From Ferrovum sp. (GTDB lineage: Bacteria; Pseudomonadota; Gammaproteobacteria; Burkholderiales; Ferrovaceae), in assembly GCA_010435995.1 (NCBI GenBank), contig JAAGNR010000022.1, positions 1 to 64,000 on the forward strand: a stretch of 64,000 bases of DNA, in the 5' to 3' direction. The translations under genes and the position numbers were made by a program. The notes beneath the pieces were generated by a model, which did no database searches, was not told where the DNA came from, and saw only the letters and a program-made list of their open reading frames with translations. Positions within the stretch are counted from its first letter, which is position 1; the number at the start of each line of letters is the position of its first letter. Positions 1 through 64,000 of this stretch are shown in pieces.

Positions 1-58
1 ATAGTGCCGCAACTCTACGGAATCGATATCCTGTTGCAGGGAAGAAGGTTCTGCCATA

Positions 59-2761
59 ATGAGTTCCATGATTGAAGAAAAAAAACCCAACCTGATCCTA
101 GTGGACGGGTCGTCCTACCTGTATCGCGCCTTTCACGCCTTACCCGATCTGCGCAACCGCTTGGGCGAACCGACCGGGGCTCTGGTAGGCGTATTGAACA
201 TGCTGCACCGACTGAAGGAGGATTATAAGCCGGAATATGCGGCTTGCGTATTCGATGCGCCAGGCCCGACATTCCGCCATGTTGCTTTTCCGGATTACAA
301 AGCCCAGCGTCCTCCCATGCCCCCCGACCTGAGGCTTCAGATCGAGCCGCTCCATCACGCCATTCAAGCCTTGGGTTGGCCCCTCTTGGCCCAATCAGGA
401 GTAGAGGCCGATGACATCATCGCCACCCTGACCCGACAAGCATTGGAGCTGGGCTGGAGTGTCACCATCTCGAGTGGCGACAAGGACTTGGTTCAGCTTT
501 TACGGCCGGGAGTCTGCCTTGTCAACACCCTCACCAACGAAGTTCTCGATGCTTCGGGGTCTACCGCCAAATACGGAGTACGACCGGATCAATTCGTGGA
601 TTACCTGACCTTGGTGGGAGACACCGCGGACAATGTCCCTGGGGTTCCCAAGGTGGGGCCTAAAACCGCAGCCAAATGGATTCAGCAATTTGATTCGCTG
701 GATACCTTGATGGCCCGCGCCGCTGAAGTCACGGGGGTGGTCGGTCAAAATTTGCGCGCCACCCTATCTTGGTTACCCCAGGCACGCCAACTGCTGACGC
801 TGGAACAAAGGGTGGAACTGACCCAGGGCCCCCTCAACCTGAATCTCAAACCACTGAATACGGCCGCTCTGGAAACTGTAGCCGTGCGTTATGACCTCAA
901 GCGCTGGAAGCCAGCAACCCCAGTCTCGGCCCCCGTACCCCTCCCCTCCTCTTTGCCTCCCGTCGCCTACGAAACCATTCTGACCCGTGAACGCCTGGAC
1001 CATTGGCTAAAAACCCTGATGCAGGCTCCCCTCACGGCACTGGATACGGAAACCACGGGACTGGATCCTTTGCAATCAACTCTGGTCGGGCTGTCCTTTT
1101 GCTGTGACGGTCGTCAGGCGGCCTACCTTCCCATAGGTCACTACGGCATAGACACCCCCGCCCAGCTTCCCTTTACAGAAACCCTGGAACGCTTGAGACC
1201 GTGGCTCGAGGATCCGCTGCGCGCCAAAGTGGGACAACACCTCAAATATGATCGCCACATTCTGGCTAATCATGGCATCACCCTGCGCGGGATTCACCAT
1301 GATACGCTGCTGCAATCCTACGTACTCGAAGCCCACCAACCCCATGGGTTGGAAAGTCTGGCGCGGCGTCACTTGCAGCGGGATACCCAGTCCTACGAGT
1401 CGGTCACCGGCAAAGGCAGTTCTGCCTTAAACTTTGCCCAAGTTTCTTTGGACCAGGCGACACACTATGCGGCAGAAGATGCGGAAGTCACTCTGGCCGT
1501 ACACCATAATCTGTATCCTCAATTGTGCCAAGAACCCCGCTTGCTGGACCTCTATCAAAACCTGGAAATGCCTTTGCAGGAGGTGCTCTGGCGCATGGAG
1601 CGAAAAGGGGTGCTGCTGGACCGCGAATCCCTAGAAAAACAAAGCGATACGTTAGCACAGCAACTGGAACAATTGGAAGCCCAAGCCCATGACTTGGCGG
1701 GACATCCGTTCAATCTCAACTCTCCCAAGCAGATTCAGTCACTTCTGTTTGAGGAAATGGGACTGCCCGTCCTCAAAAAAACGCCCGGAGGACAGCCCTC
1801 CACCGACGAGGAAGTTCTTGAACAATTGGCACTGGACTTCCCCTTACCCAAGTTACTGCTAGAACATCGCGGACTGGCCAAACTCAAATCCACGTATACC
1901 GACGCCTTACCTCGGCGCATCGATTCTCAAACCGGTCGGGTACACACCCACTTTTCCCAAGCTGGAACAGTCACCGGCAGATTGTCGAGCAGCGACCCCA
2001 ATCTGCAGAACATTCCCATCCGTACTCCCGCAGGACGGCGTGTCCGCAGCGCCTTCATCGCCCCTCCTGAGCACCTTCTGGTAGCTGCCGACTACTCCCA
2101 AATCGAACTGCGCATCATGGCCCACCTTTCAGAAGACCCGGGCCTGATGCAGGCATTTGCCCTGGGACAGGATGTCCATCGCGCCACCGCCGCAGAAATT
2201 TTTGGAGTCCCCCTCGATGGGGTTAGCGGCGAACAGCGCCGCGCTGCCAAAGCCATTAATTTTGGCCTGATCTACGGCATGTCAGCCTTCGGGTTAGCGC
2301 GACAACTCTCCATCACCCGCCCGGCAGCGCAACACTATATGGACCGCTATTTTCAACGCTACCCAGGGGTGGCCGCTTACATGGAAGAAACTCGCCGTCT
2401 TGCACGACACCAAGGATTCGTCGAGACCCTGTTCGGTCGTCGCCTCTGGCTTCCCGAATTACGTGGCCCCGCCGGGCGCCGCCAAGCTGCCGAACGCGCT
2501 GCCATCAACGCTCCATTGCAGGGAACCGCCGCCGATCTGATCAAACGCGCCATGCTGGCGTTACAATCTTGGATCGACCGTGAAAGACTGGCCAGCCATT
2601 TGGTACTGCAAGTTCACGACGAACTGATTCTGGAAGTTCCCGAGTCCGAAATCGCCACCGTCCGCCAAGCACTCCCTGGCCTCATGACCCAGGTCGCCGT
2701 CCTCAAAGTCCCTCTGGAAGTGGCCATCGGTCAGGGTAAAAATTGGGATGAAGCGCACTAA
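59..2761 (+). CDS. polA: DNA polymerase I
   Basis: 900-aa ORF; 5' nuclease N-terminus (LILVDGSSYLYRAFHALPDLRNRLGEPTGA), 3'-5' exonuclease-like TALDTETTGLDPL, family A motifs (AADYSQIELRIMAHLSEDPGL, RRAAKAINFGLIYGMSAFGL, QVHDELILEVP). Confidence 0.98.
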   Translation: MSSMIEEKKPNLILVDGSSYLYRAFHALPDLRNRLGEPTGALVGVLNMLHRLKEDYKPEYAACVFDAPGPTFRHVAFPDYKAQRPPMPPDLRLQIEPLHHAIQALGWPLLAQSGVEADDIIATLTRQALELGWSVTISSGDKDLVQLLRPGVCLVNTLTNEVLDASGSTAKYGVRPDQFVDYLTLVGDTADNVPGVPKVGPKTAAKWIQQFDSLDTLMARAAEVTGVVGQNLRATLSWLPQARQLLTLEQRVELTQGPLNLNLKPLNTAALETVAVRYDLKRWKPATPVSAPVPLPSSLPPVAYETILTRERLDHWLKTLMQAPLTALDTETTGLDPLQSTLVGLSFCCDGRQAAYLPIGHYGIDTPAQLPFTETLERLRPWLEDPLRAKVGQHLKYDRHILANHGITLRGIHHDTLLQSYVLEAHQPHGLESLARRHLQRDTQSYESVTGKGSSALNFAQVSLDQATHYAAEDAEVTLAVHHNLYPQLCQEPRLLDLYQNLEMPLQEVLWRMERKGVLLDRESLEKQSDTLAQQLEQLEAQAHDLAGHPFNLNSPKQIQSLLFEEMGLPVLKKTPGGQPSTDEEVLEQLALDFPLPKLLLEHRGLAKLKSTYTDALPRRIDSQTGRVHTHFSQAGTVTGRLSSSDPNLQNIPIRTPAGRRVRSAFIAPPEHLLVAADYSQIELRIMAHLSEDPGLMQAFALGQDVHRATAAEIFGVPLDGVSGEQRRAAKAINFGLIYGMSAFGLARQLSITRPAAQHYMDRYFQRYPGVAAYMEETRRLARHQGFVETLFGRRLWLPELRGPAGRRQAAERAAINAPLQGTAADLIKRAMLALQSWIDRERLASHLVLQVHDELILEVPESEIATVRQALPGLMTQVAVLKVPLEVAIGQGKNWDEAH

Positions 2762-2820
2762 CCCCCACTCTGGGTGAGGTATACTATCCCCCTTCGAACC
2801 AATATTTCCGCACCATTCCC

Positions 2821-3843
2821 ATGCACATAGGCCCTTACCGTCTAAAAAACAATCTTGTGGTGGCCCCCATGGCGGGAGTCACGGATCGCCCCTTTCGTCA
2901 ATTATGCAAACGCATGGGAGCCGGTTTGGCCGTATCGGAAATGGTTTCTTCCAATTCCCTGTTGTGGGGTTCGGAGAAAACTCGGCGTCGTGCCAATCAT
3001 GAGGGAGAGGTAGAACCGCGCACCGTCCAGATTGCCGGGGCAGACCCGCAGATGATGGCTGACGCCGCACGCTACAACGTCGATCAGGGGGCCCAGATCA
3101 TCGACATCAACATGGGTTGCCCTGCAAAAAAAGTCTGCAATGTCATGGCGGGCTCAGCCCTGCTGCAAAACGAACTTCTGGTGGAACGTATTCTTAACGC
3201 CGTGGTGCAGGCCGTGCCCGTGCCCGTCACCCTGAAGATCCGCACCGGTTGGGACCGCGACCATCGCAACGCCTTGGCCATCGCCCGTCTGGCCGAAGAG
3301 TGCGGAATCCAGTCCCTAGCCATTCACGGCCGGACTCGTGCCTGCGGTTATTCTGGAAATGCCGAATACGACACCATTGCTGTCGTCAAACAATCGCTGC
3401 GGATTCCCGTCATCGCCAATGGCGACATTACTTCACCGGAAAAAGCGCGCGCCGTGCTGGAGCAAACGGGGGCCGACGGACTGATGATTGGTCGGGCAGC
3501 CCAGGGACGGCCGTGGATATTCAGAGAAATCGAATATTTTCTTAAAAACGACGAGAAATTGCCCCCCCCTACGGTTACAGAAATTCATGCGGTTCTGCTG
3601 TCCCACCTGGAAGAGTTATATCATTTCTACGGGGTGGACCTCGGTGTGCGTGTTGCCCGCAAGCATATCAGTTGGTACACCCGCGGACTGGTGGGTTCAG
3701 CTCATTTTCGCCACACCATGAACCGTCTCCCCACCATGGAACAGCAACGCACCGCCGTGACCGATTTTTTTGTTGCTCAAGCCGAGCATAGCCCCGTATT
3801 GCGCTATAACGAAGCCATCGTGGAAGAGGGACTGGCCGCATGA
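2821..3843 (+). CDS. dusB: tRNA-dihydrouridine synthase B
   Basis: MAGVTDRPFRQLCKRMGAGLAVSEM, DINMGCPAKKVCNVMAGSALL, followed directly by fis. Confidence 0.96.
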   Translation: MHIGPYRLKNNLVVAPMAGVTDRPFRQLCKRMGAGLAVSEMVSSNSLLWGSEKTRRRANHEGEVEPRTVQIAGADPQMMADAARYNVDQGAQIIDINMGCPAKKVCNVMAGSALLQNELLVERILNAVVQAVPVPVTLKIRTGWDRDHRNALAIARLAEECGIQSLAIHGRTRACGYSGNAEYDTIAVVKQSLRIPVIANGDITSPEKARAVLEQTGADGLMIGRAAQGRPWIFREIEYFLKNDEKLPPPTVTEIHAVLLSHLEELYHFYGVDLGVRVARKHISWYTRGLVGSAHFRHTMNRLPTMEQQRTAVTDFFVAQAEHSPVLRYNEAIVEEGLAA

Positions 3844-4079
3844 ACGCGCCTGAAACCGACCTTTCGGCCTGTATTCGGCGCATGGTGAAAGAGTATTTTC
3901 ACCATCTCGAAGGTGAACGCTGTAGCTCGTTACATGAAATGGTCCTCAACAGCGTGGAAAAACCATTGATCGATGTGGTTCTCGCTCAATGTGATAACAA
4001 CCAGACTCGGGCTGCCGAGATTTTGGGCATGAACCGCACCACCCTTCGAAAAAAAATGCAACGGTACCAATTGCTATGA
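3840..4079 (+). CDS. fis: Fis family DNA-binding protein
   Basis: 79 aa; C-terminal [27 protein letters not shown]; dusB-fis synteny. Confidence 0.95.
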
Positions 4080-5635
4080 CCCTACAACGTGCACTTCTCA
4101 GCGTATCAGACAAAACCGGCCTCGTAGAACTGGCTCGCACTTTGCACCGCCTGAACATCGAGATTCTCTCCACAGGCGGAACCGCTCAATTGCTGCGGGA
4201 AGCCAAAATCCCAGTGATGGAGGTTGCGAATTTCACCGGCTTTCCGGAAATGCTGGATGGACGAGTAAAAACCCTGCATCCGAAAATTCATGGGGGTTTG
4301 CTGGGCAAACGTGAGCTGCCCAGCCATCAGGACGCCATGACACGTCATGGCATCGATCCCATCGATTTGCTGGTGGTCAATCTCTATCCTTTTCGCGAAA
4401 CCATCGCCAAACCAGGCGTTAGCCTCGAAGAAGCCATCGAAAACATCGATATCGGCGGCCCTGCCATGGTTCGCTCTGCCGCCAAGAACCACGCCCATGT
4501 GGCGGTAGTCACGGACCCCTCGGACTATGATCGCATTATTGCCGAACTGGAACAAAATCGCGGGACCCTATCCCATGCCACCCGCTTCGAACTGGCTGTC
4601 AAAGCTTTTTCCCATACCGCCGAATACGATGGGGCCATTGCCACCTATCTCTCTGGTCGTGGAGCAGAAGAACAGGCCGATGGGTATCCCAAGCGACTAT
4701 ACCTTTCTTTCGTCAAGCACCAATCCCTGCGCTACGGCGAAAACCCTCACCAAAGTGCCGCATTCTATCTCGACCCTACGCTTCCCTCTGGAGTATTGGC
4801 ACACTATCAACAACTCCAAGGCAAACCGTTGTCTTACAACAATATTGCTGATGCAGATACGGCATGGGACTGCGTTCGTTTTCTCGACCTCGCGGCCTGT
4901 GTCATCGTCAAACATGCCAACCCCTGCGGCGTAGCACTGGGAGCAACACCCCTGGAATGTTATCAACGCGCCTATGCTACCGATCCCACCTCGGCCTTCG
5001 GCGGCATCATTGCATTCAACCAAACCGTGGATGTAGACACCGTACTGGCGCTGCAACAACAATTCATGGAAGTCCTGATTGCTCCTGGGTTCACGGATGA
5101 GGCCCTTCAGAAACTGGCACAAAAAACCAATGTTCGGGTTCTGAAAATCCCCCTGGGACAAGGACGAAACCTATGGGATATGAAACGGGTTGGAGGAGGC
5201 TTACTGGTGCAAAGCCCAGATGCGGGCGGCCTCTCCGAGGACACCATGAAAGTGGTGAGCCGCACCCACCCCACCCCAGAACAGTGGGCTGACCTGCGCC
5301 TCGCCTTTCATGTGGCCCAGTTCGTCAAATCTAACGCCATCGTATTCTGCGGTCAGGGTCGCACCCTGGGCATCGGCGCAGGCCAAATGAGCCGAGTGGA
5401 CAGCACCCGTATCGCCCAACGCAAGGCTCAGGATGCGGGACTTTCGCTGGTAAACAGCGTCGCAGCTTCCGATGCCTTTTTCCCTTTCCGCGATGGTCTG
5501 GATGTATTGGCCCACGCCGGAGCACGCGCCGTAATTCAACCGGGGGGCAGCGTACGCGATAGTGAAGTCATCCAAGCAGCGGACGAACAAGCGGTCGCTA
5601 TGGTAGTCACCGGCATTCGTCACTTTCGTCATTGA
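4076..5635 (+). CDS. purH: Bifunctional AICAR transformylase/IMP cyclohydrolase
   Basis: 519 aa; [72 protein letters not shown]. Confidence 0.98.
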
Positions 5636-5648
5636 AACGGGCTTTTTC

Positions 5649-6920
5649 ATGAAAATTCTGGTCATCGGCAGCGGTGGACGAGAGCACGCTTTGGCGTGGC
5701 GCTTGGTCCAGTCTCAACGAGTTTCCCATGTTTTTGTTGCCCCTGGCAATGCGGGCATGGCACTAGAAGAAGGAGTCCATTGCGTCCCCCTGCAAGGCAT
5801 CGAGGCGTGGCTTGAGTTCGCGCAGACCGAACAGATTGCATTCACGGTCGTGGGCCCCGAAGCCCCTATTGCCGATGGCATTGTCGATCATTTTCGTGCT
5901 GCAGGGTTGGCCATTTTCGGACCTAGCCAGGCGGCTGCCCAATTGGAAATCTCCAAGGATTTCGCCAAACAGTTCATGCAGCGGCATAACATCCCGACCG
6001 CCCGCTTCACCACCTTTGAAGATGCTGTCAGCGCCCATGCCTATCTAGATCAGGTGGGTGCCCCCATCGTCATCAAAGCCGATGGACTGGCTGCCGGCAA
6101 AGGTGTCGTGGTGGCCCAGACCGTGGCAGAAGCACATCAAGCCGTAGATCACATGATGGGGGGAGCTCTAGGTCAAGCTGGGCATCGTGTGGTCATTGAA
6201 GAATTTTTGGAAGGAGAGGAAGCCAGCTTCATCGTCATGGCCGATGGCGAACAAGTGTTACCTCTAGCCACCAGCCAGGATCACAAACGTTTGCGCGATC
6301 ATGACGAAGGCCCGAATACCGGCGGCATGGGTGCCTATTCGCCCGCCCCCCTCGTCACCCCCACCCTGCATGGCCGAATCATGCGCGAGATCATTCAACC
6401 CACCCTGCAAGGGTTGATTCAGGAAGGGCGGCCTTATACGGGATTTTTATATGCCGGTCTCATGATCGCCCCAGACGGCTCGGTGAAAACCCTCGAATTC
6501 AATTGCCGTTTGGGGGATCCTGAAACTCAACCCCTGCTGATGCGTCTCAAATCAGATCTGGTGGAACTCATCGAAGCCGCTCTGCACGGCAAGCTGCAGC
6601 ATGCCATGGCTGAGTGGGATCGCCGTCCTGCCATTGGCATCGTGCTGGCAGCTCCCGGCTATCCCGAATCCCCGATCACGGGAGGGATCATCTCCGGACT
6701 TGACCGCCCCCTTGCCGATACTCATGTTTTTTATGCCGGAGCGCAGGCACAGGGACAACATATGGTCACGGCAGGAGGACGGGTACTCTGTGTCACTGCT
6801 CTGGGCGATACCCTGCGTACGGCACGCCACTTAGCCTATGAACGGGTGCAACACATTCACTTTGATGGCATGCAATACCGCCAGGACATCGGCTGGCGTG
6901 CCTTGAAATCTCACCCCTGA
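5649..6920 (+). CDS. purD: Phosphoribosylamine-glycine ligase
   Basis: 423 aa; MKILVIGSGGREHALAWRL, IKADGLAAGKGVVVA, GPNTGGMGAYSPAP. Confidence 0.98.
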   Translation: MKILVIGSGGREHALAWRLVQSQRVSHVFVAPGNAGMALEEGVHCVPLQGIEAWLEFAQTEQIAFTVVGPEAPIADGIVDHFRAAGLAIFGPSQAAAQLEISKDFAKQFMQRHNIPTARFTTFEDAVSAHAYLDQVGAPIVIKADGLAAGKGVVVAQTVAEAHQAVDHMMGGALGQAGHRVVIEEFLEGEEASFIVMADGEQVLPLATSQDHKRLRDHDEGPNTGGMGAYSPAPLVTPTLHGRIMREIIQPTLQGLIQEGRPYTGFLYAGLMIAPDGSVKTLEFNCRLGDPETQPLLMRLKSDLVELIEAALHGKLQHAMAEWDRRPAIGIVLAAPGYPESPITGGIISGLDRPLADTHVFYAGAQAQGQHMVTAGGRVLCVTALGDTLRTARHLAYERVQHIHFDGMQYRQDIGWRALKSHP

Positions 6921-6931
6921 TTTTTCCCCCT

Positions 6932-7504
6932 TCATCCCCGCACGGCCTTTCCTGTCATCAGGTCCTGAATGGTCGAGGGTCGTGCATGGCGCTGGGTGCG
7001 CCCGCTCAACACCCGCACTTGATGACCGAACAGTCGCTGACACGCTCTGGTCGTCCCTAATGGTCTCTGACCTGAACGATTAGCACTGGTGGATACCAAG
7101 GCCATCCCCAAACGGTGACACAACCGCTGTACGGCCACGTAATCGTCCTGACGTAAGGCGACCCGTGGACGACGATCTGCACCCAATCCGCGCGCCCTGC
7201 CGCGCAGCAATCCAGAGACTCGACGTGACGCTGGAATCAGCCAAGTATGTCCTCCAGGCCAGCGCGACAAACAACGCGCTTGCTCGGCCGAACTCAAGGG
7301 CATATGAAAGGGTTGCAACCGGGCAAGAGCATCACTGACAACAATCATTCCCTTATGGGCAGGACGTTGTTTGAGACGCAATAGCCGCCGCAATCCGCGT
7401 TGGCTCCGGGGATCACAACCCAGTCCATAAACTGCTCGCGTGGGATAGGCGAGTACTCCCCCCCCCTTGAGATGGCTCCGTAAGCTCCGAGTCTTCCAGT
7501 CCAT
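6932..7504 (-). CDS. tsaC: Sua5/YciO/YrdC family protein (threonylcarbamoyl-AMP synthase-like)
   Basis: 190 aa; GGVLAYPTRAVYGLGCDPRSQRGLRRLLRLKQRPAHKGMIVV, ALVSTSANRSGQRPL. Confidence 0.88.
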   Translation of the reverse strand: MDWKTRSLRSHLKGGGVLAYPTRAVYGLGCDPRSQRGLRRLLRLKQRPAHKGMIVVSDALARLQPFHMPLSSAEQARCLSRWPGGHTWLIPASRRVSGLLRGRARGLGADRRPRVALRQDDYVAVQRLCHRLGMALVSTSANRSGQRPLGTTRACQRLFGHQVRVLSGRTQRHARPSTIQDLMTGKAVRG

Positions 7505-7555
7505 TTTCCCCCTTAAATTCTCACAAAGCCGTTCAACACCTGATAGAATCAGATT

Positions 7556-7966
7556 ATGAACGCACGATACCCATTTTACCTAACTCTTGCCTTGGCTTTA
7601 TGCACCCTGAGGGCTCAGAGCGAACCGCTCCCCGGACTCACGGACGCCCCTCCACCCCCCACAGTACAAGAAGAGGGACCCTCCTCCTCAGCGACTGCTC
7701 CTGCAAACGCGCACACTCCGCCACCGCAGGCTACCACAGAGGCCCCTCCCGCGACTGATGACAATGCCGAGGTTACCATTGTCGAAAAACAGGAAACCCG
7801 TTTTGAAGAGTACCGCATTAATGGAAGACTCTACAAAATCAAAGTCACCCCAAAAATCGGCCCTCCGTACTATCTGATCGATGAAGAAGGGCATGGCCTG
7901 TGGCACCGACATGACGCGCTGGATAATAATTTTCAGCCTCCGCGCTGGGTCATTCTAAAATTTTAA
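7556..7966 (+). CDS. DUF2782-like exported protein
   Basis: 136 aa; signal peptide, Pro-rich linker, C-terminal EEYRINGRLYKIKVTPKIGPPYYLIDEEGHGLW; upstream of thrB. Confidence 0.75.
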   Translation: MNARYPFYLTLALALCTLRAQSEPLPGLTDAPPPPTVQEEGPSSSATAPANAHTPPPQATTEAPPATDDNAEVTIVEKQETRFEEYRINGRLYKIKVTPKIGPPYYLIDEEGHGLWHRHDALDNNFQPPRWVILKF

Positions 7967-7976
7967 CGGCGCTGTC

Positions 7977-8915
7977 ATGGCCGTCTTTACTCCCGTCTCT
8001 CCCGAGGAACTCTCGCCGTGGATCCGTGGTTACCACCTCGGCGAAGTGTTGTCTCTAACGCCGATTTCTTCCGGCATTGAAAACACCAATTACTTTGTCA
8101 CGACCCAAGAGGGTCATTACGTTCTCACCCTGTTTGAAAAATTAGCGCTCACCGAATTACCGTACTACCTCGGTCTTATGGACCACCTGGCACAACAGGG
8201 ACTCCCCTGTGCACGCCCGTGCAAGGATGAAAGCCATCAATTCGTGAGCCTGCTCAAGAATAAACCGGCCACGCTGGTCAGCCGTCTCGAAGGTACTTCG
8301 GTACAACACCCGACTGCACACCACTGTGCTGCCATTGGTCAGATCGCAGCACGGCTTCATCGGGCGGCCCACTCTTACCTCCAGACTAAAGCCAATCCAC
8401 GCGGAGCTGACTGGCGCCAGATCACCGCAGTTCAGGTGCGCCCGTTCCTCGATCAAAGGCAAGGGACCTTGTTGACCCAAGCCATGGAAATGGCTTTACC
8501 CTTTGATCCCGCTCTGCCATCAGGGACGATCCACGCAGATCTTTTTCGCGACAATGTGCTGTTCTCAGAACATCAAGTCAGCGGACTCATCGATTTTTAT
8601 TTTGCCGGCACAGACAATTGGCTTTACGATTTGGCCATTATTGCCAACGATTGGTGTGTCACCGACCAAGCAGACTTTGCCCCCCCTCGTCTCCAGGCCC
8701 TACTCACGGCTTACTGCCTGGAGCGACCACTCTCTGCCGCCGAACGTAAACTATGGCCCCGTTTTCTCATTACCGCCGGACTCCGGTTCTGGCTGTCGCG
8801 CCTCTTTGACCGCCATTTACCACGATCTGGTGCGGTACTCCACCCCCATGACCCAGGCTGGTTTGAACGCATCCTGCGGTTCCACCTTGAGCACCCCTCC
8901 CCATGGCTTCCTTGA
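7977..8915 (+). CDS. thrB: Homoserine kinase (APH/choline kinase-like fold)
   Basis: 312 aa; MAVFTPVSPEELSPWI, SGIENTNYFVTT, TIHADLFRDNVLF, SGLIDFYFAG. Confidence 0.93.
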   Translation: MAVFTPVSPEELSPWIRGYHLGEVLSLTPISSGIENTNYFVTTQEGHYVLTLFEKLALTELPYYLGLMDHLAQQGLPCARPCKDESHQFVSLLKNKPATLVSRLEGTSVQHPTAHHCAAIGQIAARLHRAAHSYLQTKANPRGADWRQITAVQVRPFLDQRQGTLLTQAMEMALPFDPALPSGTIHADLFRDNVLFSEHQVSGLIDFYFAGTDNWLYDLAIIANDWCVTDQADFAPPRLQALLTAYCLERPLSAAERKLWPRFLITAGLRFWLSRLFDRHLPRSGAVLHPHDPGWFERILRFHLEHPSPWLP

Positions 8916-9673
8916 TTCAACCTCGACGCGTCCCTGCCAGCCATGGTGCCCGCTGGATAGTGAGTGGCATGCATGCCGTGTTGCACAGCCCCATCGGCTG
9001 GTTCAGCACACAAATTGCCTGGTTTGCCTTTCTTATGCTGTGCAGCATGCTACCCATGGCCGGCCCCGTGGCTTTTTCCCTCTCTCTTCCGGCATTTTTC
9101 GCAGGAATGATGATCGGTTGCCGCACCATAGAAGAAGGACGCTCACTCCGGATCAACCATCTTTTTTCCGGATTGAAGATCCAGCCCAAGCGCTTATTCC
9201 AACTGGGCATGGTCAATATTGCCGGGGAAACGTTACTCACTTTGATCCTGGTTCTGTGGGGTGGGCAACAGGTGATCGCACTGGAAAATCTTTCCATGGA
9301 TGGAGCCGCCAATCTGGAACAACTCCAAGCCGCCATATTTTCCCTGACACCGCTTTTCGTCACCTTGGCCCTGATCCAGATTGCCCTCCTGATGATGGGA
9401 TGGTTTGCTCCAGCACTACTGGTTTTCACCCCGCTGTCTACGGCAGAGGCCTTGACCCTAAGCAGTCGTGGCTGCCTAATCAACCTGCCCGCCTTTTTAC
9501 TGTACACCCTGATCATGGGGTCGCTTCTTTTTGCCGTCACTCTGGTAGCCTTCGCTTTACCTCTGATCAGTGGACTGCTGACGCTGGTTATCGTCGCCAT
9601 CATCATCGCCAGCGTTTACGCTTCATACCAAGATGTTTTTGGTGCCACGGCATCCTCCGTTTCTGCCCCCTAG
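8903..9673 (+). CDS. Multi-pass membrane protein (BPSS1780-like family)
   Basis: 256 aa hydrophobic ORF overlapping the thrB 3' end; thrB-adjacent context. Confidence 0.65.
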   Translation: MASLIQPRRVPASHGARWIVSGMHAVLHSPIGWFSTQIAWFAFLMLCSMLPMAGPVAFSLSLPAFFAGMMIGCRTIEEGRSLRINHLFSGLKIQPKRLFQLGMVNIAGETLLTLILVLWGGQQVIALENLSMDGAANLEQLQAAIFSLTPLFVTLALIQIALLMMGWFAPALLVFTPLSTAEALTLSSRGCLINLPAFLLYTLIMGSLLFAVTLVAFALPLISGLLTLVIVAIIIASVYASYQDVFGATASSVSAP

Positions 9674-9787
9674 TTTGCGACAGCGCAAGATTTCCTGTGC
9701 CCTTTTCAACTATCCTGACGTGGGCTAAACTCTCTATTAGATGGAGCGAATAGATTAATTCCGAAGCATTCCTGAGGAGACAATGCA

Positions 9788-10561
9788 ATGATCAACCCGG
9801 GCTCTAAAATTCTTGGCAGTATACTGTTGTTATGGTCGCTGACCGCCATGGCAGCCCCCGCCGGATCGAGCATAAGTGACTGCCCAGACTGTCCGGAAAT
9901 GGTTGCGATTCCCGCTGGAAATTTCACACTGAACGCGGGGGGAAAGGTGACTTTTGCCAAACCCTTTTTCATGAGCGCCTCCCTGGTGACCCAAGGACAA
10001 TGGCGTGCCATCATGCATCATAATCCCAGCGCCTTTCCCCAATGCGGAGATAACTGTCCTGTAGATCGCGTCAGTTGGGAAGATGTTCAGGTCTATATTC
10101 TGCGTCTCAATGCCAAAACTGGCCAGCATTACCGTCTTCCATCGGAAAGCGAGTGGGGTTATGCTTGTCGTGCCGGTCTGAACAGTACCTATTGCGGTGG
10201 CGATCAACTCGATCCTATTGCCTGGTATGATCAAAACAGTGACCACCGCCCCCACCCTGTAGCCACCAAAGCCCCCAATGGCTGGGGACTCTACGATATG
10301 ACTGGGAATCTGTGGGAATGGATGGAAGACTGTTATCAAGATACTCGTCACATCAACCAGGACGATCAACGGAGCATCCCAGATAACGGAGCCGCTTGGG
10401 AAGGTAATGCTGCGGAACCCGGCGGCGAATGTCTATCCAGAGTCGTACGTGGCGGATCATGGCGGAATAATGCACAGGATATGGCTCTGACCCGTCGCAG
10501 TGCCGATGATCCTCTGGGACGCGTGGAAACCATTGGCTTCCGTTTGGTGCGAGGTCAATGA
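9788..10561 (+). CDS. SUMF1/formylglycine-generating-enzyme-fold protein without FGE catalytic cysteines
   Basis: 257 aa; signal peptide; PAGNFTLNAGG, VSWEDVQVYILRLNAKTGQHYRLPSESEWGYACRAG, DMTGNLWEWMEDC, RVVRGGSWRNNAQD. Confidence 0.88.
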   Translation: MINPGSKILGSILLLWSLTAMAAPAGSSISDCPDCPEMVAIPAGNFTLNAGGKVTFAKPFFMSASLVTQGQWRAIMHHNPSAFPQCGDNCPVDRVSWEDVQVYILRLNAKTGQHYRLPSESEWGYACRAGLNSTYCGGDQLDPIAWYDQNSDHRPHPVATKAPNGWGLYDMTGNLWEWMEDCYQDTRHINQDDQRSIPDNGAAWEGNAAEPGGECLSRVVRGGSWRNNAQDMALTRRSADDPLGRVETIGFRLVRGQ

Positions 10562-11214
10562 ATCGATTGGACCGTCCTCCCTCCGAAAATGGCAGAACCT
10601 CCCTAATCCTGTTGATTTTTCTGGGGGCTTTGTTTCTCGGCGGATTAGGCGCGTTTTTCTTGCGTCAACCGACCCCACCACAAGGACTGGGTGATCGCAC
10701 CCAGTGGTTGGCGCGCGGACCGAAGTTGGCCAATTTTTCTCTTCCATCCACCCAAGGAACACTGACCCAAAATCAATTGCAGGGACATTGGACCTTCATA
10801 CTGTTTGGCTATACCCATTGTCCAGATGTCTGCCCCACGGATCTTGCGCTCTTGGCCGGAGTTGTACACTCGTTTGCCACCTCGCAAAAAACCACCGCCC
10901 CCCCCCAGGTCGTTTTCATCTCAGTGGATCCTGCCCGTGACTCGCTGGACATTCTGAAACGCTTCGTTCCTGCCTTTGACCCCTCATTTATCGGCGCCCA
11001 GGCAGATGACACCCAACTCCAACCCTTTGCCCAAACCTTGGGGGTGTATGTCGTACGGCACCGTGATGAAGCCGATGCTCAAGGGAATTACACCGTTGAT
11101 CACAGCAGTGCCATTTTCTTATTCAATCCCCAAGGACAACTGCAAGCCTCATTCCAAATGCCGCAAACCACTGCGCGCATGTTTGCAGAAACGTGGGCCA
11201 TCATGCGGCACTGA
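10558..11214 (+). CDS. SCO1/SenC family copper chaperone
   Basis: 218 aa; TM anchor, FGYTHCPDVCPTDLALL (CxxxC), VFISVDPARDS. Confidence 0.93.
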   Translation: MNRLDRPPSENGRTSLILLIFLGALFLGGLGAFFLRQPTPPQGLGDRTQWLARGPKLANFSLPSTQGTLTQNQLQGHWTFILFGYTHCPDVCPTDLALLAGVVHSFATSQKTTAPPQVVFISVDPARDSLDILKRFVPAFDPSFIGAQADDTQLQPFAQTLGVYVVRHRDEADAQGNYTVDHSSAIFLFNPQGQLQASFQMPQTTARMFAETWAIMRH

Positions 11215-11335
11215 CCATTATCCCCTAATTCACTGAAATCTCTTGCGTTGCCAAGCAGGCTTTGATACCATTCCAGAGTCTCGTCGAAACCGTTCGGCAA
11301 GATTCATTAATCTAAATTTCAAGGGGGAGTTCACG

Positions 11336-11461
11336 ATGGAAGTTATGGATAAAGGCTACATGATCATTCCCGTCATTTTGTTTGTTGGGGGGATTCTGGT
11401 TTCTCTCAGCCTGGGTGGCATGGGAGTGGACATTTTGTCAAACGATCAGAAGAAAAAGTAA
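11336..11461 (+). CDS. Small single-TM membrane protein (41 aa)
   Basis: MEVMDKGYMIIPVILFVGGILVSLSLGGMGVDILSNDQKKK; AAGGGGGA RBS just upstream; followed by terminator. Confidence 0.65.
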   Translation: MEVMDKGYMIIPVILFVGGILVSLSLGGMGVDILSNDQKKK

Positions 11462-11510
11462 TCCGGCTTCATTCTCCGCGTTCTTTTCAGGATTGCGGGA
11501 AACTTCTCCA

Positions 11511-11545
11511 AACACCCGGTGTCCATTCACCGGGTGCTTTGTTTT
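11511..11545 (+). terminator. Rho-independent terminator
   Basis: CACCCGGTG-TCCATT-CACCGGGTG perfect 9-bp stem followed by CTTTGTTTT. Confidence 0.85.
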
Positions 11546-11586
11546 AAGGCCCCCCAAACTTCCGACTCCATTTCATAGGATGGCGC

Positions 11587-12111
11587 ATGAGCTCGCTTTC
11601 AAATCACCGCCGCTTGGTTAAATATTTCATTATGTCGGCCACTTCACTCTTTATTGGGGCCATGCACGGGATGCTGCAGGTTTTTCCCCCGATTCGGGCG
11701 TGGTTGGATTCCATTGGCAGTCCCTATGGAGGCCCAGGACACATGATTGACCCTCTGGCCCACGCCCATATGAATTTGGTAGGGGGCGTGGTATCCCTGG
11801 CTATGGGCACCACCTATTACCTCCTGCCGCGCCTCAGCGGCAAAGCCATATATTCCCAAAGATTGGTGGAACATAACTTCTGGTGGTTATTTATGGGAGT
11901 ATATGGATTTTATTCTACCCAAATGGTTTTTGGTATTTGGGAAGGATATCTTATGCTTCATGATCGTAACGCCATGATGGCTGCACACCATCATTACGGA
12001 CCCATCGTTGCCGTCGCCGGTACCTGTATGGCCGTAGGCTTTATTGTTTATTTCTGCAATATCGTACTCACTCTGATGGGGCCCGTTATTGAGGAGCGCC
12101 CCGCTTCCTGA
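11587..12111 (+). CDS. Mini heme-copper oxidase subunit I-like membrane protein (N-terminal helices only)
   Basis: 174 aa; DPLAHAHMNLVGGVVSLAMGTTYYLLPRLSGKAIYSQRLVEHNFWW resembles the helix II region of CcoN/NorB; no CuB-site or helix X motifs. Confidence 0.7.
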   Translation: MSSLSNHRRLVKYFIMSATSLFIGAMHGMLQVFPPIRAWLDSIGSPYGGPGHMIDPLAHAHMNLVGGVVSLAMGTTYYLLPRLSGKAIYSQRLVEHNFWWLFMGVYGFYSTQMVFGIWEGYLMLHDRNAMMAAHHHYGPIVAVAGTCMAVGFIVYFCNIVLTLMGPVIEERPAS

Positions 12112-12516
12112 TCAAGAGGAGGGGACATTGAGCGGGAAATACAGTACCCCGCTCTCTTGATCCTTGGCACATTGTAATCGTACTTGAACGGTTCGCCTTT
12201 CCCCAGGTGATACCAATGCGGCACGCCGATATACTCCAACACGACCATCCTGTATCGCCTGCTTCCATGGATCGGCAGAGGCGGTTCGAATATCGACGAG
12301 GCAACCCGATCCGGGATGTTCGTGAGCGCCGGTAACGATAATTAAAAACTCATCCATCCCATCTTGGGGAGGGCTGGGACGAGTCTGCACTTGAACCTGC
12401 CAGTCTTGCCACTGCTGAGCCTGTGTATCGGCTTGAGTCGTCTCGGGTTGGCCACACGCACTCGCCAAAAATGCACACCCTAACACCAGCCCCTGCCAAA
12501 CTTCAATTTTTTTCAT
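12112..12516 (-). CDS. Predicted lipoprotein, unknown function
   Basis: 134 aa from internal Met of the longer ORF: MKKIEVWQGLVLGCAFLASACGQP (lipobox ASAC); part of the minus-strand oxidase operon. Confidence 0.7.
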   Translation of the reverse strand: MKKIEVWQGLVLGCAFLASACGQPETTQADTQAQQWQDWQVQVQTRPSPPQDGMDEFLIIVTGAHEHPGSGCLVDIRTASADPWKQAIQDGRVGVYRRAALVSPGERRTVQVRLQCAKDQESGVLYFPLNVPSS

Positions 12517-12943
12517 CGTGAAGGACCGCCTGCTTGATTTCGGAATCGGCATCCGTACTGTCATGATCAGGGTTCGGCATGTCCGCTTCGACCACACCAT
12601 ACATACGCACCATAAAATAGACGAAGGAACCTGCCACGGCGATATACACCAACGCCAGGAGAAACCCCCAATCCACCCAGTGTCGAACTTTTCCTGGGCG
12701 GCTTCCCCAAAAGGGGAAAGCGAGCCCAACAGCTACCAGCAGAACCACCACAATCACGGCAAAAAACCAGTAGGGTACTGGTTTTTGGGAAAGAGGAACA
12801 CTGTTCACCAACTCCCAATCCTCTAATCCCCGTTTGGTCTTGCGCTCCTCATCAGTGGCGTAACCGAAGTGGTCCTTGTCCTGCTGCCCCCACTCCGGTT
12901 TGATTTCCGTCAACGAGGAACGAGGATCTTGGGTTTCATTCAT
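12503..12943 (-). CDS. CcoP/FixP N-terminal-like membrane protein lacking heme c motif
   Basis: 146 aa; two TM segments flanking FPFWGSRP; no CxxCH; adjacent to ccoG. Confidence 0.65.
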   Translation of the reverse strand: MNETQDPRSSLTEIKPEWGQQDKDHFGYATDEERKTKRGLEDWELVNSVPLSQKPVPYWFFAVIVVVLLVAVGLAFPFWGSRPGKVRHWVDWGFLLALVYIAVAGSFVYFMVRMYGVVEADMPNPDHDSTDADSEIKQAVLHDEKN

Positions 12944-14244
12944 TTTTGACCTCCCACATGGGCTTCAGAAAAGTGTTGTATGGCGAAGGTATCTACCCAG
13001 CCCTCTACCGGAGCATGGGCAACGATCCTGAAAGCATGAACACCATGGGGCAAACTTGGAGAAATGGACAAAATCACCGACTGCCGCTCTGCTGCACCCA
13101 CCGTAAAGTGTGTTCTTGAGAAATGGTACTCTTGCGGGGTCAACCCTTCCAGCGTTAAAGATACCTCTTCCGGACGATAACGCTTATTGGCAATTTCAAT
13201 ACGGTAGTCAAGATCGTTTGATGCCTGCTGCACTTCAGCCCGGTAAGCGGCCAGATGCATCGGTTGCCAGCTCCATAAGCCCCAACCAAAAAAACTCAAA
13301 CCCAAAGTCAGGATCACGGCCATCCAGCTGGTCCGTGAAGTCAATCCAATCGCATTGTTGCGAAAATGAACCCGAGCTTCCTTCTTCACTTTCTGTTCAC
13401 CAAACCCAAAGCTCAGCAACCCTGGTTGCCCCTTTTTTGCCTGTAGGCGGTTGCAGGCATCGATGCATTCCCCGCAGTTGATGCAGCTATCATAAATGGC
13501 CGTCTTCCGCGGATCGATCTCGATAAAACAAGAGGTCACGCAATAGTTGCATTTTTCGCACGCACTGGAACGGCTGCTGTCATAGCGCACATGTAATGTC
13601 TCACGGGTACGAAAGCTATGTTGCCAGACTCGGTAAACACAGGCAAAACGACACCAAAAGTGGCGAATCACGGCAATATCGATAAAAATGATGAGTACGA
13701 ACATGGCGTAGATCCAGTGCAACGAACCCGCCAATGCCGGGTCCGAGCGCCAGAGCATAAAAGAGAGCACCAACGAAGGATCATAAAAATAGAACAGGGG
13801 AATCACCGCCAGAAACATGGAAGCAAGGACAAAAGACAATCCCAATAAAATCCAGTTGAGGGCACGGTTTTTGGCAGGTGCAATCACTGGCGCATCACCA
13901 TCCAAGCTCACTTCTGCACGCTTCCCCAAGAGACGACGCGTCATGTAGTTGGCCCATTCGGCAAAAATATTCTGGGGGCAAACCCAACCACAAAACACCG
14001 TCCCCGCCGTAGAATAGAGCATGACCATAAGGCTGAGTAGAGTAATCCACAGCCCAGCAATCAGAAAAAAATCGGCAAACCATATCTGTCGGTCCAAAAT
14101 GACCAACGCTCCTGCCCGGGGATCAATACGAAACAAACCCGTGGCGGGGATCAATATCGCCAAAGCCAGTGTCAGCACTTGAACGAAGCGCCGTTGCAGA
14201 TGAAAACGGGTTGAAGTGGGTAAAGAAATATCCATTGCCATCAA
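12940..14244 (-). CDS. ccoG: Cytochrome c oxidase accessory protein CcoG (FixG/RdxA-like)
   Basis: 434 aa; VFCGWVCPQNIFAEW, CEKCNYCVTSCFIEIDPRKTAIYDSCINCGECIDACNRL ferredoxin motifs, C-terminal Ig-like FixG domain. Confidence 0.95.
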   Translation of the reverse strand: MMAMDISLPTSTRFHLQRRFVQVLTLALAILIPATGLFRIDPRAGALVILDRQIWFADFFLIAGLWITLLSLMVMLYSTAGTVFCGWVCPQNIFAEWANYMTRRLLGKRAEVSLDGDAPVIAPAKNRALNWILLGLSFVLASMFLAVIPLFYFYDPSLVLSFMLWRSDPALAGSLHWIYAMFVLIIFIDIAVIRHFWCRFACVYRVWQHSFRTRETLHVRYDSSRSSACEKCNYCVTSCFIEIDPRKTAIYDSCINCGECIDACNRLQAKKGQPGLLSFGFGEQKVKKEARVHFRNNAIGLTSRTSWMAVILTLGLSFFGWGLWSWQPMHLAAYRAEVQQASNDLDYRIEIANKRYRPEEVSLTLEGLTPQEYHFSRTHFTVGAAERQSVILSISPSLPHGVHAFRIVAHAPVEGWVDTFAIQHFSEAHVGGQK

Positions 14245-16886
14245 TTCCTGAAATTCGGCCCCTGTCCAAAGCTTCCATTCTTCTCCGACCGCGCCTCGCG
14301 GTCAAGTGGTGAGCTTTGGAGCAGTGCCTGACGAGTCATTTCCGCGCCATCCCGATCCTGCTGTTCCATCTGCAAATGCCATAACGTACGCAGTACATCA
14401 GTTTGCCACGGAAAACGCTGGGCCAATTTGGCCACCACTTGCTCTCGTTGGACCGCTGGTAGTCTTGCCTCGCCCATTTGGGCCAGCACTTCATCACTCA
14501 AGGCATATCCCACCCAATGATCGGCAGGGTTCAATTCAAAAGCCAAACGTACCAATCGACTGGCCTCCCCCTCCCTCCCCGTCATTCGATCTCGCCAGCT
14601 TTGCACCAAATGATGGGTGGCTTGATATGCTTTCTCAAACTGTATTTTTTGATCTGATCCCAGACCCAACTGCAGCGCAGCCTGATCTGCCGTGGGACGC
14701 TGCTCTAAGAGGTTACCCAATAATGCGTCCAGATTCTCTGGCTGATACTTGACATGGGGCAAATCAAAATCGATCACCGGATGCCATTCTTCCTGAAGTG
14801 AACCTACAGTTTTCGGGATGGGGCCCCAATACCGTCCCATCCAGGTCATGGCCCCTTCACCTCCAGTGACCTTGGCCTGCTGAGATGGATCCAACTGCCG
14901 CAGATTATGTTCTACCGCCGGCCACCCTGCCCAGGAATGACGCGGACCCACCAATGCCAGGTGCATCCCATCGAGAAACAGGCGCGCATCGGGAAATACC
15001 TGACGAAACGTTCTCAGCAAGACTTGGAGAGACGAAGAATCCAATTGGTTCAATGCCAACCACTGCACAAACAAGCCGTCCTCATTCAAATGATCCCGAG
15101 CACGTTGAAACTGTTCACGAGACAGTAACGCCCCGACTCCAGAAAGGTCGGGATGATACAAGTCTCCCACGATCACATCATAAGTATTGCGTGTGGTTGA
15201 TAAGTAGTGACGTGCATCATCAGCATATATGGTGGACTGTCCGAGTACATCTCCATCCACCGGTTGAAACCATTGGCTTGCCGCCGTAATGGCTCCTTGA
15301 GACAATTCCACCGCATCTCGGTGCAGTTTGGGGTACCCTTCTGTACCCGCCAGAGACAGCCCTGTTCCCAAACCCAGAAACAGCACTCTGCCTGCCCCAG
15401 AGTGTAGCAGGAGGGGCAACTCCCCCTGATTGCGTTGGACAAATACCGCGGTAGGCTCGGTCGAGGCATCGTGTCGTTGCAGATCTGTGAGGAGTAAACG
15501 TTGACCATCGGGACGTTCGACCACCTGAGTAATGGCTATGGCATCTTCATACCGATAAAGATCGTGGCTTCCCGCCAGTGTCTGGGGCAAAAGACGCTGG
15601 GCTGAGGGCAGATGCCATAGCAGTCCACCCGCTCCCAGAATAAACAGCACCCCCAGTCCCATGACCGGTTTCCATGGACGCGTCCAAAATAAACTCGCAC
15701 CCAAAATCAGTGCAGCGCTCAAAACCACCGTCCCTGCGGTACCCGTCCAGGGTAACCAGAGAAACCCCGTTACCAATGCCCCGATTGCCCCCCCCACAGA
15801 ATTCACCGCATATAATAAGACACCATTAGTACTTGCATTGTCTGAAGACTGTCCCAAGAGCGGAAACCATAATCCGAAAATGAAAGTAACGGGAAGGGTC
15901 AGAAAAACCAACATGCCTCCTTGCCAGAGCAATGCCTGAAACAAACTCTCGCCATGAGGACTTTCAGCCCACTCTGCTACCCAAGGGAGAACCGCCAGCC
16001 CCGCCAGAATGATTCCACTGGCGAGCCAAGGAAGAAATAATCGCACTCGCTGAAGAGGGTAGCGCGCGCCTATTATGCTTCCCATTCCGATCCCTGAAAG
16101 GAAAATCGCCAAAATCAAAGCCAATACATATTCTGTTCGCAAGAACAAGAGACTAAACAGTCTGGTCCATGCCACTTCAAGTGACAATGCAGCCATTCCC
16201 ATCAAGCCATAAGCCCAAAGTAATTTGGTTTCTGGTCTGGAGGAGCGGACATCTACCGATAATACGGACACGTTGTCCGGTACAGAAAAGCGGGACGATT
16301 CTTCCACTGTGGCCATGATACCCCAACCACATCCCACGAGTATCCCCATAGTGGCCACCCCCTGCAGGGCATGAACCCAGCCCAACCAAGGCAGTAAAAT
16401 AACAGGAAGTAAGGCGCCGAAAACCGCTCCTATGGTGTTAACTCCATACACCATACCTAGCCCTTGGGACGCCCTTCTCTGACGCCATGCTGCCAAAACC
16501 AAGGGGAATCCCGCCCCCAGTGCCATTGCTGGAAGCATCAGTAAGATCATGGATACTAAAGTCAGGCCCGCATGCCAGATACCGATCCCGTAGGGGGAAA
16601 AAACCTTCATCAAAAGATTTTGCTCGAGTGGAGCAATCTGGGGCAAAGCCAGAGAGAAAATGCCGACTCCTACCTCAAGGGCTGAGAGCCACCGCAATGG
16701 GTGTTTAACCCCCTCTCGATTCATCAGAAAGGCGCCTAGGCCCAATCCCAGCATGAAGGCGGCTACGGTAATTACGACCCCAAATACGCTGATACCGAAC
16801 TGCAGGCTGATCATTCTGACCCACAATACTTCATAGGCCAAGCCTACGGCTCCGGATAGCCCGTATAGGGCAAGAATTCCTAACAT
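14241..16886 (-). CDS. Membrane-fused spermidine synthase-like protein
   Basis: About 880 aa; about 14 hydrophobic segments, then SAM-fold VLFLGLGTGLSLAG and DVIVGDLYHPDL plus a C-terminal helical extension; start chosen 2 nt after the upstream stop codon (longer ORF begins at 16925). Confidence 0.85.
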   Translation of the reverse strand: MLGILALYGLSGAVGLAYEVLWVRMISLQFGISVFGVVITVAAFMLGLGLGAFLMNREGVKHPLRWLSALEVGVGIFSLALPQIAPLEQNLLMKVFSPYGIGIWHAGLTLVSMILLMLPAMALGAGFPLVLAAWRQRRASQGLGMVYGVNTIGAVFGALLPVILLPWLGWVHALQGVATMGILVGCGWGIMATVEESSRFSVPDNVSVLSVDVRSSRPETKLLWAYGLMGMAALSLEVAWTRLFSLLFLRTEYVLALILAIFLSGIGMGSIIGARYPLQRVRLFLPWLASGIILAGLAVLPWVAEWAESPHGESLFQALLWQGGMLVFLTLPVTFIFGLWFPLLGQSSDNASTNGVLLYAVNSVGGAIGALVTGFLWLPWTGTAGTVVLSAALILGASLFWTRPWKPVMGLGVLFILGAGGLLWHLPSAQRLLPQTLAGSHDLYRYEDAIAITQVVERPDGQRLLLTDLQRHDASTEPTAVFVQRNQGELPLLLHSGAGRVLFLGLGTGLSLAGTEGYPKLHRDAVELSQGAITAASQWFQPVDGDVLGQSTIYADDARHYLSTTRNTYDVIVGDLYHPDLSGVGALLSREQFQRARDHLNEDGLFVQWLALNQLDSSSLQVLLRTFRQVFPDARLFLDGMHLALVGPRHSWAGWPAVEHNLRQLDPSQQAKVTGGEGAMTWMGRYWGPIPKTVGSLQEEWHPVIDFDLPHVKYQPENLDALLGNLLEQRPTADQAALQLGLGSDQKIQFEKAYQATHHLVQSWRDRMTGREGEASRLVRLAFELNPADHWVGYALSDEVLAQMGEARLPAVQREQVVAKLAQRFPWQTDVLRTLWHLQMEQQDRDGAEMTRQALLQSSPLDREARSEKNGSFGQGPNFRN

Positions 16887-16887
16887 C

Positions 16888-17292
16888 TCAGAAAGGATAG
16901 AACCAGGCCACCCCAACCACGGCATGTACCAACGCTAACGTCATGGATAATCCCGCCAAAATCATATGGGGGATAAACCACGGTTTCCCGTAAATTCCCA
17001 TGCCAATGCCCACTGCACCCGTAGCCAAAACCAGAATAATCAGTGGGATACCCAAAAGAAACATGATCAGCTTGCGCTTTTTATCATCCACAGGAGTAAC
17101 CCCATCATCCTGGTACCCCTGTTGTTTCTTGAAGGACTCCATCATTTGAATGCTGTTCACTGCATTGGAGCCACCAGATCCCTCTGCCCAGATCGGACTG
17201 GAGAACAGGGCAAAAAAAGCCAAAAAAAGCGCAGCTATCATGGTCTGCAATCCACTCTGGACCTTCTGTTTGCTCCCTTCATTGCCTCTCAT
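16888..17292 (-). CDS. Exported/membrane protein with His-containing TM, unknown
   Basis: 134 aa; signal peptide, two TM segments, PHMILAGLSMTLALVHAVVGVAWFYPF. Confidence 0.65.
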   Translation of the reverse strand: MRGNEGSKQKVQSGLQTMIAALFLAFFALFSSPIWAEGSGGSNAVNSIQMMESFKKQQGYQDDGVTPVDDKKRKLIMFLLGIPLIILVLATGAVGIGMGIYGKPWFIPHMILAGLSMTLALVHAVVGVAWFYPF

Positions 17293-17528
17293 GGTTGATC
17301 CTCGGAGGGTAATGTTTTAGTCTCCGGTTTCTTTTTGAAGGAGAAATACCATGCCAGAATTCCCATCAAAATAAACGGCGCAAAAATTCCGATCAGGAGA
17401 AATAAGAATATATTCCATGGGGTATCTACCGTAACATGAAGATAACGGTAACTATCCAGGGCAAATGCCTGAGATATGCCGCCAGCCTGAAGGAGTAGTA
17501 CGAGTAGTAACTTGCGATAGGATATAAT
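17289..17528 (-). CDS. Small membrane protein with apparent non-canonical start
   Basis: Not in the ORF track. Manual translation ...ISYRKLLLVLLLQAGGISQAFALDSYRYLHVTVDTPWNIFLFLLIGIFAPFILMGILAWYFSFKKKPETKTLPSEDQP*; 4-bp ATGA overlap with next gene; no in-frame ATG/GTG/TTG near 5' end (candidate ATT). Confidence 0.5.
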   Translation of the reverse strand: MISYRKLLLVLLLQAGGISQAFALDSYRYLHVTVDTPWNIFLFLLIGIFAPFILMGILAWYFSFKKKPETKTLPSEDQP

Positions 17529-17537
17529 GGTATGAGC

Positions 17538-18656
17538 TCAGTGAGACGTTTGAATGGTACTGGCACAACGAAAGCCATAAAAATCGGACGTCATGTTGGC
17601 AAATGCGCTATCACGATGAAACAGTGAGGTGGAGAATGGATCTCCTTTCCAGGAACCGCCGCGCAAAACCTTATAACTGCGCTTCACGATTTTCTGTTCG
17701 GAAATTTTCAAATCACGATCCTGCGTCGAATCCTGTACGGCCACTTTACCTTGGAACACAATGGTCGGTGCAATGGATCCCGGATACGGGGCAAAATCAC
17801 TGGCAGTCCATTCATCCACATTGCCTGCCAGATCTAAAACTCCATAGGGACTGGCCCCCTGTGGATATGCCGTAACCGGCGAGGTAGAACCCACGTTGTA
17901 ATAAGTATTGAGTTTGGTAGGATCCATGGTGTTTCCCCAAGGCCAACGTCGTCCATCTGCACCTCTCCCAGCGTGTTCAAGCTCGGCTTCCGTAGGCAAT
18001 CGTTTCTGGGCCCATGCGGCGTAGGCTTTAGCGTCGTACCAAGTGACCATGGTTACCGGATGCAGCACGTCCCCCTTAGGAATCCGACCATCCTTCCAAT
18101 TCAATGGGGGTCGATGTCCCGTGGCTGCCACAAATCGAGCATATTGGGCATTGGTGACCAAGTATTTATCAATCGCATAGGATTGCAGTGTCACAGAATG
18201 CTCCGGTTTATCTGGCGAATCAGCTCTATCGAGATTTGTTCCCATCATAAACGTCGCTGCTGGTATGGTAATCATTGTGGCCAGATTTTCCCATTGTTCC
18301 CGCGTCAGCAACTGTTCCGCAGCTTCGACAGTATAGCTCCCATGCACTTCTCCGCCTTCATGCTGTTCATGGAGCTGAATATCTTCGCCTGCCGCTCGTA
18401 TATGATTGCCCTCGTTTTTCGGGTCATAGGAAATCATATGACGCATATCATCCATGCGTCCTGCGCCAAGTTTGATGACGTGTAAGGTACTGCCAATCAT
18501 CACTAATCCAATGCAGGTGACAATTGTTGCTGACCATATTTTGCGGCGCTTCAGGCGTTCTTCTGCTGTGGCAGGAACCCGGGGCTTCAAATCAGGCACC
18601 GCCTTCTCCTTCTTTAGACTGTTCCGCGCGGGAACGGTCGATCCGAGCACGTCCAT
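17538..18656 (-). CDS. Membrane-anchored SUMF1/FGE-fold protein without FGE catalytic cysteines
   Basis: 372 aa; N-terminal TM; IPAATFMMGTNLDRADSPDKPEHSVTLQSYAIDKYLVTNAQYARFV, KRLPTEAELEHAGRG, GVLDLAGNVDEWT, VLRGGSWKGDP, YGFRCAST. Confidence 0.9.
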   Translation of the reverse strand: MDVLGSTVPARNSLKKEKAVPDLKPRVPATAEERLKRRKIWSATIVTCIGLVMIGSTLHVIKLGAGRMDDMRHMISYDPKNEGNHIRAAGEDIQLHEQHEGGEVHGSYTVEAAEQLLTREQWENLATMITIPAATFMMGTNLDRADSPDKPEHSVTLQSYAIDKYLVTNAQYARFVAATGHRPPLNWKDGRIPKGDVLHPVTMVTWYDAKAYAAWAQKRLPTEAELEHAGRGADGRRWPWGNTMDPTKLNTYYNVGSTSPVTAYPQGASPYGVLDLAGNVDEWTASDFAPYPGSIAPTIVFQGKVAVQDSTQDRDLKISEQKIVKRSYKVLRGGSWKGDPFSTSLFHRDSAFANMTSDFYGFRCASTIQTSH

Positions 18657-19101
18657 CAGGTTTCAGCCAACTCGGTGCTCGTCCATAGTATCTCTTGATC
18701 ATGGACTCCCCGATGATCGCACCGATCATGCCTGTTTCCATGGCAAGAATAATGAAAAAACCCCACCATCCCATGGGAATCAAGTGACCACCCTGGGGAA
18801 CTCCACTGATTTCAGCGATATTGAAATAACTGATGCCACGTACAATGAGCGGTGTCACATAACACAACCATTTGCTGCCCTTACCGAAGATAAGTGCGAG
18901 CACAAAATTGGCGATGAACGGTACCAAAAAAACGTCCAGCATCCATGAGAAAGTAAAATAGGAGAAGGGCCCGGTAAAGACCTCTATAGTCACCCCCAGC
19001 AATCGATCGCCAAAATGATTGATGACGGTCGCCACACTCAATCCAAAAAATCCCCGCACCCACTTTCCTGAATCTTTCTCTTGGGGAACAATGATGCTCA
19101 T
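18592..19101 (-). CDS. Multi-pass membrane protein, unknown
   Basis: 169 aa hydrophobic; overlaps both neighbours in operon. Confidence 0.7.
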   Translation of the reverse strand: MSIIVPQEKDSGKWVRGFFGLSVATVINHFGDRLLGVTIEVFTGPFSYFTFSWMLDVFLVPFIANFVLALIFGKGSKWLCYVTPLIVRGISYFNIAEISGVPQGGHLIPMGWWGFFIILAMETGMIGAIIGESMIKRYYGRAPSWLKPDGRARIDRSRAEQSKEGEGGA

Positions 19102-19595
19102 TTTTTATAATCATCCTTGCCAGTCAGCTTCTCATATTCACTCTTGCGAGTCTCTTCCAAATACCAATCCTTGACATGAAGACTGGCGAGATATTTTGCT
19201 AAAGTTCGACGCTCTTCTTCTGGAAGACTGGCAAAAGAGGGCATTCGGTATTCTGGTTTGAGTCGGCTGGGCAAAATGGATTGAGGAGCAGGGGATGAAA
19301 GGTAGGCATAGAGCCATGCTTCTGTACGCAAATCTCCCATGCCATCCAAGGACGGTGAAGGAACGGACTGCATGATGTTTCTCACCGACCATAAGGAATG
19401 GCATTGTCGACAATCATTCTCACGCACCAGATCGGATCCATGCCGTGCCAATTCAGGGCTTGCGGTAGTATAAAAAGGGATACCCTTATCTGCCGCAGGT
19501 CCCGTTGTTGGCCTTGAAAACAGTTGGTTTTGCACTACAGCCGCAATTGCCATCAAACCGATAATACCCAGTACGACCTTTTCCCCTCGCTTCAT
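19098..19595 (-). CDS. Membrane-anchored monoheme cytochrome c
   Basis: 165 aa; N-terminal TM, single CRQCH, distal YRMPSFASL Met ligand candidate. Confidence 0.88.
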   Translation of the reverse strand: MKRGEKVVLGIIGLMAIAAVVQNQLFSRPTTGPAADKGIPFYTTASPELARHGSDLVRENDCRQCHSLWSVRNIMQSVPSPSLDGMGDLRTEAWLYAYLSSPAPQSILPSRLKPEYRMPSFASLPEEERRTLAKYLASLHVKDWYLEETRKSEYEKLTGKDDYKK

Positions 19596-19909
19596 GTGGA
19601 TTTCGCTACCTGCTCGGCCTTTTGTGCAAGCAATTCACTGCGACGAGCTTCCTGCTTAGCTAGGACCTCGCGGCTTTTAGCATATTCTTCAGGGAGCATC
19701 TTATCTTTATCTTTTTCACTGAACACCAGATATTTGATATCTTCATCAAATTGCTCGTTCTTGGCCCCCCAGCGGATACCATAAATGCTCGCGCCGATAA
19801 TCAATCCGCCAACGATGAGCCATAGATAGATGGTCCAACCATCCGGTAAAGTCTCTATAAAATTTCCCATGCCATTTTCCTCGATATCATCGTAAAAGGA
19901 TTTTACCAC
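19592..19909 (-). CDS. CcoS-like oxidase assembly/small membrane protein
   Basis: 105 aa; TM followed by YGIRWGAKNEQFDEDIKYLVFSEKDKDKM, resembling CcoS (WAVxxGQFDDLxxxxxxxLFDDD); C-terminal coiled extension. Confidence 0.6.
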   Translation of the reverse strand: MVKSFYDDIEENGMGNFIETLPDGWTIYLWLIVGGLIIGASIYGIRWGAKNEQFDEDIKYLVFSEKDKDKMLPEEYAKSREVLAKQEARRSELLAQKAEQVAKST

Positions 19910-19997
19910 CGTACCCGTATTGGAAGCATATTAACAGGAAACGTTCCCCTTTCAGGGCGTAACATGATCAAATATCCCCCTGCCCGCCAGATATAGA

Positions 19998-20270
19998 CTA
20001 AAACAAATAGCCCGAGAGCATTTGCGTTGCTCCAAATATCACAGCCACAACCACACCCAATATGATGGCGATGAACATCAGCATTTCACCCACGCGCATT
20101 TTTTCTGGAGCATAGCGTCCCTTCATCAGGGCATAAATAATCCCAGAAAATACTCCGATTCCAATCATCAGGAAAATAAAAATCATGACACTGAAGCGCT
20201 GACTACGCATTCCTTCAATGCTCATATCTACATGCCCAGCTCCAAGGGCAATCATCACATCAGACATCAT
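19998..20270 (-). CDS. Small two-TM membrane protein, unknown
   Basis: 90 aa; two hydrophobic stretches; in oxidase operon. Confidence 0.6.
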   Translation of the reverse strand: MMSDVMIALGAGHVDMSIEGMRSQRFSVMIFIFLMIGIGVFSGIIYALMKGRYAPEKMRVGEMLMFIAIILGVVVAVIFGATQMLSGYLF

Positions 20271-20299
20271 GGTTACAGCCTCAACAGACGAATCGTTCT

Positions 20300-20332
20300 A
20301 AAAAAAAGTGCCATACCGCAATGGTATGGCAC
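20300..20332 (-). terminator. Intra-locus Rho-independent terminator
   Basis: Perfect 10-bp stem GTGCCATACC/GGTATGGCAC with 5-nt loop, followed on the minus strand by a run of T. Confidence 0.85.
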
Positions 20333-20389
20333 TATGACAGTATATTTTTTTCAACGTTCTATTTCATTCACACAAACGTACCGATTTCA

Positions 20390-20497
20390 TTATTTTTTGT
20401 CGAAGTTGTCCACAAAAAAACTGTAGAGAAAAGGAGCAATGAAAGCAATACTGATGGGCAATGCGATTGCCAGTGGGCCGTAATCTAAATCGATCAT
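20390..20497 (-). CDS. 35-aa membrane microprotein (CcoQ-like position)
   Basis: Manual translation MIDLDYGPLAIALPISIAFIAPFLYSFFVDNFDKK*; GGAG RBS upstream; below length cut-off of the ORF track. Confidence 0.6.
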   Translation of the reverse strand: MIDLDYGPLAIALPISIAFIAPFLYSFFVDNFDKK

Positions 20498-20528
20498 TCG
20501 TAAATACTCCTTAGTTAGGTTTCACTAG

Positions 20529-21146
20529 TCAATGATCGTGCTTTGGCTGCCAACTGGTGGGAGGCAGACGCTTAATCATGATAAACACGGACAAGAAGAA
20601 ATAACTCAGATAGAACAAGTCAATGGTATAGCCCTTGTCCCACCAGGGTTGCTGGCGAATGCGTGACCCATCTGCACGATAATTGCCCTCGAAATTGGCG
20701 GTAACGACTTTGTCTCCCACCACTTCGAAATCATGCATATGGGCACCTTTGGATTCTAGTGCCTTGATTTGAGGAGCTACGATCCGCAAATCATCCATGG
20801 TCAGTGGGTGACGCTCCAACAATGCATCATTGGGTGTTCCCTTGTTCATGGCCACAATCCGCGCCATCGCTTCCTTGTCATCCTTGGCAGCCAGGACTTC
20901 AGGCTTATCCATGGAATTGACGTAGGGTTCATACAGCGCTGCCGTAGGTCTTTGCCCCCACAATGGGAAAGTAATGGCAAAGGCAGTTACCACCGTCAAT
21001 CCCACCAACCAGACAACGGGAGCAGGAACAGGGTTGTTATCTTCATGTACCCCACCCAGATTATCATTCTCCCAGAGGACTTCATCCTTGCGTACTTTCT
21101 CTTCATCAGACAGTGTACGAAGGGGTGAATCAAATGACCAACTCAT
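20529..21146 (-). CDS. CcoP-like subunit lacking heme c motifs
   Basis: 205 aa; HEDNNPVPAPVVWLVGLTVVTAFAITFPLWGQRP typical of the FixP/CcoP N-terminus; no CxxCH; second TM at C-terminus. Confidence 0.78.
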   Translation of the reverse strand: MSWSFDSPLRTLSDEEKVRKDEVLWENDNLGGVHEDNNPVPAPVVWLVGLTVVTAFAITFPLWGQRPTAALYEPYVNSMDKPEVLAAKDDKEAMARIVAMNKGTPNDALLERHPLTMDDLRIVAPQIKALESKGAHMHDFEVVGDKVVTANFEGNYRADGSRIRQQPWWDKGYTIDLFYLSYFFLSVFIMIKRLPPTSWQPKHDH

Positions 21147-21213
21147 AGTGACCTCCTTTTGTAATCACCTGCTGCGAGTGATCGCGGCAGGTGCTTTTAT
21201 GACGCATTATGGA

Positions 21214-22173
21214 TTATTTGAGTGACAGAACGAAATCGATCAAAGCTCTGGCATCAGAATTGCTCGCGTACATGGGGACTTCAGGCGCTGTAATCCGCTT
21301 TCCTTCCACATACTCGTTGTATTCTGCACGCCATTGATCAAAGTTGATCTTTTGACCCTTAGCATCCACAGGGCCCCACAGATAGTCAAAGCGAGGCATG
21401 ATGGAGTGCGGCTGAACCAAACGTGGATTGAAGAAGTGCAGCATCATCCATTCACGAGAGGAATTCCGCGATCCCACATGAAGAATATCTGGAGCTTTAC
21501 GATCAGAGCCAAACGCTGTGGGTGATTCCCCATTAAAGTCGCCCAGCATAGGAGGCGCACCAAACACTTGCCAATCCTGGGTTTCTTCTGGCAGAAGTGT
21601 ATGGCACCACCAGCATCCTTCACGCACGAAAATGGATTTTCCATAAGAAGCATGGTAGGTATTCTCATCACCTGCCGCCTTCACTACTTCATCTGGAGTC
21701 CATCCCTTCGTTGCCGAAGCGTTTTCAATGTAGAACTGCTTGGTCCCATCACCTTGTGGCTCAGAATTCAGCACAAACACTGCGCCTTGTGCCTTGCTGG
21801 CTTCGCCAATCCGACCCTTGTCTTGGCTCAACTGTTCAACGATTTGCCCCAGGTTATCCGGATGATCCACCCCGTTAGGAAGTGGCGTGCCTGCAGGGTA
21901 AACATAGGCGGTGACTGGATTGGTCATGGGTTGCCCAGTTTTTGGATCCACCTTGAGGGTAACCCGAACTGGACGATTATCACCGCGCAGAAATGGGTCG
22001 GCCAAACTGAAACCCGACTCATGTCCTGCCCATAGCTGCTTATCCAGCGCCATCTCTGTAGCGTTCACATTTCTCAAATCGAAGCTGGGCATGAACAGGG
22101 TAATTGTCATGGAACCACCCAGAGCCAACCCAAAAAACCGCGCTCCGATCTTGTACTCTCTAAAATTGACCAT
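21214..22173 (-). CDS. ccoO: C-family oxidase CcoO-like monoheme cytochrome c subunit
   Basis: 319 aa; N-terminal TM; EGCWWCHTLLPEETQDW heme c site; immediately downstream of ccoN. Confidence 0.88.
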   Translation of the reverse strand: MVNFREYKIGARFFGLALGGSMTITLFMPSFDLRNVNATEMALDKQLWAGHESGFSLADPFLRGDNRPVRVTLKVDPKTGQPMTNPVTAYVYPAGTPLPNGVDHPDNLGQIVEQLSQDKGRIGEASKAQGAVFVLNSEPQGDGTKQFYIENASATKGWTPDEVVKAAGDENTYHASYGKSIFVREGCWWCHTLLPEETQDWQVFGAPPMLGDFNGESPTAFGSDRKAPDILHVGSRNSSREWMMLHFFNPRLVQPHSIMPRFDYLWGPVDAKGQKINFDQWRAEYNEYVEGKRITAPEVPMYASNSDARALIDFVLSLK

Positions 22174-22207
22174 TTGATTTCTCCTCTAAATCAGATCGGT
22201 GAGCAAA

Positions 22208-23614
22208 TTAGCGCTCGTAGGCCAGCTCGTGTGCCATGCGACCTTCTGGAATGACTGTTCCTGCGCGTGCCGTCATCCACATGTTGTAGAGCCAGAAGCA
22301 GTTTCCAGTAAACACCAAGGAACCACCAATCCAGCGTGCAATCATGTAGGGATGCTCTGCCATCACCACATCGATATAAGGCACTTCATAAATCTTTCCT
22401 GCGCCTTGAATCAGACCGGCAATAGTCATGGAAACCCAGTAGGTAGTAAAGCCAATCAAGAGGAACCAGAAATGGAGATTACCCAAGGTCAACGAATACA
22501 ACTTACGCTTCAGCAAAGTTTGCAATCCCAGGTATACGGCGGCCGCTTCCAGGAATGTGGAGAACCCCAGCAACGCCAAGTGTGCGTGAGCTACGATCCA
22601 GCCCGTACCATGGATATACCAGTTGATAGCGCGTGTTTGCTGGAAACCACCTTGCATGTTCAGCGGAATGGCCATCAAGCAACCCGTTACGGTGAAGCGG
22701 ATTTCAAGGTTTTCCACAAACATGTTCCATTTGCCTTGCATGGTCAACAGAATGTTGGACACGAAAGCAACGGCGGGTACCAGAATCAGCACACCTTCCA
22801 CAGAGGCGAAGGATTTGAGCCACTCAGGCAAAGGAGCAGACATCAAATGATGAGCAGCGGGTGTGGAGTAAAACACCACGACGGACCAGAAATGCAAGTG
22901 CCCGATGCGGTGGGAGTACAGTGGGTTACCGGAAACTTTAGGAATGGTGTAGTAAGCAATAGCTGCAGCCACTGGCGTAATCCACAAACCCAACACATTA
23001 TGAGCAAACCACCAGGTCAGATAGGCTTCTGTCAGTCCGGTCAGATGGAAAAACTCTGGCAGATTTCCGACGATGAACACGATGCTGACCATGAATACGG
23101 CCGTACCGAAAAACCAGTTGGTGGTGTAGATCCCCTGAGTTTTACGATGAATAATCGTCATCCAGACATTGATCCCAAGGGGAATGGTCATGAATGTGGC
23201 GATATACAGATCGATGAACCAAGGAAAGTCTGAGTACTCACGACCAGAAGTCATCCCGGACCAGAGCAACGTCAACCCCAGAGACAGACCCACATTCCAG
23301 AGGAACGCGTTCCAGATCCCGAGTTTTTCCGACCACAACTTGGTGTTACCCAAAGCGGGGGTCATATACATCATGGCCATGGCAAACGCCATTGAAATCC
23401 AGCCAAAAATCACTGCATGAACGTGTACTTGGCGCATATGACCAAAGGACACAAACTCCAGACCTGTTACAAAATCAGGAAATGCCAGTTTGCTGGCGTT
23501 GAATGCGCCCAAACCAGTTCCGATCACAAACCATACAATTGCAGAGAAGCCAAAGTAAACGGCGGCGGCTCCCTGCGGTATATCTTCGCTTTTTGCAAAT
23601 AGGTACTTGAACAT
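22208..23614 (-). CDS. ccoN: C-family (cbb3-like) heme-copper oxidase subunit I
   Basis: VHVHAVIFGW, WWFAHNVLGLW, HFWSVVVFYSTPAAHHL, IVAHAHLALLGF; start set at MFKYLFAK with AGGGGGG RBS (ORF track begins at 23644). Confidence 0.93.
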   Translation of the reverse strand: MFKYLFAKSEDIPQGAAAVYFGFSAIVWFVIGTGLGAFNASKLAFPDFVTGLEFVSFGHMRQVHVHAVIFGWISMAFAMAMMYMTPALGNTKLWSEKLGIWNAFLWNVGLSLGLTLLWSGMTSGREYSDFPWFIDLYIATFMTIPLGINVWMTIIHRKTQGIYTTNWFFGTAVFMVSIVFIVGNLPEFFHLTGLTEAYLTWWFAHNVLGLWITPVAAAIAYYTIPKVSGNPLYSHRIGHLHFWSVVVFYSTPAAHHLMSAPLPEWLKSFASVEGVLILVPAVAFVSNILLTMQGKWNMFVENLEIRFTVTGCLMAIPLNMQGGFQQTRAINWYIHGTGWIVAHAHLALLGFSTFLEAAAVYLGLQTLLKRKLYSLTLGNLHFWFLLIGFTTYWVSMTIAGLIQGAGKIYEVPYIDVVMAEHPYMIARWIGGSLVFTGNCFWLYNMWMTARAGTVIPEGRMAHELAYER

Positions 23615-23677
23615 CTTGAACCCCCCTGTTATATCTAAAACCAAAAGACTGTTGAGCGAATATTGTTATTAGAATGA

Positions 23678-23782
23678 TTAATGATGGCCTTGACGCTTGC
23701 GCGGCATCAGCACATACCAAGATAGAAGCATGCTGGAAAAACCCAGAGATATCCCCAGTACTGCTGCAATCGTATTTAGCAT
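23678..23782 (-). CDS. 34-aa membrane microprotein upstream of ccoN
   Basis: Manual translation MLNTIAAVLGISLGFSSMLLSWYVLMPRKRQGHH*; GGAG RBS 4-8 nt upstream. Confidence 0.6.
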   Translation of the reverse strand: MLNTIAAVLGISLGFSSMLLSWYVLMPRKRQGHH

Positions 23783-23832
23783 TTACGTCTCCTTATCCTT
23801 AGATTTTCTGCGCGGTAATCGTTAGTGCAGGC

Positions 23833-24108
23833 TTATGCTGCATTTTCAATGGCGTAATGCCGTTGAAATGCAATAGCCAGAATACCGATATAGGCAAAGC
23901 CGAATACCAGCATACACCAGTCAATAAACCCGGTGAATGTATGAGGATCGTAGGCCTGACCATTCCAGCCACCCCAGTCACCGAAGTCGCCGCGTCCCAG
24001 AAAGCACATCAGGGCTGCCCCAAACACACTCCCATTACCCATTCCGGTCAGCATACCTCCAACGATCATGACCCAGAATCCGCGTGAAATGATGGATTTT
24101 TTTTGCAT
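23833..24108 (-). CDS. Small two-TM membrane protein, unknown
   Basis: 91 aa; first gene of the minus-strand oxidase operon. Confidence 0.6.
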   Translation of the reverse strand: MQKKSIISRGFWVMIVGGMLTGMGNGSVFGAALMCFLGRGDFGDWGGWNGQAYDPHTFTGFIDWCMLVFGFAYIGILAIAFQRHYAIENAA

Positions 24109-24297
24109 TCCCCCCCCCTTTATCTATCATGCTTCATTAAAATTAACGATATCAACAACATAAGGATATTTTTATTTTGTCGACTATCTTTTGCTTCGAC
24201 TTCATGAGTTGATACATCAGTGGACCCAACTTCTCATACGCCTTTATACCAGCATCCGGTGAGGTTTTCAACCTATTCCCCACCGGATTTTCAACAT

Positions 24298-25305
24298 TTA
24301 TGGCTTGATGACCTTGGTGCTTCGCAGCTTCGCTCGGACAATCAGAAATGCCATCACTGCGACGGATACGGTTACTCCAATATCAAAGGTTCCTGTCATG
24401 GGAAAATGGGGTGTTGGATAGGTTCCTGATATCCAGGTGTAGCGCTCGATCCAGGTCCCCGTCACGATGATACAGGCTATGGTAAATATGACTTTTGGGT
24501 TATGACGACTGAAAGGGAAGACCAGCGTGACGAACGGAATAATAAATTTCATGACGAAGAATGCCCAGAAAAGCGGACTGTAGTCACCGTACTGCATTTG
24601 ATAGATACGCCCTGTTTCTTCGGTGATATTTCCGTACCAGATGATCAGGTATTGCCCAAAGAAGGTGTAAATCCAGAGAATGGTGAAGCCCAGCATCATT
24701 TGTGCCAGGTAATTGAAAACCTGCAGGCGTATAGGCTGCTTGATCAATCCGGTACTTTGCAAGGTATACAGCAGTATCACAAATGAGGCGAGAAACATTC
24801 CTGACACACTGACGATATAGTTCACCGAGAACATTGAACTTTCCCAGTTTGGCAACAGTGTCATTTCAAAATCCCACGCCACCATGGTGCAGTAAAGCAC
24901 ATGAATAAAGGGAATGATTGATGCTAGAATTTTAAATCTTGCCATGTTTTCGGGAGATTGTTCAGAGGTTTTCTGCATTCTCACAAAGGCACCATACGCA
25001 ACCCCCACCACGATGATCCCGGCAATTTCTCTTACACGCAAGAATTTCAGGTTATTCCATTTGGGTAAATGTTCAAATGAGCCCACCCATGGAAACGTCA
25101 ATTCTCCACCGAAGAGCAGAATCAGAAGCAGTACAACGGCCAAGGGGTAAAGCGCAAAAAATGCCACGGCGATATGTCGAACTTCATAGCGCCACTTGGC
25201 ATTCACCAAGTGCAACAGGCAGGGTAACGCCACTCCGGCAAGACATAGATGGAGGACGATGAGAAAATCCACGGTCAAAACTGACCAACTGGCGAATGGA
25301 ATCAC
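24298..25305 (-). CDS. actF: Alternative complex III membrane subunit ActF
   Basis: 335 aa, about 10 TM; last gene of actABCDEF order. Confidence 0.85.
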   Translation of the reverse strand: MIPFASWSVLTVDFLIVLHLCLAGVALPCLLHLVNAKWRYEVRHIAVAFFALYPLAVVLLLILLFGGELTFPWVGSFEHLPKWNNLKFLRVREIAGIIVVGVAYGAFVRMQKTSEQSPENMARFKILASIIPFIHVLYCTMVAWDFEMTLLPNWESSMFSVNYIVSVSGMFLASFVILLYTLQSTGLIKQPIRLQVFNYLAQMMLGFTILWIYTFFGQYLIIWYGNITEETGRIYQMQYGDYSPLFWAFFVMKFIIPFVTLVFPFSRHNPKVIFTIACIIVTGTWIERYTWISGTYPTPHFPMTGTFDIGVTVSVAVMAFLIVRAKLRSTKVIKP

Positions 25306-25325
25306 GGGACAGCTCCTTTTTCAGC

Positions 25326-25874
25326 TTACTTATTCTCTGTGGTGGTGACTTCGCGTTTTTTAGCGGTAGGATCGGACAGCAGTCCATGGCGCACATAATT
25401 GACCACATCCCAACGCTCGGAAGGAGACATATCATTGCCATAGGATGGCATCAGTGCTCCACCAAAACTGATGTGTCCCCAGATATATCCTTCTGGAACT
25501 TCTTTTTGTACCCGTTCTGCCGTCAAATCAAAAGGGCGTACGATCAGCTTTTCTCCCACCAACCCATCTCCGGTCCCCGAATCTCCATGGCAGGGAACAC
25601 AGTAAATCTTGAACATTTCCCGCCCATTGGCCACGGATTTGGCTGTAGCTGGATTGGGGTTCGGCAAAGTCATGGCCGCGTCCCCGTCATGCACATAAGG
25701 CGTGGTTGGCGTTCCTGTCATGGGAACTGAGCGTTCAGGAAAGGGTCGTACAGAATCTGGGCCTTCCTGAGGTTTGACGCTGATCTGATTCGCCATGTCC
25801 TTACTCCATGGCCATGCCATTGCCAAAGAGGGAAGCAGAGCCAGAAGTGGTATCCAGCGAAGTGAGGATTTCAT
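25326..25874 (-). CDS. actE: Alternative complex III monoheme cytochrome c ActE
   Basis: 182 aa; signal peptide, YCVPCHGDSGTGDG, MPSYGNDMSP. Confidence 0.9.
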   Translation of the reverse strand: MKSSLRWIPLLALLPSLAMAWPWSKDMANQISVKPQEGPDSVRPFPERSVPMTGTPTTPYVHDGDAAMTLPNPNPATAKSVANGREMFKIYCVPCHGDSGTGDGLVGEKLIVRPFDLTAERVQKEVPEGYIWGHISFGGALMPSYGNDMSPSERWDVVNYVRHGLLSDPTAKKREVTTTENK

Positions 25875-26398
25875 CGTGCGTTATCTCCCATGATTTCGAG
25901 AGGCTTGTGACGGCCAAGAATTTCATTAATTTGCGGTAAAGATGCGGGATCGGTCTTGACCAATATGCCGATCTTATCTTCGGACACGCTGGCGTTATAC
26001 AGAGGACTCCGATTACCGGGTAGCTTCATGGCCACAAAAGTAGACAACACGGTCATCAGCACTCCCGAAAGAATGAAGAGCTCGTAGGTCAATACCATAT
26101 CAGGTGGGAAAGGAACTACGGGGCGACCTCCTCGTACCTGATAGATGAAACTGGCCTGGGCTGAGGCAATCAGCACCAACCCGGTGGTCGGCCCGAGCAA
26201 TACACCCAGCAGGGTAAACCACTGGATATATACGGGCCGAGGTCCCAGAAGCTCGCTCAGTTCCGGATGATCGATAGGCGATTTAATGATCACATCATCC
26301 ATCCTGAAACCTGAAATTCCTGATGATTTGAGATCTTTAAGGGCATTGGCCGCTTCATCCGGATCGGAATAAAGTGCCAGCGTATGTGTTTTTTTCAT
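25871..26398 (-). CDS. actD: Alternative complex III subunit ActD (DUF3341-like)
   Basis: 175 aa; ALYSDPDEAANALKDLKSSGISGFRMDDVIIKSP, two TM. Confidence 0.88.
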   Translation of the reverse strand: MKKTHTLALYSDPDEAANALKDLKSSGISGFRMDDVIIKSPIDHPELSELLGPRPVYIQWFTLLGVLLGPTTGLVLIASAQASFIYQVRGGRPVVPFPPDMVLTYELFILSGVLMTVLSTFVAMKLPGNRSPLYNASVSEDKIGILVKTDPASLPQINEILGRHKPLEIMGDNAR

Positions 26399-27867
26399 CA
26401 GATTTTCCCCCCATTCATTTCAGGTATGGCACCCAATGCAGTCTGATGCGCTGGTGCCTGAGCTCCGTGGAGTTTGTCATGCATGTTTTGCTCATGGACC
26501 ATTTCCTTGACTTCGTACATGGACACGCTGGGAAAGATCTTGCAGTAAAGCATAAATAGCATGGTGAACCAACCAAAACTACCGGCAACGATTCCCCACT
26601 GGACCCAGCTGGGCCACCATCCTGCAGTCCATGTCCATGGATAGTGAGATTTGGCGAAAGTGGGGGTAATGATCTGGAAGCGTTCCAGCCACATACCGAC
26701 ATTCAGGATCAGGGAAATTATGAGGAGAACTACATAATTCTGACGCACAAAGCGAATCAACAAAGTAAAAGGCATGACCATGGCGCAGAAAATCATTCCC
26801 CAGAATTGCAGCGCATAGTCCCCCGTAGCACGGTATACCAAATCCTGCCGCGCAACTTCATCACTGCCATACCAGGTCGTGGCATATTCGATCAGATCGA
26901 GATATGTCCACACCATGGCAATGGCGAAGGTCATTTTGATGAGCTTGTTGAGAATGGGTTGTGTCATATAGGCTTCAAAGCGAAACACATATCGCAACAC
27001 GATGAACAGCGTGATAATCCCAGAGCATCCCGAATACAAAGCACCCAGAACAAAGTAGGGAGGGAATGAGGTGACATGCCATCCGGGGTTTTGGGACACA
27101 GCAAAATCGGTGGACACGATGGAGTGGACGGACACTGCCAGAGGCATCAGAAAACATGCCATGGTCATATAGGCCACCTTGAAATTGCCCCACTGACGAT
27201 CCGTACCTTGCCACCCTAAGGACAGAAACTTATACAGGGCACGCCGTGCTCCCTTGGCATTATCGCGACAAATGGCCAAATCTGGAATCATCCCCATATA
27301 TAAGAATAGTAACGATGAAGTCAGATAGGTTCCAATGGCCGTGGCATCCCATACCAGAGGCGAAGTAAAGTTGGGCCATACCCAGCGCTCATTGGGATAG
27401 GCCACCACATAATAAAATTGCCATAAACGGCCCATGTGCACTAAGACGAACAATGCGGCCGTCATCAGCGTAAAGGTGGTCATGGCCTCAGAGTATCGGT
27501 ATATGGGTTTACGCCAATCAGCATGAATGATGTGCAGCAATGCCGACAGCAAAGTTCCGGAGTGTCCCATACCTATCCAGAAAATGAAGGTGGCAATATA
27601 CAGACCCCACACCTGCGGATTATTTAGATCAGAAACTCCCATCCCTGTCTGGTACTGATACACCTCGCAATAGACCCCAAATGAAAACAGGGCCAAGGCC
27701 GAAAAGAAGATAATCCAAAATGCAGGTCGCGGCTTTTCCAGACTGCGCAGCACATCTTTGTTGATCTGCGCCCAATTGACATCCTCTCCCAAATCTTTCT
27801 GTTTAGGAACAAACTTTCTTTCTATTTGCACATCCATCTGTGGATGGCTAGGTACAGTATGACTCAT
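26398..27867 (-). CDS. actC: Alternative complex III quinol-binding NrfD-like subunit ActC
   Basis: 489 aa, about 10 TM; FWIGMGHSGTLLSALLHIIHADWRKPIYRYSEAMT. Confidence 0.93.
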   Translation of the reverse strand: MSHTVPSHPQMDVQIERKFVPKQKDLGEDVNWAQINKDVLRSLEKPRPAFWIIFFSALALFSFGVYCEVYQYQTGMGVSDLNNPQVWGLYIATFIFWIGMGHSGTLLSALLHIIHADWRKPIYRYSEAMTTFTLMTAALFVLVHMGRLWQFYYVVAYPNERWVWPNFTSPLVWDATAIGTYLTSSLLFLYMGMIPDLAICRDNAKGARRALYKFLSLGWQGTDRQWGNFKVAYMTMACFLMPLAVSVHSIVSTDFAVSQNPGWHVTSFPPYFVLGALYSGCSGIITLFIVLRYVFRFEAYMTQPILNKLIKMTFAIAMVWTYLDLIEYATTWYGSDEVARQDLVYRATGDYALQFWGMIFCAMVMPFTLLIRFVRQNYVVLLIISLILNVGMWLERFQIITPTFAKSHYPWTWTAGWWPSWVQWGIVAGSFGWFTMLFMLYCKIFPSVSMYEVKEMVHEQNMHDKLHGAQAPAHQTALGAIPEMNGGKI

Positions 27868-27919
27868 GGTTAACTTTTCCCTGAATGGTGGTGATCGTCA
27901 ACGATTATTTTGGATCTCA

Positions 27920-28768
27920 TCACGACGCCATATTGCGCAGTCTTTCCAAATACACAATGGATGGATAGGTGTTCAGGTCTTCCAAAATACGGTATCCGCG
28001 AATCCCGTCCTCGGTTTTTTCCTGAACATTCTTAGCCAGATCCACTTGTTGTGTTTTCCACATTTTCGCGACCTTCGAGTTTTTATCTGCCAAATTACCA
28101 AAAGTTATGGCTGAGGTTGGGCACGCTTGGGCACAGGCCGTGACCACTTCTCCATCGGCCAGAATTCTTCCATCTGTCTTTGCCTTGTCCATTCCGGCGC
28201 GCAATCGTTGCATACAGAACGTGCACTTTTCCATGACGCCTTTACTGCGTACAGTTACATCAGGATTCAGTTGGAGCTCGAGAGGATTGGGCCAAGCGCG
28301 TTCAGGGTAATTCCACCAGTTGAAGTAACGCACCTTGTAGGGGCAGTTAGCAGAGCAATAGCGCGACCCCACACACCGGTTATACACCTGAGTATTCAAC
28401 CCATCGGGCGAATGGTGGGTTGCTCCCACAGGACACACGGGTTCACAGGGAGCGGCTTCGCACTGCTGGCACAGCATGGGCAGATACTGGGCCCCACGCT
28501 CTGGAAATTCGGTTTCCAGCGTTTCCCCTTCTCCCCAGTAACGTTCGATCCGGATCCAGTGCATGGCATGCCCTTTACCGAACCGTTCCTTACCCACTAC
28601 GGGCAAGTTGTTTTCGGCATAACAGGCCACGGTGCAGGCATTACAACCGATACAAGAATCGAGATCGATGACCATAGCCCACTTGTAAGGAGAGTCGTCA
28701 TACTGACCTTCGTAGGGGCGACGCGTCCGAAAGTTGCTCCAGTTTTTAATGAGATTACTGAGTGACAT
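27920..28768 (-). CDS. actB2: Alternative complex III iron-sulfur subunit (ActB FeS half)
   Basis: 282 aa; DSCIGCNACTVACYAENNLP, CQQCEAAPCEPVCPVGAT, CVGSRYCSANCPYKVRYFNW, CTFC...CAQACPTSAI. Confidence 0.93.
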   Translation of the reverse strand: MSLSNLIKNWSNFRTRRPYEGQYDDSPYKWAMVIDLDSCIGCNACTVACYAENNLPVVGKERFGKGHAMHWIRIERYWGEGETLETEFPERGAQYLPMLCQQCEAAPCEPVCPVGATHHSPDGLNTQVYNRCVGSRYCSANCPYKVRYFNWWNYPERAWPNPLELQLNPDVTVRSKGVMEKCTFCMQRLRAGMDKAKTDGRILADGEVVTACAQACPTSAITFGNLADKNSKVAKMWKTQQVDLAKNVQEKTEDGIRGYRILEDLNTYPSIVYLERLRNMAS

Positions 28769-28770
28769 GC

Positions 28771-30978
28771 CTAGATCTCCTTGGACAGTTTGGCTTGGTC
28801 AGCATCCAATGTGGCTACGAGTTTATGGCCATTCTGGAAGTTGGTAGGGCCTTCATCTTTCACGACATTCTGATTTTCACCCGTTTTACGCAGGGTAACC
28901 CGTGTCGCATGAAGCGCCAATTCACCGGTATGTGCATCAAATACGGGGTCCAGAATCTTATAGGGGTTGACGCCTACCCCCGTAGCGAAACGCCCTAGCT
29001 GGGTATGTCCCTGCCCTAGGGGCATAGACACGGTATCGGGCTGAATTCCCGGAAAAATATAGGCGACTGCGCGAACCGACCCTGTAGCGGACTGCACCAC
29101 AAGCACATCTCCTTCTCTGATTTGCATCTCAGCAGCCGTCTTCGGATGAATTTCAACCCAGCTGTCCCAGACGATGGTGGTCATGGTCTCCGGTGATTCC
29201 TGCAACCAGGGTAGATAAGCATGGCGCCCATCGCGCATATCCGGACGCACCGATGGTACGAAATAGAAGGGATAGTCTGCCTCCAATCCGCGGGGTTTCG
29301 GCACTTCCAGAAGTGACAGTTTGGCCTCGAGCGCGGTCGGCTTCCCTTCCCATTTGATGACCCCTTTACGCAGGGCATCTTCCCAGAAATGATCATCGCT
29401 GTCGGTCACCTTAAACACAGGTTTGGCTTTAACCACAGCGGTTTTGATGTAACTATAATAATCGGGGAAAGCTGTGTAGGAATCGGGTTTCCGCTTCTTC
29501 AGAATATCCAGCAGGATATCCCCAAATCCACGGGATTCAGGATAGAGTTTCTCCATCAAGGGTTGCTGTACCATCAACTCCACCCCGTTAGGCTGATAAT
29601 CCGCCACATGGGTCCCAAAATCCTCCATCGCCGACAATAAGGGCAAGACCAAGTCGCAGTTTCCTGCCGTCTCATCCAAATGCGTGACAAAGGCAACCTT
29701 GAACGGCACCTTTTCCATGCTATCTGCAAAGGGCAGGTTGGACGGTGACGTAAATACCGGGTTGGTACCGTGAATCAACAACGCCTGACACTGACCGCTG
29801 GCCATTTGTTCATGCAACTTGGCCAAGGCACGATAACCCCCTTGCAGCGGAGCGAGTTGCGGGAAGGGATGCTCTGCCTGCCCTTCGATGGTTTTACCCC
29901 GATTGGCCAAAATCACATTCAGCAATTGAATGGCGACCACGTTACTGAAACCATAGGCATGCCCTTCAGCTCCTGGGCCAGCGATCACCAAAGAGGGACT
30001 ATTGTTCCACAATTGGCCGGCAATCAGATGGACAGCGTCGGCGCCAATCCCCGTGATCTCGCTGACCGAAGCCTGATCGTACTGTTTAACCAGGGCATGA
30101 ACTTCATCTGGCACCCCCTTGGCAAATTCTTCATGTTGCAGAAGATCATGGGCAATACCCAAAGCCAGAATTCCTTCGGTTCCCGGTTTGATGGGATACC
30201 AGCGGTCAGCATTGCCGCCTGTCAAGGTCATGCGTGGCTCGATTTGAATCAGTGTTCCACGCGGGGCTTTGCGGAACTTGGCATATTGAGCCGCCATGTG
30301 CACGGGTGATACCCCGGCCCCCAGAAAATCATTACCAAAGGACAAGATCAACCGAGCTTTATCAATATTCAACAAGGGCTGCTCTGCCCCCAAGACTGCT
30401 TTGCTGGCTGCCTGACCCGTGACCCGTGAAATGGCGTCATATAGCACATGGTGAGTGGAATCGTAGCTCTCCAGGAAATTTTCCAGGAGCACCCGCTGGT
30501 GACCACTGATATCTCCAGTCAAAAATGCGATCTGGTCCCCTTTCAAAGTACTGGTCGGCCCCAGACGCTGCTCCAGCATCTGAGTCGCTTTATCCCAGGA
30601 TACGGGGATCAAGCCTCCTTCACTACGCATCATGGGTGTGCGCAAACGATCGGGATTATAATGAGCTTGCACCGCAGCTTGGCCCAATCCACAAATTTTT
30701 CCGGCACTGATAGCTGATTCGGGATTGCCCTCCAGCTTCAATACCCGACCTTCCCGCACCTTACCCATGATGCCGCACCCCGACCCGCATTGGGTACAGG
30801 TAGACGCGTAAAACACCCCGATTCCAGGCACCACAAAATCCTGTGGTTGCACATAAGACATCACTTCTTCAACGCCCGATTCAATAGCCGTATTGCCACA
30901 ACCAGCAAGGGTTGCTGCCGCACCGCTGATTCCCAGTACCCGCAGAAAATCCCGGCGATCCATGTTCCCCATACTCAT
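28771..30978 (-). CDS. actB1: Alternative complex III molybdopterin-oxidoreductase-like subunit (ActB N-terminal half)
   Basis: 735 aa; Tat-like MDRRDFLRVLGISGAAATLAGCG; STCTQCGSGCGIMGKVREGRVLKLEGNPE...KICGLGQA. Confidence 0.93.
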   Translation of the reverse strand: MSMGNMDRRDFLRVLGISGAAATLAGCGNTAIESGVEEVMSYVQPQDFVVPGIGVFYASTCTQCGSGCGIMGKVREGRVLKLEGNPESAISAGKICGLGQAAVQAHYNPDRLRTPMMRSEGGLIPVSWDKATQMLEQRLGPTSTLKGDQIAFLTGDISGHQRVLLENFLESYDSTHHVLYDAISRVTGQAASKAVLGAEQPLLNIDKARLILSFGNDFLGAGVSPVHMAAQYAKFRKAPRGTLIQIEPRMTLTGGNADRWYPIKPGTEGILALGIAHDLLQHEEFAKGVPDEVHALVKQYDQASVSEITGIGADAVHLIAGQLWNNSPSLVIAGPGAEGHAYGFSNVVAIQLLNVILANRGKTIEGQAEHPFPQLAPLQGGYRALAKLHEQMASGQCQALLIHGTNPVFTSPSNLPFADSMEKVPFKVAFVTHLDETAGNCDLVLPLLSAMEDFGTHVADYQPNGVELMVQQPLMEKLYPESRGFGDILLDILKKRKPDSYTAFPDYYSYIKTAVVKAKPVFKVTDSDDHFWEDALRKGVIKWEGKPTALEAKLSLLEVPKPRGLEADYPFYFVPSVRPDMRDGRHAYLPWLQESPETMTTIVWDSWVEIHPKTAAEMQIREGDVLVVQSATGSVRAVAYIFPGIQPDTVSMPLGQGHTQLGRFATGVGVNPYKILDPVFDAHTGELALHATRVTLRKTGENQNVVKDEGPTNFQNGHKLVATLDADQAKLSKEI

Positions 30979-31004
30979 ATCAATCTCCTAAATTGGCCGC
31001 CGTA

Positions 31005-31619
31005 TTATTTGTGACAAAGCCAGCAATCGTTCGGGCCGTGGCTGGTGACCGTGCTTCCCACCTTTTCCAGATGGTCTTTTTCGTGACAGCTGATACACCA
31101 CCCCATGGACAGAGCCTTCACACGTCGCGCCGTGGTCATGGAGGCAATATATCCGTGACAATAACCACAGGTTTCACGCACCGGCCGTTTTTCCTGAAAG
31201 TAGAACCGCTGAATATGGCGCTCATGATTAAATCTGACGAAATCCGGAAGATCATGCACTTTTTTCCAGGGAATAGGCTGCTTGTTCGCCCAATATTCGA
31301 ACAATTTCTTGATGCGAGGACGATCTTTCACCCCTTCAATCAAATTATGGCAACCCATACATTTGTCCAAACGCGGAATTCCGGAAACATTGCTGCGACG
31401 AGCATAGGTGTGACAGTACATGCAGTTGATTTGCATGCGGCCCGCATGGGTATTGTGGGGAAACTCGATGGGCTGTTCCACAACCGGGCCCAAGGCGTCA
31501 TAACCATCACTGGTCTGCGATCCAATGGGACCACCCTGAACAAAGGGCTCGGCAGAAACCAACGAAGTTCCAATAACAATTAGAAACATCCAGACAAACA
31601 GTTTTTTGCAATAATTCAT
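31005..31619 (-). CDS. actA: Alternative complex III pentaheme cytochrome c ActA
   Basis: 204 aa; five CxxCH motifs (CMYCH, CMGCH, CGYCH, CISCH, CWLCH). Confidence 0.95.
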   Translation of the reverse strand: MNYCKKLFVWMFLIVIGTSLVSAEPFVQGGPIGSQTSDGYDALGPVVEQPIEFPHNTHAGRMQINCMYCHTYARRSNVSGIPRLDKCMGCHNLIEGVKDRPRIKKLFEYWANKQPIPWKKVHDLPDFVRFNHERHIQRFYFQEKRPVRETCGYCHGYIASMTTARRVKALSMGWCISCHEKDHLEKVGSTVTSHGPNDCWLCHK

Positions 31620-31894
31620 TCAGTATCCTGCCCTGAAAAAAGTCCTCCGTGGCGCCACCGGATCTGGTGAACACCTTGACGGCCATTCCTGACTACAAGC
31701 CGGAAACACACCTCGCCTCAGCTTAGGTTGAATAACACGTCCATGCGCACGTAACCACCACAACCCGTGCACGCACAGAGCGCCCATCCCAAGATTCGAA
31801 CTGGAGACACGCCTCTCCTCCCTGCCTTAATCCCTCATCACAAAAGCCAAAGTAACCGCTTTAGCTTCAAAGAGACAGGGAACAGAAAGAGAAA

Positions 31895-31921
31895 CGAAAA
31901 GGTGCCCATGGCACCTTTTCG
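31895..31921. terminator. Symmetrical hairpin terminator
   Basis: CGAAAAGGTGCC-CAT-GGCACCTTTTCG perfect 12-bp stem, A/T tracts on both sides; downstream of HiPIP gene. Confidence 0.8.
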
Positions 31922-31944
31922 AATACAGCTTGGAACTTTATGAG

Positions 31945-32250
31945 TTATTTGGGTTTTGCGACAAAGCCGTTGCAATAACAGGTTGGGCAAATTTCATCGT
32001 CCCCAGGATACAGTTTGCATCCGTGAACTGCGCCTGCATCGGTTGGCTTGTCTTTGTTAGGGATAAAGTTCATGCAACGATTGCACTGCTTTTCCCCATT
32101 GGGGTGATTCTGGAAATGCAGAGCTGTACGCACACCGGTATTCTGTTTGGCAAAAGCGGTGGTGGTAAAGCCTGTCATGGGTGCAGCAACGATGGCGATG
32201 GTGCCCATCTTGAGCAACTGACGACGCGATTGTTTGATTTCATTTTCCAT
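31945..32250 (-). CDS. High-potential iron-sulfur protein (HiPIP/Iro)-like, Tat-exported
   Basis: About 101 aa; SRRQLLKMG Tat motif; QCNRCMNFIPNK...GCKLYPGDDEICPTCYCNGFVAKPK; GGAGGGG RBS. Confidence 0.85.
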   Translation of the reverse strand: MENEIKQSRRQLLKMGTIAIVAAPMTGFTTTAFAKQNTGVRTALHFQNHPNGEKQCNRCMNFIPNKDKPTDAGAVHGCKLYPGDDEICPTCYCNGFVAKPK

Positions 32251-32439
32251 GTTGTAACCCCTCCAGATCAATAATATGTTTTAGGTTAAACTACTTTTTT
32301 ACAATATAAACAAATACATGGCCCAAAAAAAAATATAGCGAAAACTGACCATGTGTGTAGCGTATCGCCCCTTTTTCCGAATGTCAAGTAGACCACCTGA
32401 CGCCGGACCCAGCGACCACCTGGGGTTACTAGAAAAATT

Positions 32440-32640
32440 CAGTTGCGAAGGCGGATTTTCCCGTGATAGACTCCGCTACGATGCGCTGGAAAGGAGGATT
32501 TTAGGGCACCTTACCCTCCTAAATTTCGTGGCGCGTTTGGGAGCCTTTGTGACCCGCTCAATTATAAGAGCAGCGCGGGTACTTAGCACGGCGGCATAGT
32601 TTTGTCGCCGTCCTATATTTTAATGTCATTCTGGAGGGGG
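32440..32640 (+). promoter_or_regulatory. Structured leader region upstream of cytochrome c4-like gene
   Basis: Serial inverted repeats: TTTAGG...CCTAAA (about 32490-32523), ACCCGCTC...GAGCAGCGCGGGT (32552-32580), ACGGCGGC...GTCGCCGT (32588-32611) followed by a T/A-rich tract. Confidence 0.4.
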
Positions 32641-32644
32641 GTAA

Positions 32645-33385
32645 ATGCGTAAGTCACTCACAAAGATCACATCCGGGTTGGCGCTTGCCGCTACCTTGGT
32701 TAGCTTGGGCGCCTTGGCCAATGAAGAGGGGGTCATGAATGGTGATCCAGCCAACGGCAAGAAAATCTTTACCGAAGGGAAAGGAGCCGCTCCTGCATGC
32801 ATGACTTGTCATGGAGAAGCAGGATGGGGTACAGAAGCCATGGGGGCTCCTCGCCTCAACAATCTCGGCTTTCCCTATATTGTCAAACAACTGACCGATC
32901 TGGCCGAAGGTCGCCGCACACCTTCCGGCGCAGGAGCAGTCATGCCTCTGTTTGCACAGCAACTGACGGAACAGGATCGGCGCGATGTTTCCGCTTACGT
33001 CAATTCCCTTCCGGAAGATCCTAAGGACCTTTCTGACTTGCAGGCGATCAAAGACAGCGGTCAACCCATCGGTACCCGTTATCTTGGAGAAATCCTGGTG
33101 AAGTATGGCGTGGATGGCAAGGTTTCAGCATGTCAGTCCTGCCATGGTTTCAATGGACGCGGAGCTGCACCCGTGTTTCCGGTCATCGGCGAGCAGAAAT
33201 TCACCTATCTGGTCAATCAGTTGCACAACTGGCGTGATGCCAGTCGTGCCAATGACCCTTATGGCATGATGCGTGCAATTGCCAAAAACTTGACAGATGA
33301 TGATATCCTGAACGCTGCGACCTACTTGGCCACTGCACCTCGGACCACAGAAGGAAACTCACGCGTCCCCAACACAACCCGCTAA
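32645..33385 (+). CDS. Diheme cytochrome c4-like protein
   Basis: 246 aa; signal peptide, CMTCHGEAG and CQSCHGFNG. Confidence 0.92.
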   Translation: MRKSLTKITSGLALAATLVSLGALANEEGVMNGDPANGKKIFTEGKGAAPACMTCHGEAGWGTEAMGAPRLNNLGFPYIVKQLTDLAEGRRTPSGAGAVMPLFAQQLTEQDRRDVSAYVNSLPEDPKDLSDLQAIKDSGQPIGTRYLGEILVKYGVDGKVSACQSCHGFNGRGAAPVFPVIGEQKFTYLVNQLHNWRDASRANDPYGMMRAIAKNLTDDDILNAATYLATAPRTTEGNSRVPNTTR

Positions 33386-33425
33386 TCTTCCTGGTTTCAG
33401 GTTTCGATCAACGGTTGATGTTCCC

Positions 33426-33464
33426 AAAAACCCGCGTGCCTTGTGCTCGCGGGTTTTTTATTTA
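33426..33464 (+). terminator. Rho-independent terminator
   Basis: AAAAACCCGCG...CGCGGGTTTTTT. Confidence 0.85.
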
Positions 33465-33483
33465 ATTGACAGGAATTTGACTG

Positions 33484-34062
33484 ATGAATTTGAAATCGTT
33501 GAAGCTGGGTGAAAAGATTCTTTTTGGAATCTTCGGCCTGTTGTGCATATTTGCGGTTGTCAGCTTTATCATGCTGGAGGTCTACCGCTCCCATCTGAAC
33601 CATCCCATGTACCCCAATACCACCCATTTTGACTTTACTGCTGAAGGCAAGGTGGGTTCCGAACTTTTTCGCGAAAAGGGTTGCCCGGATTGTCACCGTG
33701 CCCTGCGTAACGGCACCAACCATGGCGTCATTCTGGATGGAATTGGCTCAAGAAAAAGTATCGACTATATCGAAAAATTTCTTAAAAAACCGGAATCCAC
33801 TTATGAAACCAAAACGGTGGATCATGGTCTCAATAAGCAAGCGGCATATGTGGCCGCACTACCTGATAACGAAATTCATGCCATAGCGATTTTCCTCTCA
33901 GAGCTCAAGGCGACCCAGGGGTCGGCAGATGCCCGCCTTCCCATGCCAGAAAGATCCGGTTTTGTGGATGAGATGGTAAAAGTATGGGCACCGAGCTCAT
34001 GGAAAGGAGAATATCGCGATTTGCGTGAGGAAGCTCAAAACCCATCCAAGGAGAAACCTTAA
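33484..34062 (+). CDS. Membrane-anchored monoheme cytochrome c
   Basis: 192 aa; N-terminal TM, GCPDCHRAL; architecture similar to 19098-19595 product. Confidence 0.88.
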   Translation: MNLKSLKLGEKILFGIFGLLCIFAVVSFIMLEVYRSHLNHPMYPNTTHFDFTAEGKVGSELFREKGCPDCHRALRNGTNHGVILDGIGSRKSIDYIEKFLKKPESTYETKTVDHGLNKQAAYVAALPDNEIHAIAIFLSELKATQGSADARLPMPERSGFVDEMVKVWAPSSWKGEYRDLREEAQNPSKEKP

Positions 34063-34064
34063 GA

Positions 34065-34574
34065 ATGTCTTCACAGTCCGCTTACGATGTACGAATCAAT
34101 GATCCTGTCTACACGACCTTCACGCTATTGTTTGTATATGCGTGTATCACTTATGCCATCATTGGTTTTTCCTGGGGGGCGCTGATGGGAGGCATCCCTG
34201 CCTTTAGAATGTTTGTTGACTCTGCTCCACACGGCCATTTGATTCTTTTGGCCCACGGTCACATCAACCTTCTGGGTTGGGTGGAAATGGCGATTTTTGG
34301 CGCCATCTACTATTTCGTACCACGTCTGGTCAACCGTCCTATTTACAGCCTCACACTGGTCAAAGTTCACTTCTGGATGCACAATGTTGGACTGATGGGC
34401 ATGGTGGTGCTGTTTTCCATTGCCGGTAGTATCGGGGGATATGACCCCGGACCAGACATTGAAAAAACTGTCACTCATTTGATGGCTGGTGTGGGGTTTT
34501 TTGGGACTTTGGTACTCTTGGCCAATATCATCTGGGGCTATAATATTTTCAAGACTGGCAAACAAGGAGCATGA
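34065..34574 (+). CDS. Mini heme-copper oxidase subunit I-like membrane protein (N-terminal helices only)
   Basis: 169 aa; PHGHLILLAHGHINLLGWVEMAIFGAIYYFVPRLVNRPIYSLTLVKVHFWMHNVG; no CuB/helix X motifs. Confidence 0.75.
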   Translation: MSSQSAYDVRINDPVYTTFTLLFVYACITYAIIGFSWGALMGGIPAFRMFVDSAPHGHLILLAHGHINLLGWVEMAIFGAIYYFVPRLVNRPIYSLTLVKVHFWMHNVGLMGMVVLFSIAGSIGGYDPGPDIEKTVTHLMAGVGFFGTLVLLANIIWGYNIFKTGKQGA

Positions 34575-34578
34575 CGTC

Positions 34579-35106
34579 ATGAAGCGACAGCGTGTGCGAT
34601 CCTGTGCAGGGATATTTGCCACCATTACTATATTGACTCTGGGTGGATGCGGAAACCAGCAGATGGGACTGGCCGTTGGCAGTGTGGCTCCGCGTCTACC
34701 CACCAAAACCCTGGATGATGTCGGAGGGGATCTGAGTCGTATGACCACCTACCGCCAACCGGATGAACGGATGTATCAGTATTCCCTTGACAAAGCCCTA
34801 GCTACAGGTAAGCCCATTTTGCTCGAATTTGCCACGCCAGGCCACTGTTCGGTATGCGATCGACAATTGCAAATCACCAAAGCCATGCTCGACAAATATC
34901 AATCTCAGGTATTGTTCCTGCATATGGATCAATATGAAAATCCCGAGGCTTTCAAAACCTATCGCGTTATGGGAGACCCTTGGACTTTTGTCATTGATAG
35001 CAAGGGAATTGTCCGTTATGAACAGGCTGGCCCCATGCTCTACCGTGAAATGGATTCTGCCATACGGGCCGCACTGCCTTCGAGCAAACAGGCATCGATC
35101 AATTAG
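34579..35106 (+). CDS. Thioredoxin-fold lipoprotein
   Basis: 175 aa; lipobox TLGGCG, LLEFATPGHCSVCDRQLQ, VMGDPWTFVIDSKG. Confidence 0.82.
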   Translation: MKRQRVRSCAGIFATITILTLGGCGNQQMGLAVGSVAPRLPTKTLDDVGGDLSRMTTYRQPDERMYQYSLDKALATGKPILLEFATPGHCSVCDRQLQITKAMLDKYQSQVLFLHMDQYENPEAFKTYRVMGDPWTFVIDSKGIVRYEQAGPMLYREMDSAIRAALPSSKQASIN

Positions 35107-35130
35107 ACCGCCTTCACAGGCAAAGCCACA

Positions 35131-35586
35131 ATGATCAAAAAATTTAGTTTGAAACAGGACCGTCAGGGAATGATCTGGGATTTACTGCTGTATATCCCGA
35201 CTGTCACGGCCCTGAGTGCTTTTGCGGCCAACGCATGGTATGGGGAAAATCCAAATTTGGCATATCTCCTGGTTTTCCTTGCCACCTTTTTCTTGATTGC
35301 GGGAGCGAATCGCGTGCTTAAAACGCGCATGATGTTGCTTCCAAGCGCGCCTATTGGCATTGAAGCCGACTCCCAAGCACCGTGTGTCAGAGTCCTGCTG
35401 AAAAACGCTCAAACACAGGAAATGATTAAAGACATCAAGGTATTCAAGGACTATTCTGGGCGTTCCATCGGTTTGACCGGAATAGATGGCACTGGAAAAC
35501 GGTTACAATTCATTTTCCACAAAGGCCAATTTTCCCTTGAAAGGGATTACCAGACCCTTCAGGATATGTTCAATAAAAAATCTTGA
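35131..35586 (+). CDS. Two-TM membrane protein, unknown
   Basis: 151 aa; two TM then soluble beta-rich domain; operon with mini-subunit-I and thioredoxin-like genes. Confidence 0.65.
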   Translation: MIKKFSLKQDRQGMIWDLLLYIPTVTALSAFAANAWYGENPNLAYLLVFLATFFLIAGANRVLKTRMMLLPSAPIGIEADSQAPCVRVLLKNAQTQEMIKDIKVFKDYSGRSIGLTGIDGTGKRLQFIFHKGQFSLERDYQTLQDMFNKKS

Positions 35587-35620
35587 TTTTTTGGATCCAT
35601 TTTCACTTCAGCCCCATGAG

Positions 35621-35821
35621 TCAACGGCGACGGCGGATGACGTCCCATGCCATAAAGCCGATGACTCCTGCCACTACGGTACAAGCCAAGCCCATATAAC
35701 GATATTCGCGCTCTGGTGGCACCAACCCCCCCACCAGCATATGTACGGTATAGGCCGTCAAAAATAAGGAACTCAGTGAGACGACCACATATACAACGGC
35801 TTCTCGCAGGGGAATTTTCAT
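35621..35821 (-). CDS. Small two-TM membrane protein
   Basis: 66 aa; overlaps the stop of the upstream 490-aa gene. Confidence 0.55.
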   Translation of the reverse strand: MKIPLREAVVYVVVSLSSLFLTAYTVHMLVGGLVPPEREYRYMGLACTVVAGVIGFMAWDVIRRRR

Positions 35822-37290
35822 TTGACGGGATCTCCGGGAGCGGGCGGGGCAGGTTCATCCAAAGTCGGTGCCACAGCGGCGGGCGCAAGATCGGGCTTAC
35901 GAATCTGCAACATGACCCCCCCTGGTTGAAGTGACACCGTCTCCACTTCATTGCCCAATACCGACAAGTTCTGGGTCAAACCCAAATTAGCTGGAGTGGT
36001 CGGCACCATGATCAAATGGGTCAACCCCTTCATCATGGCCAATTGAGCGGGGCCATCCTTGGCTGCCGGAGGCAAGGGTAAAGCATCACAGCGACAGGCC
36101 AGCATGGTGCGTGCAGGCCATTGACTGGCCACCCGAATGCGCGGATCCGGCAAATGCTGTATTTCTGCTTCATGCCGTACTTGTTCTACCGTCACAGCCA
36201 TGGTGCGAATGAGCTCATCCTGAGCAGTCAGTTGCAATTCACGACCCAGTTCGAACCACCCACGATCTGCATGCATGCTCACGGAGGAGACCACAAAAAC
36301 CGCCGCCAAAACCCACCCCCTCTGCGCCATGAAACCTAATTTTGAGTGGCCCAGTTGGAGCATCCAGGGTAGCCCTGCATAGAGCAAAACCGTCACCGCC
36401 AGGAAAATGAAGGTTCCTTGCCCTTTGAAGAGACTAATCAACAGACCGACCCAAAGACATTGTCCCAACAACGATTGAAATAATATCCGACGTTGGTGCA
36501 ACACCACTGTCGCCAACAAAAGCATTAAACCTAAGCCCCCCAGCCAATCCATAAGGGACAATTCACTGTCAAACTCATGGAAATGGCCCCAAAGCATCGG
36601 CAATTCTTGAAGAGGATTATGGAACCAACCGCCCCCACCCCAACCCCACCTTAACAAGAGTGCGATCAGCGTAAAAATACCCAATCCTATAAAGAATAAG
36701 CGCTGCTGTATGGGAGTAACAGGATTTTTATACCAGGACCAGGCCAGCAGCAGAGGGTACGCCAAGCCTGCAGGGTCAAGACTGACAGCAAACCAGGCCA
36801 AACCCAGTTGTGCGAAATAGCTGCCGCCCAATACCCGTGGTGACTGACGATAACTACGATCGAGCCAGAACCCCCCCATGAAAGAAGCCAATACCCCGAT
36901 ACCCACGGATAAGTGATCGATCTGCCACAGCGTCACCGGTAAAATCAGCAACAACCCCGTCGCCAGCAATGCCGCTTCTTCCTTTCCCTCTTCTTCGGAC
37001 CAACGGTATAGCCCCCAGGCAGTCGCCGCCATCAAGGCTACCATGACGCCTTTGGCGGCCATCACTTGCCCCGGCCATAGAAATCCCAGAGGAAACCACA
37101 ACAAAACCCGAAAATCGGGAACTCCAAGGGTCACTACCGAATTGGCCACATGATCTGCCATAGACCAATCCAGCAATAACGCTTTGGCCGCCTCTTCTTC
37201 CACTCCATAGGGACCCCGGCGCAGAAGCAAAAAAGCCGCCACGCTCCAGACCAACAATACGAGCATGCCCCACTGACGCCTGTCCAACAT
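35818..37290 (-). CDS. Polytopic membrane protein (glycosyltransferase-C-like), unknown
   Basis: 490 aa; about 10 TM, C-terminal soluble domain. Confidence 0.65.
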   Translation of the reverse strand: MLDRRQWGMLVLLVWSVAAFLLLRRGPYGVEEEAAKALLLDWSMADHVANSVVTLGVPDFRVLLWFPLGFLWPGQVMAAKGVMVALMAATAWGLYRWSEEEGKEEAALLATGLLLILPVTLWQIDHLSVGIGVLASFMGGFWLDRSYRQSPRVLGGSYFAQLGLAWFAVSLDPAGLAYPLLLAWSWYKNPVTPIQQRLFFIGLGIFTLIALLLRWGWGGGGWFHNPLQELPMLWGHFHEFDSELSLMDWLGGLGLMLLLATVVLHQRRILFQSLLGQCLWVGLLISLFKGQGTFIFLAVTVLLYAGLPWMLQLGHSKLGFMAQRGWVLAAVFVVSSVSMHADRGWFELGRELQLTAQDELIRTMAVTVEQVRHEAEIQHLPDPRIRVASQWPARTMLACRCDALPLPPAAKDGPAQLAMMKGLTHLIMVPTTPANLGLTQNLSVLGNEVETVSLQPGGVMLQIRKPDLAPAAVAPTLDEPAPPAPGDPVK

Positions 37291-37344
37291 CTGCTTGCTC
37301 CCCGTCTATACTGCAAAAGGAGCTATATTAGATGAGCGGTCACT

Positions 37345-37965
37345 TTAGTGCAAACCGGCCATAAAATCGGAAAGCGCTTTAATCTCGTCATTGGTCAGAC
37401 GATGCGCGATACTGCGCATCACCGCAGCCGGATCATTGGCGCGTGTTCCATCCTTAAAATGCTGCAACTGAAGTTCAGTATAATCCTGATACTGTCCCGA
37501 CAAGCGCGGATACAGTGCCGGAACTCCCGCTCCCGTAGGCCCATGACATCCCGCACAGGCAGGCACTCCACGATCCCCATCCCCTGCTCGCCAGAGCTTC
37601 TGGCCCACAGCCACCCGCTGGGGATCTGTAGACTGCGTCAGATGGGGCGGCTGGATGGCGTACCATGCGGCCACATTGCGCATATCGTCAGGGCTCAACA
37701 TCGCCACGATCCCCGCCATGATGGGATTATCTCGGGCGGGTGGAGCTCCTCCTACAGATTTCATATCATTCAGCTGTTTCACCACATACTCAGGAATCTG
37801 TGCCGCCAGATGGGGTTGTGTCGGAATGGGACTGACCCCATCCAGCCCATGACAGGCATAGCATATGGAACTTGCGACCACTTTTCCCTTTTCCGGATCA
37901 CCCGGAGCCGCCCAGGCCGTTGACAGGAGGGAACAGAGAGCAATGCAACCGAACCATTTTTTCAT
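37345..37965 (-). CDS. Diheme cytochrome c4-like protein
   Basis: 206 aa; signal peptide, CYACHGLDG and CAGCHGPTG. Confidence 0.92.
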   Translation of the reverse strand: MKKWFGCIALCSLLSTAWAAPGDPEKGKVVASSICYACHGLDGVSPIPTQPHLAAQIPEYVVKQLNDMKSVGGAPPARDNPIMAGIVAMLSPDDMRNVAAWYAIQPPHLTQSTDPQRVAVGQKLWRAGDGDRGVPACAGCHGPTGAGVPALYPRLSGQYQDYTELQLQHFKDGTRANDPAAVMRSIAHRLTNDEIKALSDFMAGLH

Positions 37966-38065
37966 GGGATCATTTCCTTATGTTTCACAGCATTTGCGCC
38001 ATACGGACTGACAGCCTCCCGATTCTAGCATGAGCATATTAAAGAAATGCAATCCAGATCAAATT

Positions 38066-40225
38066 TCAACCGGCAAGAGGAGTGAGTTTGGCAAAAGCCA
38101 ATGCCAGCCATTTTACTCCAGCATCGCGAAAATTCACTTGCAAACGCCCTTCGGACCCGTCACCTTCTGCCGCCAAAACCACCCCGGAACCAAATTTCTC
38201 GTGTCGCACCGATTGCCCAATATGAAAACGCGAGGATACATTTCCTGATTTTACGGCAGAAGCAGACGGTGCCAGAGAGGTTTCATAACCCGAGAAATAT
38301 GTTTTTTTTGGGGATAAGCCTGGAGAAGACAACCACCGGCATAATCCTTCAGGAATTTCCTCGAGAAATCGGGAACGCAAGCCATAGCGTACTTGCCCTT
38401 GCAACATGCGGGAATGGGCATAGGTCAAGTAAAGTCGACGCCGTGCACGAGTGATCGCCACATACGCCAATCGGCGTTCTTCTTCCAGACCCTTGACCTC
38501 GCCCAAGGCATTCTCGTGGGGAAACAGGCCATCCTCCATGCCTGCAACCCAGACAACATCAAACTCCAATCCTTTAGCGGCATGAACCGTCATCAACTGC
38601 AGGGCATCGGTGCCCGGAGAAGCTTCCTGATCGCCCGCCTCCAAACTGGCGTGGGCCAGAAAAGAGAGCAAGTCGCCTTCCTCACGCTCCAGAGAAAACG
38701 CCAATGCTGCGGCCTCCATTTCCTCGAGATTTTCCACCCGCTCGGCACCCTCCTTTTCCTGTCGATAATGCATCAGTAATCCGCTGTCTTCGAGGGCTTT
38801 ACGCACCACAGCAGGCAACAGCAACCCTTCTTGCACGGCCTTTTTCAAACCTTCGATACACCCCAGGAAAGATTGCAAGCCCTGCCCGGTTTTGCCACTG
38901 AAAGGATGATTCAGTGCGGCTTGATACAGACTTGTTCCTGCAGCCTTGGCGTGCAACCCTTCCAAAGAACGGGGGCCAATCCCTCGGGGGGGGAAATTCA
39001 CCACCCGTAAAAATGAGGCATCATCCTCTGGGTTCAATGCCAATCGCAAATACGCCAGAACATGGCGAACTTCCTGACGTTCGAAAAAACGCAGCCCCCC
39101 ATAGACCCGGTAGGGTAAACCATGATTGAACAATACCTGTTCGAGGGCGCGCGATTGCGCATTGGACCGATACAACAGAGCCATATCAGACAAACGCGTT
39201 CCTTGATGATGACATCGCTGTACTTCCTCGGCGATGAAACGGGCTTCCGCCATTTCATTGTCGCCCGCATACAGTCCGATGGGCTCTCCGCTCCCTCCAT
39301 CGGTCCACAACTTTTTCCCAAAACGCGAGGGATTATGATCAATCAACGCATTGGCAGCATCGAGTATGGTCCCCAGGGAACGGTAATTCTGCTCCAACCT
39401 GAGTATCCGGGTAAGCCCAAAATCCTTCTGAAAATGACGCATATTCTCGACTTCCGCTCCGCGAAAGGAATAGATCGACTGATCATCATCTCCCACCGCA
39501 AATACCGCCGTTTGTGCACCACTCAGTAACCGCAGCCAGCGGTACTGCAAGCGATTGGTATCCTGAAACTCGTCGACCAAAAGAAATTTGAAACGCTGCT
39601 GATAATGCTCGCGCAGGGCCGCATGGTGGTGCCAAAGTTCAACACAGCGTAACAACAATTCAGCAAAATCCACCCCTCCCTCGCGCTGACATTGCTTTTC
39701 ATAGACTTCATAAACTTCCTGAAACCGTCGTTGTGCGGCTGTTGCCGGCGTTACAGCATGGGCACGCAACCCTTGCTCCTTATGACTATTGATGAATTGC
39801 TGAACCTGGCGAGGGGGAGTTTGTTCATCATCCCACTGCAATGACTTGAGAATCCGTTTGATCAGCGCGAGCTGATCCTGCATATCCAGAATCTGGAATT
39901 GAGCGGGGAGCTGAGCTTCCTGGGCATGTATGCGCAGAAATCGGTGGCACAGGCCGTGAAAAGTTCCCACCCACAGGTCCCGTGATGGTACGGGCCAAAG
40001 ACTCGACAGGCGCGTCACCATTTCCCGTGCTGCCTTGTTGGTAAAAGTCACGGCCAGCATCTCGGTAGGACGCGCCTGGCTCGTTTGCATCAACCAAGCC
40101 ATGCGCGTAGTCAGCACTCGAGTCTTGCCGCTGCCTGCCCCTGCCAGAACCAGTGCTGAGCCCTCGGCCCAAGTCACAGCCTCGCGCTGCGCATCATTCA
40201 GTCCATCCAAAATCGTAGAAGTCAT
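38066..40225 (-). CDS. uvrD: UvrD/PcrA-type DNA helicase
   Basis: GLNDAQREAVTWAEGSALVLAGAGSGKTRVLTTR, LVDEFQDTNRLQYRWL, VGDDDQSIYSFRGA, LMTVHAAKGLEFDVVWV; start at MTSTILDGLN. Confidence 0.95.
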   Translation of the reverse strand: MTSTILDGLNDAQREAVTWAEGSALVLAGAGSGKTRVLTTRMAWLMQTSQARPTEMLAVTFTNKAAREMVTRLSSLWPVPSRDLWVGTFHGLCHRFLRIHAQEAQLPAQFQILDMQDQLALIKRILKSLQWDDEQTPPRQVQQFINSHKEQGLRAHAVTPATAAQRRFQEVYEVYEKQCQREGGVDFAELLLRCVELWHHHAALREHYQQRFKFLLVDEFQDTNRLQYRWLRLLSGAQTAVFAVGDDDQSIYSFRGAEVENMRHFQKDFGLTRILRLEQNYRSLGTILDAANALIDHNPSRFGKKLWTDGGSGEPIGLYAGDNEMAEARFIAEEVQRCHHQGTRLSDMALLYRSNAQSRALEQVLFNHGLPYRVYGGLRFFERQEVRHVLAYLRLALNPEDDASFLRVVNFPPRGIGPRSLEGLHAKAAGTSLYQAALNHPFSGKTGQGLQSFLGCIEGLKKAVQEGLLLPAVVRKALEDSGLLMHYRQEKEGAERVENLEEMEAAALAFSLEREEGDLLSFLAHASLEAGDQEASPGTDALQLMTVHAAKGLEFDVVWVAGMEDGLFPHENALGEVKGLEEERRLAYVAITRARRRLYLTYAHSRMLQGQVRYGLRSRFLEEIPEGLCRWLSSPGLSPKKTYFSGYETSLAPSASAVKSGNVSSRFHIGQSVRHEKFGSGVVLAAEGDGSEGRLQVNFRDAGVKWLALAFAKLTPLAG

Positions 40226-40248
40226 CGTTACTCGCTCATAGGCCTTGA

Positions 40249-42750
<2,502 letters not shown>

Positions 42751-42753
42751 ACC

Positions 42754-43299
42754 ATGGCCCGCACCATTCTCAGCACTCGGCTTCCCCTGAGACAATCCCT
42801 GCGCTGGTTGTCATGGGCTATTTTGGCCTTTTGGATGAGCGCCTGCGGGTTTCAGCTGCGCGGATTGCCGGAAGCCAATTTTCATTCGTTGTACATTTCC
42901 GGAAACATGGGGGCCGTCGGAGATCAGGAATTACAACAACAACTGATCCACCAAACCCATCTCATCCAAGTAAAACAGGCCGAAAAAGCCGATGTCATAC
43001 TGTATCTGGCGCCGATCAAGATTACCCAGCAAATTCTGTCACTCAATGCACAAGGCACCGTATCCCAGTACACACTCTATGCGCGCCTGACCTTTCGTGC
43101 CACAGACAATCTGGGAACTGAAGTGGTTCCTCCCTCCACCTTAACCGTCAGTCGTCTATTCAATTACAACGTCATTCAGATTCTGGGCAAACCGACGGAA
43201 CAGCAATTGCTGACCCAAGACATGCAACTTGACCTTGTTCACCAGATGCTCCGCCGTATACTGACTGTTCATCCCGCGTTGGGAACCGCGACCCCTTGA
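42754..43299 (+). CDS. lptE: LPS-assembly lipoprotein LptE
   Basis: 181 aa; SACGFQLRGLPEANFHSLYI; leuS-lptE-holA synteny. Confidence 0.92.
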   Translation: MARTILSTRLPLRQSLRWLSWAILAFWMSACGFQLRGLPEANFHSLYISGNMGAVGDQELQQQLIHQTHLIQVKQAEKADVILYLAPIKITQQILSLNAQGTVSQYTLYARLTFRATDNLGTEVVPPSTLTVSRLFNYNVIQILGKPTEQQLLTQDMQLDLVHQMLRRILTVHPALGTATP

Positions 43300-44348
43300 C
43301 CCATCCCAAGCGCTCAATGCCAGACTCATTGGCGGCTCACTTGGCCAACCAGATTCCCGCCATTACCGCCATCATGGGGGATGAACCATTGCTGGTGCAG
43401 GAAGCCCAGGATTGCTGGCGTTCGGCGTGTCGCATGGGTGGTTTCGCCGAACGCCAGGTGTGGACCATGGAGGGCCGTTTTTCTGGAGAAGATCTGTGGC
43501 TGGAGTGGACCAGTGGATCCCTTTTCGGTGCGCGCAGCGCCGTAGAATTGCGCATACCCACCGGAAAACCTGGCATAGACGGCATACGCTTGCTGGAACA
43601 ACTCCAGCGCACTCCCCAGGAAGACAAACGGTTACTGGTGACTTTGCCCGCACTGGACAGTCGCACGCAACAAAGTTCATGGTTTCATCATCTCAGCCAA
43701 CAGGCGTTACGGGTGGATGTTCCTACCGTTGGCCGCCCACAGTTGCCCCTCTGGATCAAACAACGATTGGCCCGACAGAATCAGCAGGCCAGCGAAGATG
43801 CCCTGAACTTTCTGGCAGATTGCACCGAAGGTAATCTCCTCGCTGCGGCTCAGGAAATCCAGAAGCTCGGGCTACTGTACCCCACGGGCCTGCTGACTCT
43901 GGACCAGATCAGCGCAGCGGTCATGGTGGTCAGTCGACACTCTCTGACGGCATTAACCTCTGCCCTGGCAGAGGGGAATGGCAGCCGATTTGCACTTACC
44001 CTTCGGAGCCTGTGTCAAGAAGGAGAGGTCTTACCCTTGATTCTCTGGTCCCTGACAGAAGACTGGCGTGCGACGCTGCATCTGTGCCGCGCCCGCCAGT
44101 CCCATCAACCCCTTGGGCCGGCGGTCAAAGAAGCACGCCTCTGGGGGAGCCGTCGCGAAGTGATTGAACGACTCAGCCAACGGGTTACCTCTGCCCGCTG
44201 TGCGGCAGCATTACACCAAGCCGCAGCTGTAGACCGCATGATCAAGGGGCTAAACCCAGGTGATCCTTGGGAAACCCTGATCCAAATCGCCTTGGACTTC
44301 CTTTCTCCCCAGCATTCCAACCCTGGCACAGAATATGGCATGGCCTAG
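43296..44348 (+). CDS. holA: DNA polymerase III delta subunit
   Basis: 350 aa; IMGDEPLLVQEAQDCWR, LADCTEGNLLAAAQEIQKLGLL. Confidence 0.93.
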   Translation: MTHPKRSMPDSLAAHLANQIPAITAIMGDEPLLVQEAQDCWRSACRMGGFAERQVWTMEGRFSGEDLWLEWTSGSLFGARSAVELRIPTGKPGIDGIRLLEQLQRTPQEDKRLLVTLPALDSRTQQSSWFHHLSQQALRVDVPTVGRPQLPLWIKQRLARQNQQASEDALNFLADCTEGNLLAAAQEIQKLGLLYPTGLLTLDQISAAVMVVSRHSLTALTSALAEGNGSRFALTLRSLCQEGEVLPLILWSLTEDWRATLHLCRARQSHQPLGPAVKEARLWGSRREVIERLSQRVTSARCAAALHQAAAVDRMIKGLNPGDPWETLIQIALDFLSPQHSNPGTEYGMA

Positions 44349-44418
44349 AAACCCCGAATCGCCCAGGCTGAGTTCTATGATAATATTAAATCGCTATTAT
44401 TACAGTCGGGCCTGACGC

Positions 44419-47166
44419 GTGAAAAAATCTGTCCAGCGCACTCTGGAAACCCGTTTTCTCATTGGTTGGATCTTGGCCGCATGGGTATTGAGTTTCTTCC
44501 TCTGGGCCTATTGGTGGTTTGAATCCAACCAGAGTCACCTCAATCATGTGCGCCAGCGCGCGGCGCACCTTCAATATCTTGAAGAGGTTTTGTCAGACAG
44601 CCGGATAACCTTTGCCCATCAAATTCAGGAATGGAAAGACCTTCTATTGCGCGGAACTGACCCTCGGGCCTTTGAACATTACCTGGAAGGATTTGAAACA
44701 CAACATAACCAAGCTCAGATGCTGCTTGATCAGGCAGGGCACCTGGCGCTGCAAGAAAAACTGGGAAATTCTCAGGATCTTCTGCATCTGGCAGACGAAC
44801 ACCGCGCCTTATACCCCATCTATAAACGCGCCTTGTCATACTACAATTCGAACAACCCTTTGTCCTATGCCAAAGTCGATGCCTTGGTCCACGGCCTAGA
44901 TCGACATCTGCAAGGTCGGCTGGCAATCAATGCTGATCTGATTACTCATTATGTCTCGAGTGAAACACGGAATCTGGGCCTCACGGAATCTCTGGTGGTC
45001 ACTTTTGACCAGCCCTACCGCATTGCTCTGATTACCCTTCAATTGCTCGTCGTTGCCGCTTTTCTGCGACTCTACTGGCTCATGGAACAAGAAGATAAGG
45101 CTGGAAAACGCGCCAGCGTCATCATGGAATCCATCGGCGACTGCGTCATCGTTACCGACGAGAAAGGACATGTAGAATTTGTCAACCATCCCGCAATGCA
45201 CTTGTTGGGTCAATCCCACGACCAACTTCAAGGAAAACCCTTCAAGACTGTTTTTCCGATTTTCAATGCAACCACCGGATTACCCGCTGTTGACCCCGTA
45301 GAACGGGTATTGAAAGAAAAACGCGTCGTGGAATTGGAAAACCACACCCTATTGCGCCATCGCGATGGCCATGACACCCCCATTGAAGATTCTGCTGCCC
45401 CCATGTTTGGATCGGGTCAACAGTTGACAGGGGTGGTACTGGTTTTCCATGACATGACCCGACGCTATCAACTGCTCCAACAACTCAGGGAAGAACGCGA
45501 ACTTTTTCAATCCCTGTTCAATCAATCCAGCATTGGCATTGCCTATTGCTCCTTCCCCGAAGAAAAAATACAGATTTGCAACGCTGCCTTGGGCCAGATG
45601 ATTGGGGTGTCCTCTCCAGAACGCCTGCAGGGGCGAAAACTCGTTGAATTCATGGTTCATCCTTATACTCGCACAGCTCCAAGCCTTCCGGACTTTGGAC
45701 CGGGAGCAAGCCTACTTCACGCCAATTCGAGTCGCGAGGTTCTGGTTCTTAACGGCTTGGGACAACAACACTGGTATCACCAGACCGATACGCTAATTGT
45801 TTCAGAAGAAAAACCGCCCACACTGGTGTCTCTATGGATCGATATCCACGAACGCAAACAAGCCCAAAACAAGCTGGAATATTTTGCCTATTATGACGCT
45901 TTAACGGGCTTGGCAAACCGAACTTTGCTCAAAGATCGGGTAGATCAAGCCATTGCCCTGGCTCTCAGAAAAAGCTGGTCCTTCGCGCTGTTGCTTATTG
46001 ACCTAGATAACTTTAAGAGCATCAATGATACTCAGGGACATCCTGTTGGCGACCGCCTACTTCAGGCGATCTCATTCCGACTAAAAGGCATCATCCGCAA
46101 CGAAGACACCATTGCCCGTTTTGGAGGAGACGAGTTCGTGATTCTCCTCAATGACATCACCACACCTGAAGTGGAATCTTTGGCAAAGAAGCTGTGTACA
46201 ACGCTCATGCAATGCATTTCCGTAGATGACAATGAATTATTTATTACTCCCAGCGTCGGAATCAGTGTATTCCCAAGCCATGGAAATGACTTTGATTCCC
46301 TACTCCGGCGCGCCGATATGGCCATGTACCATGTCAAATCTTCCGGGAAGGCCTCCTATCGCTTATTTTCCACACCCATGGAGGACCAGCGTTCAGAGGA
46401 ATATGTGCTGGAAATGGATCTGCGCCACGCCCTGAAAGAGGGGGAATTTGAGCTCTACTTCCAGCCCAAGGTATCCCTCTCGGGACGCCGCATTCGCAGT
46501 GCCGAAGCCCTGATTCGCTGGAATCATCCCCAACGGGGACAAATCCTCCCCAATGATTTTATCCCCCTCGCAGAGCGCTCCGAACTGATCGATCTCATCG
46601 GTGAGTGGGTGATTCATCAGACCTGCCGTTTTCTCCATCAATGCCGACGTCGCGGATTCAACCAATTGCAACTGAGTTTCAACGCTTCGCCGCGGCAGTT
46701 GATGCGTGGCCCCCTTTTAATCGAGCATCTTCACCGAGCACTGGAAATTTTTGAAATCCCCGCCCATGCGCTCATCATGGAAATCACGGAGACAGCACTG
46801 ATGAACGATGCTTCCGTGCACACCGCACGGTTGATCAGTGAAATGGGAGTGCGTATTTCTCTGGATGATTTTGGAACCGGCTATTCCAGTTTGTCGTTAC
46901 TGCAAAAATTGCCGTTTTCCGCATTAAAAATCGATCGTTCTTTCGTCTCAGGTTTTCGTGACAACCCCACAGATAATACTCTGGTAAAAGCCGTCATCAG
47001 TATTGGCCTGGATCTCAGTCTGGAAATCGTGGCGGAAGGCATCGAACAGGAGGAACAAGCCCGTGTTCTGGAATCCTATGGCTGTCACTTGGGGCAGGGG
47101 TATCTTTTTGGCCGTCCCATGCCCGTTTCGGAATTTCTACTGCTTCTGGCCCAAGAAACCCTTTAG
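44419..47166 (+). CDS. Membrane PAS-GGDEF-EAL sensor protein
   Basis: 915 aa; N-terminal TM-sensor-TM, PAS domains, ARFGGDEFVILL, AEALIRWNHP and EITETALMND, DDFGTGYSSLSLLQKLP. Confidence 0.95.
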   Translation: MKKSVQRTLETRFLIGWILAAWVLSFFLWAYWWFESNQSHLNHVRQRAAHLQYLEEVLSDSRITFAHQIQEWKDLLLRGTDPRAFEHYLEGFETQHNQAQMLLDQAGHLALQEKLGNSQDLLHLADEHRALYPIYKRALSYYNSNNPLSYAKVDALVHGLDRHLQGRLAINADLITHYVSSETRNLGLTESLVVTFDQPYRIALITLQLLVVAAFLRLYWLMEQEDKAGKRASVIMESIGDCVIVTDEKGHVEFVNHPAMHLLGQSHDQLQGKPFKTVFPIFNATTGLPAVDPVERVLKEKRVVELENHTLLRHRDGHDTPIEDSAAPMFGSGQQLTGVVLVFHDMTRRYQLLQQLREERELFQSLFNQSSIGIAYCSFPEEKIQICNAALGQMIGVSSPERLQGRKLVEFMVHPYTRTAPSLPDFGPGASLLHANSSREVLVLNGLGQQHWYHQTDTLIVSEEKPPTLVSLWIDIHERKQAQNKLEYFAYYDALTGLANRTLLKDRVDQAIALALRKSWSFALLLIDLDNFKSINDTQGHPVGDRLLQAISFRLKGIIRNEDTIARFGGDEFVILLNDITTPEVESLAKKLCTTLMQCISVDDNELFITPSVGISVFPSHGNDFDSLLRRADMAMYHVKSSGKASYRLFSTPMEDQRSEEYVLEMDLRHALKEGEFELYFQPKVSLSGRRIRSAEALIRWNHPQRGQILPNDFIPLAERSELIDLIGEWVIHQTCRFLHQCRRRGFNQLQLSFNASPRQLMRGPLLIEHLHRALEIFEIPAHALIMEITETALMNDASVHTARLISEMGVRISLDDFGTGYSSLSLLQKLPFSALKIDRSFVSGFRDNPTDNTLVKAVISIGLDLSLEIVAEGIEQEEQARVLESYGCHLGQGYLFGRPMPVSEFLLLLAQETL

Positions 47167-48095
47167 CTTTCAAAGCGTGTACCAACCCCCCACCCCTGCT
47201 CTTCTGCAAGTATTCGGGCGTCGAGTTTCTTTCCTCCCTCCAACTTGGCACGGAGCACTTCGATCTGCCCACCTTGGGCGGTGATCAAAAACCCCTCTGC
47301 CGTCAACCCTGATAATTCTCCAATTTTCCCAGTAACCGCACCGAAAGTTCTAAAAAGTCGCTTGCGTGCTTCAAAAATCTGTAATTTTTTCCCGCTCCAA
47401 GTGGTCCAGGCGCCTGGGGCCGGATTACATCCGCGAATCAGGTTGTATACCCCATCCACATGTTGTGCCCAGTGGATTTGGGACTCGGCAGTGCGACACC
47501 AGCCTTCATAACTGGCCAGACTCTCATCCTGAACCTGTTCCCCATAAGTCCCTGAAACGACCTGTTCGGCCGCCTCCACCAATGCTTCTACCCCCAGAGG
47601 AAAGAGTTGGTCAAAGTAAATTGTACCCAACGTACTCTCAGGGCCGATAGGTACCTTTTTCTGCAAAACGATCGGACCTTCGTCCAACCCATCCGTGGGG
47701 CGGAATATGGTCAGCCCCGTTTCCTGATCCCCGCGAATGATGGGCCAATTGATGGAACTCGGACCACGATACCGTGGCAATAGAGAAGGATGATACTGGA
47801 TGGTTCCATGGGTCGGAATTGTAACAAATTCCTGTGGCGCAAATTGCAGGACAAACGCCATGATTCCAATATCCGGAGCCAATGCACGCATTTCATCCAA
47901 GGCTTCTGGCGCACGCAGATTAGGCAACTGAATCACCTTCACGCCTCTTTCCTGAGCGGCAAGACGCAAGGGGTCGGGTTTCCCTCCTTCTTTTTCTGGA
48001 GCACAAAACACGCCCAGAACCTGATCCCCTCGACCCAAAAAAGCCTCCAAAACGGCCTTACCAAAATCCTGCTGTCCGATGATAACGACCTTCAT
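47163..48095 (-). CDS. 10-formyl-THF hydrolase/formyltransferase-like protein (ALDH1L1 N-terminal-domain type)
   Basis: 310 aa; VFCAPEKEGGKPDPLRLAAQERGVKV, HGTIQYHPSLLPRYRGPSSINWPIIRGDQETGLTIFRPTDGLDEGPIVLQKK. Confidence 0.85.
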   Translation of the reverse strand: MKVVIIGQQDFGKAVLEAFLGRGDQVLGVFCAPEKEGGKPDPLRLAAQERGVKVIQLPNLRAPEALDEMRALAPDIGIMAFVLQFAPQEFVTIPTHGTIQYHPSLLPRYRGPSSINWPIIRGDQETGLTIFRPTDGLDEGPIVLQKKVPIGPESTLGTIYFDQLFPLGVEALVEAAEQVVSGTYGEQVQDESLASYEGWCRTAESQIHWAQHVDGVYNLIRGCNPAPGAWTTWSGKKLQIFEARKRLFRTFGAVTGKIGELSGLTAEGFLITAQGGQIEVLRAKLEGGKKLDARILAEEQGWGVGTRFES

Positions 48096-49333
48096 TTGGT
48101 GAAAGCTCCTTCCTGACGATGGCGCTCGATGGTTTCAGGAGACCATTGTAGAACTTCCTTCAAGATTTCTTCCGTATGTTCCCCCAGCAACGGAGAACGG
48201 GTAATTTCCACACGATTGTTCGAAAGCTTGATGGGCATCCCCACATTGTGCCAGGAGCCTCGTTCCGGATGATCCAGCGGGACATACATATCACGCAACC
48301 GGACATGCTCATCCTGAGCCAAATCATGAGTACTCATGATGGGACCGCAAGGAACATCCAGTTGATTGAGCAGCGCCATCAATTCCCGTTTGGTATATTG
48401 GGCCGCGAAAGACTCCAACAACTGCCACATCTGACTCTGATTTTTACGCCGTTCGGCTAAGGTAGAAAATCGCGGATCCTGAACCAAGGCATCACCACCG
48501 ATACGACGGGCCAATGCCTCCCACACGACTTCCTGTACCACGACATAAATATAGTCATTTGCACCACCGGGTTTACAGCGAATGGCATTGCCCAGTTGCC
48601 CCCCCCCTGAGTCGTTGCCACTGCGTGGGGCAGCATCACAATCCGCTGTAGATACGGAATATTCTGGCAGGGGGCCTCGTGTCAAGCGCTGGTGATCACG
48701 AAATTTCACGCGACAAAGATTCATCACGGCATCCATCATGGCCACTTCAACGAATTGCCCCCGCCCCGTCCGATGACGGGCTTGTAATGCCGCCAAAATT
48801 CCTATGGCCAAATGCAACCCAGTGCCGGAATCCCCAATTTGGGCTCCAGTCACCAAGGGAGGACCATCATTAAAGCCAGTGGTACTCATGGAGCCCCCCA
48901 TGGCCTGAGCCACATTCTCATAGGCCTTGAATTCCGCATAGGGACCAGTGGAACCGAAGCCCTTGATGGAAGCCATGATAATGCTGGGATTTTTGGCGTG
49001 AATCGATTCCCAGTTGTACCCCAAACGGTCCAGCACGCCCGGTCCAAAGTTTTCCATCACCACATCGCATTCCTGCAACAACCCTTCAAACACTGCTTTC
49101 CCAGCTGCGCTCTTCATATTGACCGTAATGGAGCGCTTATTGCAATTGAGCATGGTGAAATACAGGCTGTCGACCCCGGGCACATCACGCAGTTGCCCGC
49201 GCGTGATATCTCCTGTGGGGGGTTCAAACTTGATGACATCGGCGCCCAGCCAGGCCAACAATTGGGAAGCTGTGGGACCCGCCTGCACATGGGTCATGTC
49301 GAGAATGCGAATACCTGCCAATGCGTTATCCAT
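48092..49333 (-). CDS. frc: Formyl-CoA:oxalate CoA-transferase (family III)
   Basis: 413 aa; LDMTHVQAGPTASQLLAWLGADVIKFEPP, VDSLYFTMLNCNKRSITVNMKS, GAQIGDSGTGLHLAIGILAALQARHRTGRGQ; close to Oxalobacter Frc motifs including catalytic Asp context. Confidence 0.9.
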   Translation of the reverse strand: MDNALAGIRILDMTHVQAGPTASQLLAWLGADVIKFEPPTGDITRGQLRDVPGVDSLYFTMLNCNKRSITVNMKSAAGKAVFEGLLQECDVVMENFGPGVLDRLGYNWESIHAKNPSIIMASIKGFGSTGPYAEFKAYENVAQAMGGSMSTTGFNDGPPLVTGAQIGDSGTGLHLAIGILAALQARHRTGRGQFVEVAMMDAVMNLCRVKFRDHQRLTRGPLPEYSVSTADCDAAPRSGNDSGGGQLGNAIRCKPGGANDYIYVVVQEVVWEALARRIGGDALVQDPRFSTLAERRKNQSQMWQLLESFAAQYTKRELMALLNQLDVPCGPIMSTHDLAQDEHVRLRDMYVPLDHPERGSWHNVGMPIKLSNNRVEITRSPLLGEHTEEILKEVLQWSPETIERHRQEGAFTK

Positions 49334-49356
49334 GGAGTGTTCCGTCGAATTTGAGG

Positions 49357-51042
49357 TTATTTGTACATGGTTTGGTTCATCGTACCGCTGGAATACTTCT
49401 CGCGATCAATGACCACATCCACCAAAGCAGGCTTGCCAGAATCTCGGGCTTGTTCCAACGCCGAACGAATGTCTGCTGGATCGGTGACACGAATTCCGAA
49501 ACCTCCCATGGCTTCGGCGAAACGGTCGAAACGCACATCTTCAAGAACGTTGCCCACATCCCCGCGTTCGGCCCCATATTTACGCGCCTGACCATAGCGA
49601 ATCTGGTTCCATGAAGCATTATTGCCAATCACTCCCACGAAGGGGAGTTTGTTCCGTACCATGGTTTCAAAATCAAACCCCGTCAGACCAAAAGAACCAT
49701 CGCCAAACAACACCACCACATCACGCTCCGGTTGCAATAACTTGGACGCCATGGCAAAACCCGTTCCCACACCCAATGTCCCCAAGGGACCAGGGTCCAT
49801 CCAGCCGCCTGGTTTGTGGGGCCGAACAATGGATCCCGAGAAAGTCACAATGTCCCCTCCATCCCCGATATACACCGTATCCTCCAACAAAAACTCATTG
49901 ATTTCGTGACACAGGCGAATGGGATGAATCGGGTTTGCGTTGGCATCGATGATGGCACGGTTTTTATCCTGTGAACGCGCTTCTTCCCCACGTAAAAGCT
50001 CAAGGAAAGGATCATGGCGCCGTGCCACATCCCCAGCAGAAGCCTCACACAAGGCATTCAGCACCGCCCGGATGTTGCCCACCAAGCCAATATCGAAATC
50101 GCGGTTGTACCCTACATTACGGTAATCCATGTCAAGGATAATGACCGTTGCCTTGGGGTTGAGACGACGTCCATAGCCCATACGGAAATCCAGCGGTGTC
50201 CCTGCCAGAAGAATGACATCCGCCTGGTCAAAGGCCGTCTTGCGCGACGGCATGAAACCGTAAGGATGATTGCGCGGCAATGTACCACGGGCTGCGCCAT
50301 TAACATACACCGGCATATTGAAATGACGGGAAAAACGGTCTATGGCGTCATGAGCGCGACAGGTTCGTGCCTGGGTACCAAATAACGCCACGGGACGCTC
50401 TGCCTTGGCTAAGGCTTCTGCCGCACGAGCAATTTCATTGGGATCCCCAATGAACTCGCCTTTGACGCGATAGTTCTTCGGAATACGCACCTTGGCCACA
50501 TCCACCCGCGCATCCAGAACATCATGGGGGATTTCCAGGTATCCCGGCCCTGGAGCGCCGTGAAACATTTCACGGATGGATTGTCCCATCATTTCAGCGC
50601 AGCGTTCCGTCGTCATTACCGTGGAAGAAAACTTGCTGATGGGGGCCATCATGGCCACATGGGGCAGATCCTGCAGTGCGCCCATGCGGTATTGTTTCAA
50701 GGGCCCGCCCCCCCCAATCAGGAGCATAGGGCTTTCGGCACGAAATGCATTGGCCACTCCGGTCACAGCATCGGTGGTTCCGGGTCCGGCCGTCACTACC
50801 GCACAACCCACCCCACCCGTGATCCGAGCAGCGGCATCAGCGGCATGGGCAGCTACCTGTTCGTGACGCACATCAACAATGCGAATGCCTTCATCCAAAC
50901 AACCGTTGTAAATGTCGATGATATGACCGCCGGAGATGGTGAAAATATGCTGTACCCCTTCCTGCTTCAGCATCTTGGCAACGATCTGCCCGCCACTCAA
51001 GGTTGGAGCATTTTCGGGGGTTGCAGCAGGACTTGTCTCCAT
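49357..51042 (-). CDS. TPP-dependent enzyme, oxalyl-CoA decarboxylase/2-hydroxyacyl-CoA lyase-like
   Basis: 561 aa; VRHEQVAAHAADAAARITGGVGCAVVTAGPGTTD, VVLFGDGSFGLTGFDFETMVRNKLPFVGVIGNNASWNQ (GDG...N TPP motif). Confidence 0.85.
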   Translation of the reverse strand: METSPAATPENAPTLSGGQIVAKMLKQEGVQHIFTISGGHIIDIYNGCLDEGIRIVDVRHEQVAAHAADAAARITGGVGCAVVTAGPGTTDAVTGVANAFRAESPMLLIGGGGPLKQYRMGALQDLPHVAMMAPISKFSSTVMTTERCAEMMGQSIREMFHGAPGPGYLEIPHDVLDARVDVAKVRIPKNYRVKGEFIGDPNEIARAAEALAKAERPVALFGTQARTCRAHDAIDRFSRHFNMPVYVNGAARGTLPRNHPYGFMPSRKTAFDQADVILLAGTPLDFRMGYGRRLNPKATVIILDMDYRNVGYNRDFDIGLVGNIRAVLNALCEASAGDVARRHDPFLELLRGEEARSQDKNRAIIDANANPIHPIRLCHEINEFLLEDTVYIGDGGDIVTFSGSIVRPHKPGGWMDPGPLGTLGVGTGFAMASKLLQPERDVVVLFGDGSFGLTGFDFETMVRNKLPFVGVIGNNASWNQIRYGQARKYGAERGDVGNVLEDVRFDRFAEAMGGFGIRVTDPADIRSALEQARDSGKPALVDVVIDREKYSSGTMNQTMYK

Positions 51043-51135
51043 GGGGAATCTCCATCAGGTTATGCCCCCCATAATGGGAGCTGAAATAAAGTACGAAAAG
51101 GGTAAATTATAGCCAACCCGTGATCTTTTGTCCGA

Positions 51136-52020
51136 TCAGGCAGCGCCCGCCCCTTCATTGAGCGCTTTCAGAGCCAACCATAACGCACTGTGATCCAGTT
51201 CCGCCCCCCCTCCCTGCTCGACAAAATTACGGTAAAGTTGTGCCACCACGGAAGTCAAAGGCAACGCTATGCCATCTTCCCGCGCTGCCGTCAAAGCGCT
51301 GTCCAGGTCTTTGAGTTGGGTCCTGCAATGGGCTCCGGGGGTAAAATCTCCGCGCACCATGCGCTCTCCATGGAGTTCCAGAATGCGGCTTTCCGCAAAT
51401 CCTCCGCGAATCGCCGCCCGTACTGCAGATGGGTCTGCCCCCCCCGCCTCTGCCAGAATCAGTGCCTCTGCCACTGCTCCAATGGTCACTCCGACGATCA
51501 TCTGATTCGCCAGTTTGGTCAATGCCCCCGTTCCCGCCGGTCCCACTCGAGTCGCACGACCCAGCACCGCGAACAGGGGCCGAGCGCGCTCAAAAGATGT
51601 CATCTCCCCGCCCACCATGATGGCCAGGGTGCCGTCATGAGCCCCAACCACCCCACCGGACACGGGCGCATCCAGCGCTTCTATGCCCCGCACACTCAAT
51701 CGTTGAGCATGCTCCCGTGCCGTATCTGGCGGAATGGAACTCATATCAATCCATAAAGCTCCTGGACATAGTGCCTGCTCAACCCTTCCCTGAACCAGAA
51801 CTTCCGTCACCGCTGGCCCGTTCGCCAATAGCGCAATCACCCCTTCTGCATCAGCCACTGCCTCAGCCGCACTGGAACACGCCCGCGCCCCCAAATCCAC
51901 CAACGGTTGAGCCTTGGCTCCCGTCCGATTCCACACAGCCAAGGAATATCCCGCCGCCAACAAGCGCTGACCCACGGGAATGCCCATCAAGCCCGTTCCC
52001 AGCAAGGCGATGCGTTTCAT
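51136..52020 (-). CDS. NAD(P)-dependent beta-hydroxyacid dehydrogenase (HIBADH/glyoxylate/tartronate-semialdehyde reductase family)
   Basis: 294 aa; MKRIALLGTGLMGIPVGQRLLAAGYSLAVWNRT, DAPVSGGVVGAHDGTLAIMVGG, KLANQMIVG. Confidence 0.9.
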   Translation of the reverse strand: MKRIALLGTGLMGIPVGQRLLAAGYSLAVWNRTGAKAQPLVDLGARACSSAAEAVADAEGVIALLANGPAVTEVLVQGRVEQALCPGALWIDMSSIPPDTAREHAQRLSVRGIEALDAPVSGGVVGAHDGTLAIMVGGEMTSFERARPLFAVLGRATRVGPAGTGALTKLANQMIVGVTIGAVAEALILAEAGGADPSAVRAAIRGGFAESRILELHGERMVRGDFTPGAHCRTQLKDLDSALTAAREDGIALPLTSVVAQLYRNFVEQGGGAELDHSALWLALKALNEGAGAA

Positions 52021-52823
52021 ATTCCATCTCCTGATATTTTTTCTACTCGAACATGTTCTTGACGCTGACGCTCAAAAAGCACGACGGAGCCCGCCACAGC
52101 GGCATTCAAAGACTCCACCCCAGAAGCCATGGGAATATGAATTCGTTGATGCAAATGCTGGCTTACGGAGGCTGGTAGTCCCGCGCCTTCGTTACCCACG
52201 ATCAGCGCTACGGTCCCTGTCAGGTCGAGCCGATCATAACGCTGGGAGAGCTCCCTATCCATTCCGAGTATCTGCCCCTGATACTGGGGCAACCAGCTTT
52301 CCAACACCACGCTTTCATGAATCCGCAAATGAAAGTGTGCGCCCATGGCCGCCCGTAATACTTTAGGAGCCCAGGCTTGGGCCGATCCTACGGCCAAAAC
52401 CACATGTTCCATTCCTGCGGCTCTGGCAGAACGAAATAAGGTTCCGACATTTCCCGGGTCTTGCAATCCAGCCAGCACCAGACAAGGCTCGCAATCCGGC
52501 AGACTGCTGGCAGGTTCAGGCCAATCAATCAATGCTACAACCCCTACGGAGGCTTGTATGGATGAGATTTTCTCAAACAGTGCGTCCGCCACTCTCAGTG
52601 GCTTTGGCCACGCGAAGGGTGGATGAAGTGCGCAAACTTCCGGATGGTAGCAAGCTGATTCTGCCATCAACCACCCTTTGGGAACCCCGCCCTGGGCCAA
52701 ATAGACCTGTAACAAATGAATTCCCTCCAGCACCGTCATGCGTTCACGCCGGCGTTGGTGAGCGGACTCCCTCAGATGAGCCCAATGCCGCAGCACTGGG
52801 TGACTGGCAACGACAGAGCTCAT
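52017..52823 (-). CDS. TrmH/SpoU-family RNA methyltransferase
   Basis: VLAGLQDPGNVGTLFRSARAAGMEHVVLA, VALIVGNEGAGLPASV, IPMASGVESLNAAVAGSVVLFE; ATGA overlap with rnhB. Confidence 0.93.
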   Translation of the reverse strand: MSSVVASHPVLRHWAHLRESAHQRRRERMTVLEGIHLLQVYLAQGGVPKGWLMAESACYHPEVCALHPPFAWPKPLRVADALFEKISSIQASVGVVALIDWPEPASSLPDCEPCLVLAGLQDPGNVGTLFRSARAAGMEHVVLAVGSAQAWAPKVLRAAMGAHFHLRIHESVVLESWLPQYQGQILGMDRELSQRYDRLDLTGTVALIVGNEGAGLPASVSQHLHQRIHIPMASGVESLNAAVAGSVVLFERQRQEHVRVEKISGDGI

Positions 52824-53440
52824 GATTGACTCAACAACCATTGGCGCAACGGAGCAAAACTGCGTCGGTGATGGGGACAAGGACCATAGCGGTGCAACCG
52901 CTCCAAATGCTCCGGACTCCCATACCCTTTATGGCGTTCAAACCCATATTCCGGATAACGTTGTGCCAATTGTCTTAGGGTGGCATCCCGCGCTGTTTTG
53001 GCCAGAATTGAGGCCGCTGAGATGGCTTTGACGCGTTGATCCCCCTGGATCACTGCCCGTGTCGGCAGGTCAATAGCTGGAGCGTGAAGACCGTCTACCC
53101 AGACTTCCGCAGGCCGAATGGACAACCCGTCAAGCGCCCGTTTCATGGCCAACAGCGTAGCCTGCAAAATATTCAGGCGATCAATTTCCTCCACGCTGGC
53201 TTCCCCCAGAGACCAGGACAACGCCCGCTCTCGTACCGCTTGCGCCAGAACTTCACGCCGTTCCGGCGTCAACGTTTTAGAATCCCTGACTTCGTCCAAT
53301 CCATCACCCGGACGCAAAATCACCGCCGCTGCCACCACCGGTCCTGCCAATGGGCCCCGTCCAGCCTCATCCACCCCACAAGCCCCGACAGGAAATTCTG
53401 GCAGAGGATGCCCCGCGCGAAATAGCAAATCAGGCTTCAT
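52820..53440 (-). CDS. rnhB: Ribonuclease HII
   Basis: GVDEAGRGPLAGPVVAAAVIL, KGYGSPEHLERLHRYGPCPHHRRSFAP; start at MKPDLLF. Confidence 0.95.
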   Translation of the reverse strand: MKPDLLFRAGHPLPEFPVGACGVDEAGRGPLAGPVVAAAVILRPGDGLDEVRDSKTLTPERREVLAQAVRERALSWSLGEASVEEIDRLNILQATLLAMKRALDGLSIRPAEVWVDGLHAPAIDLPTRAVIQGDQRVKAISAASILAKTARDATLRQLAQRYPEYGFERHKGYGSPEHLERLHRYGPCPHHRRSFAPLRQWLLSQS

Positions 53441-54569
53441 GGGCCAGTACCCGCTCAACCCCCTGTACGATGGCTGCTGTGGTATCTGCACCGAGAGCCT
53501 GTCGAATCTTTCCGTAGGCTTGGCGCATGGCGTCCCGTGCGGTCTCATCTTGCAAGAGAAGGGCCAACTCTGTGGCCAAACGATCTGACGTAGCCTGTTC
53601 CTGCAAAATTTCAGGTACCACCTCGCGCCCCAAAATAATATTGGGCAACCCGACAAAGCGCGATACCACCTTGCGTCGAACCATCCACGCCGTCAAGCCT
53701 GACAATCGATAAGTCAGCACCTGAGGGCATTCCAGCAATGCCGCTTCGAGAGTCGCCGTGCCCGAAGCGACCAGAGCAACATCGGCCGCAGCCAGCAGGC
53801 GTGTGGCATCCTCTTCCAGAATGACCAACGGTAATTTCGTATAGCCCCCCTGAGTCAGAATGCGCCGAAAAACCGTTCGCGTCACCGCATTGATCAGAGG
53901 TACCGCAAATCGCAGATCGGGGAAACGTTGATGCAATTGCAATGCCGTTTCAAGAAATAGGCGTCCATGATATTCCAGCTCGGATACTCGACTGCCTGGT
54001 AACAAAGCCACCCAACGCCCAGTAAAGGTGGGATCCAATCCCTGACGTGCCAGAAAGCGATCGGGAATAGCCAACTGTTGTACCAGCGGATGCCCGATAT
54101 AGGTCAAAGGGATACCGGCTTGATCAAACAGCGGCTTTTCAAAAGGAAAAATGGACAATACCCCAGTCACTGCCTCACGAATTTTCGGAAGCCGACCAGC
54201 GCGCCAGGCCCAAACGGTAGGAGCCACCATTTGTAGCGTGGGAATTCCCGCCCGTTTCAAATCGCGTTCTAATCCCAAATTGAAATCTGGAGCATCGATC
54301 CCGATAAAGAGATCTGGGGGATGGGCTAGGAAGTGGCGTCTCAGTTGAGCACGAATACTCAACAGTCGTGGCAAAGATCGCAGTACTTCCCAATAACCCC
54401 GCACGGCCAAATGTTCCATAGGAAATAATGAACGGGCATGTAGTGCTTGCATCCGCGGTCCGGCAATTCCCTCAAAAGAAGCTTCTGGATAACGGGAACG
54501 CACCGCCCGAATGAGCGCTTCGCCTAATAGGTCACCGGAAGCTTCGCCCGCCACCACCCCCACACGCAT
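53430..54569 (-). CDS. lpxB: Lipid-A-disaccharide synthase
   Basis: MRVGVVAGEASGDLLGEALI, IGIDAPDFNLGLERDLK, LPGSRVSELEYH, SGTATLEAAL. Confidence 0.95.
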   Translation of the reverse strand: MRVGVVAGEASGDLLGEALIRAVRSRYPEASFEGIAGPRMQALHARSLFPMEHLAVRGYWEVLRSLPRLLSIRAQLRRHFLAHPPDLFIGIDAPDFNLGLERDLKRAGIPTLQMVAPTVWAWRAGRLPKIREAVTGVLSIFPFEKPLFDQAGIPLTYIGHPLVQQLAIPDRFLARQGLDPTFTGRWVALLPGSRVSELEYHGRLFLETALQLHQRFPDLRFAVPLINAVTRTVFRRILTQGGYTKLPLVILEEDATRLLAAADVALVASGTATLEAALLECPQVLTYRLSGLTAWMVRRKVVSRFVGLPNIILGREVVPEILQEQATSDRLATELALLLQDETARDAMRQAYGKIRQALGADTTAAIVQGVERVLAHEA

Positions 54570-54570
54570 A

Positions 54571-55368
54571 TCAGCGGAGGATTCCGCGGGCAGTTTGTTG
54601 CAGAAAGTCACGGAAAGGCTCAACACAGGGATTGTCTTGGGCCAACGTTCCGATTTCCTGTTGCGCTTGCTCCAGTGACAAACCCGATCGATACAGTTTC
54701 CGATAGGCTTGTTTCAGGCTGGCCAGTTGCTCCGCTGAAAATCCACGCCGTTTCAACCCTTCCGCATTGATTCCGTGAGGCGATGCCGGATTCCCTGCTA
54801 CCAACAAATAGGGCGGGACGTCTTGGGTAATCACCGCCGAAATCCCGATAAAACTATGGGCACCGATGCGCACGAACTGGTGTACGCCAACGAATCCCCC
54901 TAAAGTCACCCAATCGCCCAAATGCACATGCCCAGCCAAGGTAGCATGATTGGCCAGGGTGGTATGATTCCCCACTTGGCAATCATGCGCCAAGTGAACA
55001 TAAGCCATGATCCAGTTATGGTTGCCCAGACGGGTGACCCCCGCATCATCATCGGTCCCCAGATTCAGGGTACAAAACTCCCGAATGGTATTGTCATCGC
55101 CGATTTCCAGCGCCGAGTCCTCCCCACGATATTTCTTGTCTTGAGGGTCTCCTCCCAAAGCACAGTAGGAATAGATACGATTGCGTTGCCCAATGGTGGT
55201 ACGACCACTGATTCGCACATAATCCTGGATGACACTACCAGATCCAATGCTCACCTGCGGTCCAATTATGCTATACGCGCCTATGCACACATCCGCAGCC
55301 ACGCATGCTTCAGGATGGATAATTGCCGTAGGGTGATGCCGCAAGACTGGTGTCTCTTCCTTCGTCAT
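54571..55368 (-). CDS. lpxA: UDP-N-acetylglucosamine acyltransferase
   Basis: 265 aa; hexapeptide repeats IHPEACVAADVCIGAYSIIGPQVSIG, NHNWIMAYVHLAHDCQVGNHTTLANHATLAGHVHLG. Confidence 0.96.
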   Translation of the reverse strand: MTKEETPVLRHHPTAIIHPEACVAADVCIGAYSIIGPQVSIGSGSVIQDYVRISGRTTIGQRNRIYSYCALGGDPQDKKYRGEDSALEIGDDNTIREFCTLNLGTDDDAGVTRLGNHNWIMAYVHLAHDCQVGNHTTLANHATLAGHVHLGDWVTLGGFVGVHQFVRIGAHSFIGISAVITQDVPPYLLVAGNPASPHGINAEGLKRRGFSAEQLASLKQAYRKLYRSGLSLEQAQQEIGTLAQDNPCVEPFRDFLQQTARGILR

Positions 55369-55379
55369 TGCCGCCCCGC

Positions 55380-55835
55380 TCAGCCGGCTTCAGCAAGATT
55401 TTTCTCGGCACACATCAGTTTGGCCTCAGCGGCCAACCGATCATCCACCATTGCCTTGGCTGAGAACTTCCATATTTTGTAGGAGTGACGCAATAGTTGA
55501 ACCTCTAGACGCAACTGATCTCCTGGGAAAACCGGATTGCGAAAACGTGCCTCATCGATCCCTACAAAATAAGTCACGATCTTGCCGTCAGGTTTGATGT
55601 TTTCCGTTTTGAAACTGAGCAGCGCTGCCGCCTGTGCCAAAGCCTCAATGATCAAAACTCCCGGCATCACAGGGTGATGAGGAAAATGTCCCTGAAAAAA
55701 TTCTTCATTGCGACTGACGTTTTTGAGAGCCACGATGGATTTTCCTGGAGTCACTTCGAGAACTCTATCCACCATCAGGAATGGATAACGGTGTGGCAAA
55801 TAATCCATGATTTCATTGATATCCATCCCGCTCAT
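55380..55835 (-). CDS. fabZ: 3-hydroxyacyl-ACP dehydratase FabZ
   Basis: 151 aa; [39 protein letters not shown]. Confidence 0.97.
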
Positions 55836-55838
55836 ATG

Positions 55839-56900
55839 CTAACTCCTTCCGCTGACTGCGCTGTGTGATTCATCATTTTCCAGTTTGTTTTCCAGTGACT
55901 TGATTCTGTTTATCCACTCAGAAAGACCGCGTAGGTGGGCCAGAGTCTGCAGCCATTCACGGTGCGGTTGACTGGGTATGGACGACGTGTAAACTCCAGG
56001 AGTCGGTATGGATTTGGTAATCAGAGAAAACCCCGACACCGTAACCCGATCGCCAATTTCCACATGCCCTACCATTCCCACTCCACCACCAATCCGGCAG
56101 TGACGACCGATTCGGGTACTTCCTGAAATTCCTGTGCAACCGGCAATGACCGTATGGGCACCGATACGACAATTATGGGCAATCTGGATCAAATTATCCA
56201 ACTTGACCCCATCCTCGATAATCGTATCGTCAATCGCCCCACGGTCAATCGTGGTGTTGGCGCCTATTTCTACGTCCTTACCAATGATAACCCGGCCGAC
56301 TTGGGGAATCTTTAACCACCCCTCGCCCTGGGGTGCCATGCCAAAACCATCTGCACCAATCACACAACCAGAATGAATAATGGTATTGGCCCCAATCTGA
56401 CAGCCCGAATAGATGGTCACCCGGGGATGCAGAAACGCTCCTTTTTCCAAACTTACTCGAGCCCCGACAAAGGAACCTGCCCCCACCGTTACTTCATCGC
56501 CAATTTGGGCGCCGTCCTCAACCACCACATGGGGGCCAATGCTCGCCCGTAGGGAAACCTGCGCCCCCGGATGAATGACTGCCGTTGGATGAATCTCGGG
56601 CAATGGCCGCGGAAGAGGAAACAGGTGCTGCGCCACCTGCGCATAACAGGCATAAGGATTGGCAGAAAGCAGACAGGGTAAAGAGGTTCCTCGATGTTCA
56701 GCGGGGCTGAGTATCACCGCTGACGCCCGAGTGGTCGACAATTGGTCGCGATATAAGGGATTGGTCAAAAAAGTCACATCCCCAGACTCTGCGCCCTGCA
56801 AAGTCCCCACCCCCTCGATGAGAAGGTTAGCAGGGCCTGCCAATTCAGCACCGGAAATATGAGCCAACTCGCCCAGCGTAAATGGATTGACGGCGCGCAT
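55839..56900 (-). CDS. lpxD: UDP-3-O-acylglucosamine N-acyltransferase
   Basis: 353 aa; hexapeptide repeats, [41 protein letters not shown]. Confidence 0.96.
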
Positions 56901-56924
56901 GGAGCCTACGACCCTTTGGCGAAC

Positions 56925-57440
56925 TTACTTACTGCTGGCATCCAGCGCTTTGAGCACCTTGTCGGTGATATCGATACGAGGGCCAGCATAAATGGCATCG
57001 GTCAAAATCAGATCATACTTTTCGGATTCGGCAATCTCTTTGATCGTCTTGTTGGCGCGCTCTTGAATCGATGCGAATTCCTCATTACGACGGGTATTCA
57101 GATCTTCCCGGAATTCACGCTGCATCCGCTGAAAATCGCGGTTGAGATTCGCCAGATCGCGTTCCTTGCGGCTCCGATCCGCCTCGCTCAAGGTCATCCC
57201 ATTCTTATCCAGATCAGCCTGCTCCTCCTGCATTTGCTTCCCCACTTTCTGTAGGTCTACCTGGCGCTTGTCAAACTCTTTTTCCAGCTTCTTGGTCGCC
57301 ATCTGTGCAGGAGCTGCCTCACGAAAAATTCGTTCAATATTGATCCAACCTACTTTGAGTTCGGTCGCTACAGCCGTAGAGGTCATCCATACCAAGGCAG
57401 TCAAAAGTGAGAAGTATTTAGCAGTTTTGATCATGGTCAT
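56925..57440 (-). CDS. skp: OmpH/Skp family periplasmic chaperone
   Basis: 171 aa; signal peptide, KVGWINIERIFREAAPAQ, coiled-coil; between bamA and lpxD. Confidence 0.93.
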   Translation of the reverse strand: MTMIKTAKYFSLLTALVWMTSTAVATELKVGWINIERIFREAAPAQMATKKLEKEFDKRQVDLQKVGKQMQEEQADLDKNGMTLSEADRSRKERDLANLNRDFQRMQREFREDLNTRRNEEFASIQERANKTIKEIAESEKYDLILTDAIYAGPRIDITDKVLKALDASSK

Positions 57441-57445
57441 ATCTC

Positions 57446-59743
57446 TTAAAAGGTGTTGCCTAACTGAAATTGAAGTCGTTCGATGTTGTCTGTTACAGAA
57501 TTATAATGGAAAGGCGCGGCATAGCTAAACTCCAGCGGTCCCATGGGGGAATACCAGGACAAGGCAAGTCCTGCAGAATAGCGCAACTGAGGAATAGAGA
57601 AGGGTTGATTGAGTCCATACACATTCCCCGTATCCACGAAGGTACTCAACCGAAAGGATTTGTCTGTGCTTTTAGAACCCGGCAGCGGGAAAAAATATTC
57701 CATGCTTCCGGTGATCATCTTGTTCCCCCCCAGGTTCAACAGGTTGCCATAATTATCATACACTTGCGGTCCCAAACTTCCGGGGAAATAGCCCCGCACC
57801 GAACCCACACCACCACCAAAGAAGTTTTTGTAAAATGGCAGAGGAACGCCTCCATAGCCATTGGCATATCCCACCTGCCCTGATAAGGATAGGGTAGTGT
57901 TTTGCGTTATGGGGGTCAGAACCTGTTCACTCCCCGTGGCGCGATAGTAAGTCAGGTTTTCTCCGGGAACACCCACTTCAACTCCATACTTCTGGCTCCA
58001 GCCCTTCATGGGGTAGATAATGCTGTCCCGCGTATCGTGAGAATACCCCATGCTTACCTTGATGGCTTTGGCCAGAGAACCAAACTGATTGACAAAGTCT
58101 ACGTACTCAACCGGACTGGTGCTCACGACCCCCACTATCGTAGACTCATATCCATAACCGACGGAATAGGCATTCACTTCACTAACGGGGATAGTATAGG
58201 TCACATCCGCACCCAAAGTGCGCGTCATGTAGGGACTAACACCCGTCAGGTATGTGGTATCGATGGATCGGTCATAGACACTGATGGTACGCGCGGTTCC
58301 TTCTTCGGACCAGTACGGGTTGGTGTAGGCGATGGAGTATGTACGCGTAATCAACCCCGTACTTACTCCAAGGGACAGCGAGTTTCCGCTACCAAACAGA
58401 TTGGCCTGAGTAATCCCTGCGCTGAGGATAACCCCTTCTGCATTGGAATACCCGGCTCCCACCTGAATCGATCCGGTTTGTCTCTCCACCACGGTAAAGT
58501 TGACATCCACCTGATCGGTGGTCCCAGGAACAGGGGGGCTATCCACCGTCACTTCAGAGAAGAACCCCAGTCGATCGATCCGTTCCTTGGAACGGTTGAC
58601 CTTGTCCACGGAATACCACGCCCCTTCCATTTGGCGGATTTCCCGCCGGATAATTTCGTCACGCGTGGTGGTATTGCCATAAATATTCACCCGACGCACA
58701 TAGACTCGGCGCCCTGGATCGATAACAAAGGTAAAAGATGCCGTATGGTGAACCTTATCAATATCCGGATTGGCATTGATATTGGCAAAAGAATAACCAT
58801 CCTTGGCCAAGCGGTCAGAAATCGCTTTGGTCGAGTTGGTCACTTTTTCCCGAGAAAAAGTATCTCCTGGCTTTAATGTCACCAACTTCTGCAATTCGGC
58901 TTCCGGCACCACAAACTGTCCCGCCAGTTTGACATCAGATACTTTATACGGCTGACCTTCGGAAATATTGACCGTAATATAGACATCCTGCTTGTCGGGA
59001 GAAATAGACACTTGGGTGGAATCTACCGTAAATTCCAGATACCCGCGATCCTGGTAATAGGAGCGCAGGGTTTCCAAGTCCCCCGACAGCTTTTGCTTGG
59101 AATACTGGTCGTTTTTGGAGTACCACGACAGCCAGTTGGGGGTATTCAGCTGCAATTGATCCTGTAACTCCTTGGCAGTGAACGCATGAGCCCCCACGAT
59201 ATTAATTTCGCGAATATGGGCCGCCTCACCCTCGACGATATTGAAGGCCAGTGCTACTCGATTGCGCGGCAAGGGAGTAACTGTGGTAGACACCTGAGTA
59301 GAGTACTTTCCTTTCCCCAAATATTGCCGCTTCAGTTCCTTTTCCGCTTTGTCCAACAAAGACTTATCATAAATTCTGGATTCGGCGATCCCAATGGACT
59401 TCAAAGCATCCTTAAGCTGATCCTTGGTAAAAGACTTTGCGCCGTTGATCTCTAGCCGGGCAATGGAGGGTCTTTCGTGCACAACCACCACCAATACATT
59501 GCCTTCGGATTCAAGACGCACATCGGAAAAAAAGCCCGTGTCATACAGTGCTTTCAAAGCTGCGGAGGCTTTTTCGCTCGTCACGGTATCTCCCACCTTG
59601 AGGGGCAGGTAGCTGAATATTGTCCCCGCTTCTATGCGTTGCGCACCTTCTACACGAATATCCTGTATCGTGATAGGGGCTAAAGCCATGGCCAGTGAAC
59701 TCCAGAACATCCAGAACAAAAGAAATAGGGAACGCAAAAGCAT
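57446..59743 (-). CDS. bamA: Outer-membrane assembly factor BamA
   Basis: 765 aa; POTRA IRVEGAQRIEAGTIFSYLPLKVGD; barrel VRGYFPGSLGPQ, terminal F residue. Confidence 0.97.
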   Translation of the reverse strand: MLLRSLFLLFWMFWSSLAMALAPITIQDIRVEGAQRIEAGTIFSYLPLKVGDTVTSEKASAALKALYDTGFFSDVRLESEGNVLVVVVHERPSIARLEINGAKSFTKDQLKDALKSIGIAESRIYDKSLLDKAEKELKRQYLGKGKYSTQVSTTVTPLPRNRVALAFNIVEGEAAHIREINIVGAHAFTAKELQDQLQLNTPNWLSWYSKNDQYSKQKLSGDLETLRSYYQDRGYLEFTVDSTQVSISPDKQDVYITVNISEGQPYKVSDVKLAGQFVVPEAELQKLVTLKPGDTFSREKVTNSTKAISDRLAKDGYSFANINANPDIDKVHHTASFTFVIDPGRRVYVRRVNIYGNTTTRDEIIRREIRQMEGAWYSVDKVNRSKERIDRLGFFSEVTVDSPPVPGTTDQVDVNFTVVERQTGSIQVGAGYSNAEGVILSAGITQANLFGSGNSLSLGVSTGLITRTYSIAYTNPYWSEEGTARTISVYDRSIDTTYLTGVSPYMTRTLGADVTYTIPVSEVNAYSVGYGYESTIVGVVSTSPVEYVDFVNQFGSLAKAIKVSMGYSHDTRDSIIYPMKGWSQKYGVEVGVPGENLTYYRATGSEQVLTPITQNTTLSLSGQVGYANGYGGVPLPFYKNFFGGGVGSVRGYFPGSLGPQVYDNYGNLLNLGGNKMITGSMEYFFPLPGSKSTDKSFRLSTFVDTGNVYGLNQPFSIPQLRYSAGLALSWYSPMGPLEFSYAAPFHYNSVTDNIERLQFQLGNTF

Positions 59744-59758
59744 GGGATCAACGCTAGG

Positions 59759-61138
59759 TTAGTGGTTAATAAAATGTTGTAAATCGTTGTAGAAGGAAAA
59801 CCCCATCAAAATCACCAGCATGACAAACCCCACCTGCTGGGCAGAATTCACAAAACCAGGAGACAAGGGTTTGCCTCGTATCCACTCCAGCGCATGATAC
59901 AACAAATGCCCTCCATCTAATAAGGGGATGGGCAATAAATTCAAGACACCCAAGCTCAAGCTGATCAAGGCGATAAACTGCAGATACGGGATAAGCCCCA
60001 AACGAGCGCTTTCTCCTGCAATGCTGGCAATCCGCACTGGCCCACCCAAATTATCCCAGGAAGCCTGGCCGCTCAGCATATTCCAGAAAGTGCGAAAGGT
60101 CATTTGCGTTAGCATCAGGGTTTTTTCTCCCCCACGCCATAGGGCTTGGGATGCTGAATACTGTTCCGTCACCCAGAGCTTGGCGCGCAGGTCAGCAGGA
60201 AAGTCGGGAGAGACGCCGATACGGCCCACTGACCGCCCCGTAGGTAAAGCCACGGATTGGGGTATGACGGTGAATTCCTTGACCTGCCCATCCCGCAGCA
60301 CTTGCACTGCCAGAACGCTTTGCGGATGATTTTCAATCAACTGGACCACCTGCATCCAATTCGAGACGGATTGTCCACCTAAGGTGAGAATATGATCTCC
60401 CTGGAGAAAGCCCGCCCGCGCTGCGACACTTTTCGGGACGACCCGACCAATGATGGGAGGTAATGGAGGATTCCACGGGACCAAGCCCATTCGTTCTAGG
60501 GCTTCGTCGCCTAAAGCTGCAGCATTCATCGCAGATATCTGGATGACATGATTCTCTGTATGCTGCGTCTGATCACGGGTCAATATTGTAAAAGGCAGAT
60601 GCTTCAACTGAATGTCCACCCACCTCGTTTGGAATTCTTGCCATGAATGAATGGGGCGTCCCGCCACCTGCTCCACGCACTGACCCGCATGAAGACCCGC
60701 CTGTGCAGCCAGACTCCCCGCTGCGGGTTCGTCCAGACAAGGGCGCAAACCAGGCACACCCACCATATAAAGCAGGCTGAATAGTATCCAAGCGAGCATA
60801 AAATTGGCCAAAGGTCCCGCTGCTACGATGGCGCTCCGGCGCCACAATGACTGGCGGTTGAAAGCCCGCGATAACTCTGCGGCAGGCACGGGTCCTTCCC
60901 GCTCGTCCAACATGCGTACAAAGCCACCCAACGGCAACATTCCGATGACCCATTCGGTCCCATCCTTTCCCCACCGACGTTTCCATAGAGGGCGCCCGAA
61001 CCCGACGGAAAAACGTAAGACCTTCACCCCCAAAAGCCGTGCCACGCCATAATGCCCCCACTCGTGGAACAGTATGAGCCCCCCTAAAGCCAGGAGGAAC
61101 GCCATCATTGTTTGGACTCCGGATTCTAGGAAATTCAT
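59759..61138 (-). CDS. rseP: RIP metalloprotease RseP
   Basis: GLILFHEWGHYGVARLLGVKVLRFSVGFG (HExxH), PDZ domains, LLPIPLLDGGHL. Confidence 0.95.
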   Translation of the reverse strand: MNFLESGVQTMMAFLLALGGLILFHEWGHYGVARLLGVKVLRFSVGFGRPLWKRRWGKDGTEWVIGMLPLGGFVRMLDEREGPVPAAELSRAFNRQSLWRRSAIVAAGPLANFMLAWILFSLLYMVGVPGLRPCLDEPAAGSLAAQAGLHAGQCVEQVAGRPIHSWQEFQTRWVDIQLKHLPFTILTRDQTQHTENHVIQISAMNAAALGDEALERMGLVPWNPPLPPIIGRVVPKSVAARAGFLQGDHILTLGGQSVSNWMQVVQLIENHPQSVLAVQVLRDGQVKEFTVIPQSVALPTGRSVGRIGVSPDFPADLRAKLWVTEQYSASQALWRGGEKTLMLTQMTFRTFWNMLSGQASWDNLGGPVRIASIAGESARLGLIPYLQFIALISLSLGVLNLLPIPLLDGGHLLYHALEWIRGKPLSPGFVNSAQQVGFVMLVILMGFSFYNDLQHFINH

Positions 61139-62316
61139 GGTCGCCGATTTTTCAGCCATTCAGCCGCTTGGTGGCGTGCTGTTCTGTCTGCCCATAAAAC
61201 CTCTTCAAGAGTCGCACTTGATGACGAGGATACCTCGCTCAGTGCCGCTTCAATCAGTTCAGGAATCTGGCGAAAGCCCAATTGTCCTTCAAGAAATGCC
61301 GCTACCGCAACTTCATTGGCGGCATTCAACACCGTGGGCGCTGTTCCTCCCTGACCCATGGCATGTTCCGCTAGGGCCAATGCAGGAAAACGTACTCGAT
61401 CGGGCGCAACGAATTGGAGTGTACCCACCGTCGTCAGATCAAGTATGGGGACTCCTGAAGTATGTCGCTCAGGATATGCCAGTGCATGAGCGATGGGAAC
61501 ACGCATATCCGTATGCCCCAACTGGGCCAGCAGTGAACCATCCTCATAGGCCACGAGGGAATGCACCAGACTTTGAGGGTGGATCACAATATCTACGCGC
61601 TCCGGCGGCAAATCAAACAACCAGCAGGCCTCAATCAGCTCAAGCCCTTTATTCATCATGGTGGCCGAGTCGACAGAAATTTTTCGGCCCATCCGCCATT
61701 TGGGATGGTTACAGGCCTCGTCTGGCGTAACCGTTTCCAGTTCATGCAGAGGAGTCTGTAAAAATGGCCCGCCAGATGCCGTCAAAAGAATCTTGCTCAC
61801 TCCCTTACGGGCCACGCCATCTTGGGGCCAGCATTGAAATACAGCATTATGCTCACTGTCTACCGGTAACAGTAGCGCGCCCCCTTGAGCAACCGCCTCC
61901 ATCAAAACGCGCCCCGACATGACCAAGGATTCCTTATTGGCCAGTAGCAATTTTTTTCCTGCCCGTGCTGCCGCCAAAGTAGAAGCCAAACCCGCCGCAC
62001 CGACTATAGCTGCCATTACCGTGGTCACGGTGGACGCAGCGGCCACCTGCTCCAAAGCCGCCGTCCCAGCCAAAATTTCCGGTGTGTATCTCGGGTCCAT
62101 CAACGCCAACTCTTGGCGCAAAGGATCAATCTGCGAATCCGCACCGACCACCACCACCAGAGGTCGAAAGCGCACGGCCTGTCCCGCCAGTTTTTTCAGG
62201 TTACGCTGCGCTGTCAGGGCATACACGCCATAACGCTCAGGATGCAGTGCCACGACTTCTAACGTACTCGTTCCACTGCTTCCGGTCGCGCCAAGAATGG
62301 TTAATTGCTGTCGCAT
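61135..62316 (-). CDS. dxr: 1-deoxy-D-xylulose 5-phosphate reductoisomerase
   Basis: [53 protein letters not shown]. Confidence 0.96.
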   Translation of the reverse strand: MRQQLTILGATGSSGTSTLEVVALHPERYGVYALTAQRNLKKLAGQAVRFRPLVVVVGADSQIDPLRQELALMDPRYTPEILAGTAALEQVAAASTVTTVMAAIVGAAGLASTLAAARAGKKLLLANKESLVMSGRVLMEAVAQGGALLLPVDSEHNAVFQCWPQDGVARKGVSKILLTASGGPFLQTPLHELETVTPDEACNHPKWRMGRKISVDSATMMNKGLELIEACWLFDLPPERVDIVIHPQSLVHSLVAYEDGSLLAQLGHTDMRVPIAHALAYPERHTSGVPILDLTTVGTLQFVAPDRVRFPALALAEHAMGQGGTAPTVLNAANEVAVAAFLEGQLGFRQIPELIEAALSEVSSSSSATLEEVLWADRTARHQAAEWLKNRRP

Positions 62317-63125
62317 CAGTGCCAGTTCCCTCCCAACCACCAGGCAGCTAAAGGCAACGTTGCCGTCAACGCATCGATGCGATCAAGAATTCCTCCATGA
62401 CCGGGAAGTCCTCGGCCACTGTCTTTAACACCGGCACACCGCTTGATCCAAGATTCGAACAGATCACCCAGAATTCCGAGCACTGCCAACAGCCACAACA
62501 GGAGGAACCAGGTCCATTCGTGTTGGCGCAGTACGGACGCCATCGACCCCATGCCACCATTCCACGCCCACATCCACCATAATCCACCATATACGGTCAC
62601 TGCCACCACTCCTCCCGCGACACCTTCCCAGGTTTTTCCTGGACTGATGGATGGAGCCAACTTATGACGTCCCCAGGCTCTTCCGGTAAAATAAGCGGCA
62701 GTGTCCGTGACCCAAAGGACTGCCATCAACGCCAGCAAAACCTGATTTCCCCGTTGTTGAAGAACTTCCAGAGACCACCCTGTAGGCAGCATCACCAGAA
62801 CCCCCACGCTCAGCAGAACCCACCCTGGAACACGCCACTGACCTCGCAACCACCATGGAGCCACCAGAAGCCAGAACAGAATCGCTCCCTCGCTCAACCA
62901 TTGACTCCACTGCTCACCCTGTCCCCAGCGATAGATGATCACGATGACAATGGCATAAATCATTTGCCATACAGGCGATACCCGCGCCAAGCCAGCCCAT
63001 TCCCAGGCAGCCCAGATCATCAACCCAGTCACCAGCATAGGCCAGACAGTGGGCGGTGCCCCAAACAGGCTCCATCCCACTACCACCAACATGACAGCCG
63101 CCGTCAGGAGCCGGGTGCGGAGCAT
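62316..63125 (-). CDS. cdsA: Phosphatidate cytidylyltransferase
   Basis: 269 aa; [66 protein letters not shown]. Confidence 0.95.
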
Positions 63126-63868
63126 TGTTCGCTGGTCCTACCAAAACGCCTTTCTCTGGTCTGATAAAAGGCAATGGCCTCATCTAGTGCGCGCTGATCA
63201 AAGTCAGGCCAGAGGGTTTGGGTAAAATACAGTTCGGTATAGGCCAATTGCCACAACAGGAAATTACTGATGCGCTGCTCTCCTCCCGTACGAATGAAAA
63301 GGTCAGGTTCGGGTATGGTTCCAAGACTGAGGTAGGCACGCAGATCCTGTTCACGGATAGGCGGATATGCCCCTTCTGGCTGTTGTTCCATCCAGCGATT
63401 CATGGCTTGTAAAATATCCCAGCGCCCGCCATAGTTCACCGCCAACGTCAGGGTGAGACGCGAATTTCCTTGTGTCAGAGCTTCAGCGCGCTGAATCAGG
63501 TTCTGCAAACGCTCTCCCAAGGGCGCTCGATCCCCGATCACGCACAATCTGACTTGGGCGTCATGCAAATGAGTCACTTCCTTTTCCAACATATGCATAA
63601 AAAGCTGCATCAATAGCGACACCTCGTCCTCGGGGCGGCGCCAATTCTCGCTGCTGAAGGCAAACAAGGTGAGATAAGAAACATTTCTCTGAATCGCCGC
63701 CTCAACCAGTCCACGTACGGCCTCACTTCCTTTGCGGTGCCCAGCCACCCGTGGAAGGAAACGTTTCTTGGCCCAACGCCCATTGCCATCCATGATGATG
63801 GCAATGTGCCTCGGCACCAAAGAGACCCCAGGAATGTTTTGGGTGGAACTGGATAGAATATCTGTCAT
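63104..63868 (-). CDS. uppS: Undecaprenyl diphosphate synthase
   Basis: 254 aa; [65 protein letters not shown]. Confidence 0.97.
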
Positions 63869-63896
63869 GACGGATTGACGGTTCGCGGCACCGTCA

Positions 63897-64000
63897 TCAC
63901 ACCGCCATCAATTCTGCTTCTTTTACGGTCAACAGTTTATCAATTTCTTGAATAAATCGGTCCGTCAACTTCTGAATTTCTTCCTGCGCACGACGCTCTT
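63897..64000 (-). CDS. frr: Ribosome recycling factor, C-terminal fragment cut by window edge
   Basis: Manual translation ...[33 protein letters not shown]; upstream of uppS. Confidence 0.88.

Follow-up and report, generated by a model that had tools for sequence, protein, structure and literature searches.

Gene content of the locus

The analyzed DNA, here called the window, is a stretch of 64,000 nucleotides from the genome of a member of the Ferrovaceae (Ferrovum), an acid-loving iron oxidizer. The named closest relatives of this genome are Ferrovum myxofaciens and other Ferrovaceae. The assembly is 87% complete, and statements about absent genes therefore lean on near-complete relatives. 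An original prediction, made from the DNA itself, had placed a non-canonical C-family oxidase operon at positions 17538 to 24108. The genes that it named were all found on the minus strand: CcoN, CcoO, a third protein, a monoheme cytochrome c, and two proteins of FixS-like and SUMF1-domain type. The system exceeds these limits, however, and runs on to position 12112 with h, i, X, CcoG, p, and H, giving a minus-strand cluster that spans 12112 to 24108. Further parts are a protein with four transmembrane (TM) helices, called n, at 11587 to 12111 on the plus strand and a displaced part at 32645 to 37290, which an inserted alternative complex III separates from the rest of the module in the window. 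Altogether, the module comprises about 20 genes, a b N O P q / m S c t F h i X G p H, plus pairs of a cytochrome c and a 4-TM n protein.

The structural unit and the hairpin at its boundary with the accessory genes are as follows, with counts referring to loci outside the Ferrovaceae:

23833-24108, minus strand: a, small membrane protein of 91 aa that opens the structural unit and has a conserved GNGSVFGA motif (44/44 loci)
23678-23782, minus strand: b, 34-aa single-TM microprotein (44/44 loci)
22208-23614, minus strand: CcoN, catalytic subunit of a divergent C-family clade (COX1, 255 bits)
21214-22173, minus strand: CcoO, one heme c (CWWCH) and an extra N-terminal alpha/beta domain of ~110 residues (FixO, 62 bits)
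20529-21146, minus strand: P, heme-less CcoP-like protein with a FixP_N-type first TM helix, a periplasmic helical domain, and a second TM helix (predicted model)
20390-20497, minus strand: q, single-TM microprotein of 35 aa that closes the structural unit (44/44 loci)
20307-20333, minus strand: terminator-like hairpin, 11-bp stem and T-run, at the structural/accessory boundary (sequence prediction)

In the accessory unit, the window genes from S to H mostly overlap or lie almost end to end:

19998-20270, minus strand: m, 90-aa 2-TM protein (44/44 loci)
19592-19870, minus strand: S, CcoS/FixS-like 1-TM protein (HMM matches canonical CcoS-type protein at 1.5e-5)
19098-19595, minus strand: c, N-terminally membrane-anchored monoheme cytochrome c (Cytochrom_C, 2.6e-6; 44/44 loci)
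18592-19101, minus strand: t, 169-aa multi-TM protein with no assigned family (41/44 loci)
17538-18599, minus strand: F, membrane-anchored SUMF1-domain protein (FGE-sulfatase, 2.7e-52)
17289-17525, minus strand: h, small TM protein, start codon uncertain (43/44 loci)
16888-17292, minus strand: i, 134-aa membrane protein with H-x13-H in the last TM helix (motif in 56/56 orthologs)
14241-16925, minus strand: X, protein of ~12-14 TM helices with a spermidine-synthase-like domain (Pfam, hydropathy; 43/44 loci)
12940-14244, minus strand: CcoG, polyferredoxin (Fer4_18/Fer4_5; FixG_C weak)
12503-12943, minus strand: p, 146-aa 2-TM protein related to P (hhalign of P against p, 91% probability)
12112-12516, minus strand: H, lipoprotein near ccoG (named by position only)

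The remaining features lie to either side:

9788-11214, plus strand: second SUMF1-domain protein and SCO1/SenC copper chaperone, both close to the module in Ferrovaceae
11587-12111, plus strand: n2, 4-TM protein similar to a single arc of the heme-copper oxidase fold (COX1, 5e-10)
24298-31619, minus strand: complete alternative complex III, actA(5 heme)B1B2CDEF, adjoining the oxidase in Ferrovaceae and not in most other loci
32645-33385, plus strand: diheme c4-type cytochrome (Cyc1-like), displaced part (beside the module in 32 loci)
33484-34062, plus strand: second membrane-anchored monoheme cytochrome c, paired with n1 (the "c n" pair lies upstream of a in most other loci)
34065-34574, plus strand: n1, 4-TM single-arc COX1-like protein (COX1, 4.7e-13)
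34579-35106, plus strand: thioredoxin-like lipoprotein, CSVC (29 loci)
35131-35586, plus strand: 151-aa membrane protein with no assigned family (31 loci)
35818-37290, minus strand: 490-aa membrane protein with no assigned family (29 loci)

The interleaving of a separate monoheme cytochrome c, a CcoS-like protein, and a SUMF1-domain protein with the oxidase genes, as first described, thus maps to 19098-19595, 19592-19870, and 17538-18599, respectively. The expanded set of small membrane proteins was likewise borne out, and it grew by two microproteins absent from the earlier description, b before CcoN (34 aa) and q after P (35 aa). SCO1 was considered as a module gene and rejected, as its close linkage to the module was seen in Ferrovaceae alone.

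Conservation of the module

An alignment search with CcoO returned 213 relatives in named genomes, and the best 80 of these include Gallionella, Sideroxydans, Candidatus Nitrotoga, other Nitrosomonadales, and Gammaproteobacteria. Loci were picked via CcoO, and the profiles used to annotate them were seeded by the window proteins and then iterated on the same loci. With these profiles, a, b, N, O, P, q, m, S, and c were detected in all 44 loci outside the Ferrovaceae, and t, F, h, i, and X in 41 to 43 of them. Detection of G, p, and H was less frequent, at least partly because some loci end there. The order c n a b N O P q m S c t F h i X G p H n was near-invariant across the 44 loci, with a directly upstream of b and N. 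The same order recurred in 11 loci of a different class-level lineage, probably the Zetaproteobacteria, and a single locus (L131) had a differing arrangement. More conserved neighbors were a diheme c4 cytochrome, a thioredoxin-like lipoprotein, and membrane proteins of 151 and ~480 aa. A genome of Nitrotoga fabula also carries the module.

Within the family, CcoN of other Ferrovaceae genera is 87 to 98% identical to that of the window, and its neighbors, including the microproteins, are kept. One Ferrovaceae genus has a canonical CcoN only, with ~30% identity to the window protein. Because gene order is kept in 44 loci outside the family, chance can be excluded as its source. We also rejected the idea that the operon is special to Ferrovum, since the module is widespread. 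Rather, the gene set is common to iron- and nitrite-oxidizing bacteria, and others have seen parts of it.

CcoN belongs to the C family

The COX1 match of CcoN (255 bits) and the FixO match of CcoO (62 bits, one CxxCH) agree with the CcoN- and CcoO-like subunits originally assigned to the minus strand. CcoN is divergent: it scores 226 bits against a cut-off of 583 for the ccoN equivalog and is ~30 to 31% identical to canonical CcoN of related genomes. Even so, it aligns end to end with CcoN of Pseudomonas stutzeri (3mk7). His64, His205, Tyr249, His255/256, and His343/345 are kept in 54 to 55 of 55 module CcoN proteins; these correspond to the histidines of heme b, heme b3, and CuB and to the tyrosine of helix VII. 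In phylogeny, module CcoN proteins grouped in a single clade (SH-aLRT 99), whose sister comprises canonical CcoN and a related group, with nitric oxide reductases (NOR) outside, on a tree whose root is weak (support 12) owing to overly long NOR branches. For the same reason, we dropped an attempt to root the tree to decide whether the clade is the "proximal" form of cbb3 discussed below.

Divergence of this kind raises the question of whether the CcoN-like subunit belongs to a nitric oxide reductase or another enzyme that does not reduce O2. The ~31% identity to canonical CcoN, a weak match to cNOR NorB (E = 1.5e-4), and the monoheme cytochrome c partners would fit such an enzyme. However, CcoN branches with C-family oxidases and away from NOR sequences, its helix-VII tyrosine beside the CuB histidines never varies, there is a CcoO subunit, and this is the only cytochrome c oxidase detected in an aerobic iron-oxidizing lineage. 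We therefore rejected a NOR-like enzyme on CcoN residues and tree, and regard it as very improbable. The phylogeny proposed earlier to separate the C family from the NOR family thus came out on the side of the C family, by sequence and tree. The reading as a non-canonical C-family oxidase is supported by the CcoN residues, the clade, and the gene set.

CcoO, P, and two microproteins

CWWCH and SIMP are conserved in CcoO, and the FixO match covers residues 177 to 266 only. The extra domain of CcoO is predicted at a pLDDT of ~90, and residues 177 to 239 fall below 50. In Foldseek searches of the PDB, neither the extra domain nor P matched a known fold, a search made little informative by the weak parts of the models.

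None of the 56 orthologs of P contains CxxCH, which agrees with the earlier observation that the third subunit lacks heme c motifs. P orthologs from the other class-level group, in the correct gene position, pass the Pfam FixP_N cut-off, and 9 of 29 closer orthologs match FixP_N at E < 0.01. An hhalign comparison of P with CcoP N termini gave a probability of 57% over 33 columns. P is best read, from these similarities, as a CcoP that has kept its anchor helix, lost both hemes, and carries a C-terminal second TM helix. No match to P was found on plasmids.

For the two microproteins, an ATG start was found in 54/54 copies of b and 56/56 of q, a Shine-Dalgarno-like motif in 44/54 and 55/56, respectively, and both show a third-position substitution bias and were kept in every non-Ferrovaceae locus tested. 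No relationship was seen between b (34 aa) and q (35 aa) or between m (90 aa) and a (91 aa).

A conserved predicted hairpin divides the gene order

A hairpin followed by a T-run lies between q and m in 48 of 54 loci, compared with 24 of 162 shuffles, and occurs in 0 to 2 loci at each of seven other gaps. As the genes ahead of this conserved terminator-like hairpin, a, b, N, O, P, and q would form the oxidase complex. The genes m, S, c, t, F, h, i, X, G, p, and H would be made in smaller amounts past the hairpin and would mainly assemble that complex. We infer this division into subunits and assembly factors from gene order and the predicted hairpin.

FixS scored 16.4 bits on the window S protein against a cut-off of 23.1 bits, and it matched weakly in 11 of 12 members scanned. 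The HMM of module CcoG matched canonical CcoG at up to 7.5e-30. F was rejected as a formylglycine-generating enzyme: in its orthologs just C29 (in the TM anchor) and C345 are conserved, there is no neighboring cysteine pair, and the copper-binding catalytic pair is thus missing. H was rejected as CcoH, as no FixH similarity was detected in 14 members and its label is positional only. The H-x13-H spacing in protein i is one known from diheme cytochromes b.

Profiles of the n proteins match all three thirds of CcoN, an echo of the threefold pseudo-symmetry of the oxidase fold. An HxH pair in n1 (H64/H66) is invariant in 37/37 proteins. It is a serious possibility, at somewhat under even chances, that the oxidase is as we propose but counts the anchored cytochromes c and the single-arc n proteins among its structural subunits, where they would act as a modular replacement of CcoP or as a separate module for b/c electron input, and that they are not assembly factors. 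The "c n" pair adjoins the structural unit in most loci, and the cytochromes are membrane anchored, both of which would suit subunits, as would the invariant HxH pair. On the other hand, the pair of histidines is equally compatible with heme transfer during assembly, and one cytochrome c lies inside the accessory unit, past the hairpin.

Canonical CcoP, CcoH, and the CcoI N-terminal domain are missing

No match to FixP_N, FixH, or the CcoI N-terminal domain PF12156 was found in the window genome (87% complete). The same three domains were absent from module-only Ferrovaceae, including genomes that are 99 to 100% complete, and present in the Ferrovaceae genus with a canonical oxidase. The original prediction, which saw neither CcoI nor canonical CcoH in the window, now extends to the available assembly and near-complete relatives. 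It had also stated that it would be contradicted by a canonical diheme ccoP and ccoHI encoded at another genomic site; a search for these came back empty. The exception among relatives is a genome with both oxidases (G023), in which a canonical CcoN, FixP_N, and FixH are present and PF12156 has no match.

In the other class-level group (50 genomes), PF12156 was found in 0 of 20 module-only genomes versus 29 of 30 genomes with a canonical CcoN (Fisher P = 4e-13, a value that overstates independence, as the genomes are related; one genome with two module copies was counted as module-only). CcoI thus appears, by domain search, to track the canonical oxidase and not the module, with the qualification that PF12156 is one CcoI domain only and that a divergent P1B ATPase could still serve.

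These distributions bear on a rival explanation, namely that the cbb3 oxidase is ordinary, with diheme CcoP, CcoH, and CcoI encoded at other places in the genome, and that the extra small genes are bystanders. CcoN, CcoO, CcoG, and a CcoS-like gene are recognizable, as such an enzyme would have it, and the window genome is incomplete. Yet the three domains are missing from this genome and from module-only relatives alike, some of them 99 to 100% complete, and the small genes are conserved in order over two class-level groups. We consider this explanation largely refuted and exceedingly improbable.

Four COX1 matches were found in the window genome: the module CcoN, the two short n proteins, and CyoB. 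CyoB, of a bo3 quinol oxidase, was the sole other full-length heme-copper oxidase found. Since that protein belongs to a quinol oxidase, the module enzyme is the only cytochrome c oxidase detected in the genome. Ferrovum probably relies on it as its main cytochrome c oxidase, a role that it may also have in other iron oxidizers and in Candidatus Nitrotoga.

A proposed oxidase with its own maturation set

Judging from gene content and conservation, we consider it very probable that the module encodes a terminal cytochrome c oxidase from a distinct clade of C-family O2 reductases, with subunits of its own and its own CcoI-independent maturation set. Electrons would reach heme c of CcoO from the c4 cytochrome (Cyc1), from the anchored monoheme cytochromes c, or from both, and move onward via heme b to b3/CuB. 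The two anchored monoheme cytochromes c may replace the two hemes of CcoP. CuB would be inserted without CcoI, via module proteins and/or SCO1, and proton pumping is assumed by analogy with the C family. A more detailed version is tentative, and we would put it at a little less than an even bet: a C-family oxidase of at least six structural subunits, two of them ~35 residues long, with a heme-less CcoP, separately anchored cytochromes c and single-arc b-type proteins of heme-copper fold as the electron feed, and a CcoI-free route to CuB.

If correct, this proposal predicts copper insertion without CcoI for a cbb3-type enzyme and electron entry without a diheme CcoP. It would also supply a likely function for a large gene suite, common to unrelated iron oxidizers, that was flagged in 2013 and has been unexplained since; that suite is now testable as one oxygen-respiration machine.

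Comparison with known systems

The suite consists of ~20 genes in conserved order, with no function named, common to Sideroxydans ES-1 and Mariprofundus PV-1 (Emerson 2013, PMC3770913); 14 of its genes have Leptospirillum homologs (PMC3770913). Like the module, it has ~20 ordered genes in the same two groups, some for heme proteins and most hypothetical, and the two are probably the same, as matched by description. "Proximal" and "distal" forms of cbb3 have been described for Sideroxydans ES-1 and Zetaproteobacteria (PMC7029218, PMC8788666) and differ in subunit composition (PMC8788666). In Sideroxydans ES-1, "proximal" ccoN/O rise on Fe(II)-citrate, and a Cyc1 homolog lies within a cbb3 cluster (PMC8788666). 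The "proximal" form, a subtree of Ducluzeau 2008, likewise accompanies a second cbb3 form within the same groups. Going by literature descriptions, the module is likely this form. A biocathode study of Tenderia reported that Cyc1 and a polyferredoxin occur with hypothetical proteins in regions sharing synteny with Mariprofundus and that a non-canonical complex IV is highly expressed; we infer that these regions are the same module.

Closer to the window, the portion of the Ferrovum JA12 account available to us (Ullrich 2016, PMC4725956) recognizes CcoN and CcoO only as cbb3 subunits, in the same organism family, and suggests co-localized cytochromes c as a replacement for CcoP. Relative to that portion, the small genes, the heme-less P, and the absence of CcoI and CcoH are additional features of the module. 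A cbb3 oxidase was also described for Nitrotoga fabula (Kitzinger 2018). As CcoN/O of Nitrotoga, Ferrovum, and Sideroxydans were earlier annotated as ordinary cbb3, our finding is partly known; in the literature searched, in which key papers were covered in part, we found no account that presents the whole set as an oxidase independent of CcoI.

The canonical system, ccoNOQP-ccoGHIS as in Pseudomonas stutzeri (PDB 3MK7), shares with the module the CcoN fold and catalytic residues, a monoheme CcoO, CcoG, a candidate CcoS-like protein, and the CcoP-type N-terminal helix in P. PMC8475189 describes CcoI, in its title, as the central hub of cbb3 biogenesis. Composition clearly differs from this textbook arrangement, as was originally claimed: diheme CcoP, CcoI, and CcoH were not encountered. 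Specifically, the module has a CcoN only ~31% identical to the canonical protein, a heme-less P in place of a diheme CcoP, and neither CcoH nor CcoI, and it adds an extra domain in CcoO, subunit candidates of 34 and 35 aa, and ~12 further dedicated genes.

Conserved membrane proteins and neighbors of the oxidase module

Within the module built around the divergent C-family CcoN and CcoO, we found that protein i (16888-17292, minus strand) carries an H-x13-H motif inside one transmembrane (TM) helix in all orthologs (56/56), a pattern that may mark a heme b site. Protein X (14241-16925, minus strand), a spermidine-synthase-like domain joined to a 12-14 TM protein, is also a conserved member of the module. 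In L131, from the Burkholderiales peat MAG SbB2, gene order is altered: one strand reads b a N O P q c n m (N, CcoN; O, CcoO; P, heme-less CcoP-like; c, anchored monoheme cytochrome c; n, 4-TM; others, small membrane proteins), with c and CcoS-like S on the opposite strand.

A complete alternative complex III (ACIII; 24298-31619, minus strand) lies immediately upstream of the oxidase in Ferrovaceae, whereas the two are non-adjacent in most other lineages. Between ACIII and the diheme c4 cytochrome, adjoining pentaheme ActA, sits a HiPIP-like protein (31945-32250, minus strand), possibly an electron carrier in iron oxidation. A SUMF1-domain protein followed by SCO1/SenC (9788-11214, plus strand) forms a pair close to the module in Ferrovaceae only. 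The genome from which the window comes also encodes a CyoB-type bo3 quinol oxidase (L001; G000:C4:12359-13702).

Two free-standing 4-TM proteins each resemble a single third of the fold of heme-copper oxidases:

34065-34574, plus strand, n1
11587-12111, plus strand, n2

In profile comparisons, n-protein profiles matched the N-terminal, middle, and C-terminal thirds of CcoN.

Follow-up and report, generated by a model that had tools for sequence, protein, structure and literature searches.

The gene studied here lies in a 64,000-nucleotide stretch of a Ferrovum sp. contig, referred to below as the window, and codes for a small membrane protein (here called mini) that resembles part of subunit I of the heme-copper oxidases. 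Its reading frame starts with ATG, encodes 169 residues and is intact, and the sequence that an earlier, sequence-only reading of this DNA had quoted is present in it. The start codon is located 2 nt after the end of a gene for a membrane-anchored cytochrome c (CytC), and genes for a thioredoxin-like lipoprotein (Trx) and a further membrane protein (MP) follow (Table 1). A related gene, copy 1, is found in the same respiratory island; both copies are intact, as that reading had stated, and their products share 39% identity over about 100 residues.

Table 1. Features of the window in the order of their coordinates
Feature	Position	Strand	Characteristics
Copy 1, single-arc COX1-like protein	11587-12111	+	HAHMNLVG motif; beside ccoG/SCO genes
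Genes co-located with copy 1 in relatives	12112-14244	-	two proteins and a CcoG-like polyferredoxin (12940-14244)
Remaining distal cbb3 cluster	18592-21146	-	
Membrane protein gene of the distal cbb3 cluster	18592-19101	-	
Cytochrome c gene of the distal cbb3 cluster	19098-19595	-	
Weakly FixS-like gene of the distal cbb3 cluster	19592-19909	-	
Further genes of the distal cbb3 cluster	19998-20270, 20529-21146	-	
CcoO-like subunit	21214-22173	-	monoheme
Distal-type CcoN	22208-23644	-	full length; three pseudo-repeats
Small membrane protein preceding ccoN	23833-24108	-	conserved beside ccoN
ACIII genes	about 24298-31619		between the copy-1 and copy-2 groups
Diheme cytochrome c4-type protein	32645-33385	+	Cyc1/FERRO_02680-like by position; first gene of the conserved group
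Likely intrinsic terminator	33425-33464	+	between the cyt c4 gene and CytC; strong hairpin, then T-run; z -4.9
CytC, membrane-anchored monoheme cytochrome c	33484-34062	+	CxxCH in 76/76 homologues
Mini (copy 2), single-arc (four-helix) COX1/CcoN-like membrane protein	34065-34574	+	invariant H64/H66; profile, fold and alignment
Trx, thioredoxin-like lipoprotein, ResA/DsbE-like	34579-35106	+	CxxC in 79/79 homologues; lipobox Cys24
MP, membrane protein	35131-35586	+	predicted two-helix hairpin, seven-strand beta domain and C-terminal helix

Mini matches the Pfam family COX1 (PF00115) with 49.2 bits (E 4.7e-13), i.e. above the curated cut-off of 34.8 bits, which confirms the subunit-I-like character proposed earlier, and the same family is matched by 62/62 of its homologues at E up to 1e-3. 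The match covers profile positions 309-405 of 436 only, and the score against the CcoN equivalog model TIGR00780 (39.3 bits) is below the cut-off of 583.15 bits. PF11070 (DUF2871) matches 34 of the 62 homologues at E up to 1e-3 (best 3.5e-6) and does not match the mini protein of the window. Subunit I of the heme-copper oxidases is a pseudo-threefold repeat. The AlphaFold model of mini (pLDDT 92, pTM 0.84) contains four long helices (residues 14-43, 58-88, 96-126 and 130-166) rather than the twelve of the oxidase core, and its top PDB matches are CcoN chains, with TM-scores of 0.77-0.79 normalised to the whole of mini, followed by NorB and aa3 subunits I. A one-arc fold is thus shared with CcoN (PDB 3mk7, 6xkw, 9g83, 8smr). 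A profile built from the 62 homologues matches the CcoN protein of the window three times, at residues 28-133, 190-254 and 331-458, with 26.6, 15.3 and 52.0 bits, respectively; note that the bit scores are the proper measure here, since the E-values come from a very small database. Three stretches are also matched in several other CcoN proteins. The best alignment is with the C-terminal third of CcoN, including the HxH of helix X and the YS...HFW segment. Distal and proximal CcoN score about equally on this third arc (52-58 bits), and about 100 aligned positions at 20-35% identity are too few to resolve an origin of mini from it. As modelled, mini amounts to a single, whole repeat (arc) of four helices from the heme-copper oxidase fold, as compared to the three arcs and about 475 residues of CcoN. 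The word "truncated", which the sequence-only reading had used for this architecture, is therefore misleading, as it suggests a decayed gene and not a complete repeat.

Two histidines, H64 and H66, are invariant (62/62 homologues). In the alignment they fall on the HxH of CcoN helix X (IGHVHSGALGW), which we take to be the ligands of heme b3 and of the low-spin heme b, as in the P. stutzeri enzyme. The pair is kept in copy 1, in copy 2 and in other single-arc proteins, and the positive-inside rule (R87, R91 and K100, in the region of the loop between helices 2 and 3) suggests that it is near the periplasmic side. The helix-X HxH is the only ligand motif found in the alignment; the heme and CuB ligands of helices II, VI and VII are absent. 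Unlike CcoN, mini thus has neither the helix-II heme ligand nor the CuB ligands, and it cannot form an O2-reducing site alone. Further invariant residues, W72, E74, K100, H102, W104 and N107, are not ligands. The distal CcoN of the window has an HxH in helix II as well (QVHVHAVIFGW); canonical CcoN proteins have a single histidine there (LHTNAVIF).

Mini is under strong purifying selection. Comparison to its nearest counterparts in Ferrovum gave dN values of 0.042-0.049 and dS values of about 1.9-2.3, the latter near saturation, and hence a dN/dS of about 0.02. This bears out the selected function claimed by the sequence-only reading and excludes relaxed selection (dN/dS near 1). The protein is present in more than 100 genomes, and since it is kept there at this low dN/dS we consider its match to COX1 as far beyond chance. 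The best-matching named relative is Ferrovum myxofaciens P3G (94% identity in mini), the others being Ferrovum and Ferrovaceae MAGs. This places the source of the window among the acidophilic iron oxidisers of the Ferrovum family. Outside Ferrovaceae the median identity to the window copies is 64.7% for mini, 63.2% for CcoO, 49.7% for CytC and 47.9% for MP, and the value of mini also exceeds that of most small subunits. Five genomes belonging to another genus of the same family (G012, G017, G022, G026, G029) gave weak subunit-I-type matches and no mini ortholog; the ccoN of one of these (G012) is of another type, with 29% identity. There is also a Ferrovum MAG (L028/L080) in which mini is split into overlapping frames that correspond to residues 1-54 and 55-168, either by a frameshift or by an assembly error.

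The partner genes are less easily assigned. A PDB profile search with CytC returned generic cytochrome c matches, including weak ones to ACIII subunits; a clear homology to NorC, CcoO or CcoP was considered and rejected, as nothing beyond the cytochrome c fold was found. Trx stays below the cut-offs of the curated ResA/DsbE models, with weak matches such as 23.9 vs. 359 bits, and MP has no Pfam family and no significant PDB fold match. The likely terminator upstream of CytC suggests that CytC, mini, Trx and MP form a separate or attenuated transcript; a simple consensus promoter/terminator scan, in which the hairpin is absent, was uninformative. Two neighbours of the group are worth recording. 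A polytopic protein of 490 residues without a Pfam match (35818-37290, minus strand) is a conserved neighbour, present at >70% coverage in 59/80 loci. The HiPIP-like gene at 31945-32271 (minus strand), which corresponds to FERRO_02670 by position, has no Pfam HiPIP match, only an implausible one to Med16_C.

Named genomes supplied 80 loci, and 72 of them have cyt c4 - CytC - mini - Trx - MP in this order and in the same orientation, so that the four genes do occur together across genomes as anticipated. The eight exceptions are mostly contig ends, with two split or frameshifted reading frames and one locus without a detectable MP. Genomes with the module include Ferrovum, Gallionella, Sideroxydans, Ca. 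Nitrotoga, Ca. Tenderia and other gammaproteobacterial MAGs. In a further family (f78, which presumably belongs to Zetaproteobacteria) and its relatives, CytC - mini - Trx - MP is present in 11/11 checked loci besides that of the window. A small-subunit gene and ccoN directly follow MP in 25/80 loci, while ccoN is found within the fetched flank in 39/80 and copy 1 in 12/80. The sequence-only reading had proposed a four-gene set that may be an undescribed electron-transfer or assembly module. The conserved order stands, and the functional description remains a fair one; the set is not a free-standing unit, being part of a larger cluster with cyt c4 upstream, the distal cbb3 genes downstream or close by, and copy 1 together with ccoG/SCO.

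Presence and absence of mini follow the distal oxidase closely. Among 121 Gallionellaceae genomes, 39 have mini, and 37 have a distal ccoN that is 83-88% identical to the one of the window; both are present in 37 genomes, mini alone in 2, ccoN alone in 0 and neither in 82 (p 4e-29). In other words, mini is found in 2/84 of the genomes without distal ccoN (G119, G195). Copy 1 is present in 36 of the 121 genomes, all of them among the 39 mini-positive ones. In a phylum sample of 399 genomes there were 47 with mini and 42 with distal ccoN, 40 being common to both, and in the 338 high-quality genomes of this sample (at least 90% complete, at most 5% contaminated) the two sets are identical, with 24 genomes. 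Many of the genomes are MAGs, in which single absences are weak evidence, a concern that the high-quality subset meets. The p-values overstate the evidence since the genomes are not independent; the pattern nevertheless spans several families and classes. Proximal cbb3 oxidases, which have about 30% identity to the distal ones, occur without the module. Co-occurrence and gene order taken together indicate that the module is a dedicated part of the distal cbb3 system, and we are rather confident that mini is dedicated to this oxidase.

The surroundings of copy 1 and of the cbb3 cluster contain a few more genes that deserve mention. Formylglycine-enzyme-like proteins of the FGE-sulfatase/SUMF kind flank the two groups: the one at 17538-18656 matches PF03781 (E 2.7e-52) and is also located beside the cluster in two relatives (L039, L041), and the one at 9788-10561 was called from sequence resemblance alone. 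An 894-residue polytopic protein with a spermidine-synthase-like domain (14241-16925, minus strand) lies inside the ccoG/copy 1 group and is kept in the same two relatives.

It is useful to compare these features to systems that are already known. Proteins with a single COX1-like arc are already known as such: DUF2871 (PF11070) and other proteins of this kind, about 120-155 residues long, have a size similar to mini, a single arc and the HxH..L.G motif, but the DUF2871-like examples inspected are located outside cbb3 clusters. Such proteins were also seen in unrelated neighbourhoods in other Burkholderiales (L035:3344-3808, L036:3116-3580, L037:3151-3570, L038:2889-3473). The NorB/NorC pair (4xyd, 3o0r) likewise combines a membrane-anchored monoheme cytochrome c with a protein of the heme-copper oxidase fold, and mini matches part of NorB by fold and sequence. 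However, NorB is a full, 12-helix catalytic subunit, and CytC has no specific match to NorC. The distal cbb3/Cyc1 clusters of Ferrovum JA12 (FERRO_02510-02750), Sideroxydans ES-1 (Slit_2657 region), Ca. Tenderia and Mariprofundus are apparently the same as the cluster of the window. They were described as containing subunits I and II without subunit III, a Cyc1-like cytochrome and a HiPIP (PMC4725956, PMC8788666, PMC5371394), and in the case of Ferrovum JA12 the co-localised cytochrome was suggested to replace the missing subunit III (PMC4725956). Earlier papers also divide the cbb3 oxidases into distal and proximal ones and describe, for the distal cluster, a Cyc1 homologue and how it is expressed (PMC8788666, PMC7029218, PMC10734462). 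In Ca. Tenderia a non-canonical complex IV ranks among the genes with the highest expression, and the region that holds Cyc1 is syntenic with Mariprofundus (PMC5371394). The searchable text of PMC4725956, PMC8788666 and PMC5371394, which treats ccoN, ccoO and the cytochromes, does not mention the single-arc protein, and a literature search gave neither a named single-arc heme-copper oxidase protein of this kind nor a strict link to the distal oxidase in openly readable text. The module is thus not undescribed as regards the surrounding cluster, which is partly covered by these papers, but mini itself has no name in their searchable parts.

Our best explanation, which we put forward tentatively and at somewhat less than even confidence, is that mini belongs to the distal cbb3 oxidase as a dedicated accessory component and forms an electron-input arm with CytC; that it is specifically a heme-binding electron-input subunit is a little more doubtful. 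We speculate that mini resides in the inner membrane with its HxH near the periplasmic face, where it would bind heme b. CcoN uses helices II and X for its low-spin heme; by analogy, the heme of mini would probably be bis-histidyl, bound between neighbouring protomers or shared with copy 1 or CcoN. Together with the membrane-anchored CytC, mini would constitute a small b/c arm that takes electrons from the periplasmic, Cyc1-like cyt c4 and hands them on to CcoO/CcoN. The arm would stand where canonical enzymes use the diheme CcoP, which appears to be absent in Ferrovaceae, and the CxxC lipoprotein might keep the cysteines of heme or copper sites reduced during maturation. We favour such an arm for the following reasons. 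Firstly, the HxH is kept even though no O2 site can form. Secondly, the mini gene is coupled to that of a membrane cytochrome c. Thirdly, the conservation of mini is subunit-like, i.e. equal to that of CcoO. Finally, CcoP (TIGR00782, cut-off 179.95 bits) gave no match above cut-off in five Ferrovaceae genomes, four of which are 99-100% complete. There are points that count against the heme-b arm: retention of the HxH could be structural, the Trx-like gene and the position of copy 1 beside ccoG and SCO point equally to assembly, and CytC offers no homology to NorC or CcoO that goes beyond its fold. A further point is the split mini of the Ferrovum MAG, which might however stem from faulty assembly of the sequence.

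The main rival reading, to which we give roughly one chance in three, is that mini acts as a dedicated assembly factor. In this case mini would pair transiently with nascent distal CcoN, or bring heme b to it, and leave before the enzyme is mature, its partners being MP, CytC and the CxxC lipoprotein, which would reduce heme c or CuB sites. The invariant CxxC of the ResA/DsbE-like lipoprotein next to mini fits this role well, copy 1 is located beside known oxidase assembly genes, and strict co-occurrence suits an assembly factor as well as a subunit. On the other hand, conservation at the level of CcoO is what one would sooner expect of a subunit, as is the close coupling to a membrane cytochrome c, and we know of no generic cbb3 assembly factor (CcoS is an example) that resembles subunit I.

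It is rather unlikely that mini is a structural or regulatory membrane subunit without heme, e.g. a packing arc to stabilise an oligomer of CcoN or a supercomplex: retention of the full arc fold and the many invariant non-ligand residues would agree with this role, but not the fact that single-arc proteins keep both helix-X histidines though no catalytic site is possible. Slightly less probable still is an electron-transfer subunit of the distal cbb3 oxidase in which single-arc proteins, either as an oligomer or as copy 1 with copy 2, form a subunit-I-like ring with a bis-histidyl heme b between protomers. If true, such a ring would preserve to this day, in several chains, the ancestral unit that gave rise to the three-arc oxidase. 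A component of ACIII is very improbable. Even though the ACIII gene product ActB1 is found in 37/39 of the mini-positive Gallionellaceae, 28 of the 65 ActB1-positive genomes (out of 121) have no mini, in G111 mini and distal ccoN occur although ActB1 is absent, and outside Ferrovaceae mini clusters with ccoN and not with act genes. Both the ActB1 distribution and the gene neighbourhood thus disfavour this role, and the module is tied to the distal cbb3 oxidase, less to the neighbouring ACIII. A functionless, decaying fragment of a duplicated oxidase gene, which coverage of only one third of subunit I might suggest, is rejected as having practically no likelihood, given the dN/dS of about 0.02 and, in >100 genomes, the intact frames and conserved operon.

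The gene set that contains mini is probably an overlooked part of the respiratory machinery of iron and nitrite oxidisers that have a distal cbb3 oxidase. This enzyme serves as a terminal oxidase both in major iron oxidisers (Ferrovum, Gallionella, Sideroxydans) and in the nitrite-oxidising Nitrotoga. Mini, a strongly conserved single arc of subunit I with a strict link to it, is probably a missing component on the route that leads from Fe(II) or nitrite to oxygen. Mini also offers a natural test of the idea that a four-helix unit gave rise to the core of the heme-copper oxidases.
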